A stretch of 64,000 nt of DNA, from the NCBI GenBank assembly GCA_016219645.1, contig JACRLR010000007.1:248001-312000 (forward strand), written 5' to 3'. How positions within the stretch are numbered: position 1 is the stretch's first letter; every line of letters starts with the position of its first letter. Both the position numbers and the translations under genes were made by a program. Under the pieces are notes generated by a model. The model saw only the letters and a list, made by a program, of their open reading frames with translations, ran no database searches and had not been told where the DNA came from. Shown here in pieces: positions 1-64,000 of this stretch. The stretch is from Nitrospirota bacterium (lineage in GTDB: Bacteria; Nitrospirota; Nitrospiria; Nitrospirales; Nitrospiraceae).

Positions 1-1655
1 TCCTCGTGAAGCGTGTTGTGGCAATGCATGACGTACTTGCCCAAGAAGGTCCTGAACCGGATATAGATCTTCACTTCATCCCCCGGCTCAAGCACAACGA
101 CGTCGTGACGGCCTTGCTCTTCAAGGCCCGGGACCTCGCCGTTGCGCAGGAGGATCCGGAATTCTTCCAGGTGAATGTGGATGGGATGGGCCCAGCCTCC
201 TCCGCCATTCTTGAGGGTCCAGATTTCCGGCTGACCCTGTTTGATGGTGAAGGTGGGGATGTCGCCGTCGAAGAAATTGCCGTTGATGGCCCACGCACCG
301 TTCGTCCGCTCGAACCGAAATGTCCGCTGGTGCTGCTGCGCTGTGGCCAGATCCATCACCGGCATCTGGCGCAAGGTGGATGGGACCTGGCTGAAGTCCT
401 CCTCGGCGCCGACTGCGTCACGATCCACGATGAATTTGAGGACCGGCGATCCGGGATGGAGCAACTTGCCCGTCGGCTTCCGCCCGTCCTTCTGCTCCAG
501 GTTATTCTCGAGGATAATCTCGGTGCCGATGGGATACTCGGAAAAGTCGATGATGACATCCCGCCGGTTGGCGACACCCAACCCGACGTGCTCAACCAGC
601 AGCGGTGACTCCAACAGATTGCCGTCGGTGGCGATGAGGGTCATCCGCCTGTGATTGCTCAGCGAGAATTCATAAAACCGCGAAGGCCCTCCGTCGAGCA
701 ACCGGAAGCGATACTTCCGCCTGGCGACATTGAAATAGGGTTGAATCTTTCCATTGACCGCCCACTTGTCCCCCAGGAATCCGTCGAAATTGAAGGGGTC
801 GAACCATAACTGGCCCGAACTGTCGAACGCCTTGTCCGTGAACATGAGCGGGACGTCGAAGGCGCCGCTCGGCAATCGCAGGGCCTGCGGATTGGGGTCC
901 TGCTCGTTGCCGGAATCCACGTCGTCGAAGTAGAAATGGAAACCGGCGAGACCGCGGTAGACGTTCTGGGACGTAAAGTCCACGCGATGGTCGTGGTACC
1001 AGAGAGTGCCGAGGGCCTCACGCGGATCGTTGCCCGCCAAGACGATCGGAAAATGATGGTCTCTGTATTGGCCCGAGATGAGGAAGCTGGTCGGGTGTCC
1101 GTCACTGAATGATTCCTGGTGCCCGTTGTGGTTGTGGGTCGAGGTCTCCGGCACGCCGAGGCCGACATGGTTGATCGGCAGTTGATTACGGAACCGCACG
1201 ATCTTCGGCTGCCCGTACCGCGCGATCATCGTCGGACCAGGGGTGATGCCTTCGAACCCCCAAATCTCCTGAGGGGGAAGTTCGGGATGAAAACTGTGCA
1301 TGCCAGGCTTGATATCGATCTGATAGAGTTCATTCACCGGACCCGGGTCTGACCCGAACCCCTTATTCAGCTGGTGCTCCGCCTGATTGACCGGTGGAGT
1401 CAGACTCGCCACTTGCGGGAGAATCGGCGGGATCGACAATGGCACGACCCAGGGTGTCGTGGCCGGACTCTTGCCCCCCGGCATCCCCTGTAATCCCTCC
1501 GGTATGGGCATTGGATCCGTCCCGGGCGGCGGTGGTGGAGGAGGGGGCGGGCAGACTTCCTGAGCGCGTGCGTACTTCAGCAGGCCCAAGCCGGCCAAGG
1601 TGGCGCCTCCGGTCACCAGACTCCATTTCATGAAACCGCGACGTGAACTCTTCAT
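1..1655 (-). CDS. Multicopper oxidase, Tat-exported (3' end cut by window edge)
   Basis: Reading frame open from the ATG at 1655 to the window edge, 551 codons seen. The N-terminus has a twin-arginine motif (SSRRGFMKW) with a hydrophobic stretch ending ARAQ, so the protein is predicted to be exported folded through Tat. A run of eight prolines follows CP in the mature start. Type-1/trinuclear copper motifs are all present: HNHNGHQ, LWYHDH, HPIHIHLEEF and, at the last codons, MHCHNTLHE. This is the three-cupredoxin-domain family (CotA/bilirubin-oxidase/CueO-like), which oxidises phenols, metals or similar donors while reducing oxygen to water; the substrate cannot be read from sequence. Probably only the last few tens of residues are missing. 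It is codirectional with, but about 1 kb downstream of, the LEPR genes. Confidence 0.93.
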   Translation of the reverse strand, partial: MKSSRRGFMKWSLVTGGATLAGLGLLKYARAQEVCPPPPPPPPPGTDPMPIPEGLQGMPGGKSPATTPWVVPLSIPPILPQVASLTPPVNQAEHQLNKGFGSDPGPVNELYQIDIKPGMHSFHPELPPQEIWGFEGITPGPTMIARYGQPKIVRFRNQLPINHVGLGVPETSTHNHNGHQESFSDGHPTSFLISGQYRDHHFPIVLAGNDPREALGTLWYHDHRVDFTSQNVYRGLAGFHFYFDDVDSGNEQDPNPQALRLPSGAFDVPLMFTDKAFDSSGQLWFDPFNFDGFLGDKWAVNGKIQPYFNVARRKYRFRLLDGGPSRFYEFSLSNHRRMTLIATDGNLLESPLLVEHVGLGVANRRDVIIDFSEYPIGTEIILENNLEQKDGRKPTGKLLHPGSPVLKFIVDRDAVGAEEDFSQVPSTLRQMPVMDLATAQQHQRTFRFERTNGAWAINGNFFDGDIPTFTIKQGQPEIWTLKNGGGGWAHPIHIHLEEFRILLRNGEVPGLEEQGRHDVVVLEPGDEVKIYIRFRTFLGKYVMHCHNTLHE

Positions 1656-1895
1656 AGCGGCGCCTCCTGACTAAGCTTCATCCGGTTGCTCATTCTCCGT
1701 ACCTTGCCTCTGTCCGCTCGACTGCTGCCTGCGCTCTGACTGAAGGGCTGGCCCTGTTGTCAATCACTTTTTTATGAACTTTTTATTTGTTGATGGTGTC
1801 TGGTATCTCATGGAATTACCGTGATCGACTATTCCACAGAAGCAGGGAGGGACCTACTAAAGGGGGGGAAGGGGGGAGACCTGTGTGAAAGGCAA

Positions 1896-1980
1896 GTTTA
1901 TTTGGTTTATTTCGTTTATTTGGTTGAATCTGACCAGAGAATCCAAACAAATAAAACAAACCACATGAACCAGATCAGCT
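1896..1980. repeat. 9-bp-period degenerate repeat hairpin (array A1)
   Basis: Left arm reads as consecutive nonamers GTTTATTTG, GTTTATTTC, GTTTATTTG, GTTGAATCT. The right arm (about 1941-1980) carries the complementary type, for example AAATAAAAC and GAACCAGAT. The two arms can fold on each other. It lies upstream of the multicopper oxidase. Confidence 0.75.
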
Positions 1981-2344
1981 GAAGATCGAGGATCCGCAGG
2001 CAGCATGAACCGCTTTTCGTCTGTATCGGACAGGGAAAGCCGACTTTGCCGATTGCTTGATGGGAACCACCAATCGGCTCAGTCGATGCGAAACGACCGT
2101 CACCTTCGATCAAGCAGCAAGCAAGCTGGAAGGATTCAGATCGATCTAGCAGGCTGCAGTGGAAGATCAATCAGCCCCCATCTCTGAAGAGATAACAAGC
2201 AAGCTTGGAATGAGCTTGTATATCGTTTGATGCCCGCAATCGAGGATCGACCGGGCCACCCTCTGAGAGAGATATGGAAGGGGGAAAGACGCGCAGTGGG
2301 GGACTCATCCGGGCTATCCTTTGGATACCGTAAACGAGCGAGCT

Positions 2345-2398
2345 TGGTCTGGTTCGAAACACGAAGAAACCAGATAGACCAAACAGACCAGACAGACG
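2345..2398. repeat. 9-bp-period degenerate repeat hairpin (array A2)
   Basis: TTGGTCTGGTT on the left, then nonamers AAACCAGAT, AGACCAAAC, AGACCAGAC on the right. Same unit family as the arrays at 8045, 17481, 37455 and 38477. Confidence 0.7.
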
Positions 2399-2420
2399 TT
2401 ATTTTTTTGCGGGCTTTTGA

Positions 2421-2549
2421 CTACAGGTGCGCCGGCTTTCGATCAGCCCAGCGAAAAGGGCGCATCACGATACTCAAGAGGGCCACGACGGAAAGGAGAG
2501 CCACAAGGACCAATCCGAGCATCTGCAACCAAGCAAGCCAGGACTTCAT
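2421..2549 (-). CDS. Possible 42-aa single-pass membrane protein
   Basis: Starts MKSWLAWLQM, continues as an uninterrupted hydrophobic helix of about 20 residues (LGLVLVALLSVVALLSIVM) and ends in a basic tail (RPFRWADRKP). That is the usual layout of a small inner-membrane peptide with a cytoplasmic positive end. A GGAG motif lies about 8 nt upstream of the ATG. No homologue family recognised. It sits directly beside the palindrome at 2570-2634 and could be a chance frame. Confidence 0.4.
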   Translation of the reverse strand: MKSWLAWLQMLGLVLVALLSVVALLSIVMRPFRWADRKPAHL

Positions 2550-2569
2550 GGAGAACTCCGTCCATGTGA

Positions 2570-2634
2570 GGGGGTCAGGAACCATTTGTCGGAACGACCC
2601 GTAGGGCGCTGCGCGCAAATGGTTCCTGACCCCC
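2570..2634. repeat. REP-like palindrome, 19-bp perfect arms
   Basis: GGGGGTCAGGAACCATTTG at 2570-2588 is exactly repeated in inverted orientation at 2616-2634, with an inner GC-rich part containing a small hairpin (GACCCGTAGGGC). The layout resembles REP elements mobilised by RAYT transposases; no such transposase is in this window. Confidence 0.7.
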
Positions 2635-2646
2635 TAATATCCGAGT

Positions 2647-2676
2647 CGGAGGTCCCGCCTCGTGGCGTGACCTCCG
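2647..2676 (-). terminator. 3' stem-loop of LEPR-4
   Basis: CGGAGGTC pairs with GACCTCCG, 15 bp beyond the LEPR-4 stop. All four LEPR genes carry the same stem at almost the same distance. There is no clear U-tract, so it may stabilise the 3' end rather than act as a classical terminator. Confidence 0.6.
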
Positions 2677-2691
2677 ATCGTCATGATCTGA

Positions 2692-3360
2692 TTAGCGGAT
2701 CCGGTTGCTCACATTCTTGACGGTAAACTTGTAGTTCCCCGTCGCATCGGTGAACGTCACTGTATCGGCATAAGTCCCGACGGCGGTGTGCGTCGTGCTG
2801 CTCAGATCCAGCCCGGCGCTCAAGTCCTCGCCCAACACCCCCGTCGCCGTCCCCGTCGCCTGATGCGGCAAGCCATCGTAGAGCACGTCGTATCCGGTCA
2901 GCGTGATCACGGCATTGGCCTTGTTGATCGTGCTCTTCACGTTCTTGAGCGTATCTTTATAGTTGCCCGTCACGTCCGTAAAGGTGACCGTGTCGATATA
3001 CGTCCCCGCGTTGGTGTGCGACGTGACGCTCATATTTAGGCCAGCCAGGCTTTCGCCCAGCACCCCCGTCGCCGTGCCCGTCGCCTGGTGCGCGAACCCG
3101 TCATAGGTGCCGTAGTAGCCGGTCAGGCTAATCACCGCGTTGGCCTTGTTGATCGTGCTCTTCACGTTCTTAATCGTATCTTTGTAGTTGCCCGTCACGT
3201 CCGTAAAGGTGACCGTGTCGATATACGTCCCCGCGTTGGTGTGGGACGTGACGCTCATGTTCAGGCCGGCCAGGCTCTCGCCCAACACGCCCGTCGCCGT
3301 CCCCGTCGCCTGGTGCGCCGCCCCGTCGTAGGTCCCGTAGTACCCGGTCAGGACGAGCGT
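2692..3360 (-). pseudogene. Out-of-frame C-terminal part of LEPR-4
   Basis: This frame encodes two complete MBG repeats of the type GYYGTYDG...GVLGESLAGLNMSV...NTGNYK-like and the conserved C-terminus ending NVSNRIR. It belongs to the gene that starts at 7813 but is shifted by one base because of the 91-bp tandem duplication at 3270-3451. Removing one copy restores a single frame of 1,676 codons. As sequenced, this part has no start of its own and would not be translated as part of LEPR-4. Confidence 0.85.
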
Positions 3361-6300
3361 CCAGGCTCTCGCCCAACACGCCCGTCGCCGTCCCCGTCGC
3401 CTGGTGCGCCGCCCCGTCGTAGGTCCCGTAGTACCCGGTCAGGACGAGCGTGGCGTTGGCCTTGTTGATCACGATGGCCACGCTGCCGTTCGCATCGTTG
3501 TAGTTAGTCCCGCCGCTGAACGACCAGTTTGCTGTCCCGCCAGGCGCATTGGTGAAGCTCGCACCCAGGTTCAGGCCGGCATTCAAGTTCACGCCGCCTA
3601 TGCCTGTCGCGCTACCCGTCGCCCCGTGCGCTGTCGCATCATAGACGCCGGTGTAGCCGCTCACGGTGATCGTCGCGTTCGCCTTGGTGATGTTCGCCGT
3701 CGACGTCGCAGTGGACGACAACAGGCTGTAGTTGGTCGCCTCCGTGCCGGTGATCCCCAGGCCCGTGAGGGTCACGGTCTTGCCGTTGCCTGCGTTGGCA
3801 TCGTCGAAGGTGGCAACGCCGCCGGTCAGGCTCACGTTGTCCGGAGCGATGACTCCGTTGAGCGTCATGACCAAGCCGGTCGTAGCCGTGTTGCCGTCAT
3901 ACACCTTGTTGTTCACGGCGAAGCTGGCCGTGAGTTGTTTGGCCGTGATAGCCGCCGTGCTCGTGATAGTGGACGACGCCAGGCTGTAGTTGGTCGCCTC
4001 CGTACCGATGAGCGTCGCGCCCGTCATGTTCACCAACTTGGCAGGGCCGACGATCGAAGAGTTGAAGGCGACCGAGGTGAAGGCCAGGGTCACGTTGTCT
4101 GGAGCGATGACTCCATCGACCGTCGTGACCAGGCCTGTCACCGATGTGTTGCCGTCATACGCCTTGTCGTTCACGGTAAAAGTGACCGTGAGCTGCTTTT
4201 GCGTGATAGCAGCCGTGCTCTGGACGAAGGAGGACGCCAGGCTATAGTTGCCCGCGTCTACTCCGATCAGAATCAAGCCAGTGAGGTTCACCAGCTTGGT
4301 GGGGCCGGCGATCACCGAGTTGAAGGCGACCGTGCCAAAGTCCCAATCCACGTCATCCGTGCCGATAAATCCTGTGAGATTCCCGATCAAGCCGGTCGCG
4401 GTCGTATTGCCGTCATAGACTTTGTCGTCCACGGTGAAACTGAAATCAAGCTGCAACGCCGTGATGTCAGCCAGCGCATTGGCGACCAATGTCAGATTGT
4501 AGTTGCCTGCATCCGTGCCGAAAAGGGCCGCGTTCAGGAGCGTCACGGTCTTGTCAATACCGACGTCCTTCGTATCGAAGTCCGCCTGGTCAAAGGTCAG
4601 GATCACATCATCACCCACTATGGTTCCCGCGAGCGATGTCCCGGACACGGCGGCCAGAGTAGTCCCGTCATAGACCTTACTGTCCGCCGCGAAGCTGCCC
4701 GTGATGTCCAGGGCCGTGATGTCCGCCGTCGTCGTTGCGACCGACAGCAGGCTGTAGTTGCCTGATGCCACGCCGCCGAGCGTCGCGCCCGTGAGTGTCA
4801 CCGTCTTGCCGGTGCCGACATTCTTGCCGTCGCCGACGATTAACACATCGTCGAAGCTCGCAGTGCCGCCGGTCAGGCTCACGAGGCCGACATCGCCAGC
4901 GAGGACTCCCGTGAGCGACGTCGATGCCACACTGGCCGAAGTGGTGCCATCATAGACCTTGTGGTCTGCTGTGAAACTGCCCGTGATTCCCAAGGCCACG
5001 ATGTTCGCTGTCGTCGTGATGGGCGACAGAGACAGAGTATAGTTACCCTGATCCGCACCGGTAAGCGCCGCGCCAGTCAGCGTCACAGTCTTGCCTATGC
5101 CGGCATTCGCATCGTCGAAGGCAGCAGTGCCGCCGGTCAGACTCACATCGTCACCCAGGATGGCTCCCGTGAGGGTCCTGGTCACTACGAAGGCCACGGC
5201 GTTGCCGTCATAGACTTTGTTCGCCGCCGTGAAGTCGCCCTTCCCCGCAGCCACACCTGTGAGCGTCGCGCCGGTGAGTGTCACGGTCTTGCCGGCCCCG
5301 ACATTCTTGTCGGCCAAGGTCGCAGTGCCGCCGCTCAGGTCCACGAGGCCCAGGTCACCAATGAGGACTCCCGTGAGCGACGTCGATGCCACGCTGGCCG
5401 CAGTGGTACCGTCATAGACCTTGTTGTTCGCCGTGAAGCTGCCGGTGATCGCCAGAGCCGTGATGCTCGCCTGGTCCGTAATAGCGGCCGGCGACAGGAC
5501 GTAGTTGCCCGCGGCTGCTCCGCCTAGCGTTGCGCCAGTGAGAGTCACGGTCTTGTTGATGCCGGCATTCGCGTCGTCGAAGGTTGCGATGCCACCGTCC
5601 AGAGTCACATCATCGAGCCCGATGACTCCCAAGAGCGATGTGTTCTGCGCAGTCGCGTCAGTGGTGCCGTCATAGACCTTGTTGTTCGCCGTGAAGCTGC
5701 CGGTAATTTCCAAGGCCGAGATGCTGGTAATGACGTCCCCACTAAAATCGTTATAGTTTCCCGCGCCGCCAATGAAATTGATTGTGTCGGTGAAGAGCCC
5801 GGCATTGGTGTGCAGCGGGCCGGTCATCAGGATCTCGCCCAAGACTCCCACAAGCGTGGCCCCATGGGCTGCTCCATCATAGACACCGATGTAGTCAACG
5901 GGCGTGACGTCAGCCTTGTTGATGACAATTTCGACAGTGCCCGCAATGGCGCTACTGGCATTCTCGTAGTTCCCCGTGAGATCGGTGTAGTTCCAGTTCG
6001 CTGTTCCGCCTGGTACGTTAGTAAAGGTGTCACTCACCAGGCCGGCGCTCAGATCCTCGCCCAAGACGACCCCCACAACCGTCGCCCCATGCGCCAATCC
6101 GTCGTAGGTGCCGTTGAAGCCTGTCACAGTCACGGTAGCCTTGCTCACATCCACTATCGTGCTGCCCGAGGTGCTGCCAAAGAAGGTTGCCGGGGCGGTG
6201 AAGACTGCATGGATCTGATTATGTAGGCCGGCTGTGAGGGTCGCGATGTTCAGTGTAAAGGTTGAATCCAATCCGAGGCTACCGTCGAAGTTGCCGAACC

Positions 6301-7813
6301 CCAGTGAGTTCCCCACCCCATCAAAGAACTCGACCGTGCCGATCGGAGCGCCTGCATCAGGAACCAAGGCTGTGACGGTCGCGGTGAGAGTGACCTGATC
6401 TCCATAGGTGGTGGCGTTTGTACTAGCGGAGATCGAGGTGGTCGTATTGACAGTCACCTCGTTAATCACGATGTCCACAGTACCGAACTGAGGATCATAG
6501 TTGTTGTTGCCGCTGAAGGTCCAGTCGGCTACGTGGGTCCCTATCGCGGTGAAGCTCGGACCCAAATCCAGGAGACCGCTCAAGTCCTCGCCGAGTACGC
6601 CTATTGCCGTGCCGGTCGCTCCATGTGGTTGATTGTCGAAGGCTCCGATAAAGCCGTTCACTGTGACGGACGCTGCTGCCTTATCGATATCCGCCAGAGC
6701 CGTGGCGACCGACGTCAGGTTGTAGTTGCCTGCATCTGCGCCGAAGAGGGTCGCGCCGATAAGGGTCACGGTTTTATTGAAGTCGGCGTCCGCATCGTTG
6801 AAGGTCGCAATACCACCGCCCAGGGCCACCTCGTCGAGACCGACAACTCCACTGAGATCGAGGTCTGTAAACAATACGAAGGCAGCAGTGGTGCCATCGT
6901 AGGCCCTGCTCTCCGCTCCGAAGCTGCCTGTGATGTTCTTCTGGTTGACTGTATGGTCGACCGCTACGGACGGACTGTCATTGAAGCTGTCGGTGCCGTT
7001 ATCGCCGCCGGTGAAGACTGCATGGATCGAATAGGAGCCGGCAGCGAGCTGAGTCAGAGTGGCAGCTGAGAGGGTGACGCTAAAGACCGAAGACAAGCCA
7101 CTGCCGGGGGTGGCACTGGAGGTGGCCCCCAGTGAATTATTCAGGGCATCAAAGAACTCCACCGTACCGATCGGGTTGGTCGTTCCGCCAGCCGAAGGCG
7201 TCACTGTCGCGGTAAAGGTCACATCGTCTCCATAGGTGGACGTAGCGGAACTGGCAGTGACCACGGTGCTTGTGTTGACATTGGCGTCCGTGAAGGCGTG
7301 GGTAGCCATAGCCCCGGACTCTTGGCCGGCGGCAGTCACTAAGAGAGTCGAGTTCCGGTACTGCTCCTCCACATACCAGGTCGTGCTGATGCTGCTGTTC
7401 ACCATCATGTCGTTGTCCGGCGCAATCCAATCTGCCACGCCGTCGCCGCTCACATCCGATCCCAGATGGGCCGTAAACCCGCCCATTCCGTCGACGACAT
7501 ACCAGGCTTCGTTGCCCGCCGGTCCCACGCCGGTCGTTGAGCCGCTGTAATCAGCCATGCCGTCGGTGCGGGTGACCTGGAAGCTCACCATTTCACCGGC
7601 TGAGAATTGTAAACCGTCGCCGGCCTGATTCGACGTGGTAATCACCGCTGTCTCGCGCGGCGCATAGTCCTGATGGTCGGTGGTCACCACCGCCGCAGTC
7701 ATGGGCGTGGCCGACAGCAGCAAACGTGGTTCCAGCGACTCCACTGTAAAATCATTGGCGCGCGGCTCACGTCGGTTACGCTTTTTGAGATTAAGCAGTT
7801 TCTTGAGCTTCAT
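3170..7813 (-). CDS. LEPR-4: giant MBG/YDG repeat protein with LEPR leader, frameshifted near 3' end
   Basis: 1,547 codons as sequenced. It starts MKLKKLLNLKKRNRREPRAN with a good ribosome site (AGGAG, 7 nt). The leader has the LEPR-XLL signature LEPRLLLSA around residues 28-36. An N-terminal module shared by three paralogues follows (DYAP..TAVITTSN; SDVSGDGVADW), then an Ig-like repeat, about ten YDG repeats (KVYDGTT...KTVTLTGA...AGNY) and MBG repeats (GxYDGxAHxATG...TNAG). Such proteins are usually surface-exposed adhesins or matrix proteins. No classical signal peptide is visible. The last 75 or so residues are out-of-frame nonsense caused by the 91-bp duplication; the true C-terminus is at 2692. 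Likely cargo of the export genes at 16-25 kb. Confidence 0.88.
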   Translation of the reverse strand: MKLKKLLNLKKRNRREPRANDFTVESLEPRLLLSATPMTAAVVTTDHQDYAPRETAVITTSNQAGDGLQFSAGEMVSFQVTRTDGMADYSGSTTGVGPAGNEAWYVVDGMGGFTAHLGSDVSGDGVADWIAPDNDMMVNSSISTTWYVEEQYRNSTLLVTAAGQESGAMATHAFTDANVNTSTVVTASSATSTYGDDVTFTATVTPSAGGTTNPIGTVEFFDALNNSLGATSSATPGSGLSSVFSVTLSAATLTQLAAGSYSIHAVFTGGDNGTDSFNDSPSVAVDHTVNQKNITGSFGAESRAYDGTTAAFVLFTDLDLSGVVGLDEVALGGGIATFNDADADFNKTVTLIGATLFGADAGNYNLTSVATALADIDKAAASVTVNGFIGAFDNQPHGATGTAIGVLGEDLSGLLDLGPSFTAIGTHVADWTFSGNNNYDPQFGTVDIVINEVTVNTTTSISASTNATTYGDQVTLTATVTALVPDAGAPIGTVEFFDGVGNSLGFGNFDGSLGLDSTFTLNIATLTAGLHNQIHAVFTAPATFFGSTSGSTIVDVSKATVTVTGFNGTYDGLAHGATVVGVVLGEDLSAGLVSDTFTNVPGGTANWNYTDLTGNYENASSAIAGTVEIVINKADVTPVDYIGVYDGAAHGATLVGVLGEILMTGPLHTNAGLFTDTINFIGGAGNYNDFSGDVITSISALEITGSFTANNKVYDGTTDATAQNTSLLGVIGLDDVTLDGGIATFDDANAGINKTVTLTGATLGGAAAGNYVLSPAAITDQASITALAITGSFTANNKVYDGTTAASVASTSLTGVLIGDLGLVDLSGGTATLADKNVGAGKTVTLTGATLTGVAAGKGDFTAANKVYDGNAVAFVVTRTLTGAILGDDVSLTGGTAAFDDANAGIGKTVTLTGAALTGADQGNYTLSLSPITTTANIVALGITGSFTADHKVYDGTTSASVASTSLTGVLAGDVGLVSLTGGTASFDDVLIVGDGKNVGTGKTVTLTGATLGGVASGNYSLLSVATTTADITALDITGSFAADSKVYDGTTLAAVSGTSLAGTIVGDDVILTFDQADFDTKDVGIDKTVTLLNAALFGTDAGNYNLTLVANALADITALQLDFSFTVDDKVYDGNTTATGLIGNLTGFIGTDDVDWDFGTVAFNSVIAGPTKLVNLTGLILIGVDAGNYSLASSFVQSTAAITQKQLTVTFTVNDKAYDGNTSVTGLVTTVDGVIAPDNVTLAFTSVAFNSSIVGPAKLVNMTGATLIGTEATNYSLASSTITSTAAITAKQLTASFAVNNKVYDGNTATTGLVMTLNGVIAPDNVSLTGGVATFDDANAGNGKTVTLTGLGITGTEATNYSLLSSTATSTANITKANATITVSGYTGVYDATAHGATGSATGIGGVNLNAGLNLGASFTNAPGGTANWSFSGGTNYNDANGSVAIVINKANATLVLTGYYGTYDGAAHQATGTATGVLGESLDARPDRVLRDLRRGGAPGDGDGDGRVGREPGRPEHERHVPHQRGDVYRHGHLYGRDGQLQRYD
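3270..3451. repeat. Exact 91-bp tandem duplication
   Basis: Positions 3270-3360 and 3361-3451 are identical over 91 bases. Since 91 is not a multiple of three, the duplication shifts the LEPR-4 reading frame. No substitutions separate the copies, so it is very recent or an assembly artefact. Confidence 0.95.
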
Positions 7814-8102
7814 GTTGGAATCTCCTGTTGGTTAGTGATGATGGGCCGCTGACGTATTTCGAATGGGGTTTCGCTCATGTCCGCTGTTGACGTCGACCTC
7901 AAATGACATGTTGTCGTCCTCTGCCTGCCGGAACCACTGGCGAATACATGGAGTATTTGTATGCTCGTCACTCACAAGAGACCATCCATCTTAGGTGCAG
8001 ACATACCCCTCTTTAGTTGGCCCCCATTGGAGGGAGTCGGAAGACTGGTTGATCTGGTTCATTTGGTTTGTTTTGTTTATTTGGTAGTTTCGCTCCAAGG
8101 CT
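7814..8102. other. LEPR-4 upstream region
   Basis: Contains the conserved leader of the LEPR family just before the start (ATCACTAACCAACAGGAG on the coding strand) and the array at 8045-8089. No gene seen. The motif ATCCATCTTAGGTGC at about 7983 recurs upstream of LEPR-2 at about 13730. Confidence 0.55.
8045..8089. repeat. 9-bp-period degenerate repeat (array A3)
   Basis: Successive nonamers TGGTTGATC, TGGTTCATT, TGGTTTGTT, TTGTTTATT, TGGTAGTTT. Only one strand orientation is present here, next to the LEPR-3 3' stem-loop. Confidence 0.75.
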
Positions 8103-8132
8103 CGGAGGTCATGCCACCTGGCATGACCTCCG
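8103..8132 (-). terminator. 3' stem-loop of LEPR-3
   Basis: Perfect 13-bp stem CGGAGGTCATGCC / GGCATGACCTCCG with a 4-nt loop, 14 bp past the ancestral LEPR-3 stop. It is the most regular of the four paralogous stem-loops. Confidence 0.7.
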
Positions 8133-8146
8133 ACCGTCGTGAGTGT

Positions 8147-8505
8147 TTAGAGAATCCGGTTGCTCACGTTCTTAACGGTAAACTTGTAGTTGCCCGTCAC
8201 ATCGGTGAAGGTCACGACATCGAGATAGGTCCCGACGTTGGTGTGCGTCGTGCTGCTCAAGTCCAGCCCGGCGCTCAAGTCCTCACCAAGCACGCCCGTC
8301 GCCGTCCCCGTCGCCGTATGCGCCAGGCCATCAAAGACCACGCTGTAGCCGGTCACGGTGATCACCGCGTTGGCCTTGTTGATCGTGCTCTTGACGTTCT
8401 TGATCGTATTCTTATAGTTGCCCGTCACGTCCGTGAAGGTCACGGCATCAATGTACGTGCCGGCATTCGTATGGCTCGTGACGCTCAGGTTCAGCCCGGC
8501 CAGGC
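8147..8505 (-). pseudogene. Out-of-frame C-terminal part of LEPR-3
   Basis: Encodes the last one and a half MBG repeats and the conserved tail NYKFTVKNVSNRIL, in a frame different from the main LEPR-3 reading frame. Comparison with the sister repeat at about 8685-8745 shows 37 bases missing at about 8505. Adding them back gives one frame of 738 residues from 10326 to 8147. As sequenced it lacks a start. Confidence 0.85.
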
Positions 8506-10326
8506 TCGCGCTGTCCCGTCATAGGTGCCGACATAGCCCGTCAACGAGATCGTCGCGTTCGCCTTGGCGATACTGCTGCTAACGTTCTTGACGGTATTCT
8601 TATAGTTGCCCGTCACATCGGTGAACGTCACCGTATCGAGATACGCGCCGGCATTCGTGTGCGACGTGACGCTCAGGTTCAGCCCGGCCAGGCTCTCGCC
8701 CAGGACCCCGGTGGCCGTTCCCGTCGCCTGGTGCGCTGTCCCGTCGTAGGTGCCGACATAGCCCGTCAACGAAATCGTCGCGTTCGCCTTGGCGATACTG
8801 CTGATGACGCTCCCGCTCGTACTGTTATAGTTTCCCGTGCTGTCAGTGAAGGTCCAGCTATCGCTGTAGATGCCGGCGTTGCTGTGCGGCGTACCGTTTA
8901 GAACCAGCCCACTCAGGCTCTCGCCCAACACACCAGTTGCGGTGACAGTGGCTGTATGAGCCGCTCCATCGTAGACACCGTGATAGCCACTAGTAACAAT
9001 CGTCGCGTTCGCTTTGGTAATGGTGATGCTGTTGGTCCCGCTGGCGGGGTTATAGTTGGGATTGGCGAAGGTCCAGCTCTCTGTATAGCTGCCCACGTTG
9101 GTGGGCTTCGTCATAATCAGGGAACCGCTCAAGTCCTCACCAGGGGCGCCGACGATCGTGGCCCCATGGGCCAACCCGTCATAGACTCCCGTGTAGTCGC
9201 TCACGACGACAGTGGCCGGAGTGATGTCAGCCTGGTCACCAGTGACCGAGTCCAAGATATAGTTGCCGGCGGCCGAACCGGTGAGGATTCCACCAGTGAA
9301 CGTCACAACTTTGTTGACGCCGACATTTGCCGTATCGAAGTTTGCCGAACCGGTCAGGCCCACGTTGCCCAGATCGATCAGCTCGACATTGTTCAACGTG
9401 GCAACTCCGGGCGCTACAGTAGTACCGTCGTAGACCTTGGAAACGTCGGCCGTGAAGCGGCCAGTGATGTGCTTCTGAGTCACCTCGTGCGAGATGTTTG
9501 CAGAGGTGCTGTCATTGAAACTGCCTGCTGTGCCGGTGAAGACTGCATGGACCGAATGAACGCCGGACGTAAGAGTGAACGTGAAGGCGTTCGTTTTAAA
9601 TTGCACGACCCCATCAGCACCGCCGCCACTGCTGACGGTCTCGATCCCCAGTGATATTCCATCGACGAAGAACTCCACACTCCCGGTCGGGTCAACAGTC
9701 CCAGCTGCTGCCGTAACCGTCGCGGTGAAATCTACATTCGTTCCATACACGGTGGTGGCGGCAGTAGCCGTGAGCACGGTCGTCGTGTTCGTCCCGGCGT
9801 CTGTAAAGGCCTGCGTCACCATAGCCCCGGACTCTTGACCGACAGCCGTCACTAAGAGAGAGGAGTTCCGATACTGTTCCTCCACAAACCAGGTGGTACT
9901 GATGCTGCTGTTGACGGTGAGATCGTTGTCCGGCGCAATCCAGTCGGCCACGCCGTCGCCGCTCACATCCGATCCCAGATGGGCGGTAAATCCGCCGATA
10001 CCGTCGGTGACATACCAGGCTTCGTTGCCGGTCGGTCCCACGCCGGATGTTGAGCCGCTGTATTCCGCCATGCCGTCGGTGCGGCTCACCTGAAAGCGAA
10101 CTAATTCACCGGCCCCGAATTGCAGGCCGTCGCCATTGGTATTCGACGTAGTAATCACCGCGGTCTCACCCGGCGCATAATCCACATGGTCGGTGGTCAC
10201 CACGGCGGCCGTCATGGGTGTGGCCGACAGCAGCAGGCGGGGTTCCAGCGACTCGAGTACAAAAGCATTGGCGCGGGGCTTACGGCTGTTACGTTTCTTG
10301 AGACTGAACAGTTTCTTGAATTTCAT
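8491..10326 (-). CDS. LEPR-3: MBG/YDG repeat protein with LEPR leader, frameshifted near 3' end
   Basis: 611 codons from the MKFKKLF start at 10326. This start is chosen over one ten codons earlier because GGGAG sits 7-8 nt before it and all paralogues begin alike. LEPRLLLSATPM is followed by the shared N-terminal module, one Ig-like repeat, one YDG repeat (KVYDGTTVAPG) and about five MBG repeats. The frame ends prematurely in TARAWPG because 37 bp of a repeat have been lost. Predicted to be exported and exposed like the other LEPR proteins. The family is known; the export route is inferred from the neighbours. A mobile-element-like insertion lies in its 5' leader. Confidence 0.87.
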   Translation of the reverse strand: MKFKKLFSLKKRNSRKPRANAFVLESLEPRLLLSATPMTAAVVTTDHVDYAPGETAVITTSNTNGDGLQFGAGELVRFQVSRTDGMAEYSGSTSGVGPTGNEAWYVTDGIGGFTAHLGSDVSGDGVADWIAPDNDLTVNSSISTTWFVEEQYRNSSLLVTAVGQESGAMVTQAFTDAGTNTTTVLTATAATTVYGTNVDFTATVTAAAGTVDPTGSVEFFVDGISLGIETVSSGGGADGVVQFKTNAFTFTLTSGVHSVHAVFTGTAGSFNDSTSANISHEVTQKHITGRFTADVSKVYDGTTVAPGVATLNNVELIDLGNVGLTGSANFDTANVGVNKVVTFTGGILTGSAAGNYILDSVTGDQADITPATVVVSDYTGVYDGLAHGATIVGAPGEDLSGSLIMTKPTNVGSYTESWTFANPNYNPASGTNSITITKANATIVTSGYHGVYDGAAHTATVTATGVLGESLSGLVLNGTPHSNAGIYSDSWTFTDSTGNYNSTSGSVISSIAKANATISLTGYVGTYDGTAHQATGTATGVLGESLAGLNLSVTSHTNAGAYLDTVTFTDVTGNYKNTVKNVSSSIAKANATISLTGYVGTYDGTARAWPG

Positions 10327-10348
10327 GTTGGAATCTCCCGTTGGTTTA

Positions 10349-10527
10349 ACCCGCATAATTCACGAGGGCTTCTACTGCAACCGCCGATACGCTGTTCCGA
10401 CGGGCGTGCTCGCCACTCAGTCGGTCAACATACTGTTCAAGTATGCTTCCCTCCTTCCCGGCTGCGCTTGCCCCTCTCATGACGCGTCTCAGCCGTTTCG
10501 TCACGAACCCTCGTGAATAATGCGGGC
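10349..10527. mobile_element. 179-bp MITE-like element in the LEPR-3 5' leader
   Basis: Terminal inverted repeats CCCGCATAATTCACGAGGG (10350-10368) and its complement at 10508-10526 match at 18 of 19 positions, and TA flanks both ends. The paralogous leaders of LEPR-2 and LEPR-4 read GGTTAGTGAT without interruption, so they act as empty sites. It has no coding capacity and would need a transposase in trans. Confidence 0.75.
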
Positions 10528-11027
10528 TAGTGATATGAGCCGCGGAATTTATTTCTGAAGATTTACTTCCACATCTCCCTCTTAACCCCGGCCTCAATCC
10601 AACCTCCCGGATTCTCAGCCACTAGACCCGGGCAGATTCCCCGACAACTGCACGGAATAGTCTGTACGCTCATCTCCGATGAACAACTATTCCTCTTCCA
10701 GGAGGGAATATCCCTCTTAAGTTGCTCCTCAAATGGGGGAGGTGCAGTGAGGTTTCACAAGCCATAGTTCGCCGGGTACCCTGACTCGGTGGACCATGTT
10801 TTCATTGCTTGTGAATCGTGAGAGAGGTGTGCGGAATGAAGCCAGTTCTGAGTTCTGCGTGTTGAGTTCTGAGTATGAAATGAGCGAAGCGGGCGAAAGT
10901 TCGAGGTTCGATGGGCAGAGTTTGAAGGCTGAAGTCCGAAGATCAGAAAACTCAGAACCCGGAACTCAGACATTCGGATCCCGCTCGTCACGCGCTTATC
11001 GGGGTCCCGCGCACATCATGAACGGTG
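10528..11027. other. Intergenic region between LEPR-3 and LEPR-2
   Basis: Carries the remainder of the LEPR-3 upstream region and the 7-bp-period array at 10845-10975. I see no gene; short frames in it are made of repeat sequence. Confidence 0.55.
10845..10975. repeat. 7-bp-period degenerate repeat hairpin (array B1)
   Basis: Left arm GTTCTGA, GTTCTGC, GTGTTGA, GTTCTGA, GTATGAA. Right arm runs GAAGGCT, GAAGTCC, GAAGATC, then AGAAAAC, TCAGAAC, CCGGAAC, TCAGACA. The strict 7-bp spacing is kept while the bases drift. Confidence 0.75.
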
Positions 11028-11059
11028 CGGAGGTCACGTCTTATACGGCGCGACCTCCG
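11028..11059 (-). terminator. 3' stem-loop of LEPR-2
   Basis: CGGAGGTC...GACCTCCG stem, 15 bp past the LEPR-2 stop; paralogous to those of LEPR-1, -3 and -4. Confidence 0.6.
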
Positions 11060-11074
11060 CCTATTCTGGCGCCC

Positions 11075-13597
11075 TTAGAGGATCCTGTTGCTCACGTTCT
11101 TGACGGTAAACTTGTAGTTGCCCGTCACATCCGTGAAGGTCACCACATCGAGATACGTCCCGACGTTGGTGTGCGTCGTGCTGCTCAAGTCCAGCCCGGC
11201 ACTCAAGTCCTCACCAAGCACCCCCGTCGCCGTCCCTGTTGCCGTGTGGGCTAACCCATCAAAGGTCACACTGTAGCCGGTTACCGTGATCACGGCATTG
11301 GCCTTGTTGATCGTGCTCTTCACGTTCTTGAGCGTATTCTTATAGTTGCCCGTCACGTCCGTGAAGGTCACCGCATCAATATACGTGCCCGCATTCGTAT
11401 GGGACGTGACGCTCAGGTCCAGCCCGGCGCTCAAGTCCTCCCCCAACACTCCGGTCGCGGTCCCCGTCGCCTGGTGCGCCGTTCCGTCGTAGGTCCCGAC
11501 GTAGCCCGTCAGGGTGATGACAGCGTTGGCCTTATTGATCGTGCTCTTCACGTTCTTGATCGTGTTCTTGTAGTTGCCCGTCACGTCCGTGAAGGTCACC
11601 GTATCGATATACGTGCCCGCATTCGTATGGGACGTGACGCTCAGGTCCAGCCCGGCACTCAAGTCCTCGCCCAACACTCCCGTCGCGCTGCCCGTCGCCT
11701 GGTGCGAGACTCCGTCATAGGTCCCGACGTAGCCCGTCAGGCTGATGACGGCGTTGGCTTTATTGATCGTGCTCTTCACGTTCTTGACCGTGTTCTTATA
11801 GTTGCCCGTCACGTCCGTGAAGGTCACCGTATCGATGTACACACCCGCATTCGTATGGGACGTGACGCTCAGGTCCAGCCCGCTCAGGCTCTCGCCCAAC
11901 ACCCCCGTCGCGCTGCCCGTCGCCTGGTGCGCCACCCCGTCGTAGGTCCCGACGTAGCCTGTCAGGCTGATCGTGGCATTCGCCTTGGTAACCACGATGG
12001 CCACGCTGCCGTTCGCGTCGTTGTAGTTGGTCCCGCCGCTGAACGCCCAATTGGCCGTCCCGCCTGGGACATTGGTGAAGCTTGCGCCCAGGTTCAGGCC
12101 GGCGTTCAAGTCCTCGCCCAAGACGCCCGTCGCGGTGCCGGTCGCCCCGTGCGCCGCCGCATCATAGACGCCGGTGTAGCCGCTCACGGTAATTGTCGCG
12201 TCAGCCTTGGTGATATCCGCTGTCGTCGTATTGACCGGCGCCAGGCTGTAGTTGCCAGATGCCGCGCCGCTCAGCGCCGCGCCCGTGAATGTCACAGTCT
12301 TGCCGGTGCCGGCGTCTGCCGTGTCAAATGTTGCCGTACCGCCGCTCAGACTCACGTCGTCACTCCCGATTACTCCTGAAATCGACGGGGTCCCCACGAC
12401 TGTCGCTGCCTGGCTGCCGTCGTAGACCTTGTTGTCCACAGTGAAGTTGACCGTCAGTTCCTTGGCTGTGATGTTCCCTGTGCTCGTGAGGGTAGACGAG
12501 ACCAGGCTGTAGTTGAGGCTTTCCGTGCCGATGAGCGTCGCGCCTGTCAGCGTCACGATCTTGTCGCTGCCCACATTTGCATCGCTAAAGGTGAGCGAAC
12601 TGAAGGCCAGGCTCACATCGTCCGGCGCCAGGACTCCCGTTAGCGTCACGGTCACGTCGGCTGCTGAGACTGAGGTGGTGCCGTCATACACCTTGTCGTT
12701 CACGGTGAAGCTGGCAGTGATTTGTTTCGCCGCCACCTGGTGTGTGATGCTGGCGGAGGTGCTGTCATTAAAAAACAGTTTGTCTCCTGTGACTGGGTCT
12801 ACTGCGCCGATAAATACGGCATGGAGATTCGGATGGTTTCCCTCGATGAGATACTGATAGGAGGGGATGCTCCAGGTCGATGTTCCAGCTCCTGTGCTGT
12901 CAGGGACAGAGGCGGTCCACATCAACGCCGACCCATCCCAGAACTCCACCGTGCCGGTCGGTGCCTCGGTACCAACCGCCGCTGTCACCGTCGCGGTAAA
13001 CGTCACCACATCTCCATAGGTAGACGTAGCGGAACTCTGGGTCAGCACGGTGGCCGTGTTCACTGCTTCATCCGTAAAGGCCTGGGTTGCCACAGCCCCG
13101 GACTCTTGACCGGCAGCCGTCACTAAGAGGGAAGAGTTTCTGTACTGTTCCTCCACAAACCAGGTCGTGCTGATGCTGCTGTTCACGGTAAGATCGTTGT
13201 CCGGCGCGATCCAGTCGGCGATTCCGTCTCCGCTCACATCCGATCCGCGATGCGCGGCAAACCCGCCGACGCCGTCGACGACATACCAGGCTTCGTTGCC
13301 TGCAGGACCGACGTCGGCCGTCGAGCCGCTGTAATCCGCCATGCCGTCGGTGCGGCTTACTTGAAAACGCACCAGTTCGCCTGCATCGAATTGTAGACCC
13401 TCGCCGGCTTGATTCGAAGTGGTAATCACGGCCGTCTCACCCGGCGCATAGTCCAGATGGTCGGTGGTCACCACCGCCGCAGTCATCGGCGTGGCCGACA
13501 GCAGCAGGCGCGGTTCCAGTGACTCCAGGACAAATGCGTTGGCGCGCGGCTGACGCCGGTTGTTCTTTTTGCAGGCAAACAGTTTCTTGAACTTCAT
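11075..13597 (-). CDS. LEPR-2: intact MBG/YDG repeat protein with LEPR leader
   Basis: 840 aa, the only one of the four cargo genes without a visible rearrangement. The start MKFKKLFACKKNNRRQPRAN is set by GGGAG 7-8 nt upstream; an ATG five codons earlier overlaps that site. Order: basic leader, LEPRLLLSATPM, N-terminal module with SDVSGDGIADW, Ig-like repeat, two YDG repeats (KVYDGTTSV; KVYDGSQAA), one GGTNYND-type MBG repeat, then five MBG repeats. The longest MBG unit type is 76 codons (228 bp), nearly identical from copy to copy, and the protein ends NVSNRIL. Probable role is a surface or matrix adhesin. Near-identical ends among paralogues point to ongoing gene conversion. Confidence 0.9.
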   Translation of the reverse strand: MKFKKLFACKKNNRRQPRANAFVLESLEPRLLLSATPMTAAVVTTDHLDYAPGETAVITTSNQAGEGLQFDAGELVRFQVSRTDGMADYSGSTADVGPAGNEAWYVVDGVGGFAAHRGSDVSGDGIADWIAPDNDLTVNSSISTTWFVEEQYRNSSLLVTAAGQESGAVATQAFTDEAVNTATVLTQSSATSTYGDVVTFTATVTAAVGTEAPTGTVEFWDGSALMWTASVPDSTGAGTSTWSIPSYQYLIEGNHPNLHAVFIGAVDPVTGDKLFFNDSTSASITHQVAAKQITASFTVNDKVYDGTTSVSAADVTVTLTGVLAPDDVSLAFSSLTFSDANVGSDKIVTLTGATLIGTESLNYSLVSSTLTSTGNITAKELTVNFTVDNKVYDGSQAATVVGTPSISGVIGSDDVSLSGGTATFDTADAGTGKTVTFTGAALSGAASGNYSLAPVNTTTADITKADATITVSGYTGVYDAAAHGATGTATGVLGEDLNAGLNLGASFTNVPGGTANWAFSGGTNYNDANGSVAIVVTKANATISLTGYVGTYDGVAHQATGSATGVLGESLSGLDLSVTSHTNAGVYIDTVTFTDVTGNYKNTVKNVKSTINKANAVISLTGYVGTYDGVSHQATGSATGVLGEDLSAGLDLSVTSHTNAGTYIDTVTFTDVTGNYKNTIKNVKSTINKANAVITLTGYVGTYDGTAHQATGTATGVLGEDLSAGLDLSVTSHTNAGTYIDAVTFTDVTGNYKNTLKNVKSTINKANAVITVTGYSVTFDGLAHTATGTATGVLGEDLSAGLDLSSTTHTNVGTYLDVVTFTDVTGNYKFTVKNVSNRIL

Positions 13598-14183
13598 GTC
13601 GGAATCTCCCATTGGTTAGTGATATGAACCGCGGAATTTTTGTTTGAAGGTGCTCTTCCCCATCTCCCTCATTGACGACGGACTCAGCAAAAGTCCTGCT
13701 ATGTGTACACTTGTCGCTGGGTGGGAAAAAATCCATCTTAGGTGCTGGAAGATCCCCCATAGGGGGGATAGGAGTGAGAGAGGGGGCAGCCAACAATCCT
13801 TCTTGCTCGCAGAGCCCCCACGGTACAGAGGATGGAACAGTGCCCGTGTCGGCCTTTTGCTCCCGGAACAGAAGAGGGGATGGAGCCTGATGATCTTCTG
13901 TGCTCGCGCAACGCGCGGTCGAAGACTCCCCTCGTTGGACGCGCGCAATAGAAAATCAATCAGCCCCCATCCCTGAAGAGATAGCAAGCGAGCTTGGAGG
14001 GGTTATCTGTAACCTCGTTCGACGGCCGCAGTCAGGCCTGACACGGGTACTGTTCCAGACGAGGGCAAATAAGCAAGCTTGGAGGGAACAGTTATATCTT
14101 TCGATGCGCGCAGTGAAGGAAAGGTTGCCTGTCCCCTATGGGGAAGCTGAAGTATCAGAAGGTGCGGTGCAAGGGCGTACGGT
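13598..14183. other. Intergenic region between LEPR-2 and LEPR-1
   Basis: Starts with the LEPR leader (CCGCGGTTCATATCACTAAC on the coding strand). It has a small palindrome ATCCCCCATAGGGGGGAT near 13752 and the segment at about 13949-14000 that recurs at about 2166-2210. A second copy of AAGCAAGCTTGGA lies near 14072. No believable gene. Confidence 0.55.
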
Positions 14184-14217
14184 CCGGAGGTCACGCATTA
14201 TGCGGCGTGACCTCCGG
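14184..14217 (-). terminator. 3' stem-loop of LEPR-1
   Basis: Perfect 13-bp stem CCGGAGGTCACGC / GCGTGACCTCCGG with an 8-nt loop, 12-13 bp past the stop. Confidence 0.65.
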
Positions 14218-14229
14218 GCGTCAGACAGT

Positions 14230-15891
14230 TTAGAGGATCCTGCTGCTGACGTTCTTGACAGTATTCTTATAGTTGCCCGTCACGTCCGTGAACGTCACAA
14301 CATCGAGATATGTGCCCACATTGCTGTGCGTCGTGCTGCTCAGGTCCAGCCCGGCGCTCAGGTCCTCACCGTTGACGCCGGTCGCCGTCCCCGTCGCCGT
14401 ATGCGCCAGGCCATCGTAGATCACATCATAGCCGGTCACCGTGATTACGGCATTGGCTTGGTTGATCGTGCTCTTCACGTTCTTGAGCGTATTCTTATAG
14501 TTGCCCGTCACGTCCGTGAAGGTCACCGTGTCGATGTACACGCCGGCATTCGTGTGGGATGTGACGCTCATGTTCAGCCCGCTCAGGTCCTCCCCCAAGA
14601 CCCCCGTCGCCGTGCCCGTCGCCTGGTGCGAGGACCCGTCGTAGGTGCCGTAGTAGCCCGTCAGGCTGATCACCGCGTTCGCCTGCTTGATCGTGCTCTT
14701 CGCGTTCTTGAGCGTATTCTTATAGTTGCCCGTCACGTCGGTGAAGGTCACCGCATCGATGTACACGCCCGCATTCGCATTCGTATGGGACGTGACGCTC
14801 AGGTCCAGCCCGGCGCTCAGGTCCTCACCGTTGACGCCGGTTGCCGTGCCCGTCGCCTCGTGTGCGGCCCCGTCGTAGGTTCCATAGTAGCCGGTCAGGA
14901 CGAGCGTGGCGTTCGCCTTGGCGATGTTCGCCGACGTCGTATTGACCGACGTCAGGCTATAGTTGCTCGCGTCCAGACCGCCGAGCGTCGCCCCCGTGAG
15001 TGTCACGGTCTTGTTGCTGCCCACATTCGCATCGACGAAGGCCGCAGTGCCGCCGCTCATGCTCACATCGTCACTCGCGATGACTCCAGCAAGCGTCTGG
15101 GTCTGCACGGTCGCCGTCGTCGTGCCGTCGTAGGTCTTGTTCGCTACTGTGAAGCTGGCCGTGAGACTCTTCTGGCTCACCGTCTGTTCGAGATTTCCGG
15201 AGGTGCTGCTCTTGTATCGAAGATGTTCTAGCCACTCATGGTGGCCTCGCCAATGGTTCTCTTGCGGCCCCCCATCATGCCGGTGATCGTCCGGCGGTCG
15301 GTGTAGATCCCGATGTTCGTGTGCGTTGTGCCGCTCAGATCCAGCCCACTCAGGCTCTCGCCCTGTACCGCCGGTAAACACGGCGTGGATCGCATGAGTG
15401 CCGGCCGTGAAGTTCGATACCGAAATGGTAAAGATTGCGGTCGAGCGACTGCCTCTACTGGCGGTGTCATCGATTCCCAGTGACCTTGTTCCATCAAAGA
15501 ACTCGACAGAACCTACCGGTCTGGCAGCTCCGTCCGCAGCCGTCACTCTTGCCGTAAACGTGACCGCATCTCCATAGATGGACGTGGCGGCGCTGGAGGT
15601 CAGAGTGGTAGTCGTACTTATGCCGCAATTGATGGCGAGGTCGTCCCTCCATCCGTTCGCGCCTGGCTTCCGGTGAGAGTGATTGCTGCCTCCGTTGCCC
15701 ATTGTGTCCGAAATGCAAATCACTGCGCTCTCGACATGCGAATGGCCCACGTGGTCGTGAGTCACATCCACGGGCGTCATGGGTGTGGCTGACAGCATCA
15801 AGCGGGGTTCCAGCGATTCCAGCACAAACGCATTGGCGCGCGGCGCGCGGCGGTGACGTTTCTTAAGATTGAACAGGTTTGTAAGTTTCAC
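14230..15891 (-). CDS. LEPR-1: short MBG/YDG repeat protein with LEPR leader and internal scar
   Basis: 553 aa. The GTG at 15891 is preferred because GGGAG precedes it and the product then begins (V)KLTNLFNLKKRHRRAPRAN like its paralogues. The leader reads LEPRLMLSATPM. The SDVSGDG N-terminal module is replaced by a His-rich stretch (DHVGHSHVE...GSNHSHRK). An Ig-like repeat, one YDG repeat (KTYDGTTTATV) and three MBG repeats follow, ending NVSSRIL. At 15215-15368 about 150 bp of an MBG repeat is inserted out of frame: the used frame reads GREPEWAGSERH..., while GESLSGLDLSGTTHTN is in another frame. Because the insert is about 150 bp, the downstream frame is kept. It is the first cargo gene after the export operon. 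Confidence 0.87.
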   Translation of the reverse strand: MKLTNLFNLKKRHRRAPRANAFVLESLEPRLMLSATPMTPVDVTHDHVGHSHVESAVICISDTMGNGGSNHSHRKPGANGWRDDLAINCGISTTTTLTSSAATSIYGDAVTFTARVTAADGAARPVGSVEFFDGTRSLGIDDTASRGSRSTAIFTISVSNFTAGTHAIHAVFTGGTGREPEWAGSERHNAHEHRDLHRPPDDHRHDGGPQENHWRGHHEWLEHLRYKSSTSGNLEQTVSQKSLTASFTVANKTYDGTTTATVQTQTLAGVIASDDVSMSGGTAAFVDANVGSNKTVTLTGATLGGLDASNYSLTSVNTTSANIAKANATLVLTGYYGTYDGAAHEATGTATGVNGEDLSAGLDLSVTSHTNANAGVYIDAVTFTDVTGNYKNTLKNAKSTIKQANAVISLTGYYGTYDGSSHQATGTATGVLGEDLSGLNMSVTSHTNAGVYIDTVTFTDVTGNYKNTLKNVKSTINQANAVITVTGYDVIYDGLAHTATGTATGVNGEDLSAGLDLSSTTHSNVGTYLDVVTFTDVTGNYKNTVKNVSSRIL

Positions 15892-15998
15892 GCGAAATCT
15901 CCCTTGGTGATTGGTGATAAGAGCCATGGAATAGTTATACAACGGCGCCATGACGCGGGCATTCCCCGGAGGTTGTCCCTCAAAAGTGGGGGCTGGGC

Positions 15999-16025
15999 TG
16001 GTTTGTTTGGTTTATTTAGTTCGAG
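15999..16025. repeat. 9-bp-period repeat (array A4)
   Basis: TGGTTTGTT, TGGTTTATT, TAGTTCGAG. Lies between tolC-like and LEPR-1 genes, next to the 6-bp array. Confidence 0.6.
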
Positions 16026-16048
16026 GAACGAGAGAAACCTTGAGAGGG

Positions 16049-16103
16049 AGCTGAGATCAGACTTTTCTCATCTCAACCTTAGCCTCAACCTCAACCTTCC
16101 GGT
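16049..16103. repeat. 6-bp-period repeat hairpin (array C1)
   Basis: Right arm CTCAAC, CTTAGC, CTCAAC, CTCAAC, CTTCCG; left arm has the complementary GAGAGG/GAGCTGAGATC type. It ends about 9 bp from the tolC-like stop. Confidence 0.6.
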
Positions 16104-16111
16104 ATCCGAGA

Positions 16112-17443
16112 CTACCGCAGTTCTTCGACTTGTCCCATCGCGCGCGCCAGATTCACGCGCGAGGCGTTCGCCCGAAACAAGCCGTCGATCATGTTATCCC
16201 GCGCGCGTGAGAGAGAAAAGAGCGAGTTGGATAACTCCAACGTGTTCGAACTCAGCACCCGCACCCGTTCTCGGGCGAGCTGCACTTCGGTCAGCGCCGC
16301 CTTGAGCCCGTCCTTGGCGATCCGGAGCTGTTCTTTCGCCGAGACGAGCGTCACCAGCGCTTCCCGCAACTCCATCGTGATCTGGCGCGTCACGATGTCC
16401 ATCTTGATCTCTTCTTGAAGAAGACGGCTGCGGCTCTCGCCGATCCGCCCCTGCCGTTGGCCCCCATCAAAGATGGGGACCGACAAGGTTACTCCGACGT
16501 TGTAGGTGCTCAGCGTGCTGTCAATATGGTTGCCGATGAGCCCGTAATTGCCATCCGCCTGCAGCGACGGCAGTCGCTCCCCCTTGACCGAACTCAGCAT
16601 GAGGCTCGACACCTGCAATCGCTGCTCCTGGGCCTTGAGTTCCGGCCGCTTGACGAACGCCACCTCCCGGGCATAGTCCTGGGTGGGCACCGGCTCATCC
16701 GGCGCTTTGAGTTCATCGGTGAGGATGAGCGTCGCATCAAAGGTGATGCCCAAGGCATTGGTCAGGATCAGCTTGGTCCGCTCGACATCACTCTTGGCCA
16801 ACTCCAAGCGTTGCCGTTCATTCTCCAGTTGGGTTTCCAGCCTGGCCGTATCGAGGCCCGTGGCCATTCCGCCGCTCTGCCGGCTTTTAATGTAGGCCAC
16901 GAGTTCCTTGTACAGCTCCACATTCGCCGTCCGTGCGGCCACGCTCTCGACGTTCCGCAGAACTTCCAAGTAATTCAAGGCCACAGTCGCCATCGTGTCA
17001 TTCTTCGTCGTCTCGGATTCCCCTTCCGCGACGGCCAGGGCCGCGCGCGAGGCGCGCCACCGTTCAATCAAGCTCCAACTGAAGAGCGACTGCGACAGGG
17101 TGCCTCGGGCATCGGCGACATTAAAGGGATCGCTCCGGATCGGCGCCCCACCAAGCGTCCCTTGAAAGAAGGTCTGATTGTTGTATTTGGCCGACGAGGC
17201 CAGGTTCGGCAAGAGGGCGCCGAGTTGCGTGGTGGCGACGCCCCGCGCCGCTTCAATCCGTTCTTTGTACAAGCGCACATTGGGATTCTTGTCCAGCGCC
17301 GCCTCAATGGCGTCCTTCAAACTCAGCTTGAGGACCGGCAGCTCCGGTGGGGGCTGCAGCGACGACTCGGCAGCTTGGCTGTGCCCCGCACACAGAAGAC
17401 CAGCCACAAAGATTGCCAACATCACGCCGGTGTAGATTCGCAT
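16112..17443 (-). CDS. TolC-family outer membrane efflux/secretion protein
   Basis: 443 aa with a cleavable signal peptide (LAIFVAGLLCAGHSQA|AES). Two OEP repeats of long coiled-coil helices follow, with family markers LKDAIEAALDKNPNVRL early and LSVPIFDGGQRQGRIGESR in the second half. TolC proteins trimerise into an outer-membrane barrel plus periplasmic tunnel and are the exit duct of type I secretion and efflux machines. It is the last export gene before four LEPR cargo genes, 133 bp after a HlyD-type adaptor, which supports a secretion role. Confidence 0.92.
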   Translation of the reverse strand: MRIYTGVMLAIFVAGLLCAGHSQAAESSLQPPPELPVLKLSLKDAIEAALDKNPNVRLYKERIEAARGVATTQLGALLPNLASSAKYNNQTFFQGTLGGAPIRSDPFNVADARGTLSQSLFSWSLIERWRASRAALAVAEGESETTKNDTMATVALNYLEVLRNVESVAARTANVELYKELVAYIKSRQSGGMATGLDTARLETQLENERQRLELAKSDVERTKLILTNALGITFDATLILTDELKAPDEPVPTQDYAREVAFVKRPELKAQEQRLQVSSLMLSSVKGERLPSLQADGNYGLIGNHIDSTLSTYNVGVTLSVPIFDGGQRQGRIGESRSRLLQEEIKMDIVTRQITMELREALVTLVSAKEQLRIAKDGLKAALTEVQLARERVRVLSSNTLELSNSLFSLSRARDNMIDGLFRANASRVNLARAMGQVEELR

Positions 17444-17480
17444 ACGGTCGCAGTTCCTTCACTACAAGAAGATCGTGATT

Positions 17481-17573
17481 TGGTCTGTCTGGTCTATTCG
17501 GTCTATCTGGTTGATCTAGTTATTCTCGTTCAACCAAACACACGAGACAGACCGAATAGACCAGACAGACCAG
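17481..17573. repeat. 9-bp-period repeat hairpin with 24-bp perfect arms (array A5)
   Basis: TGGTCTGTC, TGGTCTATT, CGGTCTATC, TGGTTGATC, TAGTTATTC on the left. The first 24 bases (17481-17504) are exactly repeated inverted at 17549-17572. It fills the gap between the HlyD- and TolC-type genes. Confidence 0.85.
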
Positions 17574-17576
17574 TCG

Positions 17577-18461
17577 CTAAGGCCCCTCGGCTGATGACAG
17601 GTGAAAATCCACGGTACACGCCAGGCCGGCGGAAATTGCATTGTTCGGATTCGGCAGTTCCAAGCGCACCCCGAATGTGCCGCTGGCGCTGTCGACGACT
17701 TTGTTCACCACCATAACCTTCGCTTGAAGAACCGGCTGCCCCTTTCCTTCCGGACGTACATCGGCTTTCATGCCGGCTTTCAACTTCCCGAGCAGCGAGA
17801 GCGGCGCAAACACCTCCACTCGCAATGGGTTGATCTGCGCCAGTTTCATCACAGGCGTCTGCTGGCGGGCCATCTCGCCGGGAGACAGCAGCCGATCGAC
17901 AACGACGCCGGCAATCGGACTTCGAATCGTGCGCAGCTGCAGCGCAGCTGTGGCGCGATTCAATTCCAATTCAGCCTGGCGCTTGTGTTCCGATGCATCC
18001 CGATAGGCCGATTCCGCCAAGGCCTTTTCCGTCTGGGCCTCATCGACTTCGTGTTGGGCAATGGAGTTGGTCTTGAACAATTCCTGAGCCCGTTCGAGTT
18101 TCCGGCTGGTAAACCCCATCTTCAGCTGACTGCTCTTCAACGCCGCTTCTGCCTCCGCCTTGGCTTTCGCCAACGCAACAGTCGCCTCTTCGAAGCTCGA
18201 TTCGAGTGTCAAGATCACCTGTCCCTTCGCGACCCAATCTCCCCGGTCCACCGGCACCGTTTGAATGAGACCCTCCACCGGGGTCCCGATGGAAATCTCG
18301 TCATAGGGTGTGATCACGCAGGCCGTTCCCGCTGCCCATACAGACGGCACCGACAGGGCAGAGAGTGCCGCTGCGACGATCAGGGTGCCCGTCGCACACT
18401 GCCCCTTCAGCCGCCATTTGTGTGGCTGTTTCACTTCCTGACATTCCACGAACATGTCCAT
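17577..18461 (-). CDS. HlyD/RND-type periplasmic adaptor protein
   Basis: 294 aa. Signal peptide (ALSALSVPSVWA|AG), a lipoyl half-motif (GLIQTVPVDRGDWVAKGQVIL), an alpha-helical hairpin (residues about 80-165, rich in Ala/Glu/Lys), the second lipoyl half (LRTIRSPIAGVVVDRLLSPG) and a beta-barrel domain. Membrane-fusion proteins of this kind bridge an inner-membrane motor and TolC. No RND or ABC pump gene accompanies it, so its inner-membrane partner is more likely the SecA/M50 module upstream. The gap to the SecA-like gene (97 bp) holds a 7-bp-period array. Confidence 0.9.
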   Translation of the reverse strand: MDMFVECQEVKQPHKWRLKGQCATGTLIVAAALSALSVPSVWAAGTACVITPYDEISIGTPVEGLIQTVPVDRGDWVAKGQVILTLESSFEEATVALAKAKAEAEAALKSSQLKMGFTSRKLERAQELFKTNSIAQHEVDEAQTEKALAESAYRDASEHKRQAELELNRATAALQLRTIRSPIAGVVVDRLLSPGEMARQQTPVMKLAQINPLRVEVFAPLSLLGKLKAGMKADVRPEGKGQPVLQAKVMVVNKVVDSASGTFGVRLELPNPNNAISAGLACTVDFHLSSAEGP

Positions 18462-18508
18462 TCAATCACCCTATTCCATTGTCCCGACTTGGGAACTGCT
18501 CCGGCCCC

Positions 18509-18538
18509 CTTCAGCCTTCAGTCTTCAGCCTATCAACC
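18509..18538. repeat. 7-bp-period repeat (array B2)
   Basis: CTTCAGC, CTTCAGT, CTTCAGC, CTATCAA in a row, between SecA-like and HlyD-type genes. Confidence 0.7.
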
Positions 18539-18558
18539 TACGCAGGTTCCCGATTGCC

Positions 18559-20550
18559 TCATTCCAATCGTCCGGAAAACGCGAGCGAAGTTTCCAACGA
18601 ATCCTCATGCCGCAACAGATCCCGGCGAATCCGTGCGTGCAAGGACTCGGCCGACAACTGGGCCTGCCGCATGAGAAACACAGCCGGTTTGCCCTGCAGC
18701 GGCTTACCTCGACTCACCAGCGCCTGCGCCGCCCACCGCCACAAGAGGCGTCGCGACGTTGTCATGATCTCATCCTCCAGCGACGAGACAATCTCAAAAC
18801 TTCCCGGATCCCCCTGACGGCCGCTGCGGCCATAGAGCTGTCGGTCGATGCGCCCGGCTTCGTGCCGTTCTGTGGCCAACACGTGCAGACCTCCCGCCTC
18901 CGCCACCTTCGGCAGTAACTTGATATCCGTGCCACGGCCGGCCATGTTCGTGGCTACCGTAACGCGACCAGGAAGACCTGCCTTGGAAACGATATCCGCC
19001 TCTTCTTTGTCCTGGCGTGCGTTGAGGACGACGTGCGGAATCCTGGCCGCTGTGAGTTTCACACTCAGAATCTCCGAAGCGGAGACCGATCTGGTCCCCA
19101 CCAGAACAGGCCGCCCCTGTTTATGGAGCGTTGTGATATGATCGACGACCGCCTCCCACTTCTCCTCCGCCGTCGAGAACAGCCACTCTCCCACACATTT
19201 CCGCTGCCGCGGGCGATTCGTCGGAACCGTCACGGTGGCCAGGCGATACACTTGCCACAATTCGGTGGCGACCTCCTGACCCGTGCCGGTCATCCCGGCC
19301 AGCCACAAATACCGGCGAAAGAACCGCTGGTAGGTGATCCGGGCCAGCGACGCCTGCATCGGCGTGAGGGGGCATCCTTCCTTCAATTCGATCATTTGAT
19401 GGAGACCCTGTTCCCACGAGCGGTCCTCCATGATGCGCCCCGTGTACTCGTCGATGATCTGGACCTTTTCGTCCCTGACGAGATAATGGGCATCGCGATT
19501 GAACAAATGGAGGGCCGTCAGCGCCTGCCGGACCAGCTCTTCACGCCGCCGCGGCCCGGACCAGAAGCCGGTGAGATCCTTCGTCCGTTCCGTCAACAGC
19601 GCCTGCCCCTCCGGCGTCAGGCGAACGCTCCGTTCCCGCGGATCGATCTCGAAATCGGACCCCCGTGTCAGTGCATGCGCGAGCTGCAACGCCTTCTCAT
19701 AGAGAGGCTTCTCCGGCACCTGCCCGCCGCTGTTGGCGATAATGAGCGGCACCCGCGCCTCATCCACCAGGATGCTGTCCGCCTCGTCGACGATACCGAA
19801 GCACAACCCGCGGAGCACCAAATTCCGGAGTCTCGTCGCATCGCCATACAACTTCTCCAGCTGGAGTTGAATACGATTGGGCTGCCGCCCGACGGCCAGG
19901 CGATCACGCAGATAATCGAACACCAGTTCCTTGTTCGTACAGTAGGTCACATCGCAGGCATAGGCTGCCCGGCGCGCCACAGGGCTCTGCTCGTGGGTGA
20001 TGACTCCCACCGTCAGACCCAACATCTGATAGATCGGACCCATCTCTTCCGCGTCTCGCGCGGTCAGATAGTCGTTCACGGTAATCAGATGCACCGGCAC
20101 GCCGGCCAGCGCCGCCGTCGCGGCTGCCAATGTGGCAGTCAAGGTCTTTCCCTCTCCCGTCGCCATCTCGGCCACACAACCGTTGAGCAGAACCCACCCT
20201 CCGAGGACCTGCACGTCATAGTGCCGTTGGCCGATCGTCCGGTGGGCCACCTCCCGCACCAGAGCGAATGAGCGAAATACCAGTTCGTTGCTGAAACCCT
20301 CGAGCCGGAGTCTTTCTCGTAGTTGCACGACCTCTTTGCGCAGCTGGTCATCTCGCAAGCCGGACAGAGTACGGCCCTGTTCTGCGACCGGCCCTATCAC
20401 ATCGGTCCTTGTCGCCGTACGCTCGCGGAGCCGCCGCATGATGGGGCTCGCGAACTTGACCCCCTGGCGGTCGAACCAGCTCTCGCGTGGCACTGCCCGT
20501 TCCGGATAGGCGCTATGCAGCGCCGTTTGTTGACTCGCGATATCAAACAT
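18559..20550 (-). CDS. Accessory SecA-like ATPase
   Basis: 663 aa from the ATG at 20550, which overlaps the upstream M50 gene stop by 8 nt (ATGTTTGA); this coupling decides the start over a frame opening 33 codons earlier. SecA DEAD-motor signatures are present: MATGEGKT (about residues 130-136), DEADSILVDEARVPLII, GMTGTG, and NBD2 ATNMAGRGTDIKL with GRSGRQGDPG. It is much shorter than housekeeping SecA (roughly 800-900 aa), with a short C-terminal scaffold and no Cys-rich SecB-binding tail. SecA hydrolyses ATP to push unfolded proteins across the inner membrane. Between HlyD- and TolC-type genes and next to LEPR cargo, it is probably a dedicated motor, not the essential SecA. Confidence 0.9.
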   Translation of the reverse strand: MFDIASQQTALHSAYPERAVPRESWFDRQGVKFASPIMRRLRERTATRTDVIGPVAEQGRTLSGLRDDQLRKEVVQLRERLRLEGFSNELVFRSFALVREVAHRTIGQRHYDVQVLGGWVLLNGCVAEMATGEGKTLTATLAAATAALAGVPVHLITVNDYLTARDAEEMGPIYQMLGLTVGVITHEQSPVARRAAYACDVTYCTNKELVFDYLRDRLAVGRQPNRIQLQLEKLYGDATRLRNLVLRGLCFGIVDEADSILVDEARVPLIIANSGGQVPEKPLYEKALQLAHALTRGSDFEIDPRERSVRLTPEGQALLTERTKDLTGFWSGPRRREELVRQALTALHLFNRDAHYLVRDEKVQIIDEYTGRIMEDRSWEQGLHQMIELKEGCPLTPMQASLARITYQRFFRRYLWLAGMTGTGQEVATELWQVYRLATVTVPTNRPRQRKCVGEWLFSTAEEKWEAVVDHITTLHKQGRPVLVGTRSVSASEILSVKLTAARIPHVVLNARQDKEEADIVSKAGLPGRVTVATNMAGRGTDIKLLPKVAEAGGLHVLATERHEAGRIDRQLYGRSGRQGDPGSFEIVSSLEDEIMTTSRRLLWRWAAQALVSRGKPLQGKPAVFLMRQAQLSAESLHARIRRDLLRHEDSLETSLAFSGRLE

Positions 20551-22690
20551 TGAATCGCGACAAGAATAATTGTCGTCCCTGGCGATACCATTGGGCCATG
20601 AGCGGCGCCCATCCATGATCGAACCGTACATACACGCGTCCGCCGACATTCACCACACCCAGCTCGACGGGCAATTGAAGATCTACCTGAAAGACCTTTC
20701 GAAGGGCCTTCTGGCCCTTCGGGTCTTTCGGGTCCATGGGAACTTGTCCGCCGCCATCGCTTCCGAGCGCCGGACTCGGCAGTTCATCGCTCGCCGCCGG
20801 GACCAGACGCGACACCCCGGCATCGATCGGACTGACCAGCCGTTCGGCCAAGCGCACCTGGACTTGCTTCGTACTGTGACGGATCAGATCGATATCGGTC
20901 TGATCCACGACCGTTCGCACGGTCAACGTATTCAGATCCACCACGTGGGCCAGCACGTCTCCGCGATGCACGAATCGGCCGGGCAAATCATCCACGCGCG
21001 AGACGACCAGTGTGCCGTCAACTTTTGCGGTAATGACGAGATCCTGCACCTGTTCTCTCGTGCGGGCGAGTTTCTCTTCGACGTACCGCTTTTCTTCTTC
21101 CAGGATCTTCGCCTTCACGAGGTTTTCCGGAATCTGCTCGCGAATGCGCGCGTTGATCTCCCGGAGGCGTGCCTCGAGCACGGTGAGCTGCGCTGTCAAC
21201 ACCGAGTCCTGACAGACCACCAGCACATCACCTCGCGACACCTTCGATCCCGGAATCCCCACGACCTTCTCGACAAATCCATCGGCCCCGGCACGCACGA
21301 TCGCTTCGTCCGGAATCCACACGACACCTTCCGCGCGCGTGCGAAACGGCACAGGGGTAAAACAGAGCGCCGCGATGATGACCGCCACCGTTCCACTCGT
21401 GACCGCGATCGCCCGCCCACGCACGCGACGGATGCGCGCGCTCGTGAACAGATAGCCCAGCCCCTTTCCCAGCGGAATCAGGAACCACGTGACCGCCGTA
21501 ACCACGGCGAAGAACATGCCGAGCGCGAACCACTGATCGGTCAGATACATGAGGATGACGAATACGATGAACACCCGATAGAGAAAGGCGCTGACAGAAT
21601 ACCCGACAAACCAGACGCGCTCGCCCGGCGTGGCATGAGGAACCTGCGCCTCCTCGCAGCCAAAGGGATAACGCTCACAGAGATAGCCGATGTACTTGTT
21701 GGCCCGCTGGCCCAGATTGGGAATCTCTGTGAGATCCGCAAGCATGTGGTACCCGTCGAACCGGAGCAAGGGATTGCCGTTGAAGAGGACGGTCGAAATC
21801 CCGGCAATCATGATGGTGTTATAGGCCAGTGTGCGGACGATACCGGGCTCGACACTCACCCACACAAAGATGGCGATCGACGCGAGCACCAATTCGACGA
21901 TCATGCCTGCCGCGCCGACGACTGCCCTCTGCCACTTACTGGCGAAGGCCGATGAAGCCGAGGCGTCGACATAGGGCACCGGCGAGAACACGAGCAGCAT
22001 GATTCCCATCTCGTGCACTTCCCCGCCGAACGCCTTGACGGCAAAGGCGTGGCCGAACTCGTGCAGCGCTTTGATGATCGGAAACAGAAACCAGAGCAGC
22101 ACTAGATTCTGCGGTGTGCTGATCTGGTCGATGAGATTGGCCGTGAGATCCGACCAGTGCGTGGCGCCGATCAGCACGCCGGGAATCACGATCGCAAGCC
22201 ACACCAACGCCCCGCCCCACCCGAAGAAGGGCCGGACTAACGGCACGAAGGTCTGCAGCAGCCGTTCCGGATCGAAGAGGGGGAACTGCCAGGCAAAGAC
22301 ATTCATCAGTTTGCGCTGCCACTTCTTCTGTTTGGTGCGCTCATGGCGATGCAAGAGTTCCGCGATGTCGGGGGGGATATCACACTGCAGCACATCGGTT
22401 GAGTGAAGCTGGCTCAAGAGCTGCACCACCTGAGGCTGGGTCGGCGCATCGTCGCCTAGCTTCGTCGAGACGAGTTCCCAGATCTCCTGGACCGTGCGGC
22501 GCCCATCCATCAGGCCGATAAAGGCATAGGCGGCTGGAGAAAAGCGATGATATCGTTCGTTCGACTGATCCTGGAGCACGTACCAGGTCTGGCCTCGATA
22601 CTGGTGGCGATGCAGTTGCGCATGGCTCCGCAGACGCGGCGCCAGGTTCGCCACGCGGTACCAGGAAGGGCTAAAGAGAGCTTCACTCAT
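20543..22690 (-). CDS. PqqD-like / M50 site-2 protease / HlyD fusion protein
   Basis: 715 aa. Residues about 20-110 resemble a PqqD/RRE-type peptide-binding domain (YHRFSPAAYAFIGLMDGRRT; VVQLLSQLHSTDVL). Membrane helices follow, with the M50 zinc site HEFGH at 210-214 and NPLLRFDGYHML at 306-317, whose Asp is the expected third ligand. The C-terminal third is a HlyD-like adaptor with lipoyl halves (AGADGFVEKVVGIPGSKVSRGD; VDGTLVVSRV) and a coiled coil. Similar PqqD-M50-HlyD fusions occur with export systems and peptide-maturation loci. Inference: it could bind and clip the LEPR leader while anchoring the channel. Translationally coupled to the SecA-like gene. Confidence 0.88.
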   Translation of the reverse strand: MSEALFSPSWYRVANLAPRLRSHAQLHRHQYRGQTWYVLQDQSNERYHRFSPAAYAFIGLMDGRRTVQEIWELVSTKLGDDAPTQPQVVQLLSQLHSTDVLQCDIPPDIAELLHRHERTKQKKWQRKLMNVFAWQFPLFDPERLLQTFVPLVRPFFGWGGALVWLAIVIPGVLIGATHWSDLTANLIDQISTPQNLVLLWFLFPIIKALHEFGHAFAVKAFGGEVHEMGIMLLVFSPVPYVDASASSAFASKWQRAVVGAAGMIVELVLASIAIFVWVSVEPGIVRTLAYNTIMIAGISTVLFNGNPLLRFDGYHMLADLTEIPNLGQRANKYIGYLCERYPFGCEEAQVPHATPGERVWFVGYSVSAFLYRVFIVFVILMYLTDQWFALGMFFAVVTAVTWFLIPLGKGLGYLFTSARIRRVRGRAIAVTSGTVAVIIAALCFTPVPFRTRAEGVVWIPDEAIVRAGADGFVEKVVGIPGSKVSRGDVLVVCQDSVLTAQLTVLEARLREINARIREQIPENLVKAKILEEEKRYVEEKLARTREQVQDLVITAKVDGTLVVSRVDDLPGRFVHRGDVLAHVVDLNTLTVRTVVDQTDIDLIRHSTKQVQVRLAERLVSPIDAGVSRLVPAASDELPSPALGSDGGGQVPMDPKDPKGQKALRKVFQVDLQLPVELGVVNVGGRVYVRFDHGWAPLMAQWYRQGRQLFLSRFNV

Positions 22691-22700
22691 AAAGTTGCAA

Positions 22701-22834
22701 GTGGTGAGTGGTGAGTGGTGAGTGGCGAGTGGACGAATCGGTCCATAATCATGAGGCTAGAAACTCGCAACTCGAAACCTCCCGCGCCTTGCGCTTCCTA
22801 CTTCCTACTAGCTACTTGCTACTTGCCAGTTACT
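22701..22834. repeat. 7-bp-period repeat hairpin (array B3)
   Basis: GTGGTGA three times and GTGGCGA on the left (22701-22732), GAAACTC/GCAACTC/GAAACCT in the middle, and CTTCCTA/CTTCCTA/CTAGCTA/CTTGCTA/CTTGCCA on the right (from about 22793). It fills the gap between the GAF-HlyD and M50 genes. Confidence 0.75.
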
Positions 22835-22837
22835 TTG

Positions 22838-24757
22838 TCAGGGGAGCCACGACCAGAGCGCCAATCGCATCCAATCCACGATTTGATGCGTCCAGATCCA
22901 CACCAAGGATCGACGATCGATCTCAATCTTGCCGGCTCCTTCCATCCCGGGTCTCAGGCGGTCATGCGGCTGGTCGAACTGCGCCTCGACCCGGAAGAAG
23001 TTTCGGCCCTCCTTGGCCGTGGACACAGGCGTCACCTTCTCTACTGTCACCGTGATCTCCTCGGACGGAAAGGCCGAGAGCAAGAGGGAACCCCGTTGCC
23101 CGACCGCCACGTCCGCGATGTCCCTTTCGTCCACTTCGATGACCAGCCGGTAACTGTCGAGCGGCGCGACCTCGAACAACACCTTCCCCTTCTCGATCGG
23201 CGCACCCAACTGCTGGCTGAGATCGCCGGTCACGACGATCCCGTCGAACGGCGCGAGCACTTTCGTATGCGCGAGCTGATCGTCGAGCAGGGCGATCTCC
23301 GCTTGCGCCTGATGGATCTGCGCGGTCACGATTTCGACCTTGGCTGCCTCCCGCTCGCCCATCGCCTTGTGATATTCCTTTTGGTATTCTTCGAGCTTGC
23401 TCAGCGACTTCAGCCGCTCCAACCTCAACTCCCGGTCATCCAGCGTGCAGAGCATCTGACCTGCCTTCACCAGATCGCCGGCCCGCACCGGCGCTTCACG
23501 AATGTATCCATTAAACGGCGCGGCAGCCGCGCGCAGGACAATCGGCTCCAGCACAGTCTTGGCCGAGACACGGTAGTCTCCCTTCGCCAGGAAGCAAAAA
23601 AGTGCGAGGCCCACTACCACTGCGGTTGTGACCTTCAGCGCCACATGCCGCGGGCCGACCAGTGAGACGAGATAGGACTTGACGGAGCCCGCCGCTTTGG
23701 TGATCAGCCACCGATCATCCCGCCGATGCGTCTCCAGGATTGGACCGGCCAGGGCGGCGACGGATTGGCAGAGTTCGACCGTCTTATTGTCGAATGGCCG
23801 ATCCATCGGCCGTTCGAGCATCAATGCGCCGATCGGTTCACCGAGCGCTTCCAGCGGGACCGAACAGAGGGCCCCGGCCCCATGCTGTCTGGCCAACTCC
23901 GTATGGGTGCGCGAGACCACTCCCGCACTCGGCGGCCCGTTTGGATAGACGATGGTCTCCCGTTGATCCACCGCTTCATCCATCGCCTCGCCAATACTCC
24001 GAATGAGATTGGTTTGTTGCTTGAATTCTGCGCTGTGCGACACGGCAAACACGCGCGTGCGGCCCCCTGAGACGAACCCGATACTCACACGATCGCACTG
24101 CAGCTTCGTGGCCAACGACGTTACCAGCGCCATCGCCGATTCGTAGCACCGCTCATGGCCGACAGACGTGGCCACCAGATCCAGCGCAGCCTGAATGCGC
24201 TCGCGGGTTTCCTTTTCCGCCTTGACCGCTTCCCGCGAGAACAGCAACTCCAGCCAGGCAGCACCCCAGTGAAGTTGGCGCACCATCGATTGCAAATTGG
24301 CGTCACTGCTGGATACCACTTCGATGACGGCCGCTCCATGGACCACACCACAAGCTTCGATCGGTCGCCCGATCGTGTACCGCCCAATCCCGGACGCGGT
24401 GGAGCCGGACCCGTCGCCGCCCCGCGTGACGACTTCCCGCCGTTCCTTCAGCGTCCGCTCGGCTGTTTTACTCAGATGGGTGACGAAATGCCCCTTCACC
24501 GGCCAGGTCGCGACAGGTCGGAACGGTCCTCGGTCCGCCGGGCCCAACAAGACCATACCGGCTTCCACCGGACCGACCACGCGACATTGGAGTTCGAGCC
24601 AGCTCACACAGAATGATTCGATGGTCGCAGCATGGGCAAACCGCGCCCAGAGGCCCGAGTCATGCTCGCCCTCCGGCTGAGCAACAGTGGCAGCAAGTGA
24701 CTCGGCCGCGCGCCGCAACGCGCCTCGTTCCGATTCAGATTCGAGGGATCGATCCAT
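22838..24757 (-). CDS. GAF-domain / HlyD adaptor fusion protein
   Basis: 639 aa. The cytoplasmic half contains a GAF-like region (residues about 30-170) and a clearer GAF domain (about 190-350; LQCDRVSIGFVSGGR, GALCSVPLEALGEPIGALMLERP). One transmembrane helix (about 380-400, VALKVTTAVVVGLALFCFLA) leads to a periplasmic HlyD module with two lipoyl halves (AAAPFNGYIREAPVRAGDLVKAG... VLAPFDGIVVTGDLSQ), a hairpin and a beta-barrel. GAF domains bind small ligands, so this adaptor could couple export to a cytoplasmic signal. First gene of the export operon. Confidence 0.87.
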   Translation of the reverse strand: MDRSLESESERGALRRAAESLAATVAQPEGEHDSGLWARFAHAATIESFCVSWLELQCRVVGPVEAGMVLLGPADRGPFRPVATWPVKGHFVTHLSKTAERTLKERREVVTRGGDGSGSTASGIGRYTIGRPIEACGVVHGAAVIEVVSSSDANLQSMVRQLHWGAAWLELLFSREAVKAEKETRERIQAALDLVATSVGHERCYESAMALVTSLATKLQCDRVSIGFVSGGRTRVFAVSHSAEFKQQTNLIRSIGEAMDEAVDQRETIVYPNGPPSAGVVSRTHTELARQHGAGALCSVPLEALGEPIGALMLERPMDRPFDNKTVELCQSVAALAGPILETHRRDDRWLITKAAGSVKSYLVSLVGPRHVALKVTTAVVVGLALFCFLAKGDYRVSAKTVLEPIVLRAAAAPFNGYIREAPVRAGDLVKAGQMLCTLDDRELRLERLKSLSKLEEYQKEYHKAMGEREAAKVEIVTAQIHQAQAEIALLDDQLAHTKVLAPFDGIVVTGDLSQQLGAPIEKGKVLFEVAPLDSYRLVIEVDERDIADVAVGQRGSLLLSAFPSEEITVTVEKVTPVSTAKEGRNFFRVEAQFDQPHDRLRPGMEGAGKIEIDRRSLVWIWTHQIVDWMRLALWSWLP

Positions 24758-25111
24758 AGCTATTATTCCGGTGGATGTGATGACGCGGCTCTAATATTCC
24801 TCCAGGGGACCCCTGAAAACGTCCGCTGCATCCGGGCGCATCTCTCCCGTTAGTTGTTGAACGAAACTAACCAGAGATGCCGGGAAAATCAGACTTATGA
24901 CCCCCTTACGAGGGCTTGCACGTTTCACAGTCTAGCAGACTGTTTTTGGATCACTAGTAAATTGCGAAATGATTTTCCCCCGGAGGCTCCCCGATTCAAG
25001 AAATGCCTTGCGGACCTCAGATGGCAGATCGTGCTGATCGCGCCCTTCTTCTGCTCCATTTCTATCTCATCTCCGCTGTGATACGTTGTACGCACTGAGG
25101 AATCTTTTCGC
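24758..25111. other. Divergent intergenic region between the export operon and glgB
   Basis: 354 bp between two outward-facing genes, so promoters for both should lie here; I cannot place -35/-10 boxes confidently. It also holds a hairpin followed by T residues (listed). Confidence 0.5.
24927..24947 (+). terminator. Terminator-like hairpin
   Basis: ACAGTCT-AGC-AGACTGT followed by TTTT. Small 7-bp stem in a divergent region, so its job is unclear; it may stop readthrough toward glgB. Confidence 0.4.
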
Positions 25112-27310
25112 ATGTCAGACTTGCCGTTCGATCAACTCGTCCAGGGCCACCACTGGGATCCACTCGCAATACTTGGTGTTCATCCGATGGCCCAGGGCAG
25201 TTCCCCTACTGTAGCCATTCGATGTTTCTTGCCGGAGGCCAAGAACGTCGCTCTACTCCTCGGTGAGCAAGATCGACAGCCCATTCCCATGAACCGCCTG
25301 CATGAAGCAGGGCTGTTCGAAGTGATCGTTCCCGGTCCACTCGGAACCAGCCCCTATCGGCTCCGCATCATGGACCATGAAGGACAGGTCTCGGAGCGGC
25401 ACGATCCCTATGGATTTCTTCCCCTCCTCACCGACTTTGAGCTGCATCTCTTCGCCGAGGGCACCTTCTTCAAAGCCTATGAAACCATGGGTGCCCATCT
25501 CCGAACAGTTCAGGGTATCGTGGGAATCCATTTTGTCGTCTGGGCACCAAACGCTAAACGCGTCAGTGTTGTGGGGGACTTCAATCAATGGGACGGCCGT
25601 CGCCATCCCATGACAAACCGCGGATCAACCGGTCTCTGGGAACTTTTCATTCCAGACCTCGCAGACAACACTCTGTATAAATATGAAATTCTGCCGCACC
25701 ATCAAGGGACGCTGCTCCTGAAAGCCGACCCCTATGCAATCGCATCGGAGCTGCGCCCCAAAACTGCCTCGATCGCTCGAACACTCTCTCGATACCAATG
25801 GAAGGACCAGTCCTGGATGATGGCTCGGGCACAGCAAGACCCGCTCGCTAGACCTGTTTCAATTTACGAGGTCCATCTCGGCTCCTGGATGCGTATTCCC
25901 GAGGAAGGGAATCGCTGGCTGACCTATTCCGAACTTGCGAGAAAGCTCATCCCATACGTGAAGTATATGGGCTATACCCATGTTGAACTTATGCCGATTA
26001 CCGAGCATCCATTCGACGGATCCTGGGGCTACCAGACCACCGGCTATTTTTCCGTCACCAGTCGGTACGGATCTCCCGAAGACTTCATGGCCTTCGTCGA
26101 CACGGCACACCAAGCCGGAGTCGGTGTGCTGATGGACTGGACTCCCGCCCACTTTCCGGACGACCCTCATGGGCTTGACCAATTTGACGGCACACACCTC
26201 TACGACCATGCCGATCCACGGCTCGGCTATCATCCCGACTGGCATAGCCGTATTTTCAACTACGATCGCGTCGAGGTGCGGAACTTCCTGCTGAACAGCG
26301 CGCTCTTTTGGCTGGATCGATACCATATCGACGGCTTGCGCGTGGATGCCGTTGCCTCGATGCTCTATCTCGATTACGGACGGAAGGAGGGAGAGTGGAT
26401 TCCCAATCAGTTCGGGGGGCACGAAAACATCGGAGCTGTCACACTGCTGAAAGATTTGAATGTCCTGGTCCACCGTGACTTCCCCGGCGCCATGACCATC
26501 GCCGAGGAATCCACACACTGGCCGGGAGTCTCACGACCCACCTATACCGGAGGACTGGGCTTCACCTTTAAGTGGAATATGGGCTGGATGCACGACATGC
26601 TGGGATACTTCGGCCACGATCCCGTCCACCGCCCCTTTCACCAGAATCAAATTACGTTCGGACTCCTCTACGCCTTCAATGAAAACTTCGTCCTGGTGCT
26701 TTCGCACGATGAAGTGGTCCACGGAAAGCGATCGCTGCTCAATAAAATGCCCGGTGATGACTGGCAACGCTTTGCCAATCTGCGCGCCCTCTATGGTTTC
26801 ATGAATGGGCATCCCGGGAAGAAGATGCTGTTCATGGGAGGAGAATTCGGGCAGTGGTGTGAATGGAACCACGACACAAGCCTGGAATGGCACCTCTGCG
26901 AATTCGAGCGGCATGTGGGGCTCCAGCGGTTCGTGCGAGACCTCAACTTACTCTACCGCCAAGAACCGGCCCTACACGAAATCGATCACGACTGGACCGG
27001 TTTCCAGTGGGTCGACTTCCACGATGCGATCCATTCCGTGATCGCCTTCATCAGAAGAGCCAAGGATCAGGATAATCATATTCTGTGTGTGTGTAATTTC
27101 ACCCCTGTTCCGCGTTATGACTATCGAATCGGCGTGCCAAGCGAAGGCTACTACCGCGAACTGTTGAACAGCGATGCCTCGGTCTACGGGGGAAGCAACA
27201 TGGGGAATTTTGGGGGCCTACACACGAACGCGGTCCCCTTCCACGGCATGCCCCATTCCCTTGCGGTCACACTTCCACCTCTGTCGGTGTTGTTCCTCAA
27301 ACGAACCTGA
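25112..27310 (+). CDS. glgB: 1,4-alpha-glucan branching enzyme
   Basis: 732 aa, full length for GlgB. It transfers alpha-1,4-glucan segments to form alpha-1,6 branches in glycogen. The N-terminal CBM48 region (GIHFVVWAPNAKRVSVVGDFN) precedes the GH13 barrel. Catalytic motifs: DGLRVDAVASML (nucleophile Asp), TIAEESTHWPGV (acid/base Glu) and VLSHDEVVHGK (transition-state Asp). A GAGGA ribosome site lies about 13 nt before the ATG. No other glycogen genes are adjacent. It ends four bases before a palindromic repeat element. Confidence 0.97.
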   Translation: MSDLPFDQLVQGHHWDPLAILGVHPMAQGSSPTVAIRCFLPEAKNVALLLGEQDRQPIPMNRLHEAGLFEVIVPGPLGTSPYRLRIMDHEGQVSERHDPYGFLPLLTDFELHLFAEGTFFKAYETMGAHLRTVQGIVGIHFVVWAPNAKRVSVVGDFNQWDGRRHPMTNRGSTGLWELFIPDLADNTLYKYEILPHHQGTLLLKADPYAIASELRPKTASIARTLSRYQWKDQSWMMARAQQDPLARPVSIYEVHLGSWMRIPEEGNRWLTYSELARKLIPYVKYMGYTHVELMPITEHPFDGSWGYQTTGYFSVTSRYGSPEDFMAFVDTAHQAGVGVLMDWTPAHFPDDPHGLDQFDGTHLYDHADPRLGYHPDWHSRIFNYDRVEVRNFLLNSALFWLDRYHIDGLRVDAVASMLYLDYGRKEGEWIPNQFGGHENIGAVTLLKDLNVLVHRDFPGAMTIAEESTHWPGVSRPTYTGGLGFTFKWNMGWMHDMLGYFGHDPVHRPFHQNQITFGLLYAFNENFVLVLSHDEVVHGKRSLLNKMPGDDWQRFANLRALYGFMNGHPGKKMLFMGGEFGQWCEWNHDTSLEWHLCEFERHVGLQRFVRDLNLLYRQEPALHEIDHDWTGFQWVDFHDAIHSVIAFIRRAKDQDNHILCVCNFTPVPRYDYRIGVPSEGYYRELLNSDASVYGGSNMGNFGGLHTNAVPFHGMPHSLAVTLPPLSVLFLKRT

Positions 27311-27313
27311 TGT

Positions 27314-27440
27314 GGCAGGATGCTCAAAAATGCCGTCCAGCAAGGCCGCAGCGAGTGAAGAACCGAGGCGTACCCTCTGGGTACGTTGAGGATCTGAACG
27401 ATGCGAGAACGATGCTGGCGGCGTTTTTCAGCATCCTGCC
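27314..27440. repeat. 127-bp palindromic repeat element downstream of glgB
   Basis: Ends are GGCAGGATGCT and its inverse AGCATCCTGCC. Pairing continues with AAAAATGCCG against CGGCGTTTTT and includes an inner hairpin around TACCCTCTGGGTA. It has the form of a non-coding MITE or REP-type dispersed repeat and can double as a transcription stop for glgB. Confidence 0.7.
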
Positions 27441-27449
27441 AGGAGGGAA

Positions 27450-28016
27450 TTACCAGGTCCGGAAAGGCCCACTATCGAGATGGATGAACTTGGCACGCTG
27501 GTACACCCCCACGCCGCCATATTGCAACTTCAATGCGGCATCGCGCATCTCCCGTATCTTGATACCGGGAATATAGAAGTCGAGCGCTTGTCCCTGGACA
27601 TGCAGACTATGCTGCGCGACTCGCCGGCTCCGCTTCACGAGCTGGGCATTGTACTCGGGTGACCGATAGGCGGAAATCACGTGGATCTCGCCCCCGCTGT
27701 CGACCGCCTTCTGCACAAGATTGACATGTTCCAACATGCGCACATCGATGGCGGCCACTTCTCCAGTGTGATGACAACGCAGAATATGATTCACCTCATC
27801 CAGCGCGGTGAGGTCATAATTGCCTTCGTAATCACGATACTGGACTTGTAGTCGTTCGTTCGTGTGGATGTTGAAGAAGGTCAATTCGCCGTCAGGGAGT
27901 CTGCGTGCATGCGCCACCGATGGGCAGAGCAGCCTGCCACCGAGCAACAGAAGCCCGACAACAGATGTTTTCAGGAGAGATCTGCGGGTCCAAGCCCAGG
28001 AATCTTGATGCTGCAA
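27450..28016 (-). CDS. DUF882 / YcbK-type M15 peptidase, Tat-exported
   Basis: 188 aa with a TTG start (GGAG 8 nt upstream). The N-terminus carries twin arginines (WTRRSLLKTS) and a hydrophobic stretch ending VAHA|RR, so Tat export is predicted. The domain has the DUF882 order: ELTFFNIHTNERL, then ISAYRSPEYNAQL, SLHVQGQALDFYI (His and Asp zinc ligands) and KFIHLDSGPFRTW (third His). Members are related to D-Ala-D-Ala carboxypeptidases and are thought to act on peptidoglycan in the periplasm. A stand-alone gene. Confidence 0.92.
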   Translation of the reverse strand: MQHQDSWAWTRRSLLKTSVVGLLLLGGRLLCPSVAHARRLPDGELTFFNIHTNERLQVQYRDYEGNYDLTALDEVNHILRCHHTGEVAAIDVRMLEHVNLVQKAVDSGGEIHVISAYRSPEYNAQLVKRSRRVAQHSLHVQGQALDFYIPGIKIREMRDAALKLQYGGVGVYQRAKFIHLDSGPFRTW

Positions 28017-28248
28017 AGGACCGCTCCGGGAGGAAGTGCACTGCAGCCGTCAGAAAAGCTGGCGCACTTGTATCAAACCGCGCCAGGTCAGTCAAGATTC
28101 AAGTGCAGAGGTAACAATTTTGAACAGTCACGCGATCACATTTCTTTAAGAATGAACTGAAAGGTTCTGCTTCTTGACGACATGACAAGGATAGGTCATA
28201 TCACCCTGGCCATGCCGGCCTGGTGCAACATGTTACGATGGAGGCCCT

Positions 28249-30333
28249 ATGTATGCACGGTCGATTCACTCCGGTCACGCCCTCATAAGACGTGTGATCC
28301 TCGTGTCAATCCTGCTGTCTCCCTGGCCTGTTCTGGCGGAGGAGGGGGCTGTCGTTCCCCTTTCCAGGATTTCCCTCTATTCCAGCGGTGTCGGATACTT
28401 TCAGCATGAGGGGACGGTGAATGATCGTACGCGGCTCGATCTGCGCCTGCACACGAGCCAGATCAACGACATGCTGAAAAGTCTGGTCGTGCAGGACTTC
28501 GGCGGTGGCAAGGTCTCTTCAATCACCTATGGGTCGCGCGATCCCGTGACGAAGACACTGGGCGGTTTCGGTATCAACCTGAACGGGAATCCCACTCTCG
28601 GGCAGATCCTGATGCAGGTTCGGGGAGAGCCGGTTGAAGTCACCGCGCCCAATCCCATCGCTGGGACGCTACTGGGCGTTGAGAAGAAAACGGAATTCAT
28701 TGGAGAGGGCTCGCAGCAGCGTATGGTGGAACAGGACTATGTCTCGCTCCTAACGGAAGATGGGATTCGTACGCTCTCGCTGGCGAACGTGCAACGCATC
28801 AAGCTCACGAATGCAGCCTTGAACGGTGAACTCCAGCAGGCGCTGGCAGCCCTCGCGACGAATCACGATGCCCAGAAAAAGACGGTCTCAATTACCTTCG
28901 ACGGCACTGGGAACCGCCAAGCCCGTATCGCGTATCTGACGGAAACGCCGGTCTGGAAGACCACCTACCGGCTCGTCCTGGATGAAGACAAGGCGCCCTA
29001 TCTGCAAGGCTGGGCCATTGTGGAGAATCAGACTCCGCAGGACTGGCGTAACGTGACCCTCTCACTTGTGTCTGGACGACCCATTTCCTTCGCCATGGAC
29101 CTGTACCAACCCCTCTACAATCCCCGTCCAATCGTCCAGCCTGAGCTCTATGCCAATCTCAAACCCCAGACCTACGGCGATGCGATGGACGAGCTCAGAC
29201 CGATGGCGGCTGCTCCTCCAGCCAAGAGCGAGATGAAAAAGGATCGCTTGCTCGGCAAGTTGGCCCAAGGTCTTACCGCTGGTCGTGCCAATGCCCCTGC
29301 CGCAGCTGCCGTCGCTTCCGAAATGGAAATGAGCAGCTTGGATGAAGGCGTCACTTCTATGGCCATGGCCGAAGACAAGGGCGAGTTGTTCGAATATCGG
29401 ATCGACCAACCTGTTACCCTGGCCAAACACCAGAGCGCGCTGTTGCCCATCATCGGCCAGACGCTCCAGGGGCAGAAAGTCTCGCTGTACAACCAGAGCG
29501 TCAACGCGAAACATCCGCTGAACGGCTATCGGCTCAAGAACACCTCGTCACTCCATCTCATGCAAGGGCCGATCACGCTGTTCGACAGCGGCGCCTATGC
29601 GGGCGATGCGCGTATCGAAGATCTTCCTCCTGGACAAGACCGCCTCATCAGTTATGCGCTCGACCTCAAGACCGAAGTCGAGCCGACATTCCAGGGAGGC
29701 ACACAGGAACTCGCGACGGTCTCACTCAAGAAGGGCACGATGCTCATCTCACGGCGTCTGGTCGAAGACCGGACCTATCTCGTAAAGAACCGCGACGCCA
29801 AGGCCAGGACCGTCCTGATCGAACAACCCTATCGCGCAGACTGGAAACTGGCCGAACCGAAAGAGCCGACCGAACGGACCAGAGACATGTATCGATTCAG
29901 CGTCGCCGTCGATGCGGGGAAGAGCGCGGCGATCCGCGTCAAGGAAACGCTGCCCCTTCAGGAATCGATCCTCTTGATGGAGAGCGGCCTCGACCAGATC
30001 CTTCACTACCAGCAGGCCAAGGAAGTCAGCCCAAGAGTGAAAGAAGCACTACAACGCGTAGTGCAGTTGCGCAGCAAGCTGGACGACGCGCGCGCCCAGC
30101 GAATTCGCCTCGACCAACGGACTGCTGAGATTACGGCGGAGCATGCCCGCATCCGCGAAAACATGCAGCGGCTCCAGCAGAACTCCGATCTCTACAATCG
30201 CTATGTCAAGAAATTGGATCAACAGGAGACAGAGTTGGAAACCCTGCGCAAGGAGATCGAGCGATTCAAGAACATGGAAGAAGAGCAACGGCGGGAGCTG
30301 CAGAACTACGTCATGAATCTGGACCTGGCATAA
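28249..30333 (+). CDS. Secreted DUF4139-family protein
   Basis: 694 aa. Signal peptide (VILVSILLSPWPVLA|EEG) and GGAGG before the ATG. The N-terminal part (ISLYSSGVGYFQHEGTV) and the following beta-rich region match DUF4139/MuiA-type proteins, including the typical TETPVWKTTYRLVLDEDKA and DWRNVTLSLVSGRPISF segments. The last 110 residues form a coiled coil (KLDDARAQRIRLDQRTAEI onward). The molecular role of the family is not established. Convergent with the DsbA-like gene. Confidence 0.85.
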   Translation: MYARSIHSGHALIRRVILVSILLSPWPVLAEEGAVVPLSRISLYSSGVGYFQHEGTVNDRTRLDLRLHTSQINDMLKSLVVQDFGGGKVSSITYGSRDPVTKTLGGFGINLNGNPTLGQILMQVRGEPVEVTAPNPIAGTLLGVEKKTEFIGEGSQQRMVEQDYVSLLTEDGIRTLSLANVQRIKLTNAALNGELQQALAALATNHDAQKKTVSITFDGTGNRQARIAYLTETPVWKTTYRLVLDEDKAPYLQGWAIVENQTPQDWRNVTLSLVSGRPISFAMDLYQPLYNPRPIVQPELYANLKPQTYGDAMDELRPMAAAPPAKSEMKKDRLLGKLAQGLTAGRANAPAAAAVASEMEMSSLDEGVTSMAMAEDKGELFEYRIDQPVTLAKHQSALLPIIGQTLQGQKVSLYNQSVNAKHPLNGYRLKNTSSLHLMQGPITLFDSGAYAGDARIEDLPPGQDRLISYALDLKTEVEPTFQGGTQELATVSLKKGTMLISRRLVEDRTYLVKNRDAKARTVLIEQPYRADWKLAEPKEPTERTRDMYRFSVAVDAGKSAAIRVKETLPLQESILLMESGLDQILHYQQAKEVSPRVKEALQRVVQLRSKLDDARAQRIRLDQRTAEITAEHARIRENMQRLQQNSDLYNRYVKKLDQQETELETLRKEIERFKNMEEEQRRELQNYVMNLDLA

Positions 30334-30342
30334 CCCGAAGCA

Positions 30343-30410
30343 GGTTAAGGTTGAGGCTAAGGTCGAGCACGTATCAGCTTTTACGCTCGGCCTCAACCGC
30401 GACCTGACGG
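30343..30410. repeat. 6-bp-period repeat hairpin (array C2)
   Basis: GGTTAA, GGTTGA, GGCTAA, GGTCGA on the left and TCGGCC, TCAACC, GCGACC, TGACGG on the right. It fills the whole gap between two convergent genes, so it may serve as a two-way terminator. Confidence 0.65.
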
Positions 30411-30411
30411 T

Positions 30412-30993
30412 TCATTCACCTTGAAAGAAGCGCCGTACCTCCTCCTCCGGTACGCAGCCGACGAGGAGCTCACCCTCTGGTGAGACCATGAGGGGAACCC
30501 CGGCCTGGCCGGTTCTGTGCCAGGCCGATTCCCACGCTTGACCGATTTGGCGACTTTCGTCATCGATCGCGCCGACGTTCTCCGTCGACGCTCCTGTCTG
30601 CTCGGCCAATTGTTTGAGGACCACCGGATCAGAAATGTCCTTACCCTCACACCAGAAGGCCCGATAGGTCTCCCGCACAAACGCCATGCCCTGCGCTCGA
30701 TCACGACGCAGGAGTGCCGCCGCCTGTTCAATCGCCGGTTTGGTATTCGGCTTACCGGGAGGGAGCGCAATGGGCAGACCCGGCGCCAGTCGCTGTACGA
30801 CCGTCACCTCGTGGCGCAGTTCAGCGCCCAACATGCCCTGCCAAGGTTTCATGGGACGAGGAAGTTGTGGCGCATGCTGGACACCCCGCCATTCACAGCG
30901 GCTGATCAAGCTTAGTTCGTGAAGCCGCTCGTGTAGCGCGTAACAGAAGGGACAATTGAAGTCGCTATAAAGAAGGTTTAGCTTTTCAGTCAC
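30412..30993 (-). CDS. DsbA-family (2-hydroxychromene isomerase-like) oxidoreductase
   Basis: 193 aa from a GTG start at 30993, chosen for the GGAGAGGAG purine stretch upstream; the longer frame adds 66 residues without family character. LLYSDFNCPFCYALHERL carries the CPFC redox pair of the DsbA/FrnE thioredoxin fold. The helical insert and the C-terminal GVPLMVSPEGELLVGCVPEEEV (cis-Pro loop) fit. There is no signal peptide, so it should act in the cytoplasm, as FrnE-type proteins do. Confidence 0.85.
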   Translation of the reverse strand: MTEKLNLLYSDFNCPFCYALHERLHELSLISRCEWRGVQHAPQLPRPMKPWQGMLGAELRHEVTVVQRLAPGLPIALPPGKPNTKPAIEQAAALLRRDRAQGMAFVRETYRAFWCEGKDISDPVVLKQLAEQTGASTENVGAIDDESRQIGQAWESAWHRTGQAGVPLMVSPEGELLVGCVPEEEVRRFFQGE

Positions 30994-31262
30994 GTTGTGC
31001 ACTCCTCTCCAAACCCTGCCGAGTCTTCGCTTCTCTGCATCGTAACTCTTTAGGTGTTCAGGCTGAAGGCCGAAGGGTATGGTCACACAAGCAGCCCTAC
31101 CCCTCAAAGCCTTCGGTCTAGCTACCTGAGTATTTACGACAGATCGATATGGTACCGACGCGGCCGGGCAAAATCCAGCGTGAACCTTCATGCGCTACCA
31201 GAGTTCCTTCAACTGGGTCACACATCGAGAGATCCAGAGCTTCAGCACACACTCGCAGGAAC

Positions 31263-33206
31263 TTAAGAAGTTTGGGAGGCAGGCACTGCAAGCAATCGTT
31301 CAAGTTTTTCGCGGAGAGCTGGGACGGTCAAGGGTTTCGTGACGACATCGTCCATTCCTGCCTGTCGGCACTTTGCTGCATCTTCCGGCGATGCATGCCC
31401 GGTGAGGGCAATAATGGGCAGATGCCTGGTCGTGCTCTGTTCGCGACGTCTGACCTCCTGCGTCGCTTCATAGCCGTTCATTTCCGGCATCTCGCAATCC
31501 ATGAGGACGGCATCGTAGATCGCATGGGCGATCGACTCCACGGCCTCCCGCCCGTTCCGCGCCACCTCGACCTGACAGCCAAGTTTCTGCAAAAATTTAC
31601 AGGCCACAACCTGATTGATCTCATTGTCGTCTACGACCAGAATCCGGAGCGCGGTGGTGCGGTCGGTCATCGATGGAGTGGATGCCTTGCCGACATGAGC
31701 AGACGTCTCACGCTGAATCGCGGGCAACAGGCTGGTGGTATACGAAAAGGCACTGCCCTCGCCCGGTTTACTCTCCACCATCATCGCTCCACCCATAAGC
31801 TCGACCAATTGGCAGCAGATCATCAAACCGAGCCCTGTCCCTCCATATCGCCTGGCCGTCGATGCTTCTGCCTGAGCATAGGCTCCGAATAATCGCGCCT
31901 GCTGGTCTGCCGTAATCCCGATGCCTGTGTCCTTGATCGTCCAGTAGAGCACGATGGCGTCGGAATTCTTCTGATTGCATGGCATCAGCCTCACAGAGAC
32001 AAGCACCCCGCCCTGCTCGGTAAACTTGACCGCATTCCCGACCAGATTGAACAGGACTTGCCGGAGACGAATCGGATCGCCGCGCAATACAGCCGGAATA
32101 TCCGGCGCCAGTTGAACCCGAACGGCCAACCCTTTCTTCTTTGCCACTTCCGACGTCAACGTGATGACGTCCTCAATGAGAGGGCGGATTTCGACGTCGG
32201 CGACTTCCAAAGTCATCTTCCCTGCTTCGATCTTCGAGAAGTCGAGAATGTCGTTGACGAGAACTAAGAGCGACTCTGCCGACCGGTGCATGGTCTCCAG
32301 TAACTGCCGCTGCTGATCGGTGAGAGACGTATCTTGAAGGAGTTGGGTACAGCCTAACACGCCGTTCATCGGTGTGCGCAATTCGTGACTCATCGTGGCC
32401 AGAAAGATCGCCTTCGCGCGCGCCGACTCTTCTGCTGCTTCTTTCGCCCGGCGCAATGCCACATCTGCCGTGATATCCGTTCCATAAACTCGAACCTGCT
32501 TCGAGCTCCCTAAAGGGAAAAAAGACCAGGCGAGCACACGGTCTTCCACGCGGTGTTCTAATCGAACGGTGGGCTCTTGCGAAGCGAGGCAGTGATTCAA
32601 TACATCCGGCAAGTTCGGGGGAAGTACGGCTTCCACTCGCCCCTGAATGGAGGTCCCGTAATTGAGGAGTTCCACCATCGCAGTATTGGCGTAGAGCATG
32701 ACGCCGTCTTCGTCAAACTCCACAATAGGATTCGGCGCATCTTCCGCGAGCCTGGCCACCCGTTGAATGTTTCGCTCCGTTTCCCGCTCCAGCGTGAGAT
32801 CCCGACAGACGACAATGGCCCCGACAGGCTCCGGGCCTCGACCCCTAGGCCAGAATGTCGCGGCAATTTCAATTCCGATCCCATTGGCTCGGTTCCACTG
32901 ATGGGACGATACCATCGTAACTTCACCAGTCCCTATGGTGTGTTCCAACGGACAACCGCGATAGCCTGCTTCCGCTGAAGCAAGACAGCCCACCACATCG
33001 TGAAACCGTGCGCCCACGACATCCTGATGACGACCTACAAGCTGCTGCGCCACGGGGTTGAGAGACAAAATCCGGCCATCCCGACCCGTCACAAACATCG
33101 CTTCGCCGGATGATTCGAAAATGAGAGACGTGTCCTCACGAGTGGGCAACCAGTAGAGGCTCCCTTGGGGAACAGGATCAGGGGTCTGGCCCTGTGACCG
33201 GCTCAT
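31263..33206 (-). CDS. Hybrid sensor histidine kinase (PAS-PAS-HisKA-HATPase-REC)
   Basis: 647 aa, no membrane helices. Two PAS domains (about 25-125 and 145-255), HisKA with phospho-acceptor MSHELRTPMNGVLG, a HATPase_c domain with N-box and G-boxes (DTGIGITADQQARLF; GTGLGLMICCQLVELMGG) and a C-terminal receiver whose phospho-Asp is in DAVLMDCEMPEMNG. A soluble sensor relaying signal through an internal receiver. Its ATG overlaps the stop of the HD-GYP-like gene by 4 bp, so the two are one unit. Confidence 0.95.
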   Translation of the reverse strand: MSRSQGQTPDPVPQGSLYWLPTREDTSLIFESSGEAMFVTGRDGRILSLNPVAQQLVGRHQDVVGARFHDVVGCLASAEAGYRGCPLEHTIGTGEVTMVSSHQWNRANGIGIEIAATFWPRGRGPEPVGAIVVCRDLTLERETERNIQRVARLAEDAPNPIVEFDEDGVMLYANTAMVELLNYGTSIQGRVEAVLPPNLPDVLNHCLASQEPTVRLEHRVEDRVLAWSFFPLGSSKQVRVYGTDITADVALRRAKEAAEESARAKAIFLATMSHELRTPMNGVLGCTQLLQDTSLTDQQRQLLETMHRSAESLLVLVNDILDFSKIEAGKMTLEVADVEIRPLIEDVITLTSEVAKKKGLAVRVQLAPDIPAVLRGDPIRLRQVLFNLVGNAVKFTEQGGVLVSVRLMPCNQKNSDAIVLYWTIKDTGIGITADQQARLFGAYAQAEASTARRYGGTGLGLMICCQLVELMGGAMMVESKPGEGSAFSYTTSLLPAIQRETSAHVGKASTPSMTDRTTALRILVVDDNEINQVVACKFLQKLGCQVEVARNGREAVESIAHAIYDAVLMDCEMPEMNGYEATQEVRRREQSTTRHLPIIALTGHASPEDAAKCRQAGMDDVVTKPLTVPALREKLERLLAVPASQTS

Positions 33207-34450
33207 GCTGCCACCTGCCGCAGAATCGTTTCGACATCGAGCCCTTCTCGAACCGCATCCCGCACATCACGAATCGCCCTTCCACCCTCTGGTTCATGGA
33301 TTAAATCCAAGGGGGTCGGGGGAAGACATCGATTCCCATACTGGTCTCTGCAGATATACAGAAGGGGGAGGTGGGCTTTCCCCGGTGTGATTGCGCCGAC
33401 GACGGCGAGTTCGCCGGAACTCAATCCGACCAGACTGTAGAGAGGATAGACTCCGATAACACGAATCAAGTAGGACACAATCTGCACAAGCCCCTCATCA
33501 GTTCGATAGCGCTGGTAGAGCTGTGTCAACACCTGATGCGAAGACATCGGCGTCAAACCTGTGTGTCCGGTAATCAGTTCATCATACTGATCAATGATCC
33601 CAACCACGCGGGTGAATGCATGATCTGTTGTCGACAGCCCTTCCCTCTCTCCGGCCTCCACGGTCAAATTATGATGTCCTTTCACAATGGCAAGAACGGC
33701 CTGGCCGAACGATCCGCCTTGTTCAAGTAGCGCGCCTCCTTGAGTCGTATGGCTATCGTACAAAGCCTTTTGAGCCGGGGCCAACGTGCCCGGACGCTTC
33801 ACAAGGTTCTGGGGTATGCGTGTCAGTCCGATATCGTGCAGCATGCCCCCGATCCCCAGTTGCTCCAACTGCTCACGGTTGTAGCCCAGGGCCTGCCCAA
33901 GCATCACGGACAGGGTACAGACGGTCAGCCCATGTTCATGGAGCGTTGGATCAGGCCGTCGCAATACCAACGCCGCATAACAGGCGGCCTGCCGCTCGAG
34001 CACGTCACCGATAATTTCATCGATGACCTGATATACGACTTCCTGTTGCAAGAACCCGGTCTTGCGCGCCTGCTCAAACAGGCCATTCAGACGCTGTACC
34101 CATTGGGCGCGACGCTGCGTGGCTTTTGCAAGGTTCTCAGCCAGCATGACCGCAGGGGGATGGGAAGATGGTACGGCCACAGAAGCCTGGGGTGTCACGG
34201 CTGGGGAGCTTTCGACAAGAACCGGCTCGAACGTCACTGCCCGAGTTGGTTCACGGTCTACAACATCCAGCCCCTGCTTGGTGTCGATCGTCACCTGAGT
34301 GATCCCGGCTCGCAGGAGCGCGTCGATTTCAGATTGATCCTTGATCTTGAACTTATGACGAAGAAACGGCGTGTGTAACCATGATCGGTCTACGCCGATC
34401 AGGTACATGCCGACCTTGAGCTGTTCGAGAGGAATGGTCCGTTGGGCCAC
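33203..34450 (-). CDS. HD-GYP-like domain protein with degenerate GYP motif
   Basis: 415 aa. The N-terminus (QLKVGMYLIGVDRSWLHTPF) matches the DUF3391 region common before HD-GYP domains. The HD site is present (HEHGLTV; MLHDIGLTRIP; DSHTTQGG; KGHHNL), but the region where HHERxDGxGYP is expected reads HHNLTVEAGEREGL. Cyclic-di-GMP phosphodiesterase activity is therefore uncertain. It may act as a c-di-GMP sensor or bind its kinase partner, encoded directly downstream with a 4-bp overlap. Confidence 0.85.
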   Translation of the reverse strand: MAQRTIPLEQLKVGMYLIGVDRSWLHTPFLRHKFKIKDQSEIDALLRAGITQVTIDTKQGLDVVDREPTRAVTFEPVLVESSPAVTPQASVAVPSSHPPAVMLAENLAKATQRRAQWVQRLNGLFEQARKTGFLQQEVVYQVIDEIIGDVLERQAACYAALVLRRPDPTLHEHGLTVCTLSVMLGQALGYNREQLEQLGIGGMLHDIGLTRIPQNLVKRPGTLAPAQKALYDSHTTQGGALLEQGGSFGQAVLAIVKGHHNLTVEAGEREGLSTTDHAFTRVVGIIDQYDELITGHTGLTPMSSHQVLTQLYQRYRTDEGLVQIVSYLIRVIGVYPLYSLVGLSSGELAVVGAITPGKAHLPLLYICRDQYGNRCLPPTPLDLIHEPEGGRAIRDVRDAVREGLDVETILRQVAA

Positions 34451-34674
34451 GGGTTAGATCCAATGGGTACGTAGTCCGTTCAGCCCTACTCTACCGGCAT
34501 GTTTGTGGTAATACTTTAATCGGTATCCCCAGGGTTAGAGCAGCTATGCTTCAGTCGTGCTCGTTGTGGTCGATTCTCACCGTCCCGTCACCAAATCCAC
34601 AAAGAAAGTCGGGTATCAATTTCCCGGTCAATGGTGCATAGCAATCTGCCCAATCAGTATGATATGTCGAGCCC

Positions 34675-36852
34675 ATGGCTGGCCGACCGGTTCTGCTGCT
34701 CACCCCTCCGCTCACTCAGCTGAATACCCCCTATCCATCCACCGCTTTTCTCACGGGGTTCCTCCGTTCACAGGGAATCGCCTGTCGCCAGGCCGATCTT
34801 GGGATCGAAATGGTGCTGCGCCTATTTAGCCGGGCGGGGCTTCAGCAGGTGTTTGATTTGGTTCGTGAGCAGGGAGAGAAATTGCCTGAGGAGGCAACGC
34901 AGATGCTCGCCATGGAGCAAGCTTATCTGGACAAGATTGCTCCCGTGATGGAATTTCTGCAGGGACGCAATCCTGCCTTGGCCGTACACCTGGCTCGAGT
35001 CGGTGTCTTACCACAGGGGCCCAGATCACGCGGAAGATCGGCATTCGCTCGCAGGGTGCCCATGGAAGACCGGGCGAAACAATATGCGACCTGGTTTCTC
35101 GAAGACCTGGCGGATCTGGTGCAGGCGACGATTTCGCCGCATTTTGCGCTCAGCCGATATGCAGAACATATCGCACGTTCAGCATCCTCTTTCACTGCCA
35201 TGGAAACGGCCTTGGCGGAGCCACCAAGCCTGACCGATCAATTCATGCTGGATGCTCTGTGGGCTCACATCGATCGTCTAGACCCATCGCTCGTGGGGCT
35301 ATCCGTTCCATTTCCCGGCAATCTCTATGGAGGTTTTCGAATTGCCCAGGCCATCAAGCAACGCCAGCCCAATATTCTTGTCGTCCTCGGGGGAGGCTAT
35401 GCCAATACCGAACTGCGCCGCGTCAGCGATCCCCGCGTGTTCGACTATGTGGATTTCATCACCTTGGATGACGGCGAACGTCCGTTGCTCTCGCTCGTGG
35501 AACACCTGGCTGGAACCAGGCCGCGCACGGCCCTTTGCCGCACCTTCTATCGAGACGCGGGTCGTGTCATCTACACACACGACCCCTCCGCGAGAGATTT
35601 CACCATGGGCGATGTCGGCTGCCCGACATACGATGGGCTCAAGCTCGATCGCTATCTGACGATTCTTGACAGTACCAACCAGATGCATCGCCTCTGGTCG
35701 GAGGGCCATTGGAATAAACTCACGGTTGCCCACGGCTGTTATTGGAAACAATGCACATTTTGCGACGTCGGGCTCAACTACATCAGTCGCTATGAGATGA
35801 CGCCGACAGATCGGCTCATCCAACAGATTGAGAAGTTGGTCGCGGAAACCGGGAGCCGGGGATTTCACTTTGTCGACGAAGCAGCGCCACCCGCGGCTTT
35901 GAAGGCACTCGCCTTGGCGCTCCTTGAAAGAGGCCTCACGATTTCATGGTGGGGCAATATCAGATTTGAAGAAGCCTTTACCCCAGACCTCTGCCGTCTC
36001 CTGGCCGCCTCAGGCTGCATCGCTGTGACGGCGGGACTCGAAGCCGCGTCGGACCGCATTCTCTCGAAGATCAAGAAGGGCATTACTGTCGACCAGACGG
36101 CACTGGTCGCTGCAGCCTTTAAGGAGGCCGGGATACTGATACATGCCTATCTGATGTATGGCTGTCCGTCCGAAACGATTCAAGAGACTGTCGATTCGCT
36201 GGAGCGAGTTCGCCAGTTAGTTGCGGCTGGCCTGATACAATCTGCCTTTTGGCATCGGTTTACCACGACGGCCCACAGCCCCATTGGCCTCAATCCCACC
36301 GCAAACGGTATCCGCATTGTAGGCCCGGAGTTTCATGGTTTCGCCGAGAATGATTTGATACATCAGGACCGTCTGGCCAAAACCCCGGAGTGGCTCGGCG
36401 AAGGCCTACGTCGATCCATGCTGAACTATCTCGAAGACCGCGGGCTTAGACTGGATGTGCGGGAGTGGTTCGATCATTCCGTCCCCAAGCCACGAGTAGC
36501 AGCAACATGGGTACGCCGACTGCTAAACAACCGACAGATGGAGGACAATCCTCAAGCTGAACGGCGCTTGGTCTGGCTCGGTGGACAACCAGTTTGTGAA
36601 ACTGTGGGAAATAGGACGCGACTCATTTTCACGGGACGAACCAGCAATCACGTCCTGACACTTGCCAAGCAACAAGCTCAGTGGCTTGACGATCTGATTC
36701 GCCAATCGACACCGCAACACAACCTATCGAATCCCTACCCCCTACTCCAAAAAACGAAAACCACGTTTCCAGGAACCGCTCGCGAATTTGAACACTTTCT
36801 CGGCTCTACCTCCTGGGGAAAAGTTCGCTCAGCTGGCCTGTTACTCGTATAG
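34675..36852 (+). CDS. B12-binding-type radical SAM protein
   Basis: 725 aa. The N-terminal part resembles a cobalamin-binding Rossmann region (VGLSVPFPGNLYGGFRIAQ; VVLGGGYANTE; DFITLDDGERPLLSL). The radical SAM domain has its cluster motif as HGCYWKQCTFCD, with four residues between the first two cysteines instead of three. Further motifs: FVDEAAPP, WWGNIRFE and LEAASDRILSKIKKGI. Such enzymes use an iron-sulfur cluster and S-adenosylmethionine for methylations or rearrangements; the substrate cannot be named. No pathway neighbours help. Confidence 0.88.
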   Translation: MAGRPVLLLTPPLTQLNTPYPSTAFLTGFLRSQGIACRQADLGIEMVLRLFSRAGLQQVFDLVREQGEKLPEEATQMLAMEQAYLDKIAPVMEFLQGRNPALAVHLARVGVLPQGPRSRGRSAFARRVPMEDRAKQYATWFLEDLADLVQATISPHFALSRYAEHIARSASSFTAMETALAEPPSLTDQFMLDALWAHIDRLDPSLVGLSVPFPGNLYGGFRIAQAIKQRQPNILVVLGGGYANTELRRVSDPRVFDYVDFITLDDGERPLLSLVEHLAGTRPRTALCRTFYRDAGRVIYTHDPSARDFTMGDVGCPTYDGLKLDRYLTILDSTNQMHRLWSEGHWNKLTVAHGCYWKQCTFCDVGLNYISRYEMTPTDRLIQQIEKLVAETGSRGFHFVDEAAPPAALKALALALLERGLTISWWGNIRFEEAFTPDLCRLLAASGCIAVTAGLEAASDRILSKIKKGITVDQTALVAAAFKEAGILIHAYLMYGCPSETIQETVDSLERVRQLVAAGLIQSAFWHRFTTTAHSPIGLNPTANGIRIVGPEFHGFAENDLIHQDRLAKTPEWLGEGLRRSMLNYLEDRGLRLDVREWFDHSVPKPRVAATWVRRLLNNRQMEDNPQAERRLVWLGGQPVCETVGNRTRLIFTGRTSNHVLTLAKQQAQWLDDLIRQSTPQHNLSNPYPLLQKTKTTFPGTAREFEHFLGSTSWGKVRSAGLLLV

Positions 36853-36982
36853 CAAACTGCGGGAAAATATTTCGACACACTGACCTTCAATCGTAAATTA
36901 TCATTCCCTGCCCGAGCCCTTCGAACTTGACTCTTCTATTGCGTGATGAGACGTTATCGCCCAGAAGAAAGGGAACGTACCT

Positions 36983-37318
36983 ATGCTTCTGATCCAGACC
37001 GCTGCACTCTTTGTTCTCACGGCCCTTGCCGAAATCGTCGGCTGCTTTCTACCGTACCTCTGGCTTCGCAAGGACGGATCAATCTGGCTATTGGTTCCGG
37101 CAGCGCTCAGCCTCGCTGCCTTTGTCTGGCTCCTCACGCTCCACCCGGCCGCCAGCGGACGGGTCTACGCTGCCTATGGCGGCGTCTATGTGGCCACGGC
37201 CCTCGTCTGGCTGAAGGTCGTGGATGGCGAGAAACTCTCCGTCTTCGACTGGACTGGAGCCGGAATTGCCATTCTTGGTATGGCGGTCATCGTTTTCGGC
37301 TGGACTGCAAAGGAGTAA
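36983..37318 (+). CDS. YnfA/UPF0060 family small membrane protein
   Basis: 111 aa with four predicted transmembrane helices. Family signatures [39 protein letters not shown] and [17 protein letters not shown] are all present and the length is typical. It belongs to the small-multidrug-resistance-like fold; transport function is weakly established. Confidence 0.95.
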
Positions 37319-37454
37319 TACCACAGGCTCAATCCCCTCCCACTATCAAGGCATTACTCCTCCTCTCGTCCATCGTCTTGCCCTTGTCAACGCGGGCACT
37401 TCCTAAGCCTGCACGTTTGGGATAAAAGACAAACAACGAGCAGGAGACTCAAAC

Positions 37455-37520
37455 TGGTTTGTTTTATTTCTCCGGTTCATCTGGTCTGTCTGGTTTAACC
37501 AAACAAACCACACCAAATAA
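37455..37520. repeat. 9-bp-period repeat hairpin (array A6)
   Basis: TGGTTTGTT, TTATTTCTC, CGGTTCATC, TGGTCTGTC, TGGTTTAAC, then CAAACAAAC, CACACCAAA. The centre TGGTTTAACCAAACA folds directly. Confidence 0.75.
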
Positions 37521-37570
37521 CGGTCTTCTCCTGCTGGCGCGCTACTTCAACATCCTGGATCACATACAAA

Positions 37571-37601
37571 GGGCGGGAGCAGCTCACGGCCGCCCCCGCC
37601 C
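37571..37601 (-). terminator. Probable terminator of the peroxiredoxin gene
   Basis: On the minus strand GGGCGGG pairs with CCCGCCC around a short GC-rich inner part, followed by TTTG; 29 bp past the stop. Confidence 0.5.
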
Positions 37602-37630
37602 CTAATACCGGATACCGGTCAAACCTCTCG

Positions 37631-38266
37631 TTACTTGTTCGGCTGTGGAGTATAGCGCAGGTAGGGCTTCACGACTGTGAAGCCTTTGGGAAACAGCGTC
37701 TTTGCTTCAGCATCGTTTACAGCCGGGGTGATGATGCAGTCTTCTCCATCCTTCCAGTTGGCCGGCGTCGCCACCTTGAACTTCGAGGTCAACTGAAGAG
37801 AGTCGACTACCCTCAATAATTCATCAAAGTTTCGACCACATGAAGCAGGATAGGTCAACGTTAACTTGACCTTCTTGTCCGGCCCGACAATGAAAACTGA
37901 TCGAACCGTCATGTTATCGATCGCGTTCGGATGGATCATGTCGTAGAGGGTCGCAACCTTCTTGTCAGGATCGGCGATGATCGGGTAATTCATCGTCGTC
38001 TTTTGCGTCTCATTGATATCGTTGATCCAGCCCTTGTGCGAATCCAGAGGGTCGACACTGACGGCAATCACTTTGACTCCGCGCTTCTTGAACTCCGGAG
38101 TAATCTTCGCGACTGTCCCTAGTTCCGTGGTACAAACCGGGGTATAGTCCTTCGGGTGCGAGAAAAGAATTCCCCAACCGCCACCCAGCCACTCGTGGAA
38201 GTTGATCGTTCCTTCTGTCGTCTCTGCTGTGAAATTCGGTGCTTCGTCTCCCAATCGTACTGCCAT
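37631..38266 (-). CDS. 1-Cys (Prx6-type) peroxiredoxin
   Basis: 211 aa. The peroxidatic cysteine lies in HPKDYTPVCTTELG; the length and the long C-terminal arm (ANWKDGEDCIITPAVND) place it with the Prx6/1-Cys group. It reduces hydrogen peroxide and alkyl hydroperoxides in the cytosol. A strong GGAGG lies just before the ATG. It is the last complete chromosomal gene before the island. Confidence 0.96.
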   Translation of the reverse strand: MAVRLGDEAPNFTAETTEGTINFHEWLGGGWGILFSHPKDYTPVCTTELGTVAKITPEFKKRGVKVIAVSVDPLDSHKGWINDINETQKTTMNYPIIADPDKKVATLYDMIHPNAIDNMTVRSVFIVGPDKKVKLTLTYPASCGRNFDELLRVVDSLQLTSKFKVATPANWKDGEDCIITPAVNDAEAKTLFPKGFTVVKPYLRYTPQPNK

Positions 38267-38595
38267 GGTACCCTCCGTTCTGGATAAGTCAGTAATAATG
38301 AAGATCTACGGCCCTAGCTGAGCTACGATACTGCGCTTGGCCTGGAGACTTCAAGAGGGACAAGTTCTCGAAAGTTTTGCAATACTAGAATCTTTTTCCT
38401 TACCCCAATGACCTTATGAATTTCGAGCTTCGTGAAAGGTGCACGACGGAGTCGGATACCAAGAAGCCGTATAGTCTGGTTCAACCAGACAAACAAACAA
38501 ACAAAACAGACCCGATCTACCAGATCGATTCACCTAGAGGGCAAGGATGGCAGGACGGCACGATGAAATAACCAGCATATGGAGAAGAAGACCTA
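38267..38595. other. Region between peroxiredoxin start and tRNA-Arg
   Basis: Should contain the peroxiredoxin promoter (reading minus). It holds the 9-bp-period array at 38477-38530 just beyond the tRNA 3' end. No gene. Confidence 0.5.
38477..38530. repeat. 9-bp-period repeat hairpin (array A7)
   Basis: TGGTTCAAC, CAGACAAAC, AAACAAACA, AAACAGACC, CGATCTACC, AGATCGATT. Possible 3' stop for tRNA-Arg. Confidence 0.65.
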
Positions 38596-38673
<78 letters not shown>

Positions 38674-38690
38674 TTCACTTTTTCAATTAC

Positions 38691-39578
38691 TTATGTGCGC
38701 TTATTAGCAGAATAAGTAGCAATGTTCTCGGCTAGTGTTCCCCTAGTGTTCTCTTGGAGGTATTTGTGAACCTTTTGAGCCGCTTGCGTCAAGTCCCGCT
38801 CCTCAATCGCATTGTATCGCTTCCACATCTTCTCTGACTTATGGCCAACGATCTTCATAGCGGTTGCTGTGTCCACCCCTGCCCTTCGTAGATTTGTGGA
38901 GGCACAGTGGCGGAGGTCGTGGAATCGAAAGTCTGAGATGCCGGCATCCTTCAGAGCAGTTTTAAAAGATCGGCTCACACGCTGGAGAGGTTTCCCCTCA
39001 TAAGTGAAGACATGTCGGGAGACAGCTTCGGTTGTCGCCGTCGTAAGGGTCCGAACCTTGGCAAGGCGTTGAAGTGTCATTTTAACGTCCGGAGTCATTG
39101 GCACCTGTCGTGCCGTCTTGGTCTTCGTATCGAGAGACCGCAACGTGATGAAACCTCGCTTTATATCGACCCGATCCCATGTCAGGCCAACAATTTCACT
39201 GAACCGCTGCCCTAACTGATAGGCAGTGAGAAGGACAGGACGCAAATGCGGCTTAGCTGCCTGATACAACTTGCTCCATTCTTCATCGCTCAATACCCTA
39301 TCGCGTTCGTTCTCCGGATTGGGCATCGGAACTTTTGATGCAGGATTGCTCTGAAGCAGTCCCCTCCGGATCGCCACATTCAGACAATGCTTCAGGGCAA
39401 TGTGATCGTGATTGACCGTCTGCACGCTCGCTGGATTGCCGTTCTTCTTCCTCCGCTGTCCCCTGAAGGCCTCTACGTCCTGCGGTCTGATCTCTGACAG
39501 TATCTTCCCGCCAAAAAAAGGGACCAAATGCCCCTCCACACTGTGTGATCGCCCAACGAAGGAGCGAAGCGACTTCAC
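38691..39578 (-). CDS. Tyrosine recombinase/integrase, N-terminally shortened
   Basis: 295 aa from a GTG. Catalytic residues are visible: Arg in TAYQLGQRFSEIVGLTW, H-x-x-R in FRFHDLRHCASTNL, His in IVGHKSEKM and Tyr in WKRYNAIEE. The core-binding domain begins abruptly at KSLRSFVGRSHS; about 60-80 residues (arm-binding domain and part of the core-binding domain) are missing. The IS element lies 12 bp before the GTG. On the far side of the IS the same frame meets a TAA within six codons. It is therefore probably a decayed integrase. It should have inserted the island into the tRNA-Arg gene next to it. Confidence 0.85.
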   Translation of the reverse strand: MKSLRSFVGRSHSVEGHLVPFFGGKILSEIRPQDVEAFRGQRRKKNGNPASVQTVNHDHIALKHCLNVAIRRGLLQSNPASKVPMPNPENERDRVLSDEEWSKLYQAAKPHLRPVLLTAYQLGQRFSEIVGLTWDRVDIKRGFITLRSLDTKTKTARQVPMTPDVKMTLQRLAKVRTLTTATTEAVSRHVFTYEGKPLQRVSRSFKTALKDAGISDFRFHDLRHCASTNLRRAGVDTATAMKIVGHKSEKMWKRYNAIEERDLTQAAQKVHKYLQENTRGTLAENIATYSANKRT

Positions 39579-39593
39579 TTCCTCTAGCCCTAG

Positions 39594-41107
39594 GAGCCTG
39601 TCCGAGTAATGGTCGGCAATGAGTGCCGAGCGGTATGTTCTCGGCGAGGTACGACAGCGAGACGTGATAATTCAGCTAGCCGCCGCCGTGTCGGCCAGGT
39701 GTGAGGGCGTCATCCTCTCGCTTTGGCCAGTTTCAGCCTGTTGTGCACGCTACAGAGCAACCTCCACTCACCAGCGACCTGCGACAGGCCCCGCAACAAG
39801 AACTGCCTGAACCCACGCGCCTGCTTGATCTGGCCAAACACGGGTTCGACCACCTGCTTGCGTAGACGATAGCGACTGCGATACCCAGCGCGTTTCAGGC
39901 GGATCGTCATCGCGTGGACTCGCGGCATCGGGACGGTCTTGCGCCTACCGACGGCCGAAGCCGCCCCGTGTTTCTGCCGCCCCGTGGCGACATAGCCTCG
40001 CACGTGGTGGCGATTCAACGCCGTGAGATTGTGTTCGAAACAATACCCCGCATCTGCCGAGAGCTCCCACGCCTGTCGGCCCGTGTTCGCTTTGATGGAC
40101 GCCAGCATCGGCGCGAGTTGGTGCGCGTCGCGGGCCTGGTGCGTCAACCCCTGCGCGACGATCACCTGGTGCGCGGCATCGACGGCCGCTTGGGCGTTAT
40201 CGCTTTGGATGAATCCGTCCTGCGTCTTCATGATGCGACTGTCCGGATCGGTGAAATTGCGCTGCGCGCGGTCGTGGGGCGTGCCGGAAGGATTCTTCGC
40301 CGGACGGCCTCGTCGAGGGCGATCCGCAGGAAGATCGGCCGTCCGCGTCTTGCCCAAGGCATTGGCCTGTGCCTCGGCTTCCAAGGCCGCTTTTGCGGCG
40401 CGGATCTTCTCCACCCGGTGCTGCTTGTTCGTCACCCACTCCGGCCGCGCGTCCCCCCGCCGGTCGACGCCCTACGCCGCGTCCTCGTGCGCGTCGCTGG
40501 TCGCGGCCTGTGCCAACCACTGGGCAACCTCGGCGGCCAGCGCCGGTTCGGCGGTCTGCCTCCGGCTGTAGCTCATGGCCGTATGCTTGGAGGCGTTGGC
40601 GCGGATCTTCGTCCCATCTAATGCGACGGGGCCCACGCGCACCAATCCCGCCTGTTGGCACAGCTGGAGCACCTGCGTGAACCGTCCACTCAGCGCCGGC
40701 CGGTGCCGTTTTCGAAAGTCGCTGATCGTGCGAAAATCTGGACTCTGCCGCGCCGTCACGGCCATGAAGTCCACCCGCTCCTCACAGGCCTTCGCGATCC
40801 GTCGTGACGCGTAGACCCCTTGGCTGTACGCATACAGCAGGAGGGCGGTCATCATCGTGGGATCATACGGCGGGAACCCACGTTCTTCGGTGTAGGGCGT
40901 CAGGATTGCCGACACATCCAGCGACTCGCGAACGAGGTCCCGCACGAAGTGAGCAAGATGCCCGGCGGGCACCAGCTCCTGCACGGATGGAGGAAGCCGT
41001 ACCGGCTGATCGACGTCCCAGGATGTGAATGTTTTAGCCATACGGCAGAGGAACCACCACGCGCGCTGGCTGTCCAGTCCAAAATGGCGCATTACTCGGA
41101 CAGGCTC
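39594..41107. mobile_element. IS1182-family insertion sequence (1,514 bp)
   Basis: Terminal inverted repeats GAGCCTGTCCGAGTAATG (39594-39611 and inverted 41090-41107) are perfect over 18 bp. Both ends are flanked by CTAG (39590-39593 and 41108-41111), read as a 4-bp target duplication. It contains one transposase gene, broken by a stop codon, and sits at the 5' end of the integrase. Confidence 0.9.
39710..41041 (-). pseudogene. IS1182-family transposase with in-frame amber stop
   Basis: Two open segments lie in the same frame, 39710-40435 and 40472-41041, separated by TAG at 40472-40474 (AHEDAA-stop-GVDRRGDARPEW). Start MAKTFTSWDVDQPVRLPPSV at 41041 is typical of the family. The first part has the N-terminal domain (RGFPPYDPTMMTALLLYAYS; SPDFRTISDFRKRH); the second the DDE region (DGFIQSDNAQAAVDA; ELSADAGYC; VVEPVFGQIKQARGFR). 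A single base change would restore a product of about 443 aa, so it was inactivated recently. Confidence 0.9.
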
Positions 41108-41386
41108 CTAGATCCACAAAACCTTTTTACATAGAGCCGTTGGACTACAAATGATCAGTGAAACTCTTACAGCGAGAAGGATTTGAGTGTCGAAGGTATG
41201 TAACATGGGCGAGCAGGGATCTATCAGGCTGGCAAGAACGCACGATGGAAGACTTGGTGCTAAAAGATCGCTTTCAATACCACCCCAACCAGGATTGCAT
41301 ACGAGTGACGGAGATGACTGGTTCCATTGGAGGCCACTACTCACAAGTGGGTGCTTTCCCTTGGGGAAAAGCGTATTCTTCGCCCC

Positions 41387-44209
41387 ATGCCTAGTCCCGA
41401 AGATCAAGCCCGTGAGCACATCGACCAGGCGCTGGAAAAGTGCGGCTGGAAAGTTCAGGACTTCAAAAGCGCCAATCTCGGAGCAGGCAGGGGCGTGGTG
41501 CTGAGAAATTTTCCCCTCGTGAGTGGGCACGGCTTTGCGGATTATCTCCTCTATGTGGACGGCAAGGCAGCCGGCATCATCGAAGCCAAGAAAAAAGGCG
41601 TGACTCTCATCGGCGTGGAAGTCCAGGCCGAGAAGTATAGCAAGGGCCTCCCCACGGACTTACCCGCCTATATCCGACCATTGCCCTTCCTGTATCAGAG
41701 CACCGGCGTGGAAACGCGATTCACGAATGGTCTCGATCCCCAACCTCGCAGCCGCCCTGTGTTCAGCTTCCATCGACCTGCGACGCTGGCCGCCTTAATC
41801 CCCCAGCGCAGCGAAGCCCCAAAGGATTTGCACGGCGCGTCCCTAGCTGCAGAAACAGCGACGACTCTCCGCGCTCGCTTGAAGACGCTGCCACCTCTGA
41901 GCACCACCGGCCTCTGGCCTGCACAAGTCACCGCCATCAATAATCTCGAAAAGTCGCTGGCTCAAGATCGTCCTCGCGCCTTGATCCAAATGGCCACCGG
42001 CAGCGGCAAGACCTTCACCGCCATCAACTTCATCTACCGGCTCATCAAGTTCGGCGGCGCGCGCCGCGTGCTCTTCCTCGTCGATCGTGGCAACCTCGGC
42101 GACCAGACGCTCAAAGAATTTCAGCAGTATGTCTCGCCGTACAACAACTTCAAGTTCACCGAAGAGTTCATCGTCCAGCGGCTGGCGGGCAACACACTGG
42201 ATACCACCGCGCGGGTCTGCATCAGCACCATCCAGCGCATGTACTCCATGCTGAAGGGCAGGGAGCTCTCTGAAGAGGACGAAGAAGCCTCCGTGTCCGG
42301 CCTCGAACGGCTCTTCAAACAACCAGAGCCCATTGACTACAATCCCGCCATCCCCATCGAGACCTTCGACGTCATCGTCACCGACGAATGCCACCGGTCC
42401 ATCTACAACCTTTGGGCGCAGGTGCTGGAATACTTCGATGCCCACCTCATTGGCCTCACCGCCACGCCCAACAAGCAGACCTTCGGCTTCTTCAATCAGA
42501 ACCTCGTCATGGAATACTCGCACGAGCAGGCCGTAGCCGACGGCGTCAACGTCAACTACGACGTGTACCGCATCCGCACCGCGATAACTCAGGCGGGCTC
42601 GACGGTCGATGCAGGGTACAGCGTGCAGGTGATGAATCGAGAAACGCGCGCAAAACGTTGGGAGAGGCTTGACGACGACTTCGCCTACGATCCCGACCAG
42701 CTCGACCGCGACGTGGTCGCACCGGACCAGATCCGCACCATCGTCAAAGCCTTCAAGGAGAAGCTCTTCACCGACATCTTTCCCGGCCGCACCGAGGTGC
42801 CCAAGACCCTCATCTTCGCGAAGGACGACGCCCACGCGGAGAACATCGTCGAAATCCTCCGCGAGGAGTTCGGCAAGGGCAACGAATTCGCCCAGAAGAT
42901 CACCTATCGCACCACCGGGGTGAATCCCAAGGATCTCATCAAGACCTTTCGCAATAGCTACCATCCCCGCATCGCCGTCACCGTGGACATGATCGCCACC
43001 GGCACCGACATCAAGCCCGTCGAGATCGTCGTCTTCATGCGCGCGGTCAAATCCCGCACCTTCTTCGAACAGATGAAGGGCCGGGGCGTCCGCGTCATCA
43101 AGCCGGATGATCTGAAGGCGGTCACGCCGGATGCCACAAGCAAAGACCACTTCGTCATCGTCGACACCGTCGGCGTCTGCGAACAAGATAAGACCGACGC
43201 GCGACCAATGGAGAAAAAGCCCAGCGTCGCCTTCGATAAGCTGCTCCAAGCCGTGGCACTGGGGAATACGGAAGAGGACGTGCTCATCAGCATCGCAGGA
43301 CGGCTGGCCCGCATGGAACACCGCATCACGAAGGAAGATGAACAGGCCATTAGTAAAGTAAGTGGCGGCTTCTCACTCAAAGACCTGAGTCGTCACTTGG
43401 TGGAAGCCGTGAACCCGGATCGTCACGCCGAACGGGCCAAGCTCGACGCAGGACTTCCGGCAGATTCCACAAAGCCCATCAGTGAACAGGCCATGACATC
43501 GGCGGCGACCAAGCTCATCAAAGACGCCGTCACCCCGCTCCACGATCCGAAGCTGCGCGAATTGCTGATCGAGATCAAGAAGAAGAACGAACTCACCATC
43601 GACCATGTCAGCCAGGATCAAGTCATCGAAGCAGGCTTCAGCGCCGACGCCCTGGCCCGCGCCCGTACCATCGTGCAGTCGTTCGAGCAGTTCATCACAC
43701 AGCACAAAGATGAGATCACCGCCCTGCAAGTGCTCTACAGCAAGCAGTACAAACAGCGGCTCAAGTTCGAGGACATCAAGGATTTGGCCCATGCCATCGA
43801 AAAGCCGCCCTACCTCTGGAACGAATCTCAGCTTTGGCAGGCCTACGCCGCATTGGAAAAATCAAAAGTCAAAGGCGCGAGCAGCAAGCGCATCCTCACA
43901 GACCTTGTCTCTCTCGTTCGTTTCGCCACACATCAGGACAATGAGTTGGTCCCATTTCCTGAGAAGGTCAACGCCAACTTTAACATTTGGCTAGGGGAGC
44001 AAGAGAGCCGTGGGAAGAAGTTCACGGACGAGCAGCGCCACTGGCTGGAGATGATCCGCGATCATATCGCCGCAAACCTTGTGGTTGAGCCTGACGACTT
44101 CGAGTATGTGCCCTTTGCTCAAGAAGGTGGGTTGGGGAAAGTACATCAGTTGTTTCCAGAGGGCCTTCAGACCATAATAGAAACCTTGAATGTGGCCCTG
44201 GTGGCCTAG
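41387..44209 (+). CDS. hsdR: Type I restriction enzyme, HsdR subunit (EcoEI-like)
   Basis: 940 aa from the ATG at 41387; a 20-codon longer frame has no family support. The nuclease motif is FADYLLY...IIEAKKK (Asp about 52, EAK about 66-68). Helicase motor motifs are MATGSGKTF (about 203-210), TDECHRS (about 332-338) and a late RGVRV box. The C-terminal 200 residues (IDHVSQDQVIEAGFSADAL, YVPFAQEGGLGKVHQLFP) match the EcoEI R C-terminal domain, which docks to the methylase. It translocates and cuts unmodified DNA. Its hsdS and hsdM partners lie 2 and 6 kb downstream, separated by cargo genes. Confidence 0.95.
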   Translation: MPSPEDQAREHIDQALEKCGWKVQDFKSANLGAGRGVVLRNFPLVSGHGFADYLLYVDGKAAGIIEAKKKGVTLIGVEVQAEKYSKGLPTDLPAYIRPLPFLYQSTGVETRFTNGLDPQPRSRPVFSFHRPATLAALIPQRSEAPKDLHGASLAAETATTLRARLKTLPPLSTTGLWPAQVTAINNLEKSLAQDRPRALIQMATGSGKTFTAINFIYRLIKFGGARRVLFLVDRGNLGDQTLKEFQQYVSPYNNFKFTEEFIVQRLAGNTLDTTARVCISTIQRMYSMLKGRELSEEDEEASVSGLERLFKQPEPIDYNPAIPIETFDVIVTDECHRSIYNLWAQVLEYFDAHLIGLTATPNKQTFGFFNQNLVMEYSHEQAVADGVNVNYDVYRIRTAITQAGSTVDAGYSVQVMNRETRAKRWERLDDDFAYDPDQLDRDVVAPDQIRTIVKAFKEKLFTDIFPGRTEVPKTLIFAKDDAHAENIVEILREEFGKGNEFAQKITYRTTGVNPKDLIKTFRNSYHPRIAVTVDMIATGTDIKPVEIVVFMRAVKSRTFFEQMKGRGVRVIKPDDLKAVTPDATSKDHFVIVDTVGVCEQDKTDARPMEKKPSVAFDKLLQAVALGNTEEDVLISIAGRLARMEHRITKEDEQAISKVSGGFSLKDLSRHLVEAVNPDRHAERAKLDAGLPADSTKPISEQAMTSAATKLIKDAVTPLHDPKLRELLIEIKKKNELTIDHVSQDQVIEAGFSADALARARTIVQSFEQFITQHKDEITALQVLYSKQYKQRLKFEDIKDLAHAIEKPPYLWNESQLWQAYAALEKSKVKGASSKRILTDLVSLVRFATHQDNELVPFPEKVNANFNIWLGEQESRGKKFTDEQRHWLEMIRDHIAANLVVEPDDFEYVPFAQEGGLGKVHQLFPEGLQTIIETLNVALVA

Positions 44210-44234
44210 TCTAGCGTGAAGGAGGAACGCGGCC

Positions 44235-44465
44235 ATGAAAGCTGACGCGAAAAATATTCTGGAAGAGGCCATGCACTTGGAGCCGAGTACCCGTGCCCTT
44301 ATTGCCGAGACACTCTTGGAAAGCCTCGATTTCGAGGAGGACTTTGAGATCTCACAGGCGTGGCAGGATGAGATTCAGCGCCGTTGCGAGCAGATCGATC
44401 GTGGAGAAGTCGGGCTGATTGACTCCGATACCGTGATGGCTGAACTTCGGAAGAAGCACGCCTGA
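44235..44465 (+). CDS. Addiction-module component-type antitoxin
   Basis: 76 aa. ILEEAMHLEPSTRALIAETLLESLD...WQDEIQRRCEQIDRGEV matches the putative addiction module component family (TIGR02574), the antitoxin half of many RelE/ParE pairs. The expected toxin is not next to it; the following gene is a TIGR04255 protein. An orphan antitoxin or a remnant. GGAGG precedes the ATG by 9 nt. Confidence 0.85.
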   Translation: MKADAKNILEEAMHLEPSTRALIAETLLESLDFEEDFEISQAWQDEIQRRCEQIDRGEVGLIDSDTVMAELRKKHA

Positions 44466-44541
44466 TACACGTCCGGTGGGCCCCAGCTTGAACACACTGT
44501 TGGGCCTTCCTTTTCCGAGCGAAAGAACTTAGAATTCAGCC

Positions 44542-45294
44542 ATGGTCGAAACGACTCGGTTTCCGAATGCGCCCATCACCGAAGCTCTTCTCGACATTCG
44601 GGTGAAACTTCCTGCGCAAACCGATTTGGCGAAGTTAGCCACCTTCCATGATGCCATAAAGCAAAAATACCCATCTAAACAAGAACGGTTTGCGTGGCGC
44701 GGGCATGTTGAAATCAAAGCAAGCCCGGTTCCTGAAGTGTCCCAATCGGCTACGGGTGGGCCCGACGGATATTTGTTCACTTCGGTTGACGGCAGGCAAG
44801 TTGTCCAAGCGCGTTTGGACGGTTTTACCTTTAGCCAGCTGAAACCTTACGACAAATGGACAACCCTTCGGGATGAGGCCCAGGAGCTTTGGCAGCATTA
44901 TGTCCGGATCGCTTCACCCGAAACCGTCACTCGCGTAGCCCTCCGTTACATTAATCGCATCGAAATTCCCCTCCCGATGCGAGATTTCAAAGACTACATT
45001 CTTACAACGCCCGAGATATCTCCTGATTTGCCACAGGGGTTAGGCAGCTTTTTTATGAGGCTGGTCATCCCAGATCCGAAGGCCCAAGCAGTTGCGATCG
45101 TGACCGAGACTATGGAGCCTATTGACGAATCGAGCAATCGCCTCCCACTGATATTTGACATTGATGTGTTTCGTATGGCGGCCTTCAACATTCAGGACAA
45201 TGCAATGTGGGAGGCGTTCGAGTACCTGCACGATCTCAAAAATGATATATTTTTCAAGAGCATTACACTCAAGGCAAAGGAGTTGTTCCAATGA
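44542..45294 (+). CDS. TIGR04255 family protein
   Basis: 250 aa. RFPNAPITEALLDIRVKLP at the start, VTRVALRYINRIEIP in the middle and DIDVFRMAAFN...LHDLKNDIFFKSIT at the end are the hallmarks of TIGR04255, a sporadically distributed family of unknown function often found in islands. No membrane segments. Its TGA overlaps the next ATG (ATGA), so it forms a three-gene cassette with the two genes behind it. Confidence 0.85.
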   Translation: MVETTRFPNAPITEALLDIRVKLPAQTDLAKLATFHDAIKQKYPSKQERFAWRGHVEIKASPVPEVSQSATGGPDGYLFTSVDGRQVVQARLDGFTFSQLKPYDKWTTLRDEAQELWQHYVRIASPETVTRVALRYINRIEIPLPMRDFKDYILTTPEISPDLPQGLGSFFMRLVIPDPKAQAVAIVTETMEPIDESSNRLPLIFDIDVFRMAAFNIQDNAMWEAFEYLHDLKNDIFFKSITLKAKELFQ

Positions 45295-45722
45295 GCATGG
45301 CAACAATTCGTTCTCCGCAAGCACTACAATATCTCTCTGTCGTGGGAATGAGTCGGGATTCCCAAGTGGTGACGGAACAATGGCTCAAATCGGAGGAGCA
45401 CTACTGGCTTCCGATCACTCGAAGGCCACAAGGAGACGCAGGAAAGTTTCAGGCGCTCGCTGAGACTTGGCGCCGGGAGGTGCAATTTCTGTCCTCCGTT
45501 ACTGAAATGGTGCTCCATCCGGCCTATCAACGCATTATCGGGATGGGTATCGCAGTCGTTCCCCACCTGCTTCGTGAGCTTGAGTGCAGACCGGATCACT
45601 GGTTTTGGGCGCTGACCGCGATTACAGGGGCCGATCCCGTCAAGCTCGAAGACAGAGGCAAGCTGAGAAAGATGACCGAGGCCTGGCTCAGGTGGGGCAA
45701 GGAACAGGGACTGACCTGGTGA
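45291..45722 (+). CDS. Hypothetical protein, middle gene of TIGR04255 cassette
   Basis: 143 aa, not recognised. Soluble, rich in Trp and Arg (TWRREVQFLSSVTEMVLHPAYQRIIGMG; AVVPHLLRELECRPDHWFWALTAITG). Overlaps the TIGR04255 gene by 4 bp and the next gene by 4 bp, showing translational coupling on both sides. Confidence 0.8.
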   Translation: MSMATIRSPQALQYLSVVGMSRDSQVVTEQWLKSEEHYWLPITRRPQGDAGKFQALAETWRREVQFLSSVTEMVLHPAYQRIIGMGIAVVPHLLRELECRPDHWFWALTAITGADPVKLEDRGKLRKMTEAWLRWGKEQGLTW

Positions 45723-46156
45723 GTGAAGACCTCGAATCCGTGTTTCCCCATCTCGCCCGTTCTGTTTACGCGATCACGAGCCCTTCAACCCCTGAGTACA
45801 ATTGCATCGCCTGGGCAGCTGGCGATGTTGAGCGATGGTGGTGGCCCGTTGCCGGGTCTTTCGCATACTGGCCGCCAAACATTCCTTTGCAGGAATCCCT
45901 TGATGCCTTCATCAAAGCGTTCGGTTCGATTGGATTCACTCCATGCGGAGACGCGAATGTTGAGCAAGGGTACGAGAAAATTGTCTTGTATGTGGATGAA
46001 AATGGGAAACCAACCCATGCAGCCCGCCAACTTCCTAACGGCCGCTGGACCAGCAAGCTTGGCAAAGTCGAAGATATCGAGCATGAGCTTGATGGCTTAA
46101 CCGGCGCGGTGTATGGAGTAGTAGCGCAAGTTCTCAAACGACCAATCGACGAATAA
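45719..46156 (+). CDS. DUF7689-like hypothetical protein, last gene of TIGR04255 cassette
   Basis: 145 aa from a GTG (45719) that overlaps the previous stop (GTGA). The N-terminal TPEYNCIAWAAGDVERWWWP and SFAYWPPNIPLQESLDAFIKAF resemble a small family (DUF7689) starting with a conserved YNCIAWA segment; ENGKPTHAARQLPNGRWTSK follows. The conserved Cys-Ile-Ala-Trp and His pattern recalls papain-like folds, but that is a guess. No transmembrane helices. Confidence 0.75.
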   Translation: MSEDLESVFPHLARSVYAITSPSTPEYNCIAWAAGDVERWWWPVAGSFAYWPPNIPLQESLDAFIKAFGSIGFTPCGDANVEQGYEKIVLYVDENGKPTHAARQLPNGRWTSKLGKVEDIEHELDGLTGAVYGVVAQVLKRPIDE

Positions 46157-46239
46157 CTCCCTACGAAGTCTCTCAGCGCGTCGGCAACGACGCTGAACGA
46201 ACTTATTGAAGAACTAAACGGGGCGTTAGCAGCGTAGCT

Positions 46240-47694
46240 ATGCCGAGTGACAACAACGCAAGTTGGCCACTGAAACTATTGTCTGAAGTCGTGGATCTCA
46301 ATCCACGTCTGGATAAATCCGCCTATCGAGACAACCTCAAAGTGTCTTTTGTGCCGATGGCTGCGGTCGAGGCTGGCAGTGGACGGATGGAGGTATCTCA
46401 GACAAAGCATTTCTCTACGGTTAAGAAAGGCTATACCCCGTTCAAGGAGGGCGATGTTCTGTTTGCCAAGATCACGCCATGCATGGAAAACGGAAAAATG
46501 GCGGTCGTGCCAAAGCTAACAAACGACATAGGTTTCGGATCGACAGAGTTTCATGTTCTTCGCCCACATGAAGGAATTGATCCTCGCTTTGTTTATTACT
46601 TCGTTTCGAGCCAAGACTTTCGTCGGGAAGCAGCACATCGCATGACCGGGGCGGTAGGTCAAAAACGCGTGCCGCAGTCTTTTCTAAAAGAGGCATTGAT
46701 TCCAGTTCTGCTCTTCGATGATCAGAAGCGCATCGTCGCGGAGATCGAAAAGCAGTTCTCTCGCCTCGATGAATCCGTCGCCAATCTCAAGCGCGTCAAG
46801 GCCAACCTCAAACTTTACAAAGCCGCCGCCTTCAAAGCTGCTGTGGAGGGTTGCCTTGTTCAGACTGAGGCTGAACTCTCTCGACAGGCGGGACAATCCT
46901 ATGAGGCGGCAACCCAACTCCTGAAGTCAAATGAGCAAAAGTCATTGCCAAAACCGACGAAGCGAAGAGCGGGGCGCCTCTGGGGCGCTGGACATGTTCC
47001 GCAACTCACACCTGATGAACTCTCAAAACTTCCAGAGGGTTGGACCTGGGCCAAGGTGCGGCAGTTAGGATCAGACCCAGAGAATGCTGTTCAAGTCGGT
47101 CCAATGTCTATGAGATCAGAAGATTTCAGAGAGACCGGCGTCCCTGTACTAAATGTTGGATGTGTCCAGTGGGGGCGTTTCGACGAGACGAAACGCAACT
47201 TTCTACCAGAAAAGATAGCGGAGGATTTCAGCCGGTATCGCATCCAGCCTGGCGATGTTCTGTTTACTCGGTCTGGAACGGTGGGACGTTGCGCGGTTGC
47301 AAAATCTCATCAGAAAAATTGGCTCATGACCTTCCACCTTTTGCGGGTTCGACCGAATCCCAATTGCTGCCTACCTGAGTACCTTCGGGCGGTATTCGAA
47401 GGGTCAGCACATATCCGACGGCAAACCAGAGAAGCGTCAATAGGGACCACCCGTGCCGGGTTCAATACGAACTTGCTCGCGTACCTCGACGTTCCCCTTC
47501 CACCAATGGCTGAGCAACAACGGATCGTGGCCGAAGTCGAACGCCGCCTGTCCGTCATCGAGGAACTCGAAGCCACCGTCGAAGCCAACCTCACCCGCGC
47601 CGACCGCCTGCGGCAGTCCATCCTAAACCGAGCCTTTTCTGGCCGCCTTGTCTTACAACGATCTTGCCTAGAAAGAAGCTTTGCTAAGGGGTAG
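46240..47694 (+). CDS. hsdS: Type I restriction-modification specificity subunit HsdS
   Basis: 484 aa. Two target-recognition domains (about 10-165 and 265-420) each begin with a WPLKLLSEVVDLNPR- or WTWAKVRQLGSD-type start. Each is followed by a conserved helical spacer (DQKRIVAEIEKQFSRLDESV; EQQRIVAEVERRLSVIEEL). The subunit reads the bipartite DNA site for both methylation and cutting. It is separated from hsdM by 2.7 kb of cargo. Confidence 0.94.
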   Translation: MPSDNNASWPLKLLSEVVDLNPRLDKSAYRDNLKVSFVPMAAVEAGSGRMEVSQTKHFSTVKKGYTPFKEGDVLFAKITPCMENGKMAVVPKLTNDIGFGSTEFHVLRPHEGIDPRFVYYFVSSQDFRREAAHRMTGAVGQKRVPQSFLKEALIPVLLFDDQKRIVAEIEKQFSRLDESVANLKRVKANLKLYKAAAFKAAVEGCLVQTEAELSRQAGQSYEAATQLLKSNEQKSLPKPTKRRAGRLWGAGHVPQLTPDELSKLPEGWTWAKVRQLGSDPENAVQVGPMSMRSEDFRETGVPVLNVGCVQWGRFDETKRNFLPEKIAEDFSRYRIQPGDVLFTRSGTVGRCAVAKSHQKNWLMTFHLLRVRPNPNCCLPEYLRAVFEGSAHIRRQTREASIGTTRAGFNTNLLAYLDVPLPPMAEQQRIVAEVERRLSVIEELEATVEANLTRADRLRQSILNRAFSGRLVLQRSCLERSFAKG

Positions 47695-47707
47695 GTTACG
47701 TAGCACT

Positions 47708-48271
47708 ATGTCACAACCATCATTCGGATTCGGCTCGCTACTTTCACAGTTTTCAATCCCGACGAAGCGGAAGATCTTCGTGAGCTATCATCATGGAGGC
47801 GATCAGGCCTACTATGACGCCTTCTCGAAAGCTTTCGCTGATACTTACGACGTCATCTTTGATAATTCACTCGAACGCCAAATTGACAGCGATAATGTAG
47901 ACTACGTGATCCAAAGAATTCGCGACAGTTACGTTGGTGGTTCATCGTGTACAGTTGTGCTTTGCGGCGCTGAAACACCCTGGCGCAAATATGTGGACTG
48001 GGAGATTAAGGCCACTCTGGATAAGCAGCACGGACTCGTTGGCGTCAACCTACCGTCGAATCGTCAGAACGCTGGCGGCCACCCTACTGTCCCAGACCGA
48101 TTTCACGACAACTTCCAATCAGGCTATGCTCTTTGGATAGGCTGGGCCACTTTTATCCAGAGTGCGGCGAATGTTAAGTCGCTAATCGAACAGGCTATCG
48201 CCCGTCCTGCAAATCTAATAGTCAACAATCGTGAAATGATGTCGCGAAACGGAATACCACCATGGAGATAA
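47708..48271 (+). CDS. TIR-like (MTH538/DUF1863, ThsB-type) protein
   Basis: 187 aa from the ATG at 47708. RKIFVSYHHGGDQAYYDAFS, DSDNVDYVIQRIRDSYVGGS, CTVVLCGAETPWRKYVDWEI and ATLDKQHGLVGVNLP match the DUF1863 TIR branch that includes ThsB of Thoeris. Those proteins sense phage infection and make cyclic ADP-ribose-type signals. The Glu of VDWEI is a candidate catalytic residue. It follows hsdS directly and precedes a 161-aa unknown on the same strand by 45 bp. No ThsA or other known Thoeris effector is here. Confidence 0.85.
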   Translation: MSQPSFGFGSLLSQFSIPTKRKIFVSYHHGGDQAYYDAFSKAFADTYDVIFDNSLERQIDSDNVDYVIQRIRDSYVGGSSCTVVLCGAETPWRKYVDWEIKATLDKQHGLVGVNLPSNRQNAGGHPTVPDRFHDNFQSGYALWIGWATFIQSAANVKSLIEQAIARPANLIVNNREMMSRNGIPPWR

Positions 48272-48316
48272 TAGGCGTGTTCTGGTTGAGCATCCCAGTC
48301 AAATAGGAGCTGCGCG

Positions 48317-48802
48317 ATGAAACTGCGAAAATGGCTAGAAAATTGGGATATGACTAGCCTCAAGATCAACGTCGGGATTCTTGAAACTGAGTGGCAGCCG
48401 CAAGAGAAAGATCGCGAAGCGGCTTGGGAACTCTATATTGAGATGCTCACTCGAATTGTTACCCAGCCACTGCCTCAAGGTGACGGGGATGAAAAGAGCA
48501 CTCTCGACAGCGTGCACGCGTTGTTCGGTATCACGCGGGAAATCCTACGGCGTAAGGGCCGCGACTGCGTTCAGTTTACAAAGATTGCAGTGGTTGTGCT
48601 GAACCAGATCATTCGTCCATTCACAGCCAAGTGGCATCGCATGTGTCTTGGTGGAGCGTTCAACGATCCGGGTACTCGGCAAGAATTTCGGAATGACCTA
48701 TCTAAGCTTCAGGTTGAATTGCGCAAATACACGAAAGCTCTTGCCGACATTGCAGAAGTCGAAGATCTGAGCGCCTTGGCATTTGAAAATACCGCAGATT
48801 GA
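48317..48802 (+). CDS. Hypothetical partner of the TIR protein
   Basis: 161 aa, all helical in appearance, no membrane segment. MKLRKWLENWDMTSLKINVGILE at the start, AAWELYIEMLTRIVTQPL and FTAKWHRMCLGGAF later. My recollection is that this domain turns up with stress- or defence-type genes, but I cannot name a family. Close spacing behind the TIR gene (45 bp, with AGGAG before the ATG) suggests a two-gene unit. It may be a regulator, effector or sensor; function unknown. Confidence 0.75.
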   Translation: MKLRKWLENWDMTSLKINVGILETEWQPQEKDREAAWELYIEMLTRIVTQPLPQGDGDEKSTLDSVHALFGITREILRRKGRDCVQFTKIAVVVLNQIIRPFTAKWHRMCLGGAFNDPGTRQEFRNDLSKLQVELRKYTKALADIAEVEDLSALAFENTAD

Positions 48803-48804
48803 CC

Positions 48805-48921
48805 TTGAACGCTTCAAATCGGCTTGTCCAAAAACTCTGGAACTACTGCAATGTCCTCCGCGATAACGGGATGAGCTCCGGCGACTACGTCGAGCAGTTG
48901 ACGTATTTACGGTTCTTCTGA
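48805..48921 (+). pseudogene. Duplicated 5' fragment of hsdM
   Basis: This frame reads VQKLWNYCNVLRDNGM then SSGDYVEQLTYLRFF and stops. It matches residues 7 to about 37 of the complete HsdM (50393), with a few changes. It is a remnant of the original hsdM start, pushed away by the genes at 48949-50296. Confidence 0.9.
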
Positions 48922-48948
48922 CTTGGGGAAAAGGGTAACGGAAGCGTC

Positions 48949-49725
48949 ATGCAGAAGTCTAAAATAGAGGTTGGCAAAGAGTACGCTCTTCGGGAGTCTC
49001 GGAAGATGGACTCACCCTTACAACGTATCCGAATCCTTCAATTCGTGAGAGGAAAGAAATGGAAGGCTGCGTGGATCGAGCCGAATTCAGGCCTCGTCGA
49101 CTACGTCGAGTCGCAGAACATCATCGTTCGCTGGAAGGATCACAAGGTTTATGTGCGTGACGAAGAACGCGAGCGCCAGCTTCGAGAGTACAACGAGCGC
49201 CAAGGGTATAAGCCCTCATCGCCTTTAGACAATGTGCTTGGAGGGATCTGTGAGGCTGCTGGAGAGCCACAGTTGAGCGGCTACGGAGGGGTCATTACCG
49301 GACCGGTCGATGCTCTTGAGCGGCTTAAAGTACGTGCACGGGTAGATCAGGCAAAAACCTATTCCTATGAGTATGTCGATCGCCATGGAACTGTTCATAT
49401 CCCGTTCGACGGGGCGCTTGAAATAGCCAAGGCATTCTGTGCTGCTGAACCAAGTACGGTCCTCATACCTATTGAGGCTACTGAGCGTGAATGGACGCAG
49501 AAGGCCTCTCAGCCTGGTGGTGACTATATTGTTGGGTTGCTTAACGAGTATCGTGCCTCGTGGGCAATTATCAGACAGTGGGCAGGAATGGATGCGGCCA
49601 TCGCTCAGCGTGAGGCACGCATACAGCAATTGGAGCGCCTTGTTTGGGACGCCGTTTATGCGCTACAGAAAGGCAAGCTTGATCAGGAGGCAGACCGGCT
49701 TCGGCGTGCGCTGGAGCGCCGGTAG
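48949..49725 (+). CDS. Hypothetical protein, 258 aa
   Basis: Not recognised. The N-terminal 80 residues look like a small beta-rich domain (KIEVGKEYALRES; RIRILQFVRGKKWKAAWIEP; VRWKDHKVYVRDEERER). The centre has GGICEAAGEPQLSGYGGVI, and the last 60 residues form a coiled coil (REARIQQLERLVWDAVYALQ). It lies between the hsdM remnant and the DUF4258/DUF2283 pair, so it came in with that cargo. Soluble. Confidence 0.75.
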   Translation: MQKSKIEVGKEYALRESRKMDSPLQRIRILQFVRGKKWKAAWIEPNSGLVDYVESQNIIVRWKDHKVYVRDEERERQLREYNERQGYKPSSPLDNVLGGICEAAGEPQLSGYGGVITGPVDALERLKVRARVDQAKTYSYEYVDRHGTVHIPFDGALEIAKAFCAAEPSTVLIPIEATEREWTQKASQPGGDYIVGLLNEYRASWAIIRQWAGMDAAIAQREARIQQLERLVWDAVYALQKGKLDQEADRLRRALERR

Positions 49726-49787
49726 GTGTTGAAGCAGTCCCTTGAGCCCTTGATGACCATCCTCCAGACCACCTTTGCAGGAGATCG

Positions 49788-50099
49788 ATGAAGATCATCC
49801 GTGATTGTTTTGGCCGATCCGTCAGACTGACCGATGAACGAACCGCGCATATTCTCCAGCATCAGGAAATGGCCGATATGGAGGCGGAGATTGAACGGGT
49901 GCTTCAATCTCCGGCGGAAGTAAGGGTTTCTCGTTCGGATAATACCATCCAGTTGTTTTATGAGTTCTATGCCCGAACGCTGGTTGGTGGGAAATGGCTG
50001 TGTGTCGTGGTAAGGTATCCCCCTGATGACGGGTTCGTGGTGACGGCATATTTGACTGACCAACTCAAGGCAGGAGAAACGATATGGCCGAAAAAGTAA
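49788..50099 (+). CDS. DUF4258-like / BECR-fold putative toxin
   Basis: 103 aa. DCFGRSVRLTDERTAHILQH, a beta-hairpin core (VRVSRSDNTIQLFYEFY) and LCVVVRYPPDDGFVVTAYLT resemble small BECR-fold nuclease-like proteins (DUF4258 and PBECR families), which are toxin candidates. The gene overlaps the following DUF2283 gene by 16 bp, the usual toxin-then-antitoxin order of this pair. Activity is inferred only. Confidence 0.65.
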   Translation: MKIIRDCFGRSVRLTDERTAHILQHQEMADMEAEIERVLQSPAEVRVSRSDNTIQLFYEFYARTLVGGKWLCVVVRYPPDDGFVVTAYLTDQLKAGETIWPKK

Positions 50100-50296
50100 A
50101 AGTCTGGTTCGATCCTGAAGGCGATTTTCTGGAAGTGCAGTTCAGCGACGCTCCAGGGTTCATGCGTCCAACGGCCTACGAGGCCGTCATGGAGCGCGTG
50201 GACGAGCACGGGCATGTGTTGGGATTTAGCGTCCTCGGCGTCAGCCGTTTCAAAAAAGACCACCCTCTCGAAGCCGAACTTATGACTGGAACATAA
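50084..50296 (+). CDS. DUF2283 domain protein, putative antitoxin
   Basis: 70 aa. KVWFDPEGDFLEVQFSDAPG and DEHGHVLGFSVLGVSRF are the DUF2283 pattern. Such proteins often pair with DUF4258 toxins. Translation is probably coupled to the upstream gene by the 16-bp overlap. Confidence 0.85.
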   Translation: MAEKVKVWFDPEGDFLEVQFSDAPGFMRPTAYEAVMERVDEHGHVLGFSVLGVSRFKKDHPLEAELMTGT

Positions 50297-50392
50297 GGAC
50301 GGGAGCTGGGTCCACCTAAGCTGGTGGCTCCTCCGACTTCCACCCCAATGCGGCCCTAACAACCTCTTCCCTGACGTCCAAACTATCTGAAC

Positions 50393-51895
50393 ATGAGTCC
50401 CTCAGCTATCGTTCAAAAACTCTGGAGCTACTGCAACGTCCTTCGTGACGACGGGATGAGCTATGGCGACTATGTCGAGCAGTTGACGTACCTGCTGTTC
50501 CTCAAGATGGCCGACGAGCGCACGAAGGCGCCGTACAACCAGCCCAGTCAAATTCCCGACAAATACAGTTGGCCCAGCCTGCTGAAGAGGGACGGCGACG
50601 ACCTGTTCGATCACTATCGCCATCTCCTGGAAGAACTCGGCAAAGGGAAAGGCATGCTCGGGCTGATATTCACCAAGGCCCAGAATAAGTTTCAGGACCC
50701 CGTCAAGCTTCGGCGGCTGATTGTGGATCTGATCGACAAGGAAGACTGGTCCACGATGAGTGCCGATGTGAAAGGGGATGCCTACGAGGGCTTACTGGAG
50801 AAGAACGCGCAGGACACGAAGTCCGGCGCGGGCCAGTACTTCACCCCAAGGCCACTGATTGCCGCAATGGTGGAGGCCATCGCTCCGAAGTCCAGCGAGA
50901 CGATCTGTGACCCGGCCTGCGGAACTGGCGGGTTTTTCCTGGCTGCACATGACTACATCGTGAAGCACTATCCCAATCTCACCAAGGACGAAAAGCGACA
51001 GCTCAAGCAAGGCACGTTTAAGGGATGGGAATTGGTCCAAAGCACGGCACGGCTCTGCGCGATGAACATGATGCTCCACGGGATCGGAAGCGACAAAGAC
51101 CTGCCCATCGTCGTGGCCGATTCCTTGGCCGCTGATCCGGGGGAGCGGTTCGACATCGTAATGACCAATCCGCCGTTCGGGAAGAAGAGCAGCACAACCA
51201 TCGTTGGCGAAGAGGGCCAGGTCTCCAAGGAACGGGACATCGTCGAACGTGACGACTTCTGGGCGACGACCTCCAACAAACAACTCAACTTCGTCCAGCA
51301 TGTCAAAACGTTGCTGAAACAGAATGGCAGAGCCGGGGTCGTAGTGCCTGACAACGTCCTCTTCGAAGGTGGCGCGGGGGAAACTGTCCGGCGTAAGCTC
51401 CTGCACGAGTGCGATGTGCACACGCTCCTGCGTCTGCCGACCGGCCTCTTCTATGCGCAGGGCGTGAAAGCCAACGTGCTCTTCTTCGACAAGAAGCCAG
51501 CGAGCGAGACCCCATGGACCAAGAAGCTCTGGATCTACGACCTCCGTACCAACCAACACTTCACACTCAAGACCGATCCGCTCAAGCGCGAAGACCTCGA
51601 CGAGTTCGTGAAATCCTACAACCCAGCGAACCGGCACGAACGAAAAGCAACCTGGTCCGAGAAGAAACCAGCGGGACGCTGGCGTGCCTACGACTATGAT
51701 GAATTGGTTGGCCGCGACAAAGCCAGCCTCGACATCTTTTGGCTGAAAGACGAATCCCTCGAAGCCTCCGACAACCTCCCCGATCCCGACATCATCGCCC
51801 AAGAAATCGTCGACGACCTCGAAGCGGCGCTAGAACAATTCAGATTGATTGCGAATGATCTTGGTAGTGATTCAACAGAAAAGACGATCTCATGA
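50393..51895 (+). CDS. hsdM: Type I restriction-modification DNA methylase HsdM
   Basis: 500 aa. The N-terminal helical domain (VQKLWSYCNVLRDDGMSYGD) precedes the adenine-N6 methylase core: GQYFTPRPL (147-155), AdoMet motif I DPACGTGG (173-180) and catalytic NPPF (259-262). With HsdS it protects the host site; with HsdR it forms the restriction complex. The start is confirmed by the duplicate remnant at 48805. The stop overlaps the Fic gene by 4 bp. Confidence 0.96.
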   Translation: MSPSAIVQKLWSYCNVLRDDGMSYGDYVEQLTYLLFLKMADERTKAPYNQPSQIPDKYSWPSLLKRDGDDLFDHYRHLLEELGKGKGMLGLIFTKAQNKFQDPVKLRRLIVDLIDKEDWSTMSADVKGDAYEGLLEKNAQDTKSGAGQYFTPRPLIAAMVEAIAPKSSETICDPACGTGGFFLAAHDYIVKHYPNLTKDEKRQLKQGTFKGWELVQSTARLCAMNMMLHGIGSDKDLPIVVADSLAADPGERFDIVMTNPPFGKKSSTTIVGEEGQVSKERDIVERDDFWATTSNKQLNFVQHVKTLLKQNGRAGVVVPDNVLFEGGAGETVRRKLLHECDVHTLLRLPTGLFYAQGVKANVLFFDKKPASETPWTKKLWIYDLRTNQHFTLKTDPLKREDLDEFVKSYNPANRHERKATWSEKKPAGRWRAYDYDELVGRDKASLDIFWLKDESLEASDNLPDPDIIAQEIVDDLEAALEQFRLIANDLGSDSTEKTIS

Positions 51896-52536
51896 CCGCC
51901 GATGATCGCTACGATGTGTCCGGCTTGCCGGAGGCGCAGTTTGAGCCCGGCTCCCATGGGCTGGTGCTCAAGAATCGGCTTGGTGTTGCGGCGAAGCAAG
52001 ACATGGACAACGCGGAGGCAAGAGCTCTTGAGCATGCAATGGATGTCCTGGTCAGAGCCTACGATGAGACGCATCGGTTTATGGCCACGGATCTCTGTGA
52101 CTGTCACCGCACTTGGCTTGGCAGCATCTATGAATGGGCCGGCTGCTATAGGCGTGTGAATGTCAGTAAAGATGGATTCCCTTTCGCCGCCGCCGCTCAG
52201 GTGCCTACCTTGATGGATCAGTTTGAACGGGATGTGTTGCGGCGCTATACGCCCTGCACGTTTGCAGATCGAGCGGCAGTTATCCGTGCGCTGGCCGAAA
52301 CACATGTCGAGTTGGTGCTGATTCATCCGTTCCGTGATGGAAATGGACGCCTGGCCCGCGTGCTTTCCACGCTCATGGCGCTTCAGGCAGGACTGCCGCT
52401 GCTCGTCTTCAGTCTCATGGCGGGGACGGGCAAGACCGCGTACATTGCCGCGATTCAGGCAGGCCTCGATAAGCACTATGCGCCGATGGAGAAGCTGTTC
52501 GGAGAAATTATCGAGCAGAGCCGCTTGTCTTCTTAA
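51892..52536 (+). CDS. Fic-family AMPylase-type protein
   Basis: 214 aa. Full Fic motif HPFRDGNGR at 145-153 with catalytic His, and an upstream flap (RRVNVSKDGFPFAAAAQVPT). Fic enzymes usually transfer AMP to protein hydroxyls; several act as toxins (FicT, Doc, VbhT). I see no self-inhibitory S/T-x-x-x-E-G/N helix, so inhibition would need a partner. ATGA overlap with hsdM couples it to the restriction system. Confidence 0.92.
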   Translation: MTADDRYDVSGLPEAQFEPGSHGLVLKNRLGVAAKQDMDNAEARALEHAMDVLVRAYDETHRFMATDLCDCHRTWLGSIYEWAGCYRRVNVSKDGFPFAAAAQVPTLMDQFERDVLRRYTPCTFADRAAVIRALAETHVELVLIHPFRDGNGRLARVLSTLMALQAGLPLLVFSLMAGTGKTAYIAAIQAGLDKHYAPMEKLFGEIIEQSRLSS

Positions 52537-52699
52537 TCGGTAGCGGTTTGTCCCGTTCAGTCAGAATGCGGGCGATGGATTCGACGGATGCACCAGTCTC
52601 GACCGCCGTCGAGCTGGCGACGTTGGCGATCAAGGCTTTCCGGTATTTCGCTGGAACTTTGATATGTTGGTTGGTTTCAATGAGTGGCTTGTTCTTCAT
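52508..52699 (-). CDS. Small convergent protein, possible Fic antagonist
   Basis: 63 aa (MKNKPLIETNQHIKVPAKYR...VETGASVESIARILTERD). A strong GGGGGG purine site lies 7-10 nt before the ATG. The 3' end overlaps the Fic gene end by 29 bp. It resembles short island proteins in charge pattern but I know no family. The antitoxin idea rests only on location. Confidence 0.5.
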   Translation of the reverse strand: MKNKPLIETNQHIKVPAKYRKALIANVASSTAVETGASVESIARILTERDKPLPIKKTSGSAR

Positions 52700-52819
52700 C
52701 GCTGCATCCCCCCTCAGTGAATGCAATTGTACCGCATGCCTTGGACTGAGGCTATCTCAAAATGACCTCTTTCTATTCTGGGGTTGCTCCGTTTGTCGGA
52801 GACTCGCTACTCCTCTCAT

Positions 52820-52915
52820 GGAATGGCACCCGTGTTGGTCCTACTGCGGCCGTCGAACGAGCACATTCTGATCGTGCGCGTTCCGGGAGCATGGGATCAG
52901 CACGGGTGTCATTCC
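52820..52915. repeat. Inverted repeat, 22-bp arms
   Basis: GGAATGGCACCCGTGTTGGTCC at 52820-52841 pairs with 52894-52915 at about 18 of 22 positions. It sits in the gap before the NPY-rich gene; possibly a decayed small element. Confidence 0.55.
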
Positions 52916-52991
52916 GTTCCTCCCGCTTGCGCTGATCTCCAGGCGTGGAGTAGGCTAAGCCCGCTGGTTTTTCGTTTGTGGGAGGCTCGCC

Positions 52992-53423
52992 ATGCCGGTT
53001 CTCCTTCTCCTGTTGCTCCTGCTGCTACTCCTGCCTCGCTCAATCCACGCGGAAGATCTCGGCGAGCTGAGCGCAAATCCGTACAATCCTAATTCCACAT
53101 CGAATCTCTATGGAGCCGGCAGCCCCTTCAAGTCGGACGGCATCAACAATCCCTTCAGCCCCTACAGCAGTCCCTTCAGCAATCAATCGGCGACGAATCC
53201 GTTCGCAACGGATGCGCCTCGGCTGTATGACCAGCAAGGGAACTATCGAGGCAAGCTCAGCGCGAACCCGTATGATCCTGATTCGACCAGTAACCCCTAC
53301 GGCCGCTACGGCTCCCCGTTCTCACCGGACTCGATCAAGAATCCCTATGGCGCCGGGAGTCCCTATAGCCCCAGCAGTCCCACGAATCCCTACGGCCGTG
53401 GCCTCCGAATTGAAGGACGCTGA
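52992..53423 (+). CDS. Secreted Asn-Pro-Tyr-rich repeat protein
   Basis: 143 aa. A signal peptide with eleven consecutive leucines ends SIHA|ED. The mature part is low-complexity, made of SANPYNPNSTSN, SPFSPYSSPFS and YGAGSPYSPSS-type units; the LSANPYDPDSTSNPYG unit occurs twice. Likely periplasmic or surface-associated and intrinsically disordered; role unknown. Short proteins of this composition are widespread in environmental bacteria. Confidence 0.8.
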   Translation: MPVLLLLLLLLLLLPRSIHAEDLGELSANPYNPNSTSNLYGAGSPFKSDGINNPFSPYSSPFSNQSATNPFATDAPRLYDQQGNYRGKLSANPYDPDSTSNPYGRYGSPFSPDSIKNPYGAGSPYSPSSPTNPYGRGLRIEGR

Positions 53424-53700
53424 TCCATTCGCTAAACCGCTCCACGTGATCTCATGGCTGTTTGACACCTCAATCCTACACCGCAGCCACGGGTTTGTTG
53501 TCGTAGCCATACCCGGCAGGTGCCGACCGCCTAGCACCTGCGAGGCGCACCGCTCGCGCCAGTAGAGCTGTCACTCCCGCTGCTAATCCCTCTCCGGCAC
53601 GCCGGCGCCGGCCTCTGCCTCACGTCTCCTCCGTGAAATGTGCGGTGGCTCTCCTCTTCCTGTGAGAGAGCCAACTTCATTTCAACAAGGAGGACACAAG

Positions 53701-53937
53701 ATGGCTACCCACAACAAACCAACTCACACGCTGCGATGTGGCAACATCAAAGCGACGATCTGGCAGAATGTCAGCGAGAAGGGTCCTTTCTTCTCAACGA
53801 CCTTCTCCCGCCCGTTCAAGGATCAATCTGGCGCGTGGCGCAATGGGACCTCGTTCGGTCTCAATGACCTGGAGGCGCTGCTCACGGTGGCCCGTGATGC
53901 CAAGGAGTGGATGGCCGCTCATGTCTTGAAGCGCTGA
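53701..53937 (+). CDS. Conserved small island protein (79 aa class)
   Basis: 78 aa from the ATG at 53701, set by AAGGAGGACACAAG directly upstream. HTLRCGNIKATIWQNVSEKG and FSRPFKDQSGAWRNGTSFGL followed by LLTVARDAKEWM are characteristic of a small protein I know from islands and integrative elements; function not established. Followed by a strong terminator. Confidence 0.85.
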   Translation: MATHNKPTHTLRCGNIKATIWQNVSEKGPFFSTTFSRPFKDQSGAWRNGTSFGLNDLEALLTVARDAKEWMAAHVLKR

Positions 53938-53949
53938 GCTGCTTCCATG

Positions 53950-53982
53950 GGAAGCCTCCGGCCCTCCGGGGGCTTCCTTTTT
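53950..53982 (+). terminator. Intrinsic terminator
   Basis: GGAAGCC-tCCGG-CCCT-CCGGg-GGCTTCC followed by TTTTT, 12 bp after the 78-aa gene stop. Textbook rho-independent form. Confidence 0.9.
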
Positions 53983-54141
53983 CTGCTCAAGCGTCGCATT
54001 CTCCAACCGCATTGTTTTCACCCAAGGTCTTTGCATGGGAACTCGCACCAAACGGTCAGCATTCGCATCGTCACGCTGTACTTCAAAGAGCTATAAGTCG
54101 CTGGGAATCTACTCGGGTTATCGTCTAGAGAAGGAGGCCAT

Positions 54142-55287
54142 ATGTTGAATGACCCACCATTAATTTCCATTCCACGCCATCAACTCTATGAGCAGGTCTG
54201 GTCTCAACCGATGACGCGGCTCGCTTGTCAATACGGCATATCCGACGTCGCACTCGCCAAGATCTGTCGAAAACTGGCTATCCCCTACCCGGGGAGGGGC
54301 TACTGGCGGAGAAAGCAGACCGGGAAAATCGTGAAACAACTTCCACTCCCGCCGAGCGCTGATCCAACCAAGCAATCAGCTACCATCTCCAAACGAAGTC
54401 TGGCTCAATCAGGAGATCATCTATCCATACAAGCCAAGGAGAAGATTCAATCAGAACTCACAAGCGAACCGAGAATTGAGGTTCCTGATCGGCTCGTCTC
54501 ACCTCATAGATTACTGAGCGGGCGGCTCACGCCATTGCGATCACCTAAAGTCAACAACTATGGAGCCGTGTCGTCTGGTGGCTTCAGGGACCTCAACCTT
54601 CGTGTGAGTCCCTCCAGTCTCCCTCGGGCTCTGCGCATCATGAATGCGCTTTTTCATGCACTCGAATCTCGGGGGTACCAGCTGAGCCTGGACGGTGGGG
54701 CAAAATCTTCTCTGTCTGTCCGAATCGATGGAGAACCGATTCATTTCGGCCTCGAAGAAAGGTTTCGACGAGAAGCGCATCCGGACCAGCACAACGACCG
54801 CCTACCGGCATGGCAACGCCAGCGCTATACATATGTGGCGACGGGAAAACTCTTGCTTAAGGTTACCGAGTGGGGAGCACAAGGACTCCGGAAAGTGTGG
54901 ACCGACTGCAAAGCTGCCAAGGTAGAAGCTTGTTTGAACGAATTCATTGGAGGTCTGCTAAAGGTGGCCCATGCTGTGCGGGCAGAACGATTACGACGGG
55001 AAGAGGAACATCGAGCACGGGTTGAGGCCCAACGGCGACAATGGGCTGAGGAGGAGCGAAGAAAGAAAGAAGAGGCTCGAAAGAACTACCTCATGAAGGA
55101 AGCTGAGGCGTGGGGGCAAGCCCAGAACGTCCGGACCTATGTGACTGCGTTCAGAGAGAAGTTTGTTGCTCGATACGGTGATATCCAGGCTGGGTCCCAG
55201 GCTGATCAGTGGATTAGATGGGCCTGTCGGCAGGCCGACAGTTTGGATCCGTTAGCGTGTATTGAGTCCCCATCATCTACAGCCTGA
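54142..55287 (+). CDS. Hypothetical island protein with N-terminal HTH-like region
   Basis: 381 aa. Residues 10-60 (LYEQVWSQPMTRLACQYGIS, ALAKICRKLAIPYPGRGYW) look like a helix-turn-helix. The middle has a conserved core (RALRIMNALFHALESRGYQL; RQRYTYVATGKLLLKVTEWG), and residues 280-330 form a highly charged helix (RRQWAEEERRKKEEARKNY). The type is common on islands; function unknown. GGAGG lies 7-8 nt before the start. Confidence 0.8.
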   Translation: MLNDPPLISIPRHQLYEQVWSQPMTRLACQYGISDVALAKICRKLAIPYPGRGYWRRKQTGKIVKQLPLPPSADPTKQSATISKRSLAQSGDHLSIQAKEKIQSELTSEPRIEVPDRLVSPHRLLSGRLTPLRSPKVNNYGAVSSGGFRDLNLRVSPSSLPRALRIMNALFHALESRGYQLSLDGGAKSSLSVRIDGEPIHFGLEERFRREAHPDQHNDRLPAWQRQRYTYVATGKLLLKVTEWGAQGLRKVWTDCKAAKVEACLNEFIGGLLKVAHAVRAERLRREEEHRARVEAQRRQWAEEERRKKEEARKNYLMKEAEAWGQAQNVRTYVTAFREKFVARYGDIQAGSQADQWIRWACRQADSLDPLACIESPSSTA

Positions 55288-55296
55288 TCCCGGCAC

Positions 55297-55620
55297 CTAC
55301 CGACGAGCGCCGGCGACCTTCGCTCGCGTCGGAGTGAGATGGCATGCGTCCGCAGTCAGTTCCAATTTCCCACCGAGCACGCCGAGAAGCTTCTGCAGTG
55401 TTGCGAAGGCAGGGAAATGAGCACCACTTTCCAAGCGAGCAATCTGCGGCTGTTTCATCCCTGTGAGCTTCGCTAACTCCGTCTGACTCAACCCGCGTCG
55501 CTCACGTAGCTTCGCAAGCTCCAAGGCGATTCCGACTTCCTGCTCCGCCTTGGTGAGCGCATCGGCGAACTTCGGGTCTTTCTTCATCTGCTCGTCGATA
55601 TACTGCCTATGCGTCTTCAT
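55297..55620 (-). CDS. XRE-family antitoxin (HigA-like)
   Basis: 107 aa from the ATG at 55620. Helix-turn-helix LSQTELAKLTGMKQPQIARLESG, then FPAFATLQKLLGVLGGKLEL. Its start overlaps the end of the toxin gene by 14 bp, giving the toxin-first order of HigBA. Expected to repress the shared promoter at the palindrome upstream. Confidence 0.92.
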   Translation of the reverse strand: MKTHRQYIDEQMKKDPKFADALTKAEQEVGIALELAKLRERRGLSQTELAKLTGMKQPQIARLESGAHFPAFATLQKLLGVLGGKLELTADACHLTPTRAKVAGARR

Positions 55621-55966
55621 TGTGAATCCTTCCCTTGATGTCCTCGTATCGTTGCTCGGCGATAGCGATGTCCCTTTCTCGAAGCTTCTGCCTTTTCTTT
55701 TGAATCGCGTGAAGGATGACAAACCGCTGACCCACGATCGCCCCATAAAAGAACCGGAACTCATTCCCAGACCATTCCGGACGCAGCTCCCAAATCTTGC
55801 CTCGGACATGCGCCGCGATTGAAGCTGGCAGGCGTGTGCCGTCGATTTCCAATCGACTGATATACGCAAGACATTTGGCTCGAGCCTCACGGGACAATGC
55901 GTCGAGAAATGCCTCAATTGGCCTGTCTCCCTGCACTGTCTCATAGTAGAACACTGACCAGGCCAT
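55607..55966 (-). CDS. HigB/Gp49-like RelE-superfamily toxin
   Basis: 119 aa. RPIEAFLDALSREARAKCLAYI, KIWELRPEWSGNEFRFFYG and FVILHAIQKKRQKLRERDI are typical of phage-derived Gp49-like HigB toxins, ribosome-associated mRNA interferases. Pairs with the overlapping antitoxin. The ATG is 10 bp below a perfect palindrome. Confidence 0.93.
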   Translation of the reverse strand: MAWSVFYYETVQGDRPIEAFLDALSREARAKCLAYISRLEIDGTRLPASIAAHVRGKIWELRPEWSGNEFRFFYGAIVGQRFVILHAIQKKRQKLRERDIAIAEQRYEDIKGRIHNEDA

Positions 55967-55975
55967 GCGATAAAA

Positions 55976-55995
55976 CTATAACACTTGTGTTATAG
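55976..55995. promoter_or_regulatory. Palindromic operator of the HigBA-like pair
   Basis: CTATAACACTTGTGTTATAG, a perfect 20-bp palindrome overlapping a TATAAC-type -10 candidate. Probable autoregulatory operator bound by the antitoxin. Confidence 0.7.
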
Positions 55996-56218
55996 GTCGT
56001 CAAGGAGCGGGCGATGGTATTGCCGAAAGCATCTCATCTCGTTAAGGATAAATAGTTCCCTTGCTGCTCTCTCTCTACTCGCTCTCATTCGATGCCGAAT
56101 CGACGACAAGTCCTCTATGCCGCCCCTTCCCAATCACTCCCACCCTATAAAGACTGCACAACTACGATCGTGATAAATTAATCGCCCGTAGTACCATACC
56201 AATCACTGGCCCGGTGTA

Positions 56219-57031
56219 ATGGTGACACCATCTATGCGCGCCGTATGGTTAACAGATATTCATCTCGATTTCTTGAGCTCACACGCTCGCCAAGACTTCC
56301 TGGCCGTCGTCGCCTCGAAACATCCTGATGTGGTGTTCTTGACCGGAGATGTTTCAATTGCTCCCTATCTGATCGAGCATCTTTCTGAAATCTGCAGTGC
56401 CATCAACAAGCCGGTCTATTTTGTGCTTGGCAATCACGACTTCTATCAAGGGTCCATTGCAGACGTGCGAGCCACAGTTCGAAATTTCTGCCGTACCCAT
56501 CCATTACTCAACTACCTCACGGACACAAGCATGGTAGCACTCACTCAATCAACGGCATTGATAGGGCATGATGCGTGGGGTGATGGGCGATATGGGAATT
56601 ATGCACAGTCTGCCGTACGACTGAACGACCACCTGCTCATCAAGGAGCTAACCGGTCTGACGTCACCCAAGCTGCAACAGCAGCTCATGCGCCTAGGAAA
56701 TGAAGCGGCCAATTGCTTGCGAGAAATACTGCCCGATGCACTCACCCGTTATCAGCATGTAATCCTGCTCACTCATGTACCTCCCTTCAGAGAATCCTGT
56801 TGGTACCAAGGTCAGGTCAGCAACGATGACTGGCTCCCGTTTTTTGCCTGTCAAGCGGTTGGAGATGTTCTCCGAGAGGAGATGGAGAAACGACCGGACC
56901 GCCGGCTGACAGTCTATTGCGGCCATACCCACAATGGGGGAATCGCGCACATCCTGCCAAATCTGCAGGTGATCACGGGTGCCGCAGAATATGGGGCCCC
57001 ACAGATTAATGACGTGATCACGATTACATGA
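56219..57031 (+). CDS. Calcineurin-like metallophosphoesterase
   Basis: 270 aa. All metal-binding motifs are in order: TDIHLDF, FLTGDVS, VLGNHDFY, LLTHVPP and CGHTHNGG. Family members hydrolyse phosphomonoesters, diesters or cyclic nucleotides; substrate unknown. No signal peptide, so cytoplasmic. Isolated on the island between two toxin-antitoxin pairs. An alternative start at the Met six codons in is possible. Confidence 0.9.
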   Translation: MVTPSMRAVWLTDIHLDFLSSHARQDFLAVVASKHPDVVFLTGDVSIAPYLIEHLSEICSAINKPVYFVLGNHDFYQGSIADVRATVRNFCRTHPLLNYLTDTSMVALTQSTALIGHDAWGDGRYGNYAQSAVRLNDHLLIKELTGLTSPKLQQQLMRLGNEAANCLREILPDALTRYQHVILLTHVPPFRESCWYQGQVSNDDWLPFFACQAVGDVLREEMEKRPDRRLTVYCGHTHNGGIAHILPNLQVITGAAEYGAPQINDVITIT

Positions 57032-57338
57032 GGATGCTCCTCCCGGTTGTCGTTGCTCACGAGGGATTGAGATGACGGCTTATACATTGGCATCTCTCAA
57101 ATATAAAAATCGCGTATCTGCGGCCAACTTTAGGTAGATGCCCTACGTGTTCCCGGCGTGTTCACTTTACGTCTACGGCTTAAAACAACCAAGATGGGCT
57201 CACTCCACATGGATAGCACCAGATACTAAAACCGGTGGAAAGCCACTCTAGCAGAGGCACGCGGCTGTACGAACAGGGATTCGTGTAGACGAACTGTACA
57301 GGCATAGATACCAGGAGATCACGACTACCGCGATGTAG
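57032..57338. other. Intergenic region with direct-repeat copy
   Basis: No gene. Contains the first copy (57141-57163) of a 23-bp direct repeat that recurs at 58029-58051. Confidence 0.55.
57141..57163. repeat. 23-bp direct repeat, copy 1
   Basis: Identical to 58029-58051; contains two GTGTTC half-sites (GTGTTCCCGGCGTGTTC). Flanks the RelE/Phd pair together with copy 2. Confidence 0.85.
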
Positions 57339-57611
57339 TCATCGCTTCGGCAATCTCCGATAGACTTCTTTGCGATCGCCGATCTTTACGACCAAAACGA
57401 GAAGCTCCTGATCGTTGATCTTATACAGAATGCGGTAATCCCCTGAGCGGACGCGATACAGATCGTCCTCGCCTGTGATCTTCTCTACACCGTGCGGACG
57501 CGGATCATCAGTAAGCTTATCGATTCGCCGACCAATTTGAGTCCGAATGGGCTTGGGCAAGGCCTTGAGTTGACGTTCAGCAGCTGGCGCAACTTCGACT
57601 GTATAGGCCAT
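57339..57611 (-). CDS. RelE/ParE-family toxin
   Basis: 90 aa. VEVAPAAERQLKALPKPIRT, DDPRPHGVEKITG, YRVRSGDYRILYKIN and VVKIGDRKEVYRRL are the RelE signature segments. RelE toxins cut mRNA on the ribosome. It follows its antitoxin by 9 bp. Confidence 0.95.
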   Translation of the reverse strand: MAYTVEVAPAAERQLKALPKPIRTQIGRRIDKLTDDPRPHGVEKITGEDDLYRVRSGDYRILYKINDQELLVLVVKIGDRKEVYRRLPKR

Positions 57612-57620
57612 GACCCCGCC

Positions 57621-57875
57621 TTACAGCCCAAGTTGCTTCTTGAGCACCGACCAGGGTTTGGTGCCCTTCTTCTTGGCTTCGGCAATTGCAGCGCGGGCAT
57701 CACCCAAATCCATGCGATCCTCTAAGTCCCGCAACAGCTCCACATCTTCCACGGGTACCATCGCCACTACCGCCTTACCATGCCGTTCGACCATAACGCG
57801 CTCTTTAGTGTAGGCCACGCGGTTGACCGTTTCAGCGAACACTTTCCTGGCTTCACTAACCGTAAGTGCCGACAT
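57621..57875 (-). CDS. Phd/YefM-family antitoxin
   Basis: 84 aa. LTVSEARKVFAETVNRVAY and RVMVERHGKAVVAMVPVEDV give the Phd/YefM DNA-binding fold; the C-terminal part neutralises the toxin. The promoter region has a GTACA-ATA-TGTAC palindrome. Confidence 0.95.
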   Translation of the reverse strand: MSALTVSEARKVFAETVNRVAYTKERVMVERHGKAVVAMVPVEDVELLRDLEDRMDLGDARAAIAEAKKKGTKPWSVLKKQLGL

Positions 57876-57897
57876 TGCGTTCCCTCCCCTTCATTTC

Positions 57898-57910
57898 GTA
57901 CAATATGTAC
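57898..57910. promoter_or_regulatory. Operator-like palindrome of the Phd/RelE pair
   Basis: GTACAATATGTAC, 22 bp above the antitoxin ATG, followed by further TGTAC/TATACAA half-sites. Likely autorepression site. Confidence 0.6.
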
Positions 57911-58028
57911 AAAATATACAACTTGGACAAGAGGCTGTCAAGCCTTATCGATCCATGCCAAGACAGCGGAAGAGTTGCAAACTTTTCGTTCCTCCCTGAA
58001 TCATAAAAGACCCGAATATACATAGAAA

Positions 58029-58051
58029 CCCTACGTGTTCCCGGCGTGTTC
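58029..58051. repeat. 23-bp direct repeat, copy 2
   Basis: Second copy of 57141-57163, 134 bp before attR. The integrase 3' end carries a related GTGTTCCCCTAGTGTTCTC at about 38733, close to attL. Confidence 0.85.
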
Positions 58052-58185
58052 TCTTTTCAGCAAAAATCGCCTAAATCCACCTGAATTCGACCTGTCAAAA
58101 CTGATCACGAAACACAGCGAAAGACCGCTCTTGGAGCGGCGTTCAGCTATTCCGTCAATGGCTTGCACGGTGAGGTCGGAAAAGA

Positions 58186-58225
58186 TTAGAAGGCTGATGC
58201 TCTATCCGACTGAGCTACGGGCGCC
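58186..58225. repeat. attR: 40-bp island direct repeat (partial tRNA-Arg)
   Basis: Exact copy of 38634-38673. Only the 5' half of tRNA-Arg is here; the sequence leaves the tRNA in the anticodon loop. Marks the right boundary of the island. Confidence 0.92.
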
Positions 58226-58233
58226 CTCTTGAG

Positions 58234-58327
58234 GTTGTGAGTTGAGAGTGTTGAGTTCTGAGTTGGGAAACAGTTCCTGTCCGTATGTGTCCTAACTCAA
58301 CACTGAACACTCACAACTCAGAACTCG
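58234..58327. repeat. 7-bp-period repeat hairpin (array B5)
   Basis: Five left units GTTGTGA, GTTGAGA, GTGTTGA, GTTCTGA, GTTGGGA and five right units TAACTCA, ACACTGA, ACACTCA, CAACTCA, GAACTCG. The arms are largely complementary. Lies between attR and tRNA-Pro. Confidence 0.85.
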
Positions 58328-58337
58328 TCGAAGGGGG

Positions 58338-58415
<78 letters not shown>

Positions 58416-58839
58416 ACGTTGCGATTCTAAAGGGAATGCATTGTGCCCTACTCGCTCGAATTCTTCAAGTAATACAGCGCCGCCGGTGCGACAATCCACC
58501 AGTTCACTAGCGAACAAGTTGGTGCGATATTCAAAATCTCGTGATGAAGTGGACCCGGACCAACCACCGTAAAGTACCAGAGAATAGTACGCTCGCCGAT
58601 CGCTTGTCGGAGCCGCTGGGCTAGCCAGTACGTATATATAGTGTTCGGACAGACGGAGAGGTGCGGTTTGAGTCCTATCTCAGGTGTCCCTATCTCCAAG
58701 CCACCTCGTGTGGGATCTCTCCTGCGACGGCAAGCGACATTCAGGACATCTGCCCAGACATCCAGGCGAAGATCTCTAGCTGATGGTCAACTGCAAAATG
58801 AACCAGGCGGAGAAATGATTCATGCGGGGAGGGTAAAGA
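58416..58839. other. Intergenic region after the DUF1566 gene
   Basis: An 83-codon frame at 58448-58699 (minus) exists but lacks a ribosome site and recognisable features. Otherwise nothing seen. Confidence 0.5.
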
Positions 58840-58867
58840 GGGGCAGGAGGTGTACGCCTCCTGCCCC
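58840..58867 (-). terminator. Terminator of the DUF1566 gene
   Basis: Perfect 11-bp stem GGGGCAGGAGG / CCTCCTGCCCC with a 6-nt loop, then TCTTT on the minus strand, 33 bp past the stop. Confidence 0.8.
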
Positions 58868-58900
58868 GTACTTATCAGATTGCTCCAGTCACAGAATCCT

Positions 58901-59521
58901 CTAATATACAGACTCTTGCATCTGACCACGCACACACCAGACGTTACCGGCACTGCCCTTACTGCTTGTACCCACAAGGCCATCCTGGAAGTTTACGCCA
59001 AACGCGCTAGTAGTACCCACAGCACTCGCTGTCGCCGACCAGTAGGTGGCCGTCTGCACACCTGTAAACACTGCTCCTGGGACATACGGCGCCGGTAACG
59101 ACGGATCGATCAGACTCGTCAATTCCACCACCGAAGGCAGCCGCCAGCCGCGCGTGTTCCCGACATTCTTGTTGATACACTGCAAGCGGGCATTGCTCCA
59201 ATCCGTGGCCGGAGTGGATGGGGTTTGTTCCCACACGAGACCAGTGCTGTTGTCCCTCACAGCCGCGTTATTGTCCGCCAAGACGGTAAAACGCGGCAAC
59301 GCCTGATTCGCCGTTGCGCCTCCGGAGGCAGGGGCTGGACCACCATTAAGCTTCGCAAGGATTTCGTCAAGTTTGGTCATGATTTGCTTAAACGGATTCT
59401 TATAGGCACGGTCGTGCGCCTGCACAGAGGTGATTTCCCCGCCAAAGTTTGCCAAGACAAGCCCTCCTGCAAAGACTACCACCCCGACTCCACTCAACCA
59501 TCTGTTCGATTTGCCTCGCAT
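58901..59521 (-). CDS. DUF1566 (Lcl C-terminal) domain protein
   Basis: 206 aa from the ATG at 59521 (AAAGGAGGAG upstream). Membrane anchor or signal (GVGVVVFAGGLVLANF). The domain reads FTVLADNNAAVRDNSTGLVWEQ, WSNARLQCINKN, WRLPSVVELTSLIDPS and TYWSATASA...GNVWCVRG. DUF1566 is a C-type-lectin-like fold found in exported proteins; ligand unknown. Confidence 0.9.
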   Translation of the reverse strand: MRGKSNRWLSGVGVVVFAGGLVLANFGGEITSVQAHDRAYKNPFKQIMTKLDEILAKLNGGPAPASGGATANQALPRFTVLADNNAAVRDNSTGLVWEQTPSTPATDWSNARLQCINKNVGNTRGWRLPSVVELTSLIDPSLPAPYVPGAVFTGVQTATYWSATASAVGTTSAFGVNFQDGLVGTSSKGSAGNVWCVRGQMQESVY

Positions 59522-59658
59522 TGTCCGCTCCTCCTTTGGTGATGTGGTGATTGCAACGATTGACTGTCTCTCGGCCCATGTTTCATCATGCATAACACGT
59601 CCCTCCTCAACATCTTGTCGTTCTTGCCTTGCCTCTGCCCTCTCTACCTCGCATAACT

Positions 59659-60159
59659 TCATTGCTGAGGCTCCGCATCCTGTTCGACCACCCAGTGCTG
59701 TTCGATGATCGTCATCGCTTTTTCCCGCACATCGTCGTTCTCGTCATCCAGTGCCACAATCAGGGGATCCATCGGAGCTTGGGCTCCCTGCTGCGCCCAC
59801 GTATCCAGGGCTCCGAGCCGCACAGAGACTTCCGGAGCGTCCAGCGCCTGCGCGATCCAGGTAGGCAGGGCCAGATACTCGGGCAGTGTCAGCTCTCCTT
59901 GGGCTGCTGATGCTGGCGCATTATTTGACGAGAACGCTTCGGCGAAAGGCATGCGGCTCGTTTCCGGAGTGTTCTGCGAAACGGGCTTGGACTCGGATGA
60001 CATTCCCACGCTAGCGCGGGCCTCCGGATTCGACGTGTGGTCGGATACCCCCGGTCCACAACCGGAAAGGCCTGCGAGAACCATCATACACAAAAACCAC
60101 GCCAGGCCCGGAAAGAGCTGAAGCGGAAGATGCTTTGATGAACACATGTTAGAAGACAT
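59659..60159 (-). CDS. HEAT-repeat-like lipoprotein
   Basis: About 166 aa. Lipobox LAGLSGC follows a hydrophobic segment (LFPGLAWFLCMMVLAG), so the mature protein should be lipid-anchored at Cys. A Ser/Pro-rich linker leads to helical HEAT-like units (DAPEVSVRLGALDTWAQQG; DDENDDVREKAMTIIEQHW). The start is uncertain: several Met codons lie upstream and none has a clear ribosome site. Function unknown. Confidence 0.75.
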   Translation of the reverse strand: MSSNMCSSKHLPLQLFPGLAWFLCMMVLAGLSGCGPGVSDHTSNPEARASVGMSSESKPVSQNTPETSRMPFAEAFSSNNAPASAAQGELTLPEYLALPTWIAQALDAPEVSVRLGALDTWAQQGAQAPMDPLIVALDDENDDVREKAMTIIEQHWVVEQDAEPQQ

Positions 60160-60898
60160 AGAGACGGACAAATCGACATGACAAGATACAGCATAATTAT
60201 CTACGTATGATGTGCCTAGCATATTTCATTAACACTTTCGTACTGCCTAGCGAACCTTCGCGACTCTTACTCTCCCGTAGCGCAATCGCCGTGCCATCAG
60301 GGAACCGTTCAGATTCGGTGTGGCTAAACCCGATGAGAATCCATCGACTTGGCTCAATTCGATGGGAGAAGTTACTGTGGGTTTGTCCTGTTCTAAGCCC
60401 AAGAAGTGCCGAAATTGGCCCCTTGGAGCACAGAAATTGGACCCGCAGAATATGCCGTAAAATGGCTTTCAGAGCCAGTTTGCGCCAAACGATATGGCGG
60501 CCATCGTTGGACTAGGAATCTTTGTGCTTCACATCCAATATTGCAGGAACACTATGGAAGCTGGCTGGAGGGTGCGCCTCTTGGATGATGCCTGAATCCC
60601 CTCTCTGAGCCATGCGCACTCAGGATGCCAACGACGCGCGAATGCGGTACAGCGCAGCATTGAGTACGCAGCCGGTCGTGTGGTGGGTTGTGTTGTTGAA
60701 GGCGGGGGGTCCACTCTCTCTTGTTCTGCGCGGACAGTATAAATATCGTATGCGACGCCAGGCGTCTGGTTGCTTTTTATCTTTGCTCGCGCACCAAGGA
60801 GAGGAGCATGAGGCCTTAATGCAAAGGCCAAGATGATTAGACAGAAATGAAGAGAGACAAGAGAGTACAGATCTGAGAGCTGAACTACGTATAAACAC
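60160..60898. other. Long intergenic region, nothing recognised
   Basis: About 740 bp. Frames such as 60529-60831 have no ribosome site and no domain-like character. Could hold decayed coding sequence. Confidence 0.5.
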
Positions 60899-60938
60899 AG
60901 AGGATTGCTGCTCCGATCAAGAACTTCAGCAATCCTCT
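60899..60938 (-). terminator. Terminator-like hairpin after rph-rdgB
   Basis: AGAGGATTGCTG and CAGCAATCCTCT form a perfect 12-bp stem with a 16-nt loop, 80 bp past the rdgB stop. The T-tract is weak. Confidence 0.6.
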
Positions 60939-61017
60939 TATTTACGCGCTATGCCCCGCCAGACTGAAGAATGATTCATCGGCATTCATCACCGATGAGA
61001 GAGGATCCTAGACCCGG

Positions 61018-61635
61018 TCACCCATTGACGAACGACTGTTGACCAAGGCGTTTCACAATTTCTCGCATTTTGGTGAACGCCTTTGCGCGGTGGCTGATCC
61101 TGTTTTTGTGGTCTGCCGATAGCTGCGCCAAGGTCATTCCTAATTCTGGGATGAGAAACACAGGATCATATCCGAATCCAGCTGTTCCGCTTGCCTCTTC
61201 TGCAATGAATCCGTCCAACGTCCCTCGTACCACCCGTATTCCGTCTGAAGGCAGAGCGAGCGCAGCGACTGTTAAAAAGCGGGCGGTTCGTTGTTCACGA
61301 GGCACGCCCATCAGCTCTCGCAGCAACTTTCGACAGTTGTCTTCGTAAGTCGCCCCTTCGCCAGCATAACGGGCAGCGTACACACCCGGCCGTCCTCCAA
61401 GCGCATTGACTTCCAGCCCTGTATCGTCGGCGACAGCCGGCAGCCCCGTATACTCGGCAATGGCGCAGGCCTTCTTGACCGCGTTGGCCTCACAAGTATC
61501 CCCGTCTTCGACCACCTCAGGAGCCTCCGGAAATTCATCGAGAGTTCGGATCGTGACGCCCAATCCTCCTAAAAGCTGAATGAGTTCTGTTGCCTTATGC
61601 CGATTATGCGTCGCGAGTACCAATTCAAAGATCAT
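61018..61635 (-). CDS. rdgB: XTP/dITP (non-canonical purine NTP) pyrophosphatase
   Basis: 205 aa from Met at 61635. LATHNRHKATEL, ADDTGLEVNALGGRPGVYAARYAG and SHRAKAFTKM are the Ham1/RdgB signatures. It removes XTP and dITP from nucleotide pools. Directly behind rph (gap about 10 bp), a pairing common in bacteria. Confidence 0.96.
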   Translation of the reverse strand: MIFELVLATHNRHKATELIQLLGGLGVTIRTLDEFPEAPEVVEDGDTCEANAVKKACAIAEYTGLPAVADDTGLEVNALGGRPGVYAARYAGEGATYEDNCRKLLRELMGVPREQRTARFLTVAALALPSDGIRVVRGTLDGFIAEEASGTAGFGYDPVFLIPELGMTLAQLSADHKNRISHRAKAFTKMREIVKRLGQQSFVNG

Positions 61636-61645
61636 GCTCACGGCC

Positions 61646-62389
61646 CTATTCCAGCTCTCCGATCAGATCCTTCTGCAGCGCGGTGAGAGTCTGAATTCCG
61701 CCCCATCCTATGGCCATAAACTGATCCATTTCCTGCTTGGCAAAGGGGGTCCGTTCCGCCGTGCCCTGAACTTCGACGTAGCGCCCTTGGCCGGTCATGA
61801 CGATATTCATATCGACTTCGGCCATCGAGTCTTCCGTATAGGCCAGATCCACGAAGATCTCCCCACCGACTTTTCCCACACTAATGGCAGCGAGGTAATC
61901 CGTCAAAGGACGTTTCTTGATCAAACCCTTCTTTTTGAGGACGGTACAGGCATCGGCCAAGGCAATGAACGCGCCTGTGATCGACGCAGTTCTGGTTCCT
62001 CCATCAGCCTGGATCACATCGCAATCGAGCCAGATTGACCGTTCTCCCATCTGACCCATATCTGTCACTGCACGAAGTGCCCGTCCTACGAGACGTTGAA
62101 TCTCCAATGTCCTGCCGCCCTGTTTTCCTTTGACCGCTTCACGCGGAGATCGCTCATGGGTTGAACGGGGAAGCATCGAATACTCTGCCGTCACCCATCC
62201 TTGCCCTTTCCCCTTCAGGAAGGGAGGAACCTTCTCTTCGATAGAAGCCGTGCAGATCACTTTGGTGTCGCCCATTTCGATGAGTACAGACCCTTCGGCA
62301 TGTTTGATGAAATTCCGCGTCACTTTTACCGGACGTAGCTGATCGTTTCGCCGCCCATCGACACGCAAGAGACCCGTCGAGCTGTTCAT
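61646..62389 (-). CDS. rph: Ribonuclease PH
   Basis: 247 aa from the ATG at 62389 (GAGGGGAG upstream); the longer frame of 339 codons has no family support. [55 protein letters not shown] and [20 protein letters not shown] are standard. A phosphorolytic 3'-5' exoribonuclease trimming tRNA precursors. Confidence 0.97.
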
Positions 62390-62851
62390 TGATCCACTCC
62401 CCTCTATGGTGCCGCGCATTATAGTGAAGGACCTACTAAAGCGCAATGAAGACGGTGTCACGCCCAGATCACGAGTAGCGCAGGACGGAATGCTCGGTGC
62501 TCCTGTCACGTTTCCCGGTCGATTGTACAAAAGTACGCGGCGCGAACGGCTAATTGTGTACGGACCTGCGCGTACTCCGGCCGAACGATCCACCAGATTC
62601 CAAAGTAATAGGGCGAGTGCCTCACATGAAAACACGGTCGCAGCGATGAATCCAGGCGCTTCCACACTACGGCGACGTCATCCGGTGAGACGCCCGCACG
62701 ATGCAGCTTTTCGCAATATATTGGCACAAAAGGTGCACATGGCTTTACAGTTCTCCTGAGGTACCGGAATAACCTGACACAAGTGAGCATCCACCGAGGC
62801 TAACAGCGTTCTCCTTCATATCTATTTACCTCATATACACGGTTCAAAGTC
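62390..62851. other. Divergent intergenic region
   Basis: 462 bp between rph and the response regulator; promoters for both are expected. A 94-codon frame at 62506-62790 (minus; MLTCVRLFRYLRR...) is open but unsupported by a ribosome site. Confidence 0.45.
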
Positions 62852-63994
62852 ATGACATTGCTTCTTGACCAATCTGTCCAGCAAGCTCTTCTTGAACTCA
62901 AGCGTGTTTTGATCATCGACGACGAAGAACCGATCCGCCGGTTGCTGGGATATATGCTGCAAACCCATGGGTATGAGACGGTGCTCGCCTCCGATGCGCG
63001 TGAGGCACGGACGCGGTTAGAGGAACAGCCCTTTGCATTGATCTTGTGCGATGTGAATATGCCCGGTGAGTCCGGCATGGACCTCATCCGCAGTGTCCTG
63101 AGTCAACATCCTCATACCGCCGTAATCATGGTAACCGGTCTCGACAGTTCAGTGCTGGCAAACGCGGCGCTGGACATGGGTGCCTTTGGATACATCGTGA
63201 AACCGTTCGAATCCAATGAAGTCATGATCAATGTAGCCAATGCGCTCCGCCGCCGCCGGCTTGAGCTGGAAAATCACTTACACCGGGAGAATCTGGAAGA
63301 CGTCGTAAGAACCAGAACCATGGCGCTCCAGCAAGCGCTCGAGTGGCTTGAGCGAAGTGAGAAGGAACTGCGTCTCTCACGGGAAGAGACGATCCAACGA
63401 CTTGCCATCGCAGCCGAATACCGGGATAGCGCCACGGCACAGCATATCCAGCGCATGAGTCACTACTGTGAATTGCTTGCCAGGAAATACGGGCTGTCCG
63501 CTGAACGATGTGATTTGATCCGCACGGCCAGTCCGATGCACGATATCGGGAAAATTGGCACACCGGACCATGTGCTCCTTAAGCCCGGCAAGTTCACAAT
63601 GGAAGAATTCAACGTCATTTCTCAACATGCGGAGATCGGCTACCGCATACTCAACGGATCGGACGCGGAAATCCTCAAAGTGGCGGCATCGATCGCCTGG
63701 ACTCACCATGAACGGTGGGACGGCAACGGCTATCCGCGTAAGCTGAAAGGCGAAGCGATTCCCGTGGAAGGACGGATTGCTGCGATTGCCGACGCCTTCG
63801 ATGCCCTGACCACACAACGGGTTTACAAACCTGCCTTCAGCCTCGACCACGCGGTCGAACTCATGACCAAACATCGTGGGGAGCATTTCGACCCTGAGCT
63901 TCTCGACGTCTTCTTCGCCTCGCTCAGCGATATCAAGCAGATTCATGACCAGTATGCCGACCAACTGCCGCGAAGAGCGGTTCCGAAATCCTAG
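62852..63994 (+). CDS. Response regulator with HD-GYP domain (RpfG-like)
   Basis: 380 aa. Receiver domain (about 17-130) with LIIDDEE, phospho-Asp in LILCDVNMPGESG and VTG/K in YIVKPFE; a coiled-coil linker (130-175); then a complete HD-GYP domain: HIQRMSHYCELLA, MHDIGKIG, HAEIGYRIL, HHERWDGNGYP, IADAFDALTTQRVY. It should hydrolyse cyclic di-GMP under control of an unlinked kinase. Unlike the protein at 33203, its active site is intact. Confidence 0.95.
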   Translation: MTLLLDQSVQQALLELKRVLIIDDEEPIRRLLGYMLQTHGYETVLASDAREARTRLEEQPFALILCDVNMPGESGMDLIRSVLSQHPHTAVIMVTGLDSSVLANAALDMGAFGYIVKPFESNEVMINVANALRRRRLELENHLHRENLEDVVRTRTMALQQALEWLERSEKELRLSREETIQRLAIAAEYRDSATAQHIQRMSHYCELLARKYGLSAERCDLIRTASPMHDIGKIGTPDHVLLKPGKFTMEEFNVISQHAEIGYRILNGSDAEILKVAASIAWTHHERWDGNGYPRKLKGEAIPVEGRIAAIADAFDALTTQRVYKPAFSLDHAVELMTKHRGEHFDPELLDVFFASLSDIKQIHDQYADQLPRRAVPKS

Positions 63995-64000
63995 CTTCTT

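Follow-up and report, generated by a model that had tools for sequence, protein, structure and literature searches.

Background

Spontaneous tandem duplications within genes have been described for three capsule genes of pneumococci, cap3A, cap8E (wchA) and tts (work by Waite et al., 2001, 2003, to which PMC4243769 and PMC4022640 refer). As the citing papers summarize this work, a tandem duplication inside the open reading frame inactivates a gene that determines a surface structure, and the loss of one copy reverses the effect. The fate of tandem repeats of comparable length is known from Escherichia coli, where 101-bp repeats undergo high-frequency deletion without RecA (Lovett; PMC8378479). 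The assay was an engineered one, based on tetA, and it explains how a copy is lost, not how a duplication forms. LEPR-XLL proteins with YDG and MBG repeats (NCBIfam NF012209; Pfam PF18657 and PF18887) provide a further point of comparison, as they include the proteins described below.

The LEPR cluster and its features

The window that we analysed is a stretch of 64,000 bp (G000:C7:248001-312000) from a 3.65-Mb draft Nitrospira assembly of 71 contigs, obtained from environmental DNA. The closest relative of the source genome is Nitrospira sp. CG24E (G018). Four LEPR-XLL proteins, LEPR-1 to LEPR-4, are encoded in a row and are the only four in the genome. The N-terminal LEPR-XLL motif (NF012209) scores 27.9 bits against a curated cut-off of 17, which places these proteins in the family; LEPR-4 shares this motif and the YDG repeats with its paralogues, and Big_3_5 and MBG repeats are also present in these proteins. 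The features of the cluster are the following, in window coordinates.

3 to 1655, minus strand: multicopper oxidase adjoining LEPR-4, synteny anchor for LEPR-4 orthologues in relatives
2692 to 3438, minus strand: MBG repeats in the native frame of the LEPR-4 C-terminus, lost from the protein through the duplication
3170 to 7813, minus strand: LEPR-4 as assembled, 1,547 aa, with LEPR-XLL start, Big_3_5, nine YDG and MBG repeats, and a last portion out of frame
3270 to 3360, no strand: first 91-bp copy in plus-strand coordinates, the second of the two in the direction of the gene and translated out of frame
3361 to 3451, no strand: second 91-bp copy in plus-strand coordinates, the first of the two in the direction of the gene and translated in frame
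8147 to 8518, minus strand: native C-terminal frame of LEPR-3 past its break
8491 to 10356, minus strand: LEPR-3, frameshifted
11075 to 13612, minus strand: LEPR-2, intact paralogue, 845 aa
14230 to 15951, minus strand: LEPR-1, intact paralogue with a His-rich linker
16112 to 24757, minus strand: export-type cluster adjoining the LEPR genes (TolC/OEP, HlyD, SecA-like ATPase, M50-PqqD-HlyD fusion, GAF-HlyD)

An exact 91-bp tandem duplication shifts the LEPR-4 frame

Positions 3270-3360 and 3361-3451 are identical 91-mers that directly adjoin each other, on which a repeat finder and exact self-matching agree; TRF describes the same interval as 2.0 copies of period 91 with a 100% match. As 91 leaves a remainder of one when divided by three, the reading frame of LEPR-4 is shifted. 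The gene reads 3451-3361 in frame but the other copy in a shifted phase, and the MBG profile accordingly matches in frame 1 as far as 3356 and in frame 0 between 3360 and 2701. Beyond the break, the assembled protein continues with about 63 foreign residues to a stop at 3170. The native frame remains free of stops to 2692 and ends in VKNVSNRIR, like the paralogues LEPR-1 and LEPR-2, and the truncation costs about 192 native C-terminal residues. Both frames are stop-free over their overlap of about 270 nt (3170-3438). The original prediction that two identical tandem copies break the frame, at the cost of a C-terminus ending as in the paralogues, is thus borne out, and the length of 1,676 aa that it gave for the protein with one copy removed is correct by arithmetic from the coordinates, (7813 - 2692 + 1 - 91)/3 - 1.

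The duplicated piece corresponds to the front of one MBG repeat (approximately profile positions 4-33 of 73) and contains the GC peak of that repeat. GC content is 74% over the two copies, compared with 57% genome-wide, and its maximum, 82% over 45 nt, falls in the top 0.015% of the windows sampled. No homology (0 bp) extends beyond the two copies on either side, and the junction sequence does not occur elsewhere in the genome, so that there is no donor elsewhere. The duplication is no chance feature, since the approximately 1.55 Mb of the draft that were scanned contain no second one that is exact and has a unit of at least 20 bp. TRF detected no short-unit repeat tract at 3270-3451, and two copies of a 91-bp unit differ from the many short-unit copies that characterize simple-sequence contingency loci. 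A canonical four-run G-quadruplex motif is absent from 2601-16500, and a strong hairpin at the tract was rejected because its folding is no better than that of shuffled sequences (z -0.35).

Frames of LEPR-3 and LEPR-1

A second break, which the original prediction had missed, affects LEPR-3. At 8507/8508 it lacks 37 bp that the neighbouring repeat unit has, likewise with zero homology at the junction, and the MBG array goes on in a different frame to 8147. LEPR-3 thus carries a deletion and not a duplication, but both breaks fall at the same repeat codons (GESL, profile positions 30-33).

LEPR-1, too, gives the impression of a frameshift in its middle: the sequence that encodes its His-rich linker (15249-15371) is that of an MBG segment, which scores 41.5 bits in the alternative frame. 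We rejected LEPR-1 as a third recent frameshift, because the His-rich stretch is in frame in G018 and in a further relative, G023. For the same reason the linker is old and has been kept, and it looks like an example of overprinting. Its alternative frame is also the one in which the out-of-frame tail of LEPR-4 is read.

Relatives and selection

Orthologues of LEPR-4 lie beside the same multicopper oxidase in three relatives. They are full length and encoded in one frame in G041 (1,582 aa) and in G023 (1,187 aa), and in G018 the gene is split, its parts lying at the ends of two contigs that stop within the repeat array. No frame break was found within any readable LEPR/MBG array of G018, G023, G041, L128 or G028, whereas two of the four copies are frame-broken in the cluster described here. 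Comparable duplications, whose recurrence in the gene family would be expected of duplication-based phase variation, are likewise lacking among these five relatives. G041 also carries a 5'-truncated LEPR/MBG remnant (L166 11871-12521) upstream of its intact LEPR-4 orthologue, an instance of paralogue loss in this family. A one-copy genome of the same species was not found among 32 genomes of the genus, one per species; none of them is closer than G018, whose contigs break in the array.

Past the breaks, dN/dS is about 0.10 in LEPR-4 and 0.07-0.11 in LEPR-3, compared with 0.10 in the intact LEPR-2, although some of the comparisons involved paralogues, and these values could be lowered by gene conversion. 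Judging from these ratios, purifying selection downstream of both breaks is the same as that on LEPR-2. As the native frames downstream are still strongly conserved, both breaks are either very recent on this scale or not real.

Origin of the duplication

We favour, with a probability of roughly 0.52, a recent passive tandem duplication of 91 bp from the GC-rich front of an MBG repeat, which truncates LEPR-4. It would have been created by a replication error at the G-rich tract, a mechanism that we infer because no NHEJ gene was found and flanking homology is lacking; end joining was rejected, as no Ku was found in the genome. The truncation may be tolerated since two paralogues, LEPR-1 and LEPR-2, are still intact. 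The two 91-bp copies could then collapse to one through template switching, at a low but measurable rate. RecA is present in the genome, and LEPR-4 resembles the E. coli repeats in repeat length and tandem arrangement; the deletion of those repeats without RecA predicts RecA-free copy loss here and implies that a real 91-bp duplication can be undone. The duplication would then be a contingently reversible mutation and not an adapted switch. If it is present in cells, a redundant repeat protein of a nitrifier would have undergone a new truncation that is contingently reversible, which is an ordinary kind of event. It is nevertheless suspicious that two recent zero-homology breaks occur at the same repeat position in neighbouring paralogues, a coincidence for which a technical cause would be simpler. 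At least one gap of 11 N elsewhere in the draft also suggests scaffolding, and perhaps gap closing.

Such a technical cause, an assembly error, had been raised from the outset. Contigs could have ended at the GC-rich tract, and a scaffolder or gap closer could have joined them so that the overlapping 91 bp were entered twice, the LEPR-3 deletion being an error of the same type in the opposite direction. Concatenation of overlapping pieces yields exact copies without homology at their ends, as at 3270-3451, and a gap closer that overlooked an overlap would leave such a scar. The extreme GC peak of the tract, the break at the same repeat place in LEPR-3 and the conserved frames downstream of both breaks fit this explanation. 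So do the contigs of two relatives, which end in this same region of the repeat (G018 C56 at GVLGVNL, L128 at GESL), and the 11-N gap, located in a low-complexity stretch (G000:C10, L051, 2541-2551), which points to scaffolding of the draft. However, contig ends share 141, 140 or 137 bp. These overlaps are typical of a de Bruijn assembly whose final graph word is k=141, by an assembler that we take to be MEGAHIT, and a contig-overlap artefact with k=91 was rejected on account of their length. Since the 91-bp unit is shorter than the 141-bp word, a one-copy template should, from the behaviour of such assemblers, give no two-copy path without junction reads or later editing. Moreover, a systematic production of duplication scars was rejected, as no second exact tandem duplication exists in the approximately 1.55 Mb scanned, and the LEPR-2 arrays, of similar GC content, were assembled intact. 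Systematic frame breaks at GC peaks were also rejected: frame changes occur at 10 of 84 such peaks, one of which is the duplication site itself, against 301 of 2839 random positions. A literature search on assembly artefacts returned nothing specific. The idea of an assembly error is thus weakened by the word length, by the absence of other scars and by the lack of any excess at GC peaks, but it is kept alive by the scaffolding and by the second break at the same spot of a paralogue, and we regard it as a serious contender against which we lean. If it were correct, the lesson would concern GC-rich repeat arrays in draft genomes.

The original prediction had also proposed that slippage could switch the C-terminus on and off. 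Evolved phase variation of this kind, in which the duplication would be gained and lost often enough to toggle the LEPR-4 C-terminus and to provide adaptive surface diversity, would suit a surface-type repeat protein and the instability that a 91-bp tandem repeat has by general principle, and pneumococcal capsule genes do switch through reversible duplications (cited in PMC4243769 and PMC4022640). LEPR-4 resembles cap3A and tts in having an exact, frame-breaking tandem duplication inside the gene, and by analogy it could work like these reversible duplications. Reversion is reported for the capsule genes, to the extent that the citing papers recount it, whereas LEPR-4 is a repeat-array protein known from one consensus sequence of an uncultured environmental bacterium. 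A lone duplication without flanking homology offers no substrate for forward slippage and nothing to drive repeated duplication, and the site has no short-unit repeat tract. Nor do the readable arrays of the five relatives contain such a duplication or a frame break. The contig, of 316 kb, is continuous through the site and not branched, which argues against a balanced mixture of one-copy and two-copy molecules, as such a mixture should branch the k=141 graph if the assembler behaves as expected. The proposed switching by slippage therefore finds no support, the duplication is unsupported as an evolved switch, and we consider phase variation very unlikely. Should reads show a mixture, surface-protein phase variation in Nitrospira would become directly testable and the duplication would matter more. 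It also seems unlikely that LEPR arrays repeatedly gain or lose frame in vivo at a hotspot formed by the G-rich front of the MBG repeat, to which the LEPR-4 duplication, the LEPR-3 deletion and the old LEPR-1 linker would all belong and which would give a population mosaic of long and short surface proteins. Finally, the complete C-terminus, or a C-terminal product of its own, could still be made through programmed +1 ribosomal frameshifting or through reinitiation within the overlap at 3170-3438, given that both frames are open there; but any recent 91-bp duplication would give an out-of-frame overlap, programmed +1 sites are rare and the exact duplication alone accounts for the frames, which makes this possibility barely conceivable.

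Adjoining genes and minor features

The conserved export-type cluster next to the LEPR genes encodes one TolC-like protein, a short SecA-like ATPase and three HlyD-type proteins, one of them as a fusion with an M50 peptidase and PqqD. Open reading frames with matching lengths and C-termini are present in G018 and G023. This cluster (16112-24757) is possibly a dedicated secretion route for the LEPR-XLL proteins.

Two smaller features were noted around LEPR-4. Within the gene, part of a YDG repeat has been lost in frame at 5220-5290 (GVAAGKGDFTAANK). An inverted repeat of about 20 bp at 2570-2636 (gggggtcaggaaccatttg ... caaatggttcctgaccccc) lies between LEPR-4 and the multicopper oxidase gene.

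Follow-up and report, generated by a model that had tools for sequence, protein, structure and literature searches.

Tandem LEPR paralogues beside an export-like gene set

The window (the whole stretch of DNA analysed, 64,000 nt in length) covers bases 248001-312000 of the 316,554-base contig C7, which belongs to a 3.65-Mb genome split over 71 contigs. It carries four LEPR paralogues in tandem, all on the minus strand (Table 1). The LEPR-XLL N-terminal domain (NCBIfam NF012209; profile cut-off, 17 bits) was detected in each of them, with scores of 29.3 bits for LEPR-3, 28.8 for LEPR-2, 27.9 for LEPR-4, and 25.6 for LEPR-1. All four paralogues also match the Pfam domains Big_3_5 and YDG, for which LEPR-3 scores 48.3 (cut-off 35.5) and 47.7 (cut-off 25), respectively. 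At their C-terminal ends, all four have MBG-like repeats of about 225 nt each, although the MBG_3 score of LEPR-3 is marginal (25.1 against a cut-off of 25). The C-termini are alike, reading NVS(N/S)RI(L/R), and this includes the downstream frame of LEPR-3. The LEPR paralogues are probably exported, long repeat proteins. In the literature searched, nothing was found in print on the function of LEPR-XLL or on the LEPR-XLL genes of Nitrospira.

On their upstream side, the LEPR genes are immediately preceded by an export-like set of genes (16112-24757). This set is kept beside LEPR genes in three of the 11 relative loci compared (L005, L006, and L025) with 76-95% identity, L005 having only the end of the fourth gene. 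Such conservation beside the LEPR genes suggests that the LEPR proteins are likely substrates of the adjoining set, which is possibly a dedicated exporter of LEPR-XLL proteins. LEPR-4 is followed by a gene (window positions 1-1650, minus strand) that was judged copper-oxidase-like on inspection of its motifs by eye, with 551 aa lying inside the window; a gene of this type also comes after the LEPR genes in L009 and L023. The window further contains a transposase in two ORFs (a DDE_Tnp_1_6 part and a DUF772 part; 39710-41092) beside an integrase, and then a type I restriction system (41327-51895).

Table 1 Positions of the LEPR genes, the frame-changing events and the neighbouring export-like genes in the window.
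Feature	Position	Strand	Remarks
LEPR-1	15951..14230	-	573 aa, open frame
LEPR-2	13612..11075	-	845 aa, intact
LEPR-3	10356..8491	-	621 aa to premature stop; LEPR-XLL, Big_3_5, YDG, MBG repeats
LEPR-4	7813..3170	-	1547 aa to premature stop
Deletion junction, penultimate MBG repeat of LEPR-3	8507..8508	-	Gapped alignment; profile break 21/36 with frame change
Counterpart of the missing 37 bases, sister repeat (LEPR-3 unit 2)	8696..8732	-	Alignment
Broken mosaic repeat	8378..8565	-	Resembles LEPR-3 unit 2 in its 5′ part and LEPR-2 unit 4 in its 3′ part
LEPR-2 unit 4	11306..11533	-	Closest to the broken repeat in its 3′ part; 93.5% over 123 nt
Remainder of LEPR-3, other frame	8147..8500	-	3′ part of broken repeat and intact last repeat; open to usual C-terminal end
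Exact 91-bp tandem duplication breaking LEPR-4	3270..3451	-	Alignment, tandem-repeat search
Remainder of LEPR-4, other frame	2692..3360	-	Three MBG units, open
MBG-like patch of LEPR-1, out of frame	~15363-15316 (to 15283)	-	Inside His/Asp-rich linker
Outer-membrane efflux protein	16112-17443	-	LEPR-1 follows
SecA-like ATPase	18559-20649	-	Without full C-terminus
PqqD/M50-peptidase/HlyD fusion	20543-22690	-	
GAF/HlyD fusion	22838-24757	-	

LEPR-3 lacks 37 bases in its penultimate MBG repeat

The first-pass annotation had reported that, relative to a sister repeat, 37 bases are absent after GGCTC and that LEPR-3 loses its frame just before the last repeats. Both observations were borne out. Alignment of 8441-8560 with the sister repeat showed one single gap of 37 nt at 8507/8508, directly after GGCTC (8503-8507, as read on the plus strand), with no microhomology or end overlap at either edge. 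The MBG profile ends at position 21 in the broken unit (8565-8503) and restarts at position 36 in another frame (8500-8378), and the profile scan placed the last MBG unit of LEPR-3 at 8377-8153. The loss comprises twelve codons plus one base, and is followed by five wrong-frame codons and then a stop at 8491-8493. By both alignment and profile scan, LEPR-3 is a paralogue whose frame is broken by an indel relative to its homologues. In the window and the eight relative loci with MBG hits, 63 of the 69 hits span the missing stretch, so the gap is the derived state. Of the six hits that fail to span it, two are the halves of the broken LEPR-3 unit, one is the initial portion of the LEPR-4 break, one is the out-of-frame patch of LEPR-1, and two are units truncated where a contig ends (L007 and L010).

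The broken unit is also a mosaic. In the 5′ part (8565-8508), 2 of 58 bases deviate from LEPR-3 unit 2, and the first 31 bases past the gap are identical to that unit; beyond them, the sequence follows LEPR-2 unit 4 (8 of 123 bases differ) and not LEPR-3 unit 2. The switch of repeat type lies no more than about 31 nt from the gap. Since both parts have base differences of their own, the broken unit is not a simple chimera of reads from its two nearest relatives; the gap by itself may nevertheless be erroneous. As coding-strand DNA, the missing 37 bases have a calculated fold of -6.2 kcal/mol, ranking 8th of 185 same-length windows in the unit, while folding of the opposite strand ranks weakly (55th of 185).

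Downstream of the break, no decay was detected in the open frame or in the comparison of the last unit with that of LEPR-2. These two last units differ at 22 bases, 18 of which are third positions, corresponding to 19 synonymous codon differences and 1 non-synonymous. The loss is therefore either recent or not real.

Frame changes in LEPR-4, LEPR-1 and the relatives

The earlier comparison of this break with that of LEPR-4 stood in part: LEPR-4 is likewise frame-broken near its 3′ end, but through the exact duplication listed in Table 1 rather than a deletion. This duplication sits in the third-last unit, whereas the LEPR-3 deletion sits in the penultimate one, and the two events (-37 versus +91) moved the frame in opposite directions, which argues against a shared programmed frameshift. 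The right edges of the two events are 8 nt apart in unit coordinates; in simulation, 28% of random placements of two events of these sizes shared an edge that closely, and the shared edge of these two true breaks is unremarkable. Given the opposite shifts, the different units, and this chance, the shared mechanism proposed for both breaks gains little weight. The shared assembly problem offered as its alternative is possible but not specifically indicated, since there are no N gaps and no junction overlap, and the contig has the 91-bp copy as its sole exact tandem duplication with a period of 20-400. Reading the breaks in two ways, as biology or as assembly, was nevertheless right.

LEPR-1 contains an MBG-like patch with 87.5% identity to MBG repeat DNA over 48 nt (or 79% over 81 nt). 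Its E-value is 4e-11, as compared with 7e-4 for the best of 200 shuffles and with 0.04 and 0.14 for the L005 and L006 counterparts, respectively; the patch is specific to LEPR-1 relative to these counterparts. LEPR-1 was considered as a third frame break at the same site, and the domain map has two frame changes on either side of the MBG-like patch, but the frame that is read is the conserved one (L005 and L006). Its His/Asp-rich linker is in this conserved frame, and aligns without gaps to that of L005 across the patch. A short piece of repeat DNA seems to have been transferred out of register into LEPR-1, long enough ago to diverge. Because the patch has diverged, it is unlikely to be an assembly product, and it lends support to the view that ectopic copying, of which we infer the direction and the date, genuinely takes place here.

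The relatives found include the Nitrospira or Nitrospirae MAGs CG24E, WB-IL-04, and L.E.N.18, and the genus search detected the LEPR N-terminal domain in 7 of 32 genomes. The domain order of LEPR-2 is matched by the L005 gene (843 aa). For LEPR-3, no counterpart with equal domain order was found in the relatives. At the DNA level, its N-terminal part is matched best by G018:C56 (the L007 record), at 82% over ~635 nt; this gene was rejected as a counterpart, having a different domain order and being cut by the contig end. The domain map showed one frame change each in LEPR-3 and LEPR-4, none in LEPR-2, and none in the 13 LEPR gene pieces of the relatives, several of which are partial. With LEPR-1 counted as unbroken, broken genes thus number two of four in the window versus none of 13 in the relatives (p ~ 0.04, calculated by hand as 6/136). 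A 5′-truncated LEPR remnant consisting of the last MBG units only (L023:11318-10884, in G026; 216-aa open frame) lies upstream of an unbroken LEPR gene.

A recent deletion as the probable cause of the LEPR-3 break

We consider it fairly probable that LEPR-3 became a C-terminally truncated paralogue through a short deletion that is both real and recent and that struck a repeat prone to recombination. A replication or recombination slip would recently have taken out the 37 bases, hitting a repeat of already mixed origin, with pieces from two repeat types. The ribosome would then run through five codons in the wrong frame and stop, leaving a protein that is about one and two-thirds repeats short and that would keep the LEPR-XLL N-terminus, the Big and YDG domains, and the first MBG repeats. 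In this shortened form, LEPR-3 may still be produced and exported; were the LEPR-XLL end the export mark, export might proceed without the last repeats. The single, unique gap with a switch of repeat type close by favours a real deletion, and the gap is presumably present in the living genome. We infer an origin by slippage or template switching, given that the missing piece can fold on itself, and the coding-strand fold rank of this piece faintly suggests slippage across a fold. Ku-dependent end joining was also considered for the microhomology-free junction, but is not an evident route to it, as the genome gave no hit in a search for Ku genes that was positive in one of 14 control genomes (Bacillus subtilis).

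The most serious competitor, which we regard as possible but clearly the less likely of the two, is an assembly, polishing, or read error, in which the 37 bases were lost when reads of similar repeats were merged or when the polymerase skipped a foldable GC-rich piece, the gene being intact in the organism. The absence of decay downstream of the break fits this reading, and so does the presence of two broken paralogues here against none among the gene pieces of the relatives. The available text of one study (PMC4872057) describes drops in Illumina coverage at GGCNG-type motifs, which would also be in line with an error. Moreover, arrays of this family are difficult to assemble, as the contigs of relatives end within them (L006, L007, L010, and L024): that of L010 starts (L010:1) exactly at the GGTGAGAGCC site of the MBG repeat, and that of L007 ends (L007:11986) about 12 nt beyond this site. 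Both of these contig ends are at GGYGAGAGCC, the place in the MBG repeat where the LEPR-3 and LEPR-4 events also have their edges. On the other hand, exact repeats in the array reach no more than 68 nt once the 91-bp duplication is set aside, and the array should therefore be resolvable with ordinary reads. Neither the LEPR-3 nor the LEPR-4 junction shows an overlap, the contig contains no N, and on either side of the gap the broken unit has base differences of its own. A systematic overlap fault of the assembler was rejected, since the search for exact tandem duplications with periods of 20-400 found none in the 316,554-base contig besides the 91-bp copy. Indel errors are also not general here, because the export-cluster and copper-oxidase-like genes align end to end with those of the relatives.

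We hold a further possibility to be unlikely, namely that template switching has a hotspot in the GGGCGAGAGCCTGG stretch of the MBG repeat, at which the LEPR-3, LEPR-4, and LEPR-1 edges would fall, and that short out-of-register transfers between paralogues would reshape, truncate, or re-frame the secreted repeat proteins of these bacteria. When the LEPR-1 patch was included, the simulated chance of the three-event edge clustering was 0.04-0.08 in the tightest window tried, depending on the number of edges counted for LEPR-1, and 0.05 to 0.17 in wider windows. The same clustering could be taken to reflect phase variation, that is, a regulated on/off switching of LEPR genes through reversible frame changes at a common repeat site, since an event edge lies at GGGCGAGAGCCTGG in two of the four paralogues, or in three when the LEPR-1 patch is included; loss of BadA expression by frameshift is also described in the available text of PMC8859334. 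This explanation is very improbable, however. A simple short repeat is absent at the LEPR-3 junction, where Tandem Repeats Finder detected no simple-sequence tract and only the 225-nt array at 8508-8927, and the 37-nt loss could be restored only by copying from another repeat. In addition, the two frame breaks taken by themselves have a chance of 0.28, and the changes are out of register, unlike the in-frame 225-nt steps expected of repeat recombination. Programmed ribosomal frameshifting past both breaks, which the open next frame beyond each of them would allow, can be practically dismissed, as it would need opposite shift directions (for the loss of 37 and the gain of 91), no X XXY YYZ heptamer was seen by eye in the few overlap codons of LEPR-3, and unbroken paralogues exist.

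Discussion

Frame breaks in repeat-rich surface-protein genes of unfinished genomes call for caution, for they may represent either real truncation or error. If the deletion in LEPR-3 is real, one of the four paralogues located beside a conserved export cluster would recently have lost C-terminal repeats, which would suggest that these repeats can be dispensed with, the N-terminal LEPR-XLL part being retained.

Frame damage in repetitive surface-protein genes is a known kind of event, to which, by analogy, the LEPR-3 case would belong. In E. coli, foldable DNA is reportedly a site of small templated changes through quasipalindrome-associated template switching. Foldable DNA is common to both cases, but the change in LEPR-3 is a plain 37-nt loss, in which no templated mark of the fold was seen. 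A precedent comes from badA of Bartonella henselae, for which the available text of a study based on long-read genomes (PMC8859334) describes a 262-bp deletion that frameshifts the gene in one strain, with pseudogenes flanking it. BadA differs from LEPR-3 in being a trimeric autotransporter with a C-terminal anchor and unrelated domains, and, according to the same text, its case was verified by long reads and its surface expression examined (PMC8859334). As at the LEPR-3 locus, the badA island, as portrayed there, combines a long repetitive adhesin gene, flanking pseudogene copies, domain reshuffling, a frameshift caused by a short deletion, and a sequence that is hard to assemble from short reads (PMC8859334).

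Follow-up and report, generated by a model that had tools for sequence, protein, structure and literature searches.

The closest described relatives of the repeats reported here are the GGGAATC arrays of Xanthomonas, in which heterogeneous GGGANTN units form ∼185 arrays per genome, ∼90% of them intergenic (Rehm et al. 2015, PMC4692102). These arrays lie a mean of 28 nt from the nearer ORF, are stop-proximal and rare between divergent genes, and include 70-75 convergent inverted pairs per genome; in two species they mostly occupy matching gene pairs, with extensive variation, and the authors found no function for them (PMC4692102). The GGGGA(C/T)T heptamer arrays of Nostoc are of the same kind and are related to the cyanobacterial STRR (PMC4692102). 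Two other systems are relevant: the REP/BIME/REPIN sequences, which are conserved and linked to a RAYT gene (PMC3116915), and BrickBuilt of Porphyromonas gingivalis, a MITE that holds a minisatellite with a 23-bp unit in 19 copies and that carries promoter elements (PMC4596501). We found nothing in the literature specific to this sequence or to Nitrospira repeats.

The window, by which we mean the whole 64,000-nt stretch that was analysed, corresponds to C7:248001-312000 of a 3.65-Mb draft genome. An earlier note on this DNA had proposed that seven of its intergenic gaps contain a family of hairpins with a 9-bp period. Indeed, the pattern TGGTYTRTYTGGTYTRTY, with ≤3 mismatches allowed, has 25 matches in the window, every one of them at the seven named places, compared to a mean of 0.83 and a maximum of 3 in shuffled sequences. 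Runs of TGGTYTRTY are in register at all seven places and the 9-bp period is kept. Each of the seven places holds an element, but the remnant or core listed in Table 1 had been missed. A scan of the window against Rfam at the gathering score reported two tRNAs only, with no match for the elements.

The best case is the element at 17481-17573, which has an MFE of -62 kcal/mol when folded on the gene strand. It lies within a same-strand run of genes that also holds genes for SecA-like and M50/HlyD proteins. Pairing arms on both strands, which the note had described as usual, are found in most elements of the genome (see below) and are strongest at 17481, but the hairpin is weak or absent at 2345, 15999 and 37455 and the array at 8045 is one-armed (Table 1). 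The surrounding minus-strand genes form an export-like cluster (16112-22690) encoding M50 peptidase/HlyD/PqqD, SecA-like, HlyD-type fusion and outer membrane efflux proteins, which adjoins proteins with YDG and Ig-like repeats (3170-7813, 8491-10356 and 14230-15951).

Table 1. Repeat elements and neighbouring features in the window
Feature	Position	Strand	Folding z	Remark
Period-9 element, T-rich subtype	1894..1972		-2.4	two arms, imperfect hairpin
Period-9 element	2344..2399		-1.4	left arm short, right arm 4 units; then TTATTTTTTTG on +
Period-9 array, one-armed	8046..8090	+		separate GC-rich palindrome after it, ~8105-8130
Period-9 array, short, essentially one-armed	15990..16025	+	+0.3	orthologous gap: one-armed array in G039, period-6 GGTTGA array in G018
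Outer membrane efflux protein gene	16112..17443	-		downstream neighbour of 17481 element
Period-9 hairpin	17481..17573		-11.6	left arm TGGTCTGTC.TGGTCTATT.CGGTCTATC..., right arm its reverse complement; outer stem ~25 bp, near-perfect
17481 element, TGGT-strand arm	17481..17525	+		5 units
17481 element, TGGT-strand arm	17528..17572	-		5 units
HlyD-type membrane fusion protein gene	17577..18461	-		stop codon 4 bp from 17481 element
Period-7 inverted array pair	22694..22827			GTGGTGA / CTACTTG words; sister hairpin class
Period-9 remnant or core	24849..24871	+		GTTAGTTGTTGAACGAAACTAAC; fuller period-9 elements at same place in G018 and G039
Pure T-element	27316..27438			CAGGATGCTCAAAAATGCC...GGCGTTTTTCAGCATCCTG; between convergent genes; period-9 hairpin at same place in G018 and G039
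Period-9 element	37455..37510		-1.6	followed by AATAACGGTCTTCT transition piece
T-element right half, decayed	37531..37557	+		flanks 37455 element
Period-9 element	38474..38522			peroxiredoxin gene on one side, tRNA-Arg on other

The family is abundant in the genome. We examined a sample of 852 kb (23% of the genome), with home-made gene calls from a simple hexamer caller, and scanned it for arms using a fixed 9-position profile of TGGTYTRTY at a threshold of 20 bits. The profile was held fixed because iterative refitting drifted to generic T-rich sequence; a reversed-pattern control of the pattern searches was uninformative because the word is mirror-symmetric. Intergenic DNA in the sample contains 217 arms of at least 20 bits, while Markov shuffles of the intergenic sequence contain 2-3; for arms of at least 40 bits, the numbers are 171 and 0. 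Similarly, the period-9 autocorrelation of intergenic DNA, which had been set as the check on the proposed family, is strong (z = 27 at lag 9, with further peaks at 18, 27 and 36). The arms group into 119 elements, which extrapolates to about 510 in 3.65 Mb.

The architecture of these elements is polar. Hairpins in head-to-head arrangement, led by the G/T-rich arm, account for 92/119 (88 with arm order '><', 2 with '><<' and 2 with '><><'), and the remaining 27 are one-armed (19 '<' and 8 '>'). Since the order '<>' is not found among the 119, the G/T-rich strand always points to the hairpin tip. The period, said to be strict, is so within an arm, but the phase breaks between arms. T-rich and C-rich subtypes exist, and C/T composition is correlated between the two arms of one element (r = 0.76), while neighbouring elements are not alike. 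There are no near-identical copies in the 852 kb, and the best matches between elements are barely above those of unit-shuffled sequences. Thus, the copies are not simple duplicates of one another, as the note had stated, and recent duplication within the genome is rejected as their source.

These properties place the elements close to the Xanthomonas and Nostoc heptamers, with which they share degenerate short units of fixed and free positions in many intergenic copies, a stop-proximal position, scarcity in divergent gaps, convergent inverted pairs, and occurrence at the same gene pairs in relatives with variable length and sequence. They differ from the heptamers in that the unit is 9 bp with GG rather than GGG, the phylum is different, inverted pairs are the rule, and some copies are nested in a terminator-like palindrome. 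Because of the 9-bp unit with GG only, the period-9 family is a variant of this kind of array that falls outside the GGGAATC family proper; with GG only, a strong G-quadruplex is not expected. Cyanobacterial short tandem repeats were well chosen as the nearest analogy, but the accompanying claim that no known class has such a structure is mistaken, since the Xanthomonas arrays have it (PMC4692102).

The resemblance to other classes is more limited. Like REP/BIME/REPIN (PMC3116915), whose REP hairpins form in ssDNA or mRNA, the elements are extragenic palindromes in hundreds of copies, but their sequence drifts, their arms are arrays, and they have no conserved palindromic core and do not track Y1. 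As in BrickBuilt, a tandem array can lie within an intergenic element with inverted-repeat ends (compare the period-9 and period-6 arms in T-elements, below), although most period-9 elements are without such ends. With intrinsic (Rho-independent) terminators they share a stable hairpin directly after the stop codon, but not the U-tract or the strand preference. The direct repeats with unique spacers that characterize CRISPR are not found; units abut at period 9 and the arms are inverted.

Almost all elements are intergenic, and they lie near stop codons. Just 7/119 are within called genes, and among gaps that leave 60 or more spare bases the median position is 0.13 of the gap, measured from the stop side (KS p = 7e-6). 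Their density per kb is 0.99 in codirectional gaps and 0.95 in convergent gaps, but 0.49 in divergent gaps; several convergent gaps are filled flush, from stop codon to stop codon. Many elements sit inside operons. Of 81 codirectional elements, 32 are ≤30 bp from the stop and ≤40 bp from the start, which leaves so little spare DNA that a separate promoter has no room. Neither the orientation of the tip motif relative to gene direction (7 versus 9) nor the strand of one-armed elements relative to that of the gene (8 versus 8) gave any signal of preference.

Folding likewise does not distinguish the strands. The mean folding energy is -40.2 kcal/mol for the sense strand and -40.8 for the antisense strand, the T count after the element is equal (2.95 and 2.95) with no excess of U downstream, and the number of G-U pairs, each of them an A-C mismatch in the opposite strand, shows no strand preference (226 sense versus 250 antisense). 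A first count of U-tract terminators was discarded, as the T-rich 5' arm itself satisfies the rule. With no U-tract and with sense and antisense folding alike, these sequence tests reject a standard intrinsic terminator. The RNA MFE of real hairpins is no better than that of chimeras that combine the arms of different elements (P = 0.67), and Watson-Crick similarity of the arms is slightly above that of permuted arms (z = 2.1); together, these two results do not establish selection for the RNA hairpin itself. Compensatory evolution of the arms is rejected because chimeric hairpins fold equally well, which leaves the composition subtype and the z of 2.1. Most of the pairing between arms would be expected from any two arrays of the word. 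It is the word and the subtype that are conserved, and the pairing is largely their consequence.

A second dispersed palindrome, the T-element, is found in the same DNA. It has the form CAGGATGCTGAAAAAGTCC...GGACTTTTTCAGCATCCTG(CTAG) with interchangeable interiors, sometimes begins at a TAG stop codon, and is present in 25 complete copies in 852 kb (for example G000:C16:101485-101610). Judged by its sequence, with an A5-stem-T5 form and MITE-like ends, it resembles a bidirectional intrinsic terminator. At several sites, the period-9 element alternates with a T-element or is nested within one. Recognizable T-element ends flank only 10/119 period-9 elements, however, and a general origin of the family inside T-elements is rejected on that count. 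Inverted period-6 arms also occur, some of them inside T-elements, as do the AGGTTA/AGGTCG arms at G000:C16:112166-112317, C16:133225-133380 and C7:14213-14365. The intergenic DNA of the 852 kb further contains 52 period-7 arrays of varied words, and for 31 of these the gap also holds an inverted partner.

To follow the elements through evolution, we used congeners, which are Nitrospira MAGs diverged by ∼20% at the DNA level, many of them incomplete. The 17481 site retains a period-9 element in all seven congeners shown, with a clear hairpin in most. The flanks of the site are ∼75-83% identical among the seven, while units, lengths and loops differ; unit sequence has turned over almost completely, and the word is recognizable in every congener examined. 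In 107 syntenic gene pairs, the presence of elements (own/relative) was +/+ in 12 comparisons, +/- in 7, -/+ in 4 and -/- in 151; element presence is strongly correlated between genomes. Orthologous elements have an identity of 0.59, compared to 0.51 for unrelated pairs and ∼0.8 for the better-aligned flanks, which agrees with the earlier claim that the period is kept while the sequence drifts. Unit order and length thus change fast, although outer units are often similar at individual orthologous sites. A gain is also indicated: at C16:114296, an element lies between TAA and the Shine-Dalgarno sequence both here and in G018, while the gap in G035 is short, as would follow from a gain into a short operonic gap. 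In this one comparison with an empty site, there is no target-site duplication.

The family is widespread within the genus and patchy beyond it. A two-unit pattern is present in 30/32 genus genomes, with 0 to 173 matches, while a 21-base pattern is present in 6/95 genera of a phylum sample. The cultured nitrite oxidiser Nitrospira moscoviensis also has such elements. Among the matches listed in a three-unit scan of GTDB genomes, there are also deltaproteobacteria, WOR-3, Aminicenantes, Aquificota, Methylomirabilis and others; some distant matches in named cultures resemble coding repeats. Hairpins make up 67 of 90 arrays at Nitrospiraceae loci, 3 of 53 in other phyla and 1 of 29 in viral contigs. 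In other phyla (L064, L065, L073, L023), the word arrays are one-armed and follow one strand along the contig, and one viral contig record (L238, IMGVR_UViG_3300011339_000736) has 14 word arrays on a single strand. Y1 (RAYT-type) transposase genes do not track element number. The Y1 domain (PF01797) was undetected in G004 (92% complete, 93 pattern matches), G012 (173), G016 (106) and G042 (114), some of these element-rich genomes being incomplete, and it is present in G032 and G041 despite few matches (8 and 3). A RAYT-driven REPIN is therefore rejected.

We consider the elements to be resident non-coding palindromic minisatellites that are turned over in register and whose RNA hairpin provides an intercistronic or 3' structure, a reading to which we give a probability of about 45%. 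Two TGGTYTRTY arrays, head to head, would occasionally be gained downstream of a stop codon, ahead of the next gene, and would then be held in place over a long time. Slippage, together with arm-to-arm or copy-to-copy exchange in register, would preserve the word and the period while scrambling the units. Where it acts at all, the mRNA hairpin after the stop codon may form an intercistronic or 3'-end barrier that protects or processes the message or separates convergent transcripts, rather than a switch or a standard terminator. The main rival is neutral or selfish persistence, in which degenerate microsatellites without function survive where insertion harms least. The stop-side bias and the scarcity in divergent gaps are what such tolerance predicts, and the lack of asymmetry between sense and antisense, the weak covariation of the arms, the patchy spread and the failure of the Xanthomonas authors to find a function (PMC4692102) all fit it. 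We nonetheless think it unlikely, although worth serious attention, as sites last across the divergence of the congeners with their sequence replaced, and at 17481 the word is recognizable in every one, which plain decay would not produce. The elements could instead terminate transcription, either as intrinsic terminators with a hairpin only or with the help of Rho, and in both directions between convergent genes. This would account for their position directly after stop codons, for several convergent gaps that are filled exactly from one stop codon to the other, and for two sites at which a relative has a T-element in place of the period-9 hairpin. The absence of a downstream U excess, the equal folding and G-U pairing of the two strands, and the codirectional copies that leave no room for a new promoter, including the one in the conserved export cluster at 17481, make this improbable.

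The minisatellite reading does not account for the one-armed arrays of this word in several other phyla. A dedicated activity common to these phyla and Nitrospira, either a protein that binds the arrays or an enzyme that copies reiteratively, could make or maintain the arrays, with the 9-mer selected as hairpins in Nitrospira and as one-armed arrays in deltaproteobacteria, WOR-3, Aminicenantes, Aquificota and others, but we regard this as distinctly improbable. A little less credible still is a protein platform, in which each 9-mer would be a binding site for a hypothetical nucleoid or RNA-binding protein and the word would be selected rather than the pairing. Such a platform agrees with the apparently stronger constraint on the word than on pairing and with the mostly hairpin-free arrays of other phyla; against it, congeners differ widely in copy number, with between 0 and more than 170 pattern matches. 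Lowest in our estimation is mobility of the REPIN/MITE type, driven by a transposase. The hundreds of intergenic palindromes scattered over the genome, the putative gain at C16:114296, and the location of some elements inside T-elements, which have clear terminal inverted repeats, are as expected of mobile elements, but Y1 was undetected in the four element-rich genomes and present in two element-poor ones, near-identical copies are absent from the 852 kb, and T-element ends are confined to a small minority of elements.

The elements are real and poorly described, with a function that is putative. The repeat kind known from Xanthomonas and Nostoc is broader than G-quadruplex heptamers, as a unit of another length is present in hundreds of copies in one genus. 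Because sites outlive sequences, the elements are good natural material for learning what holds a bacterial repeat in place despite its free letters, and their presence in the cultured N. moscoviensis makes RNA-level roles directly testable. The same genome also holds period-7 and period-6 hairpins of similar build.
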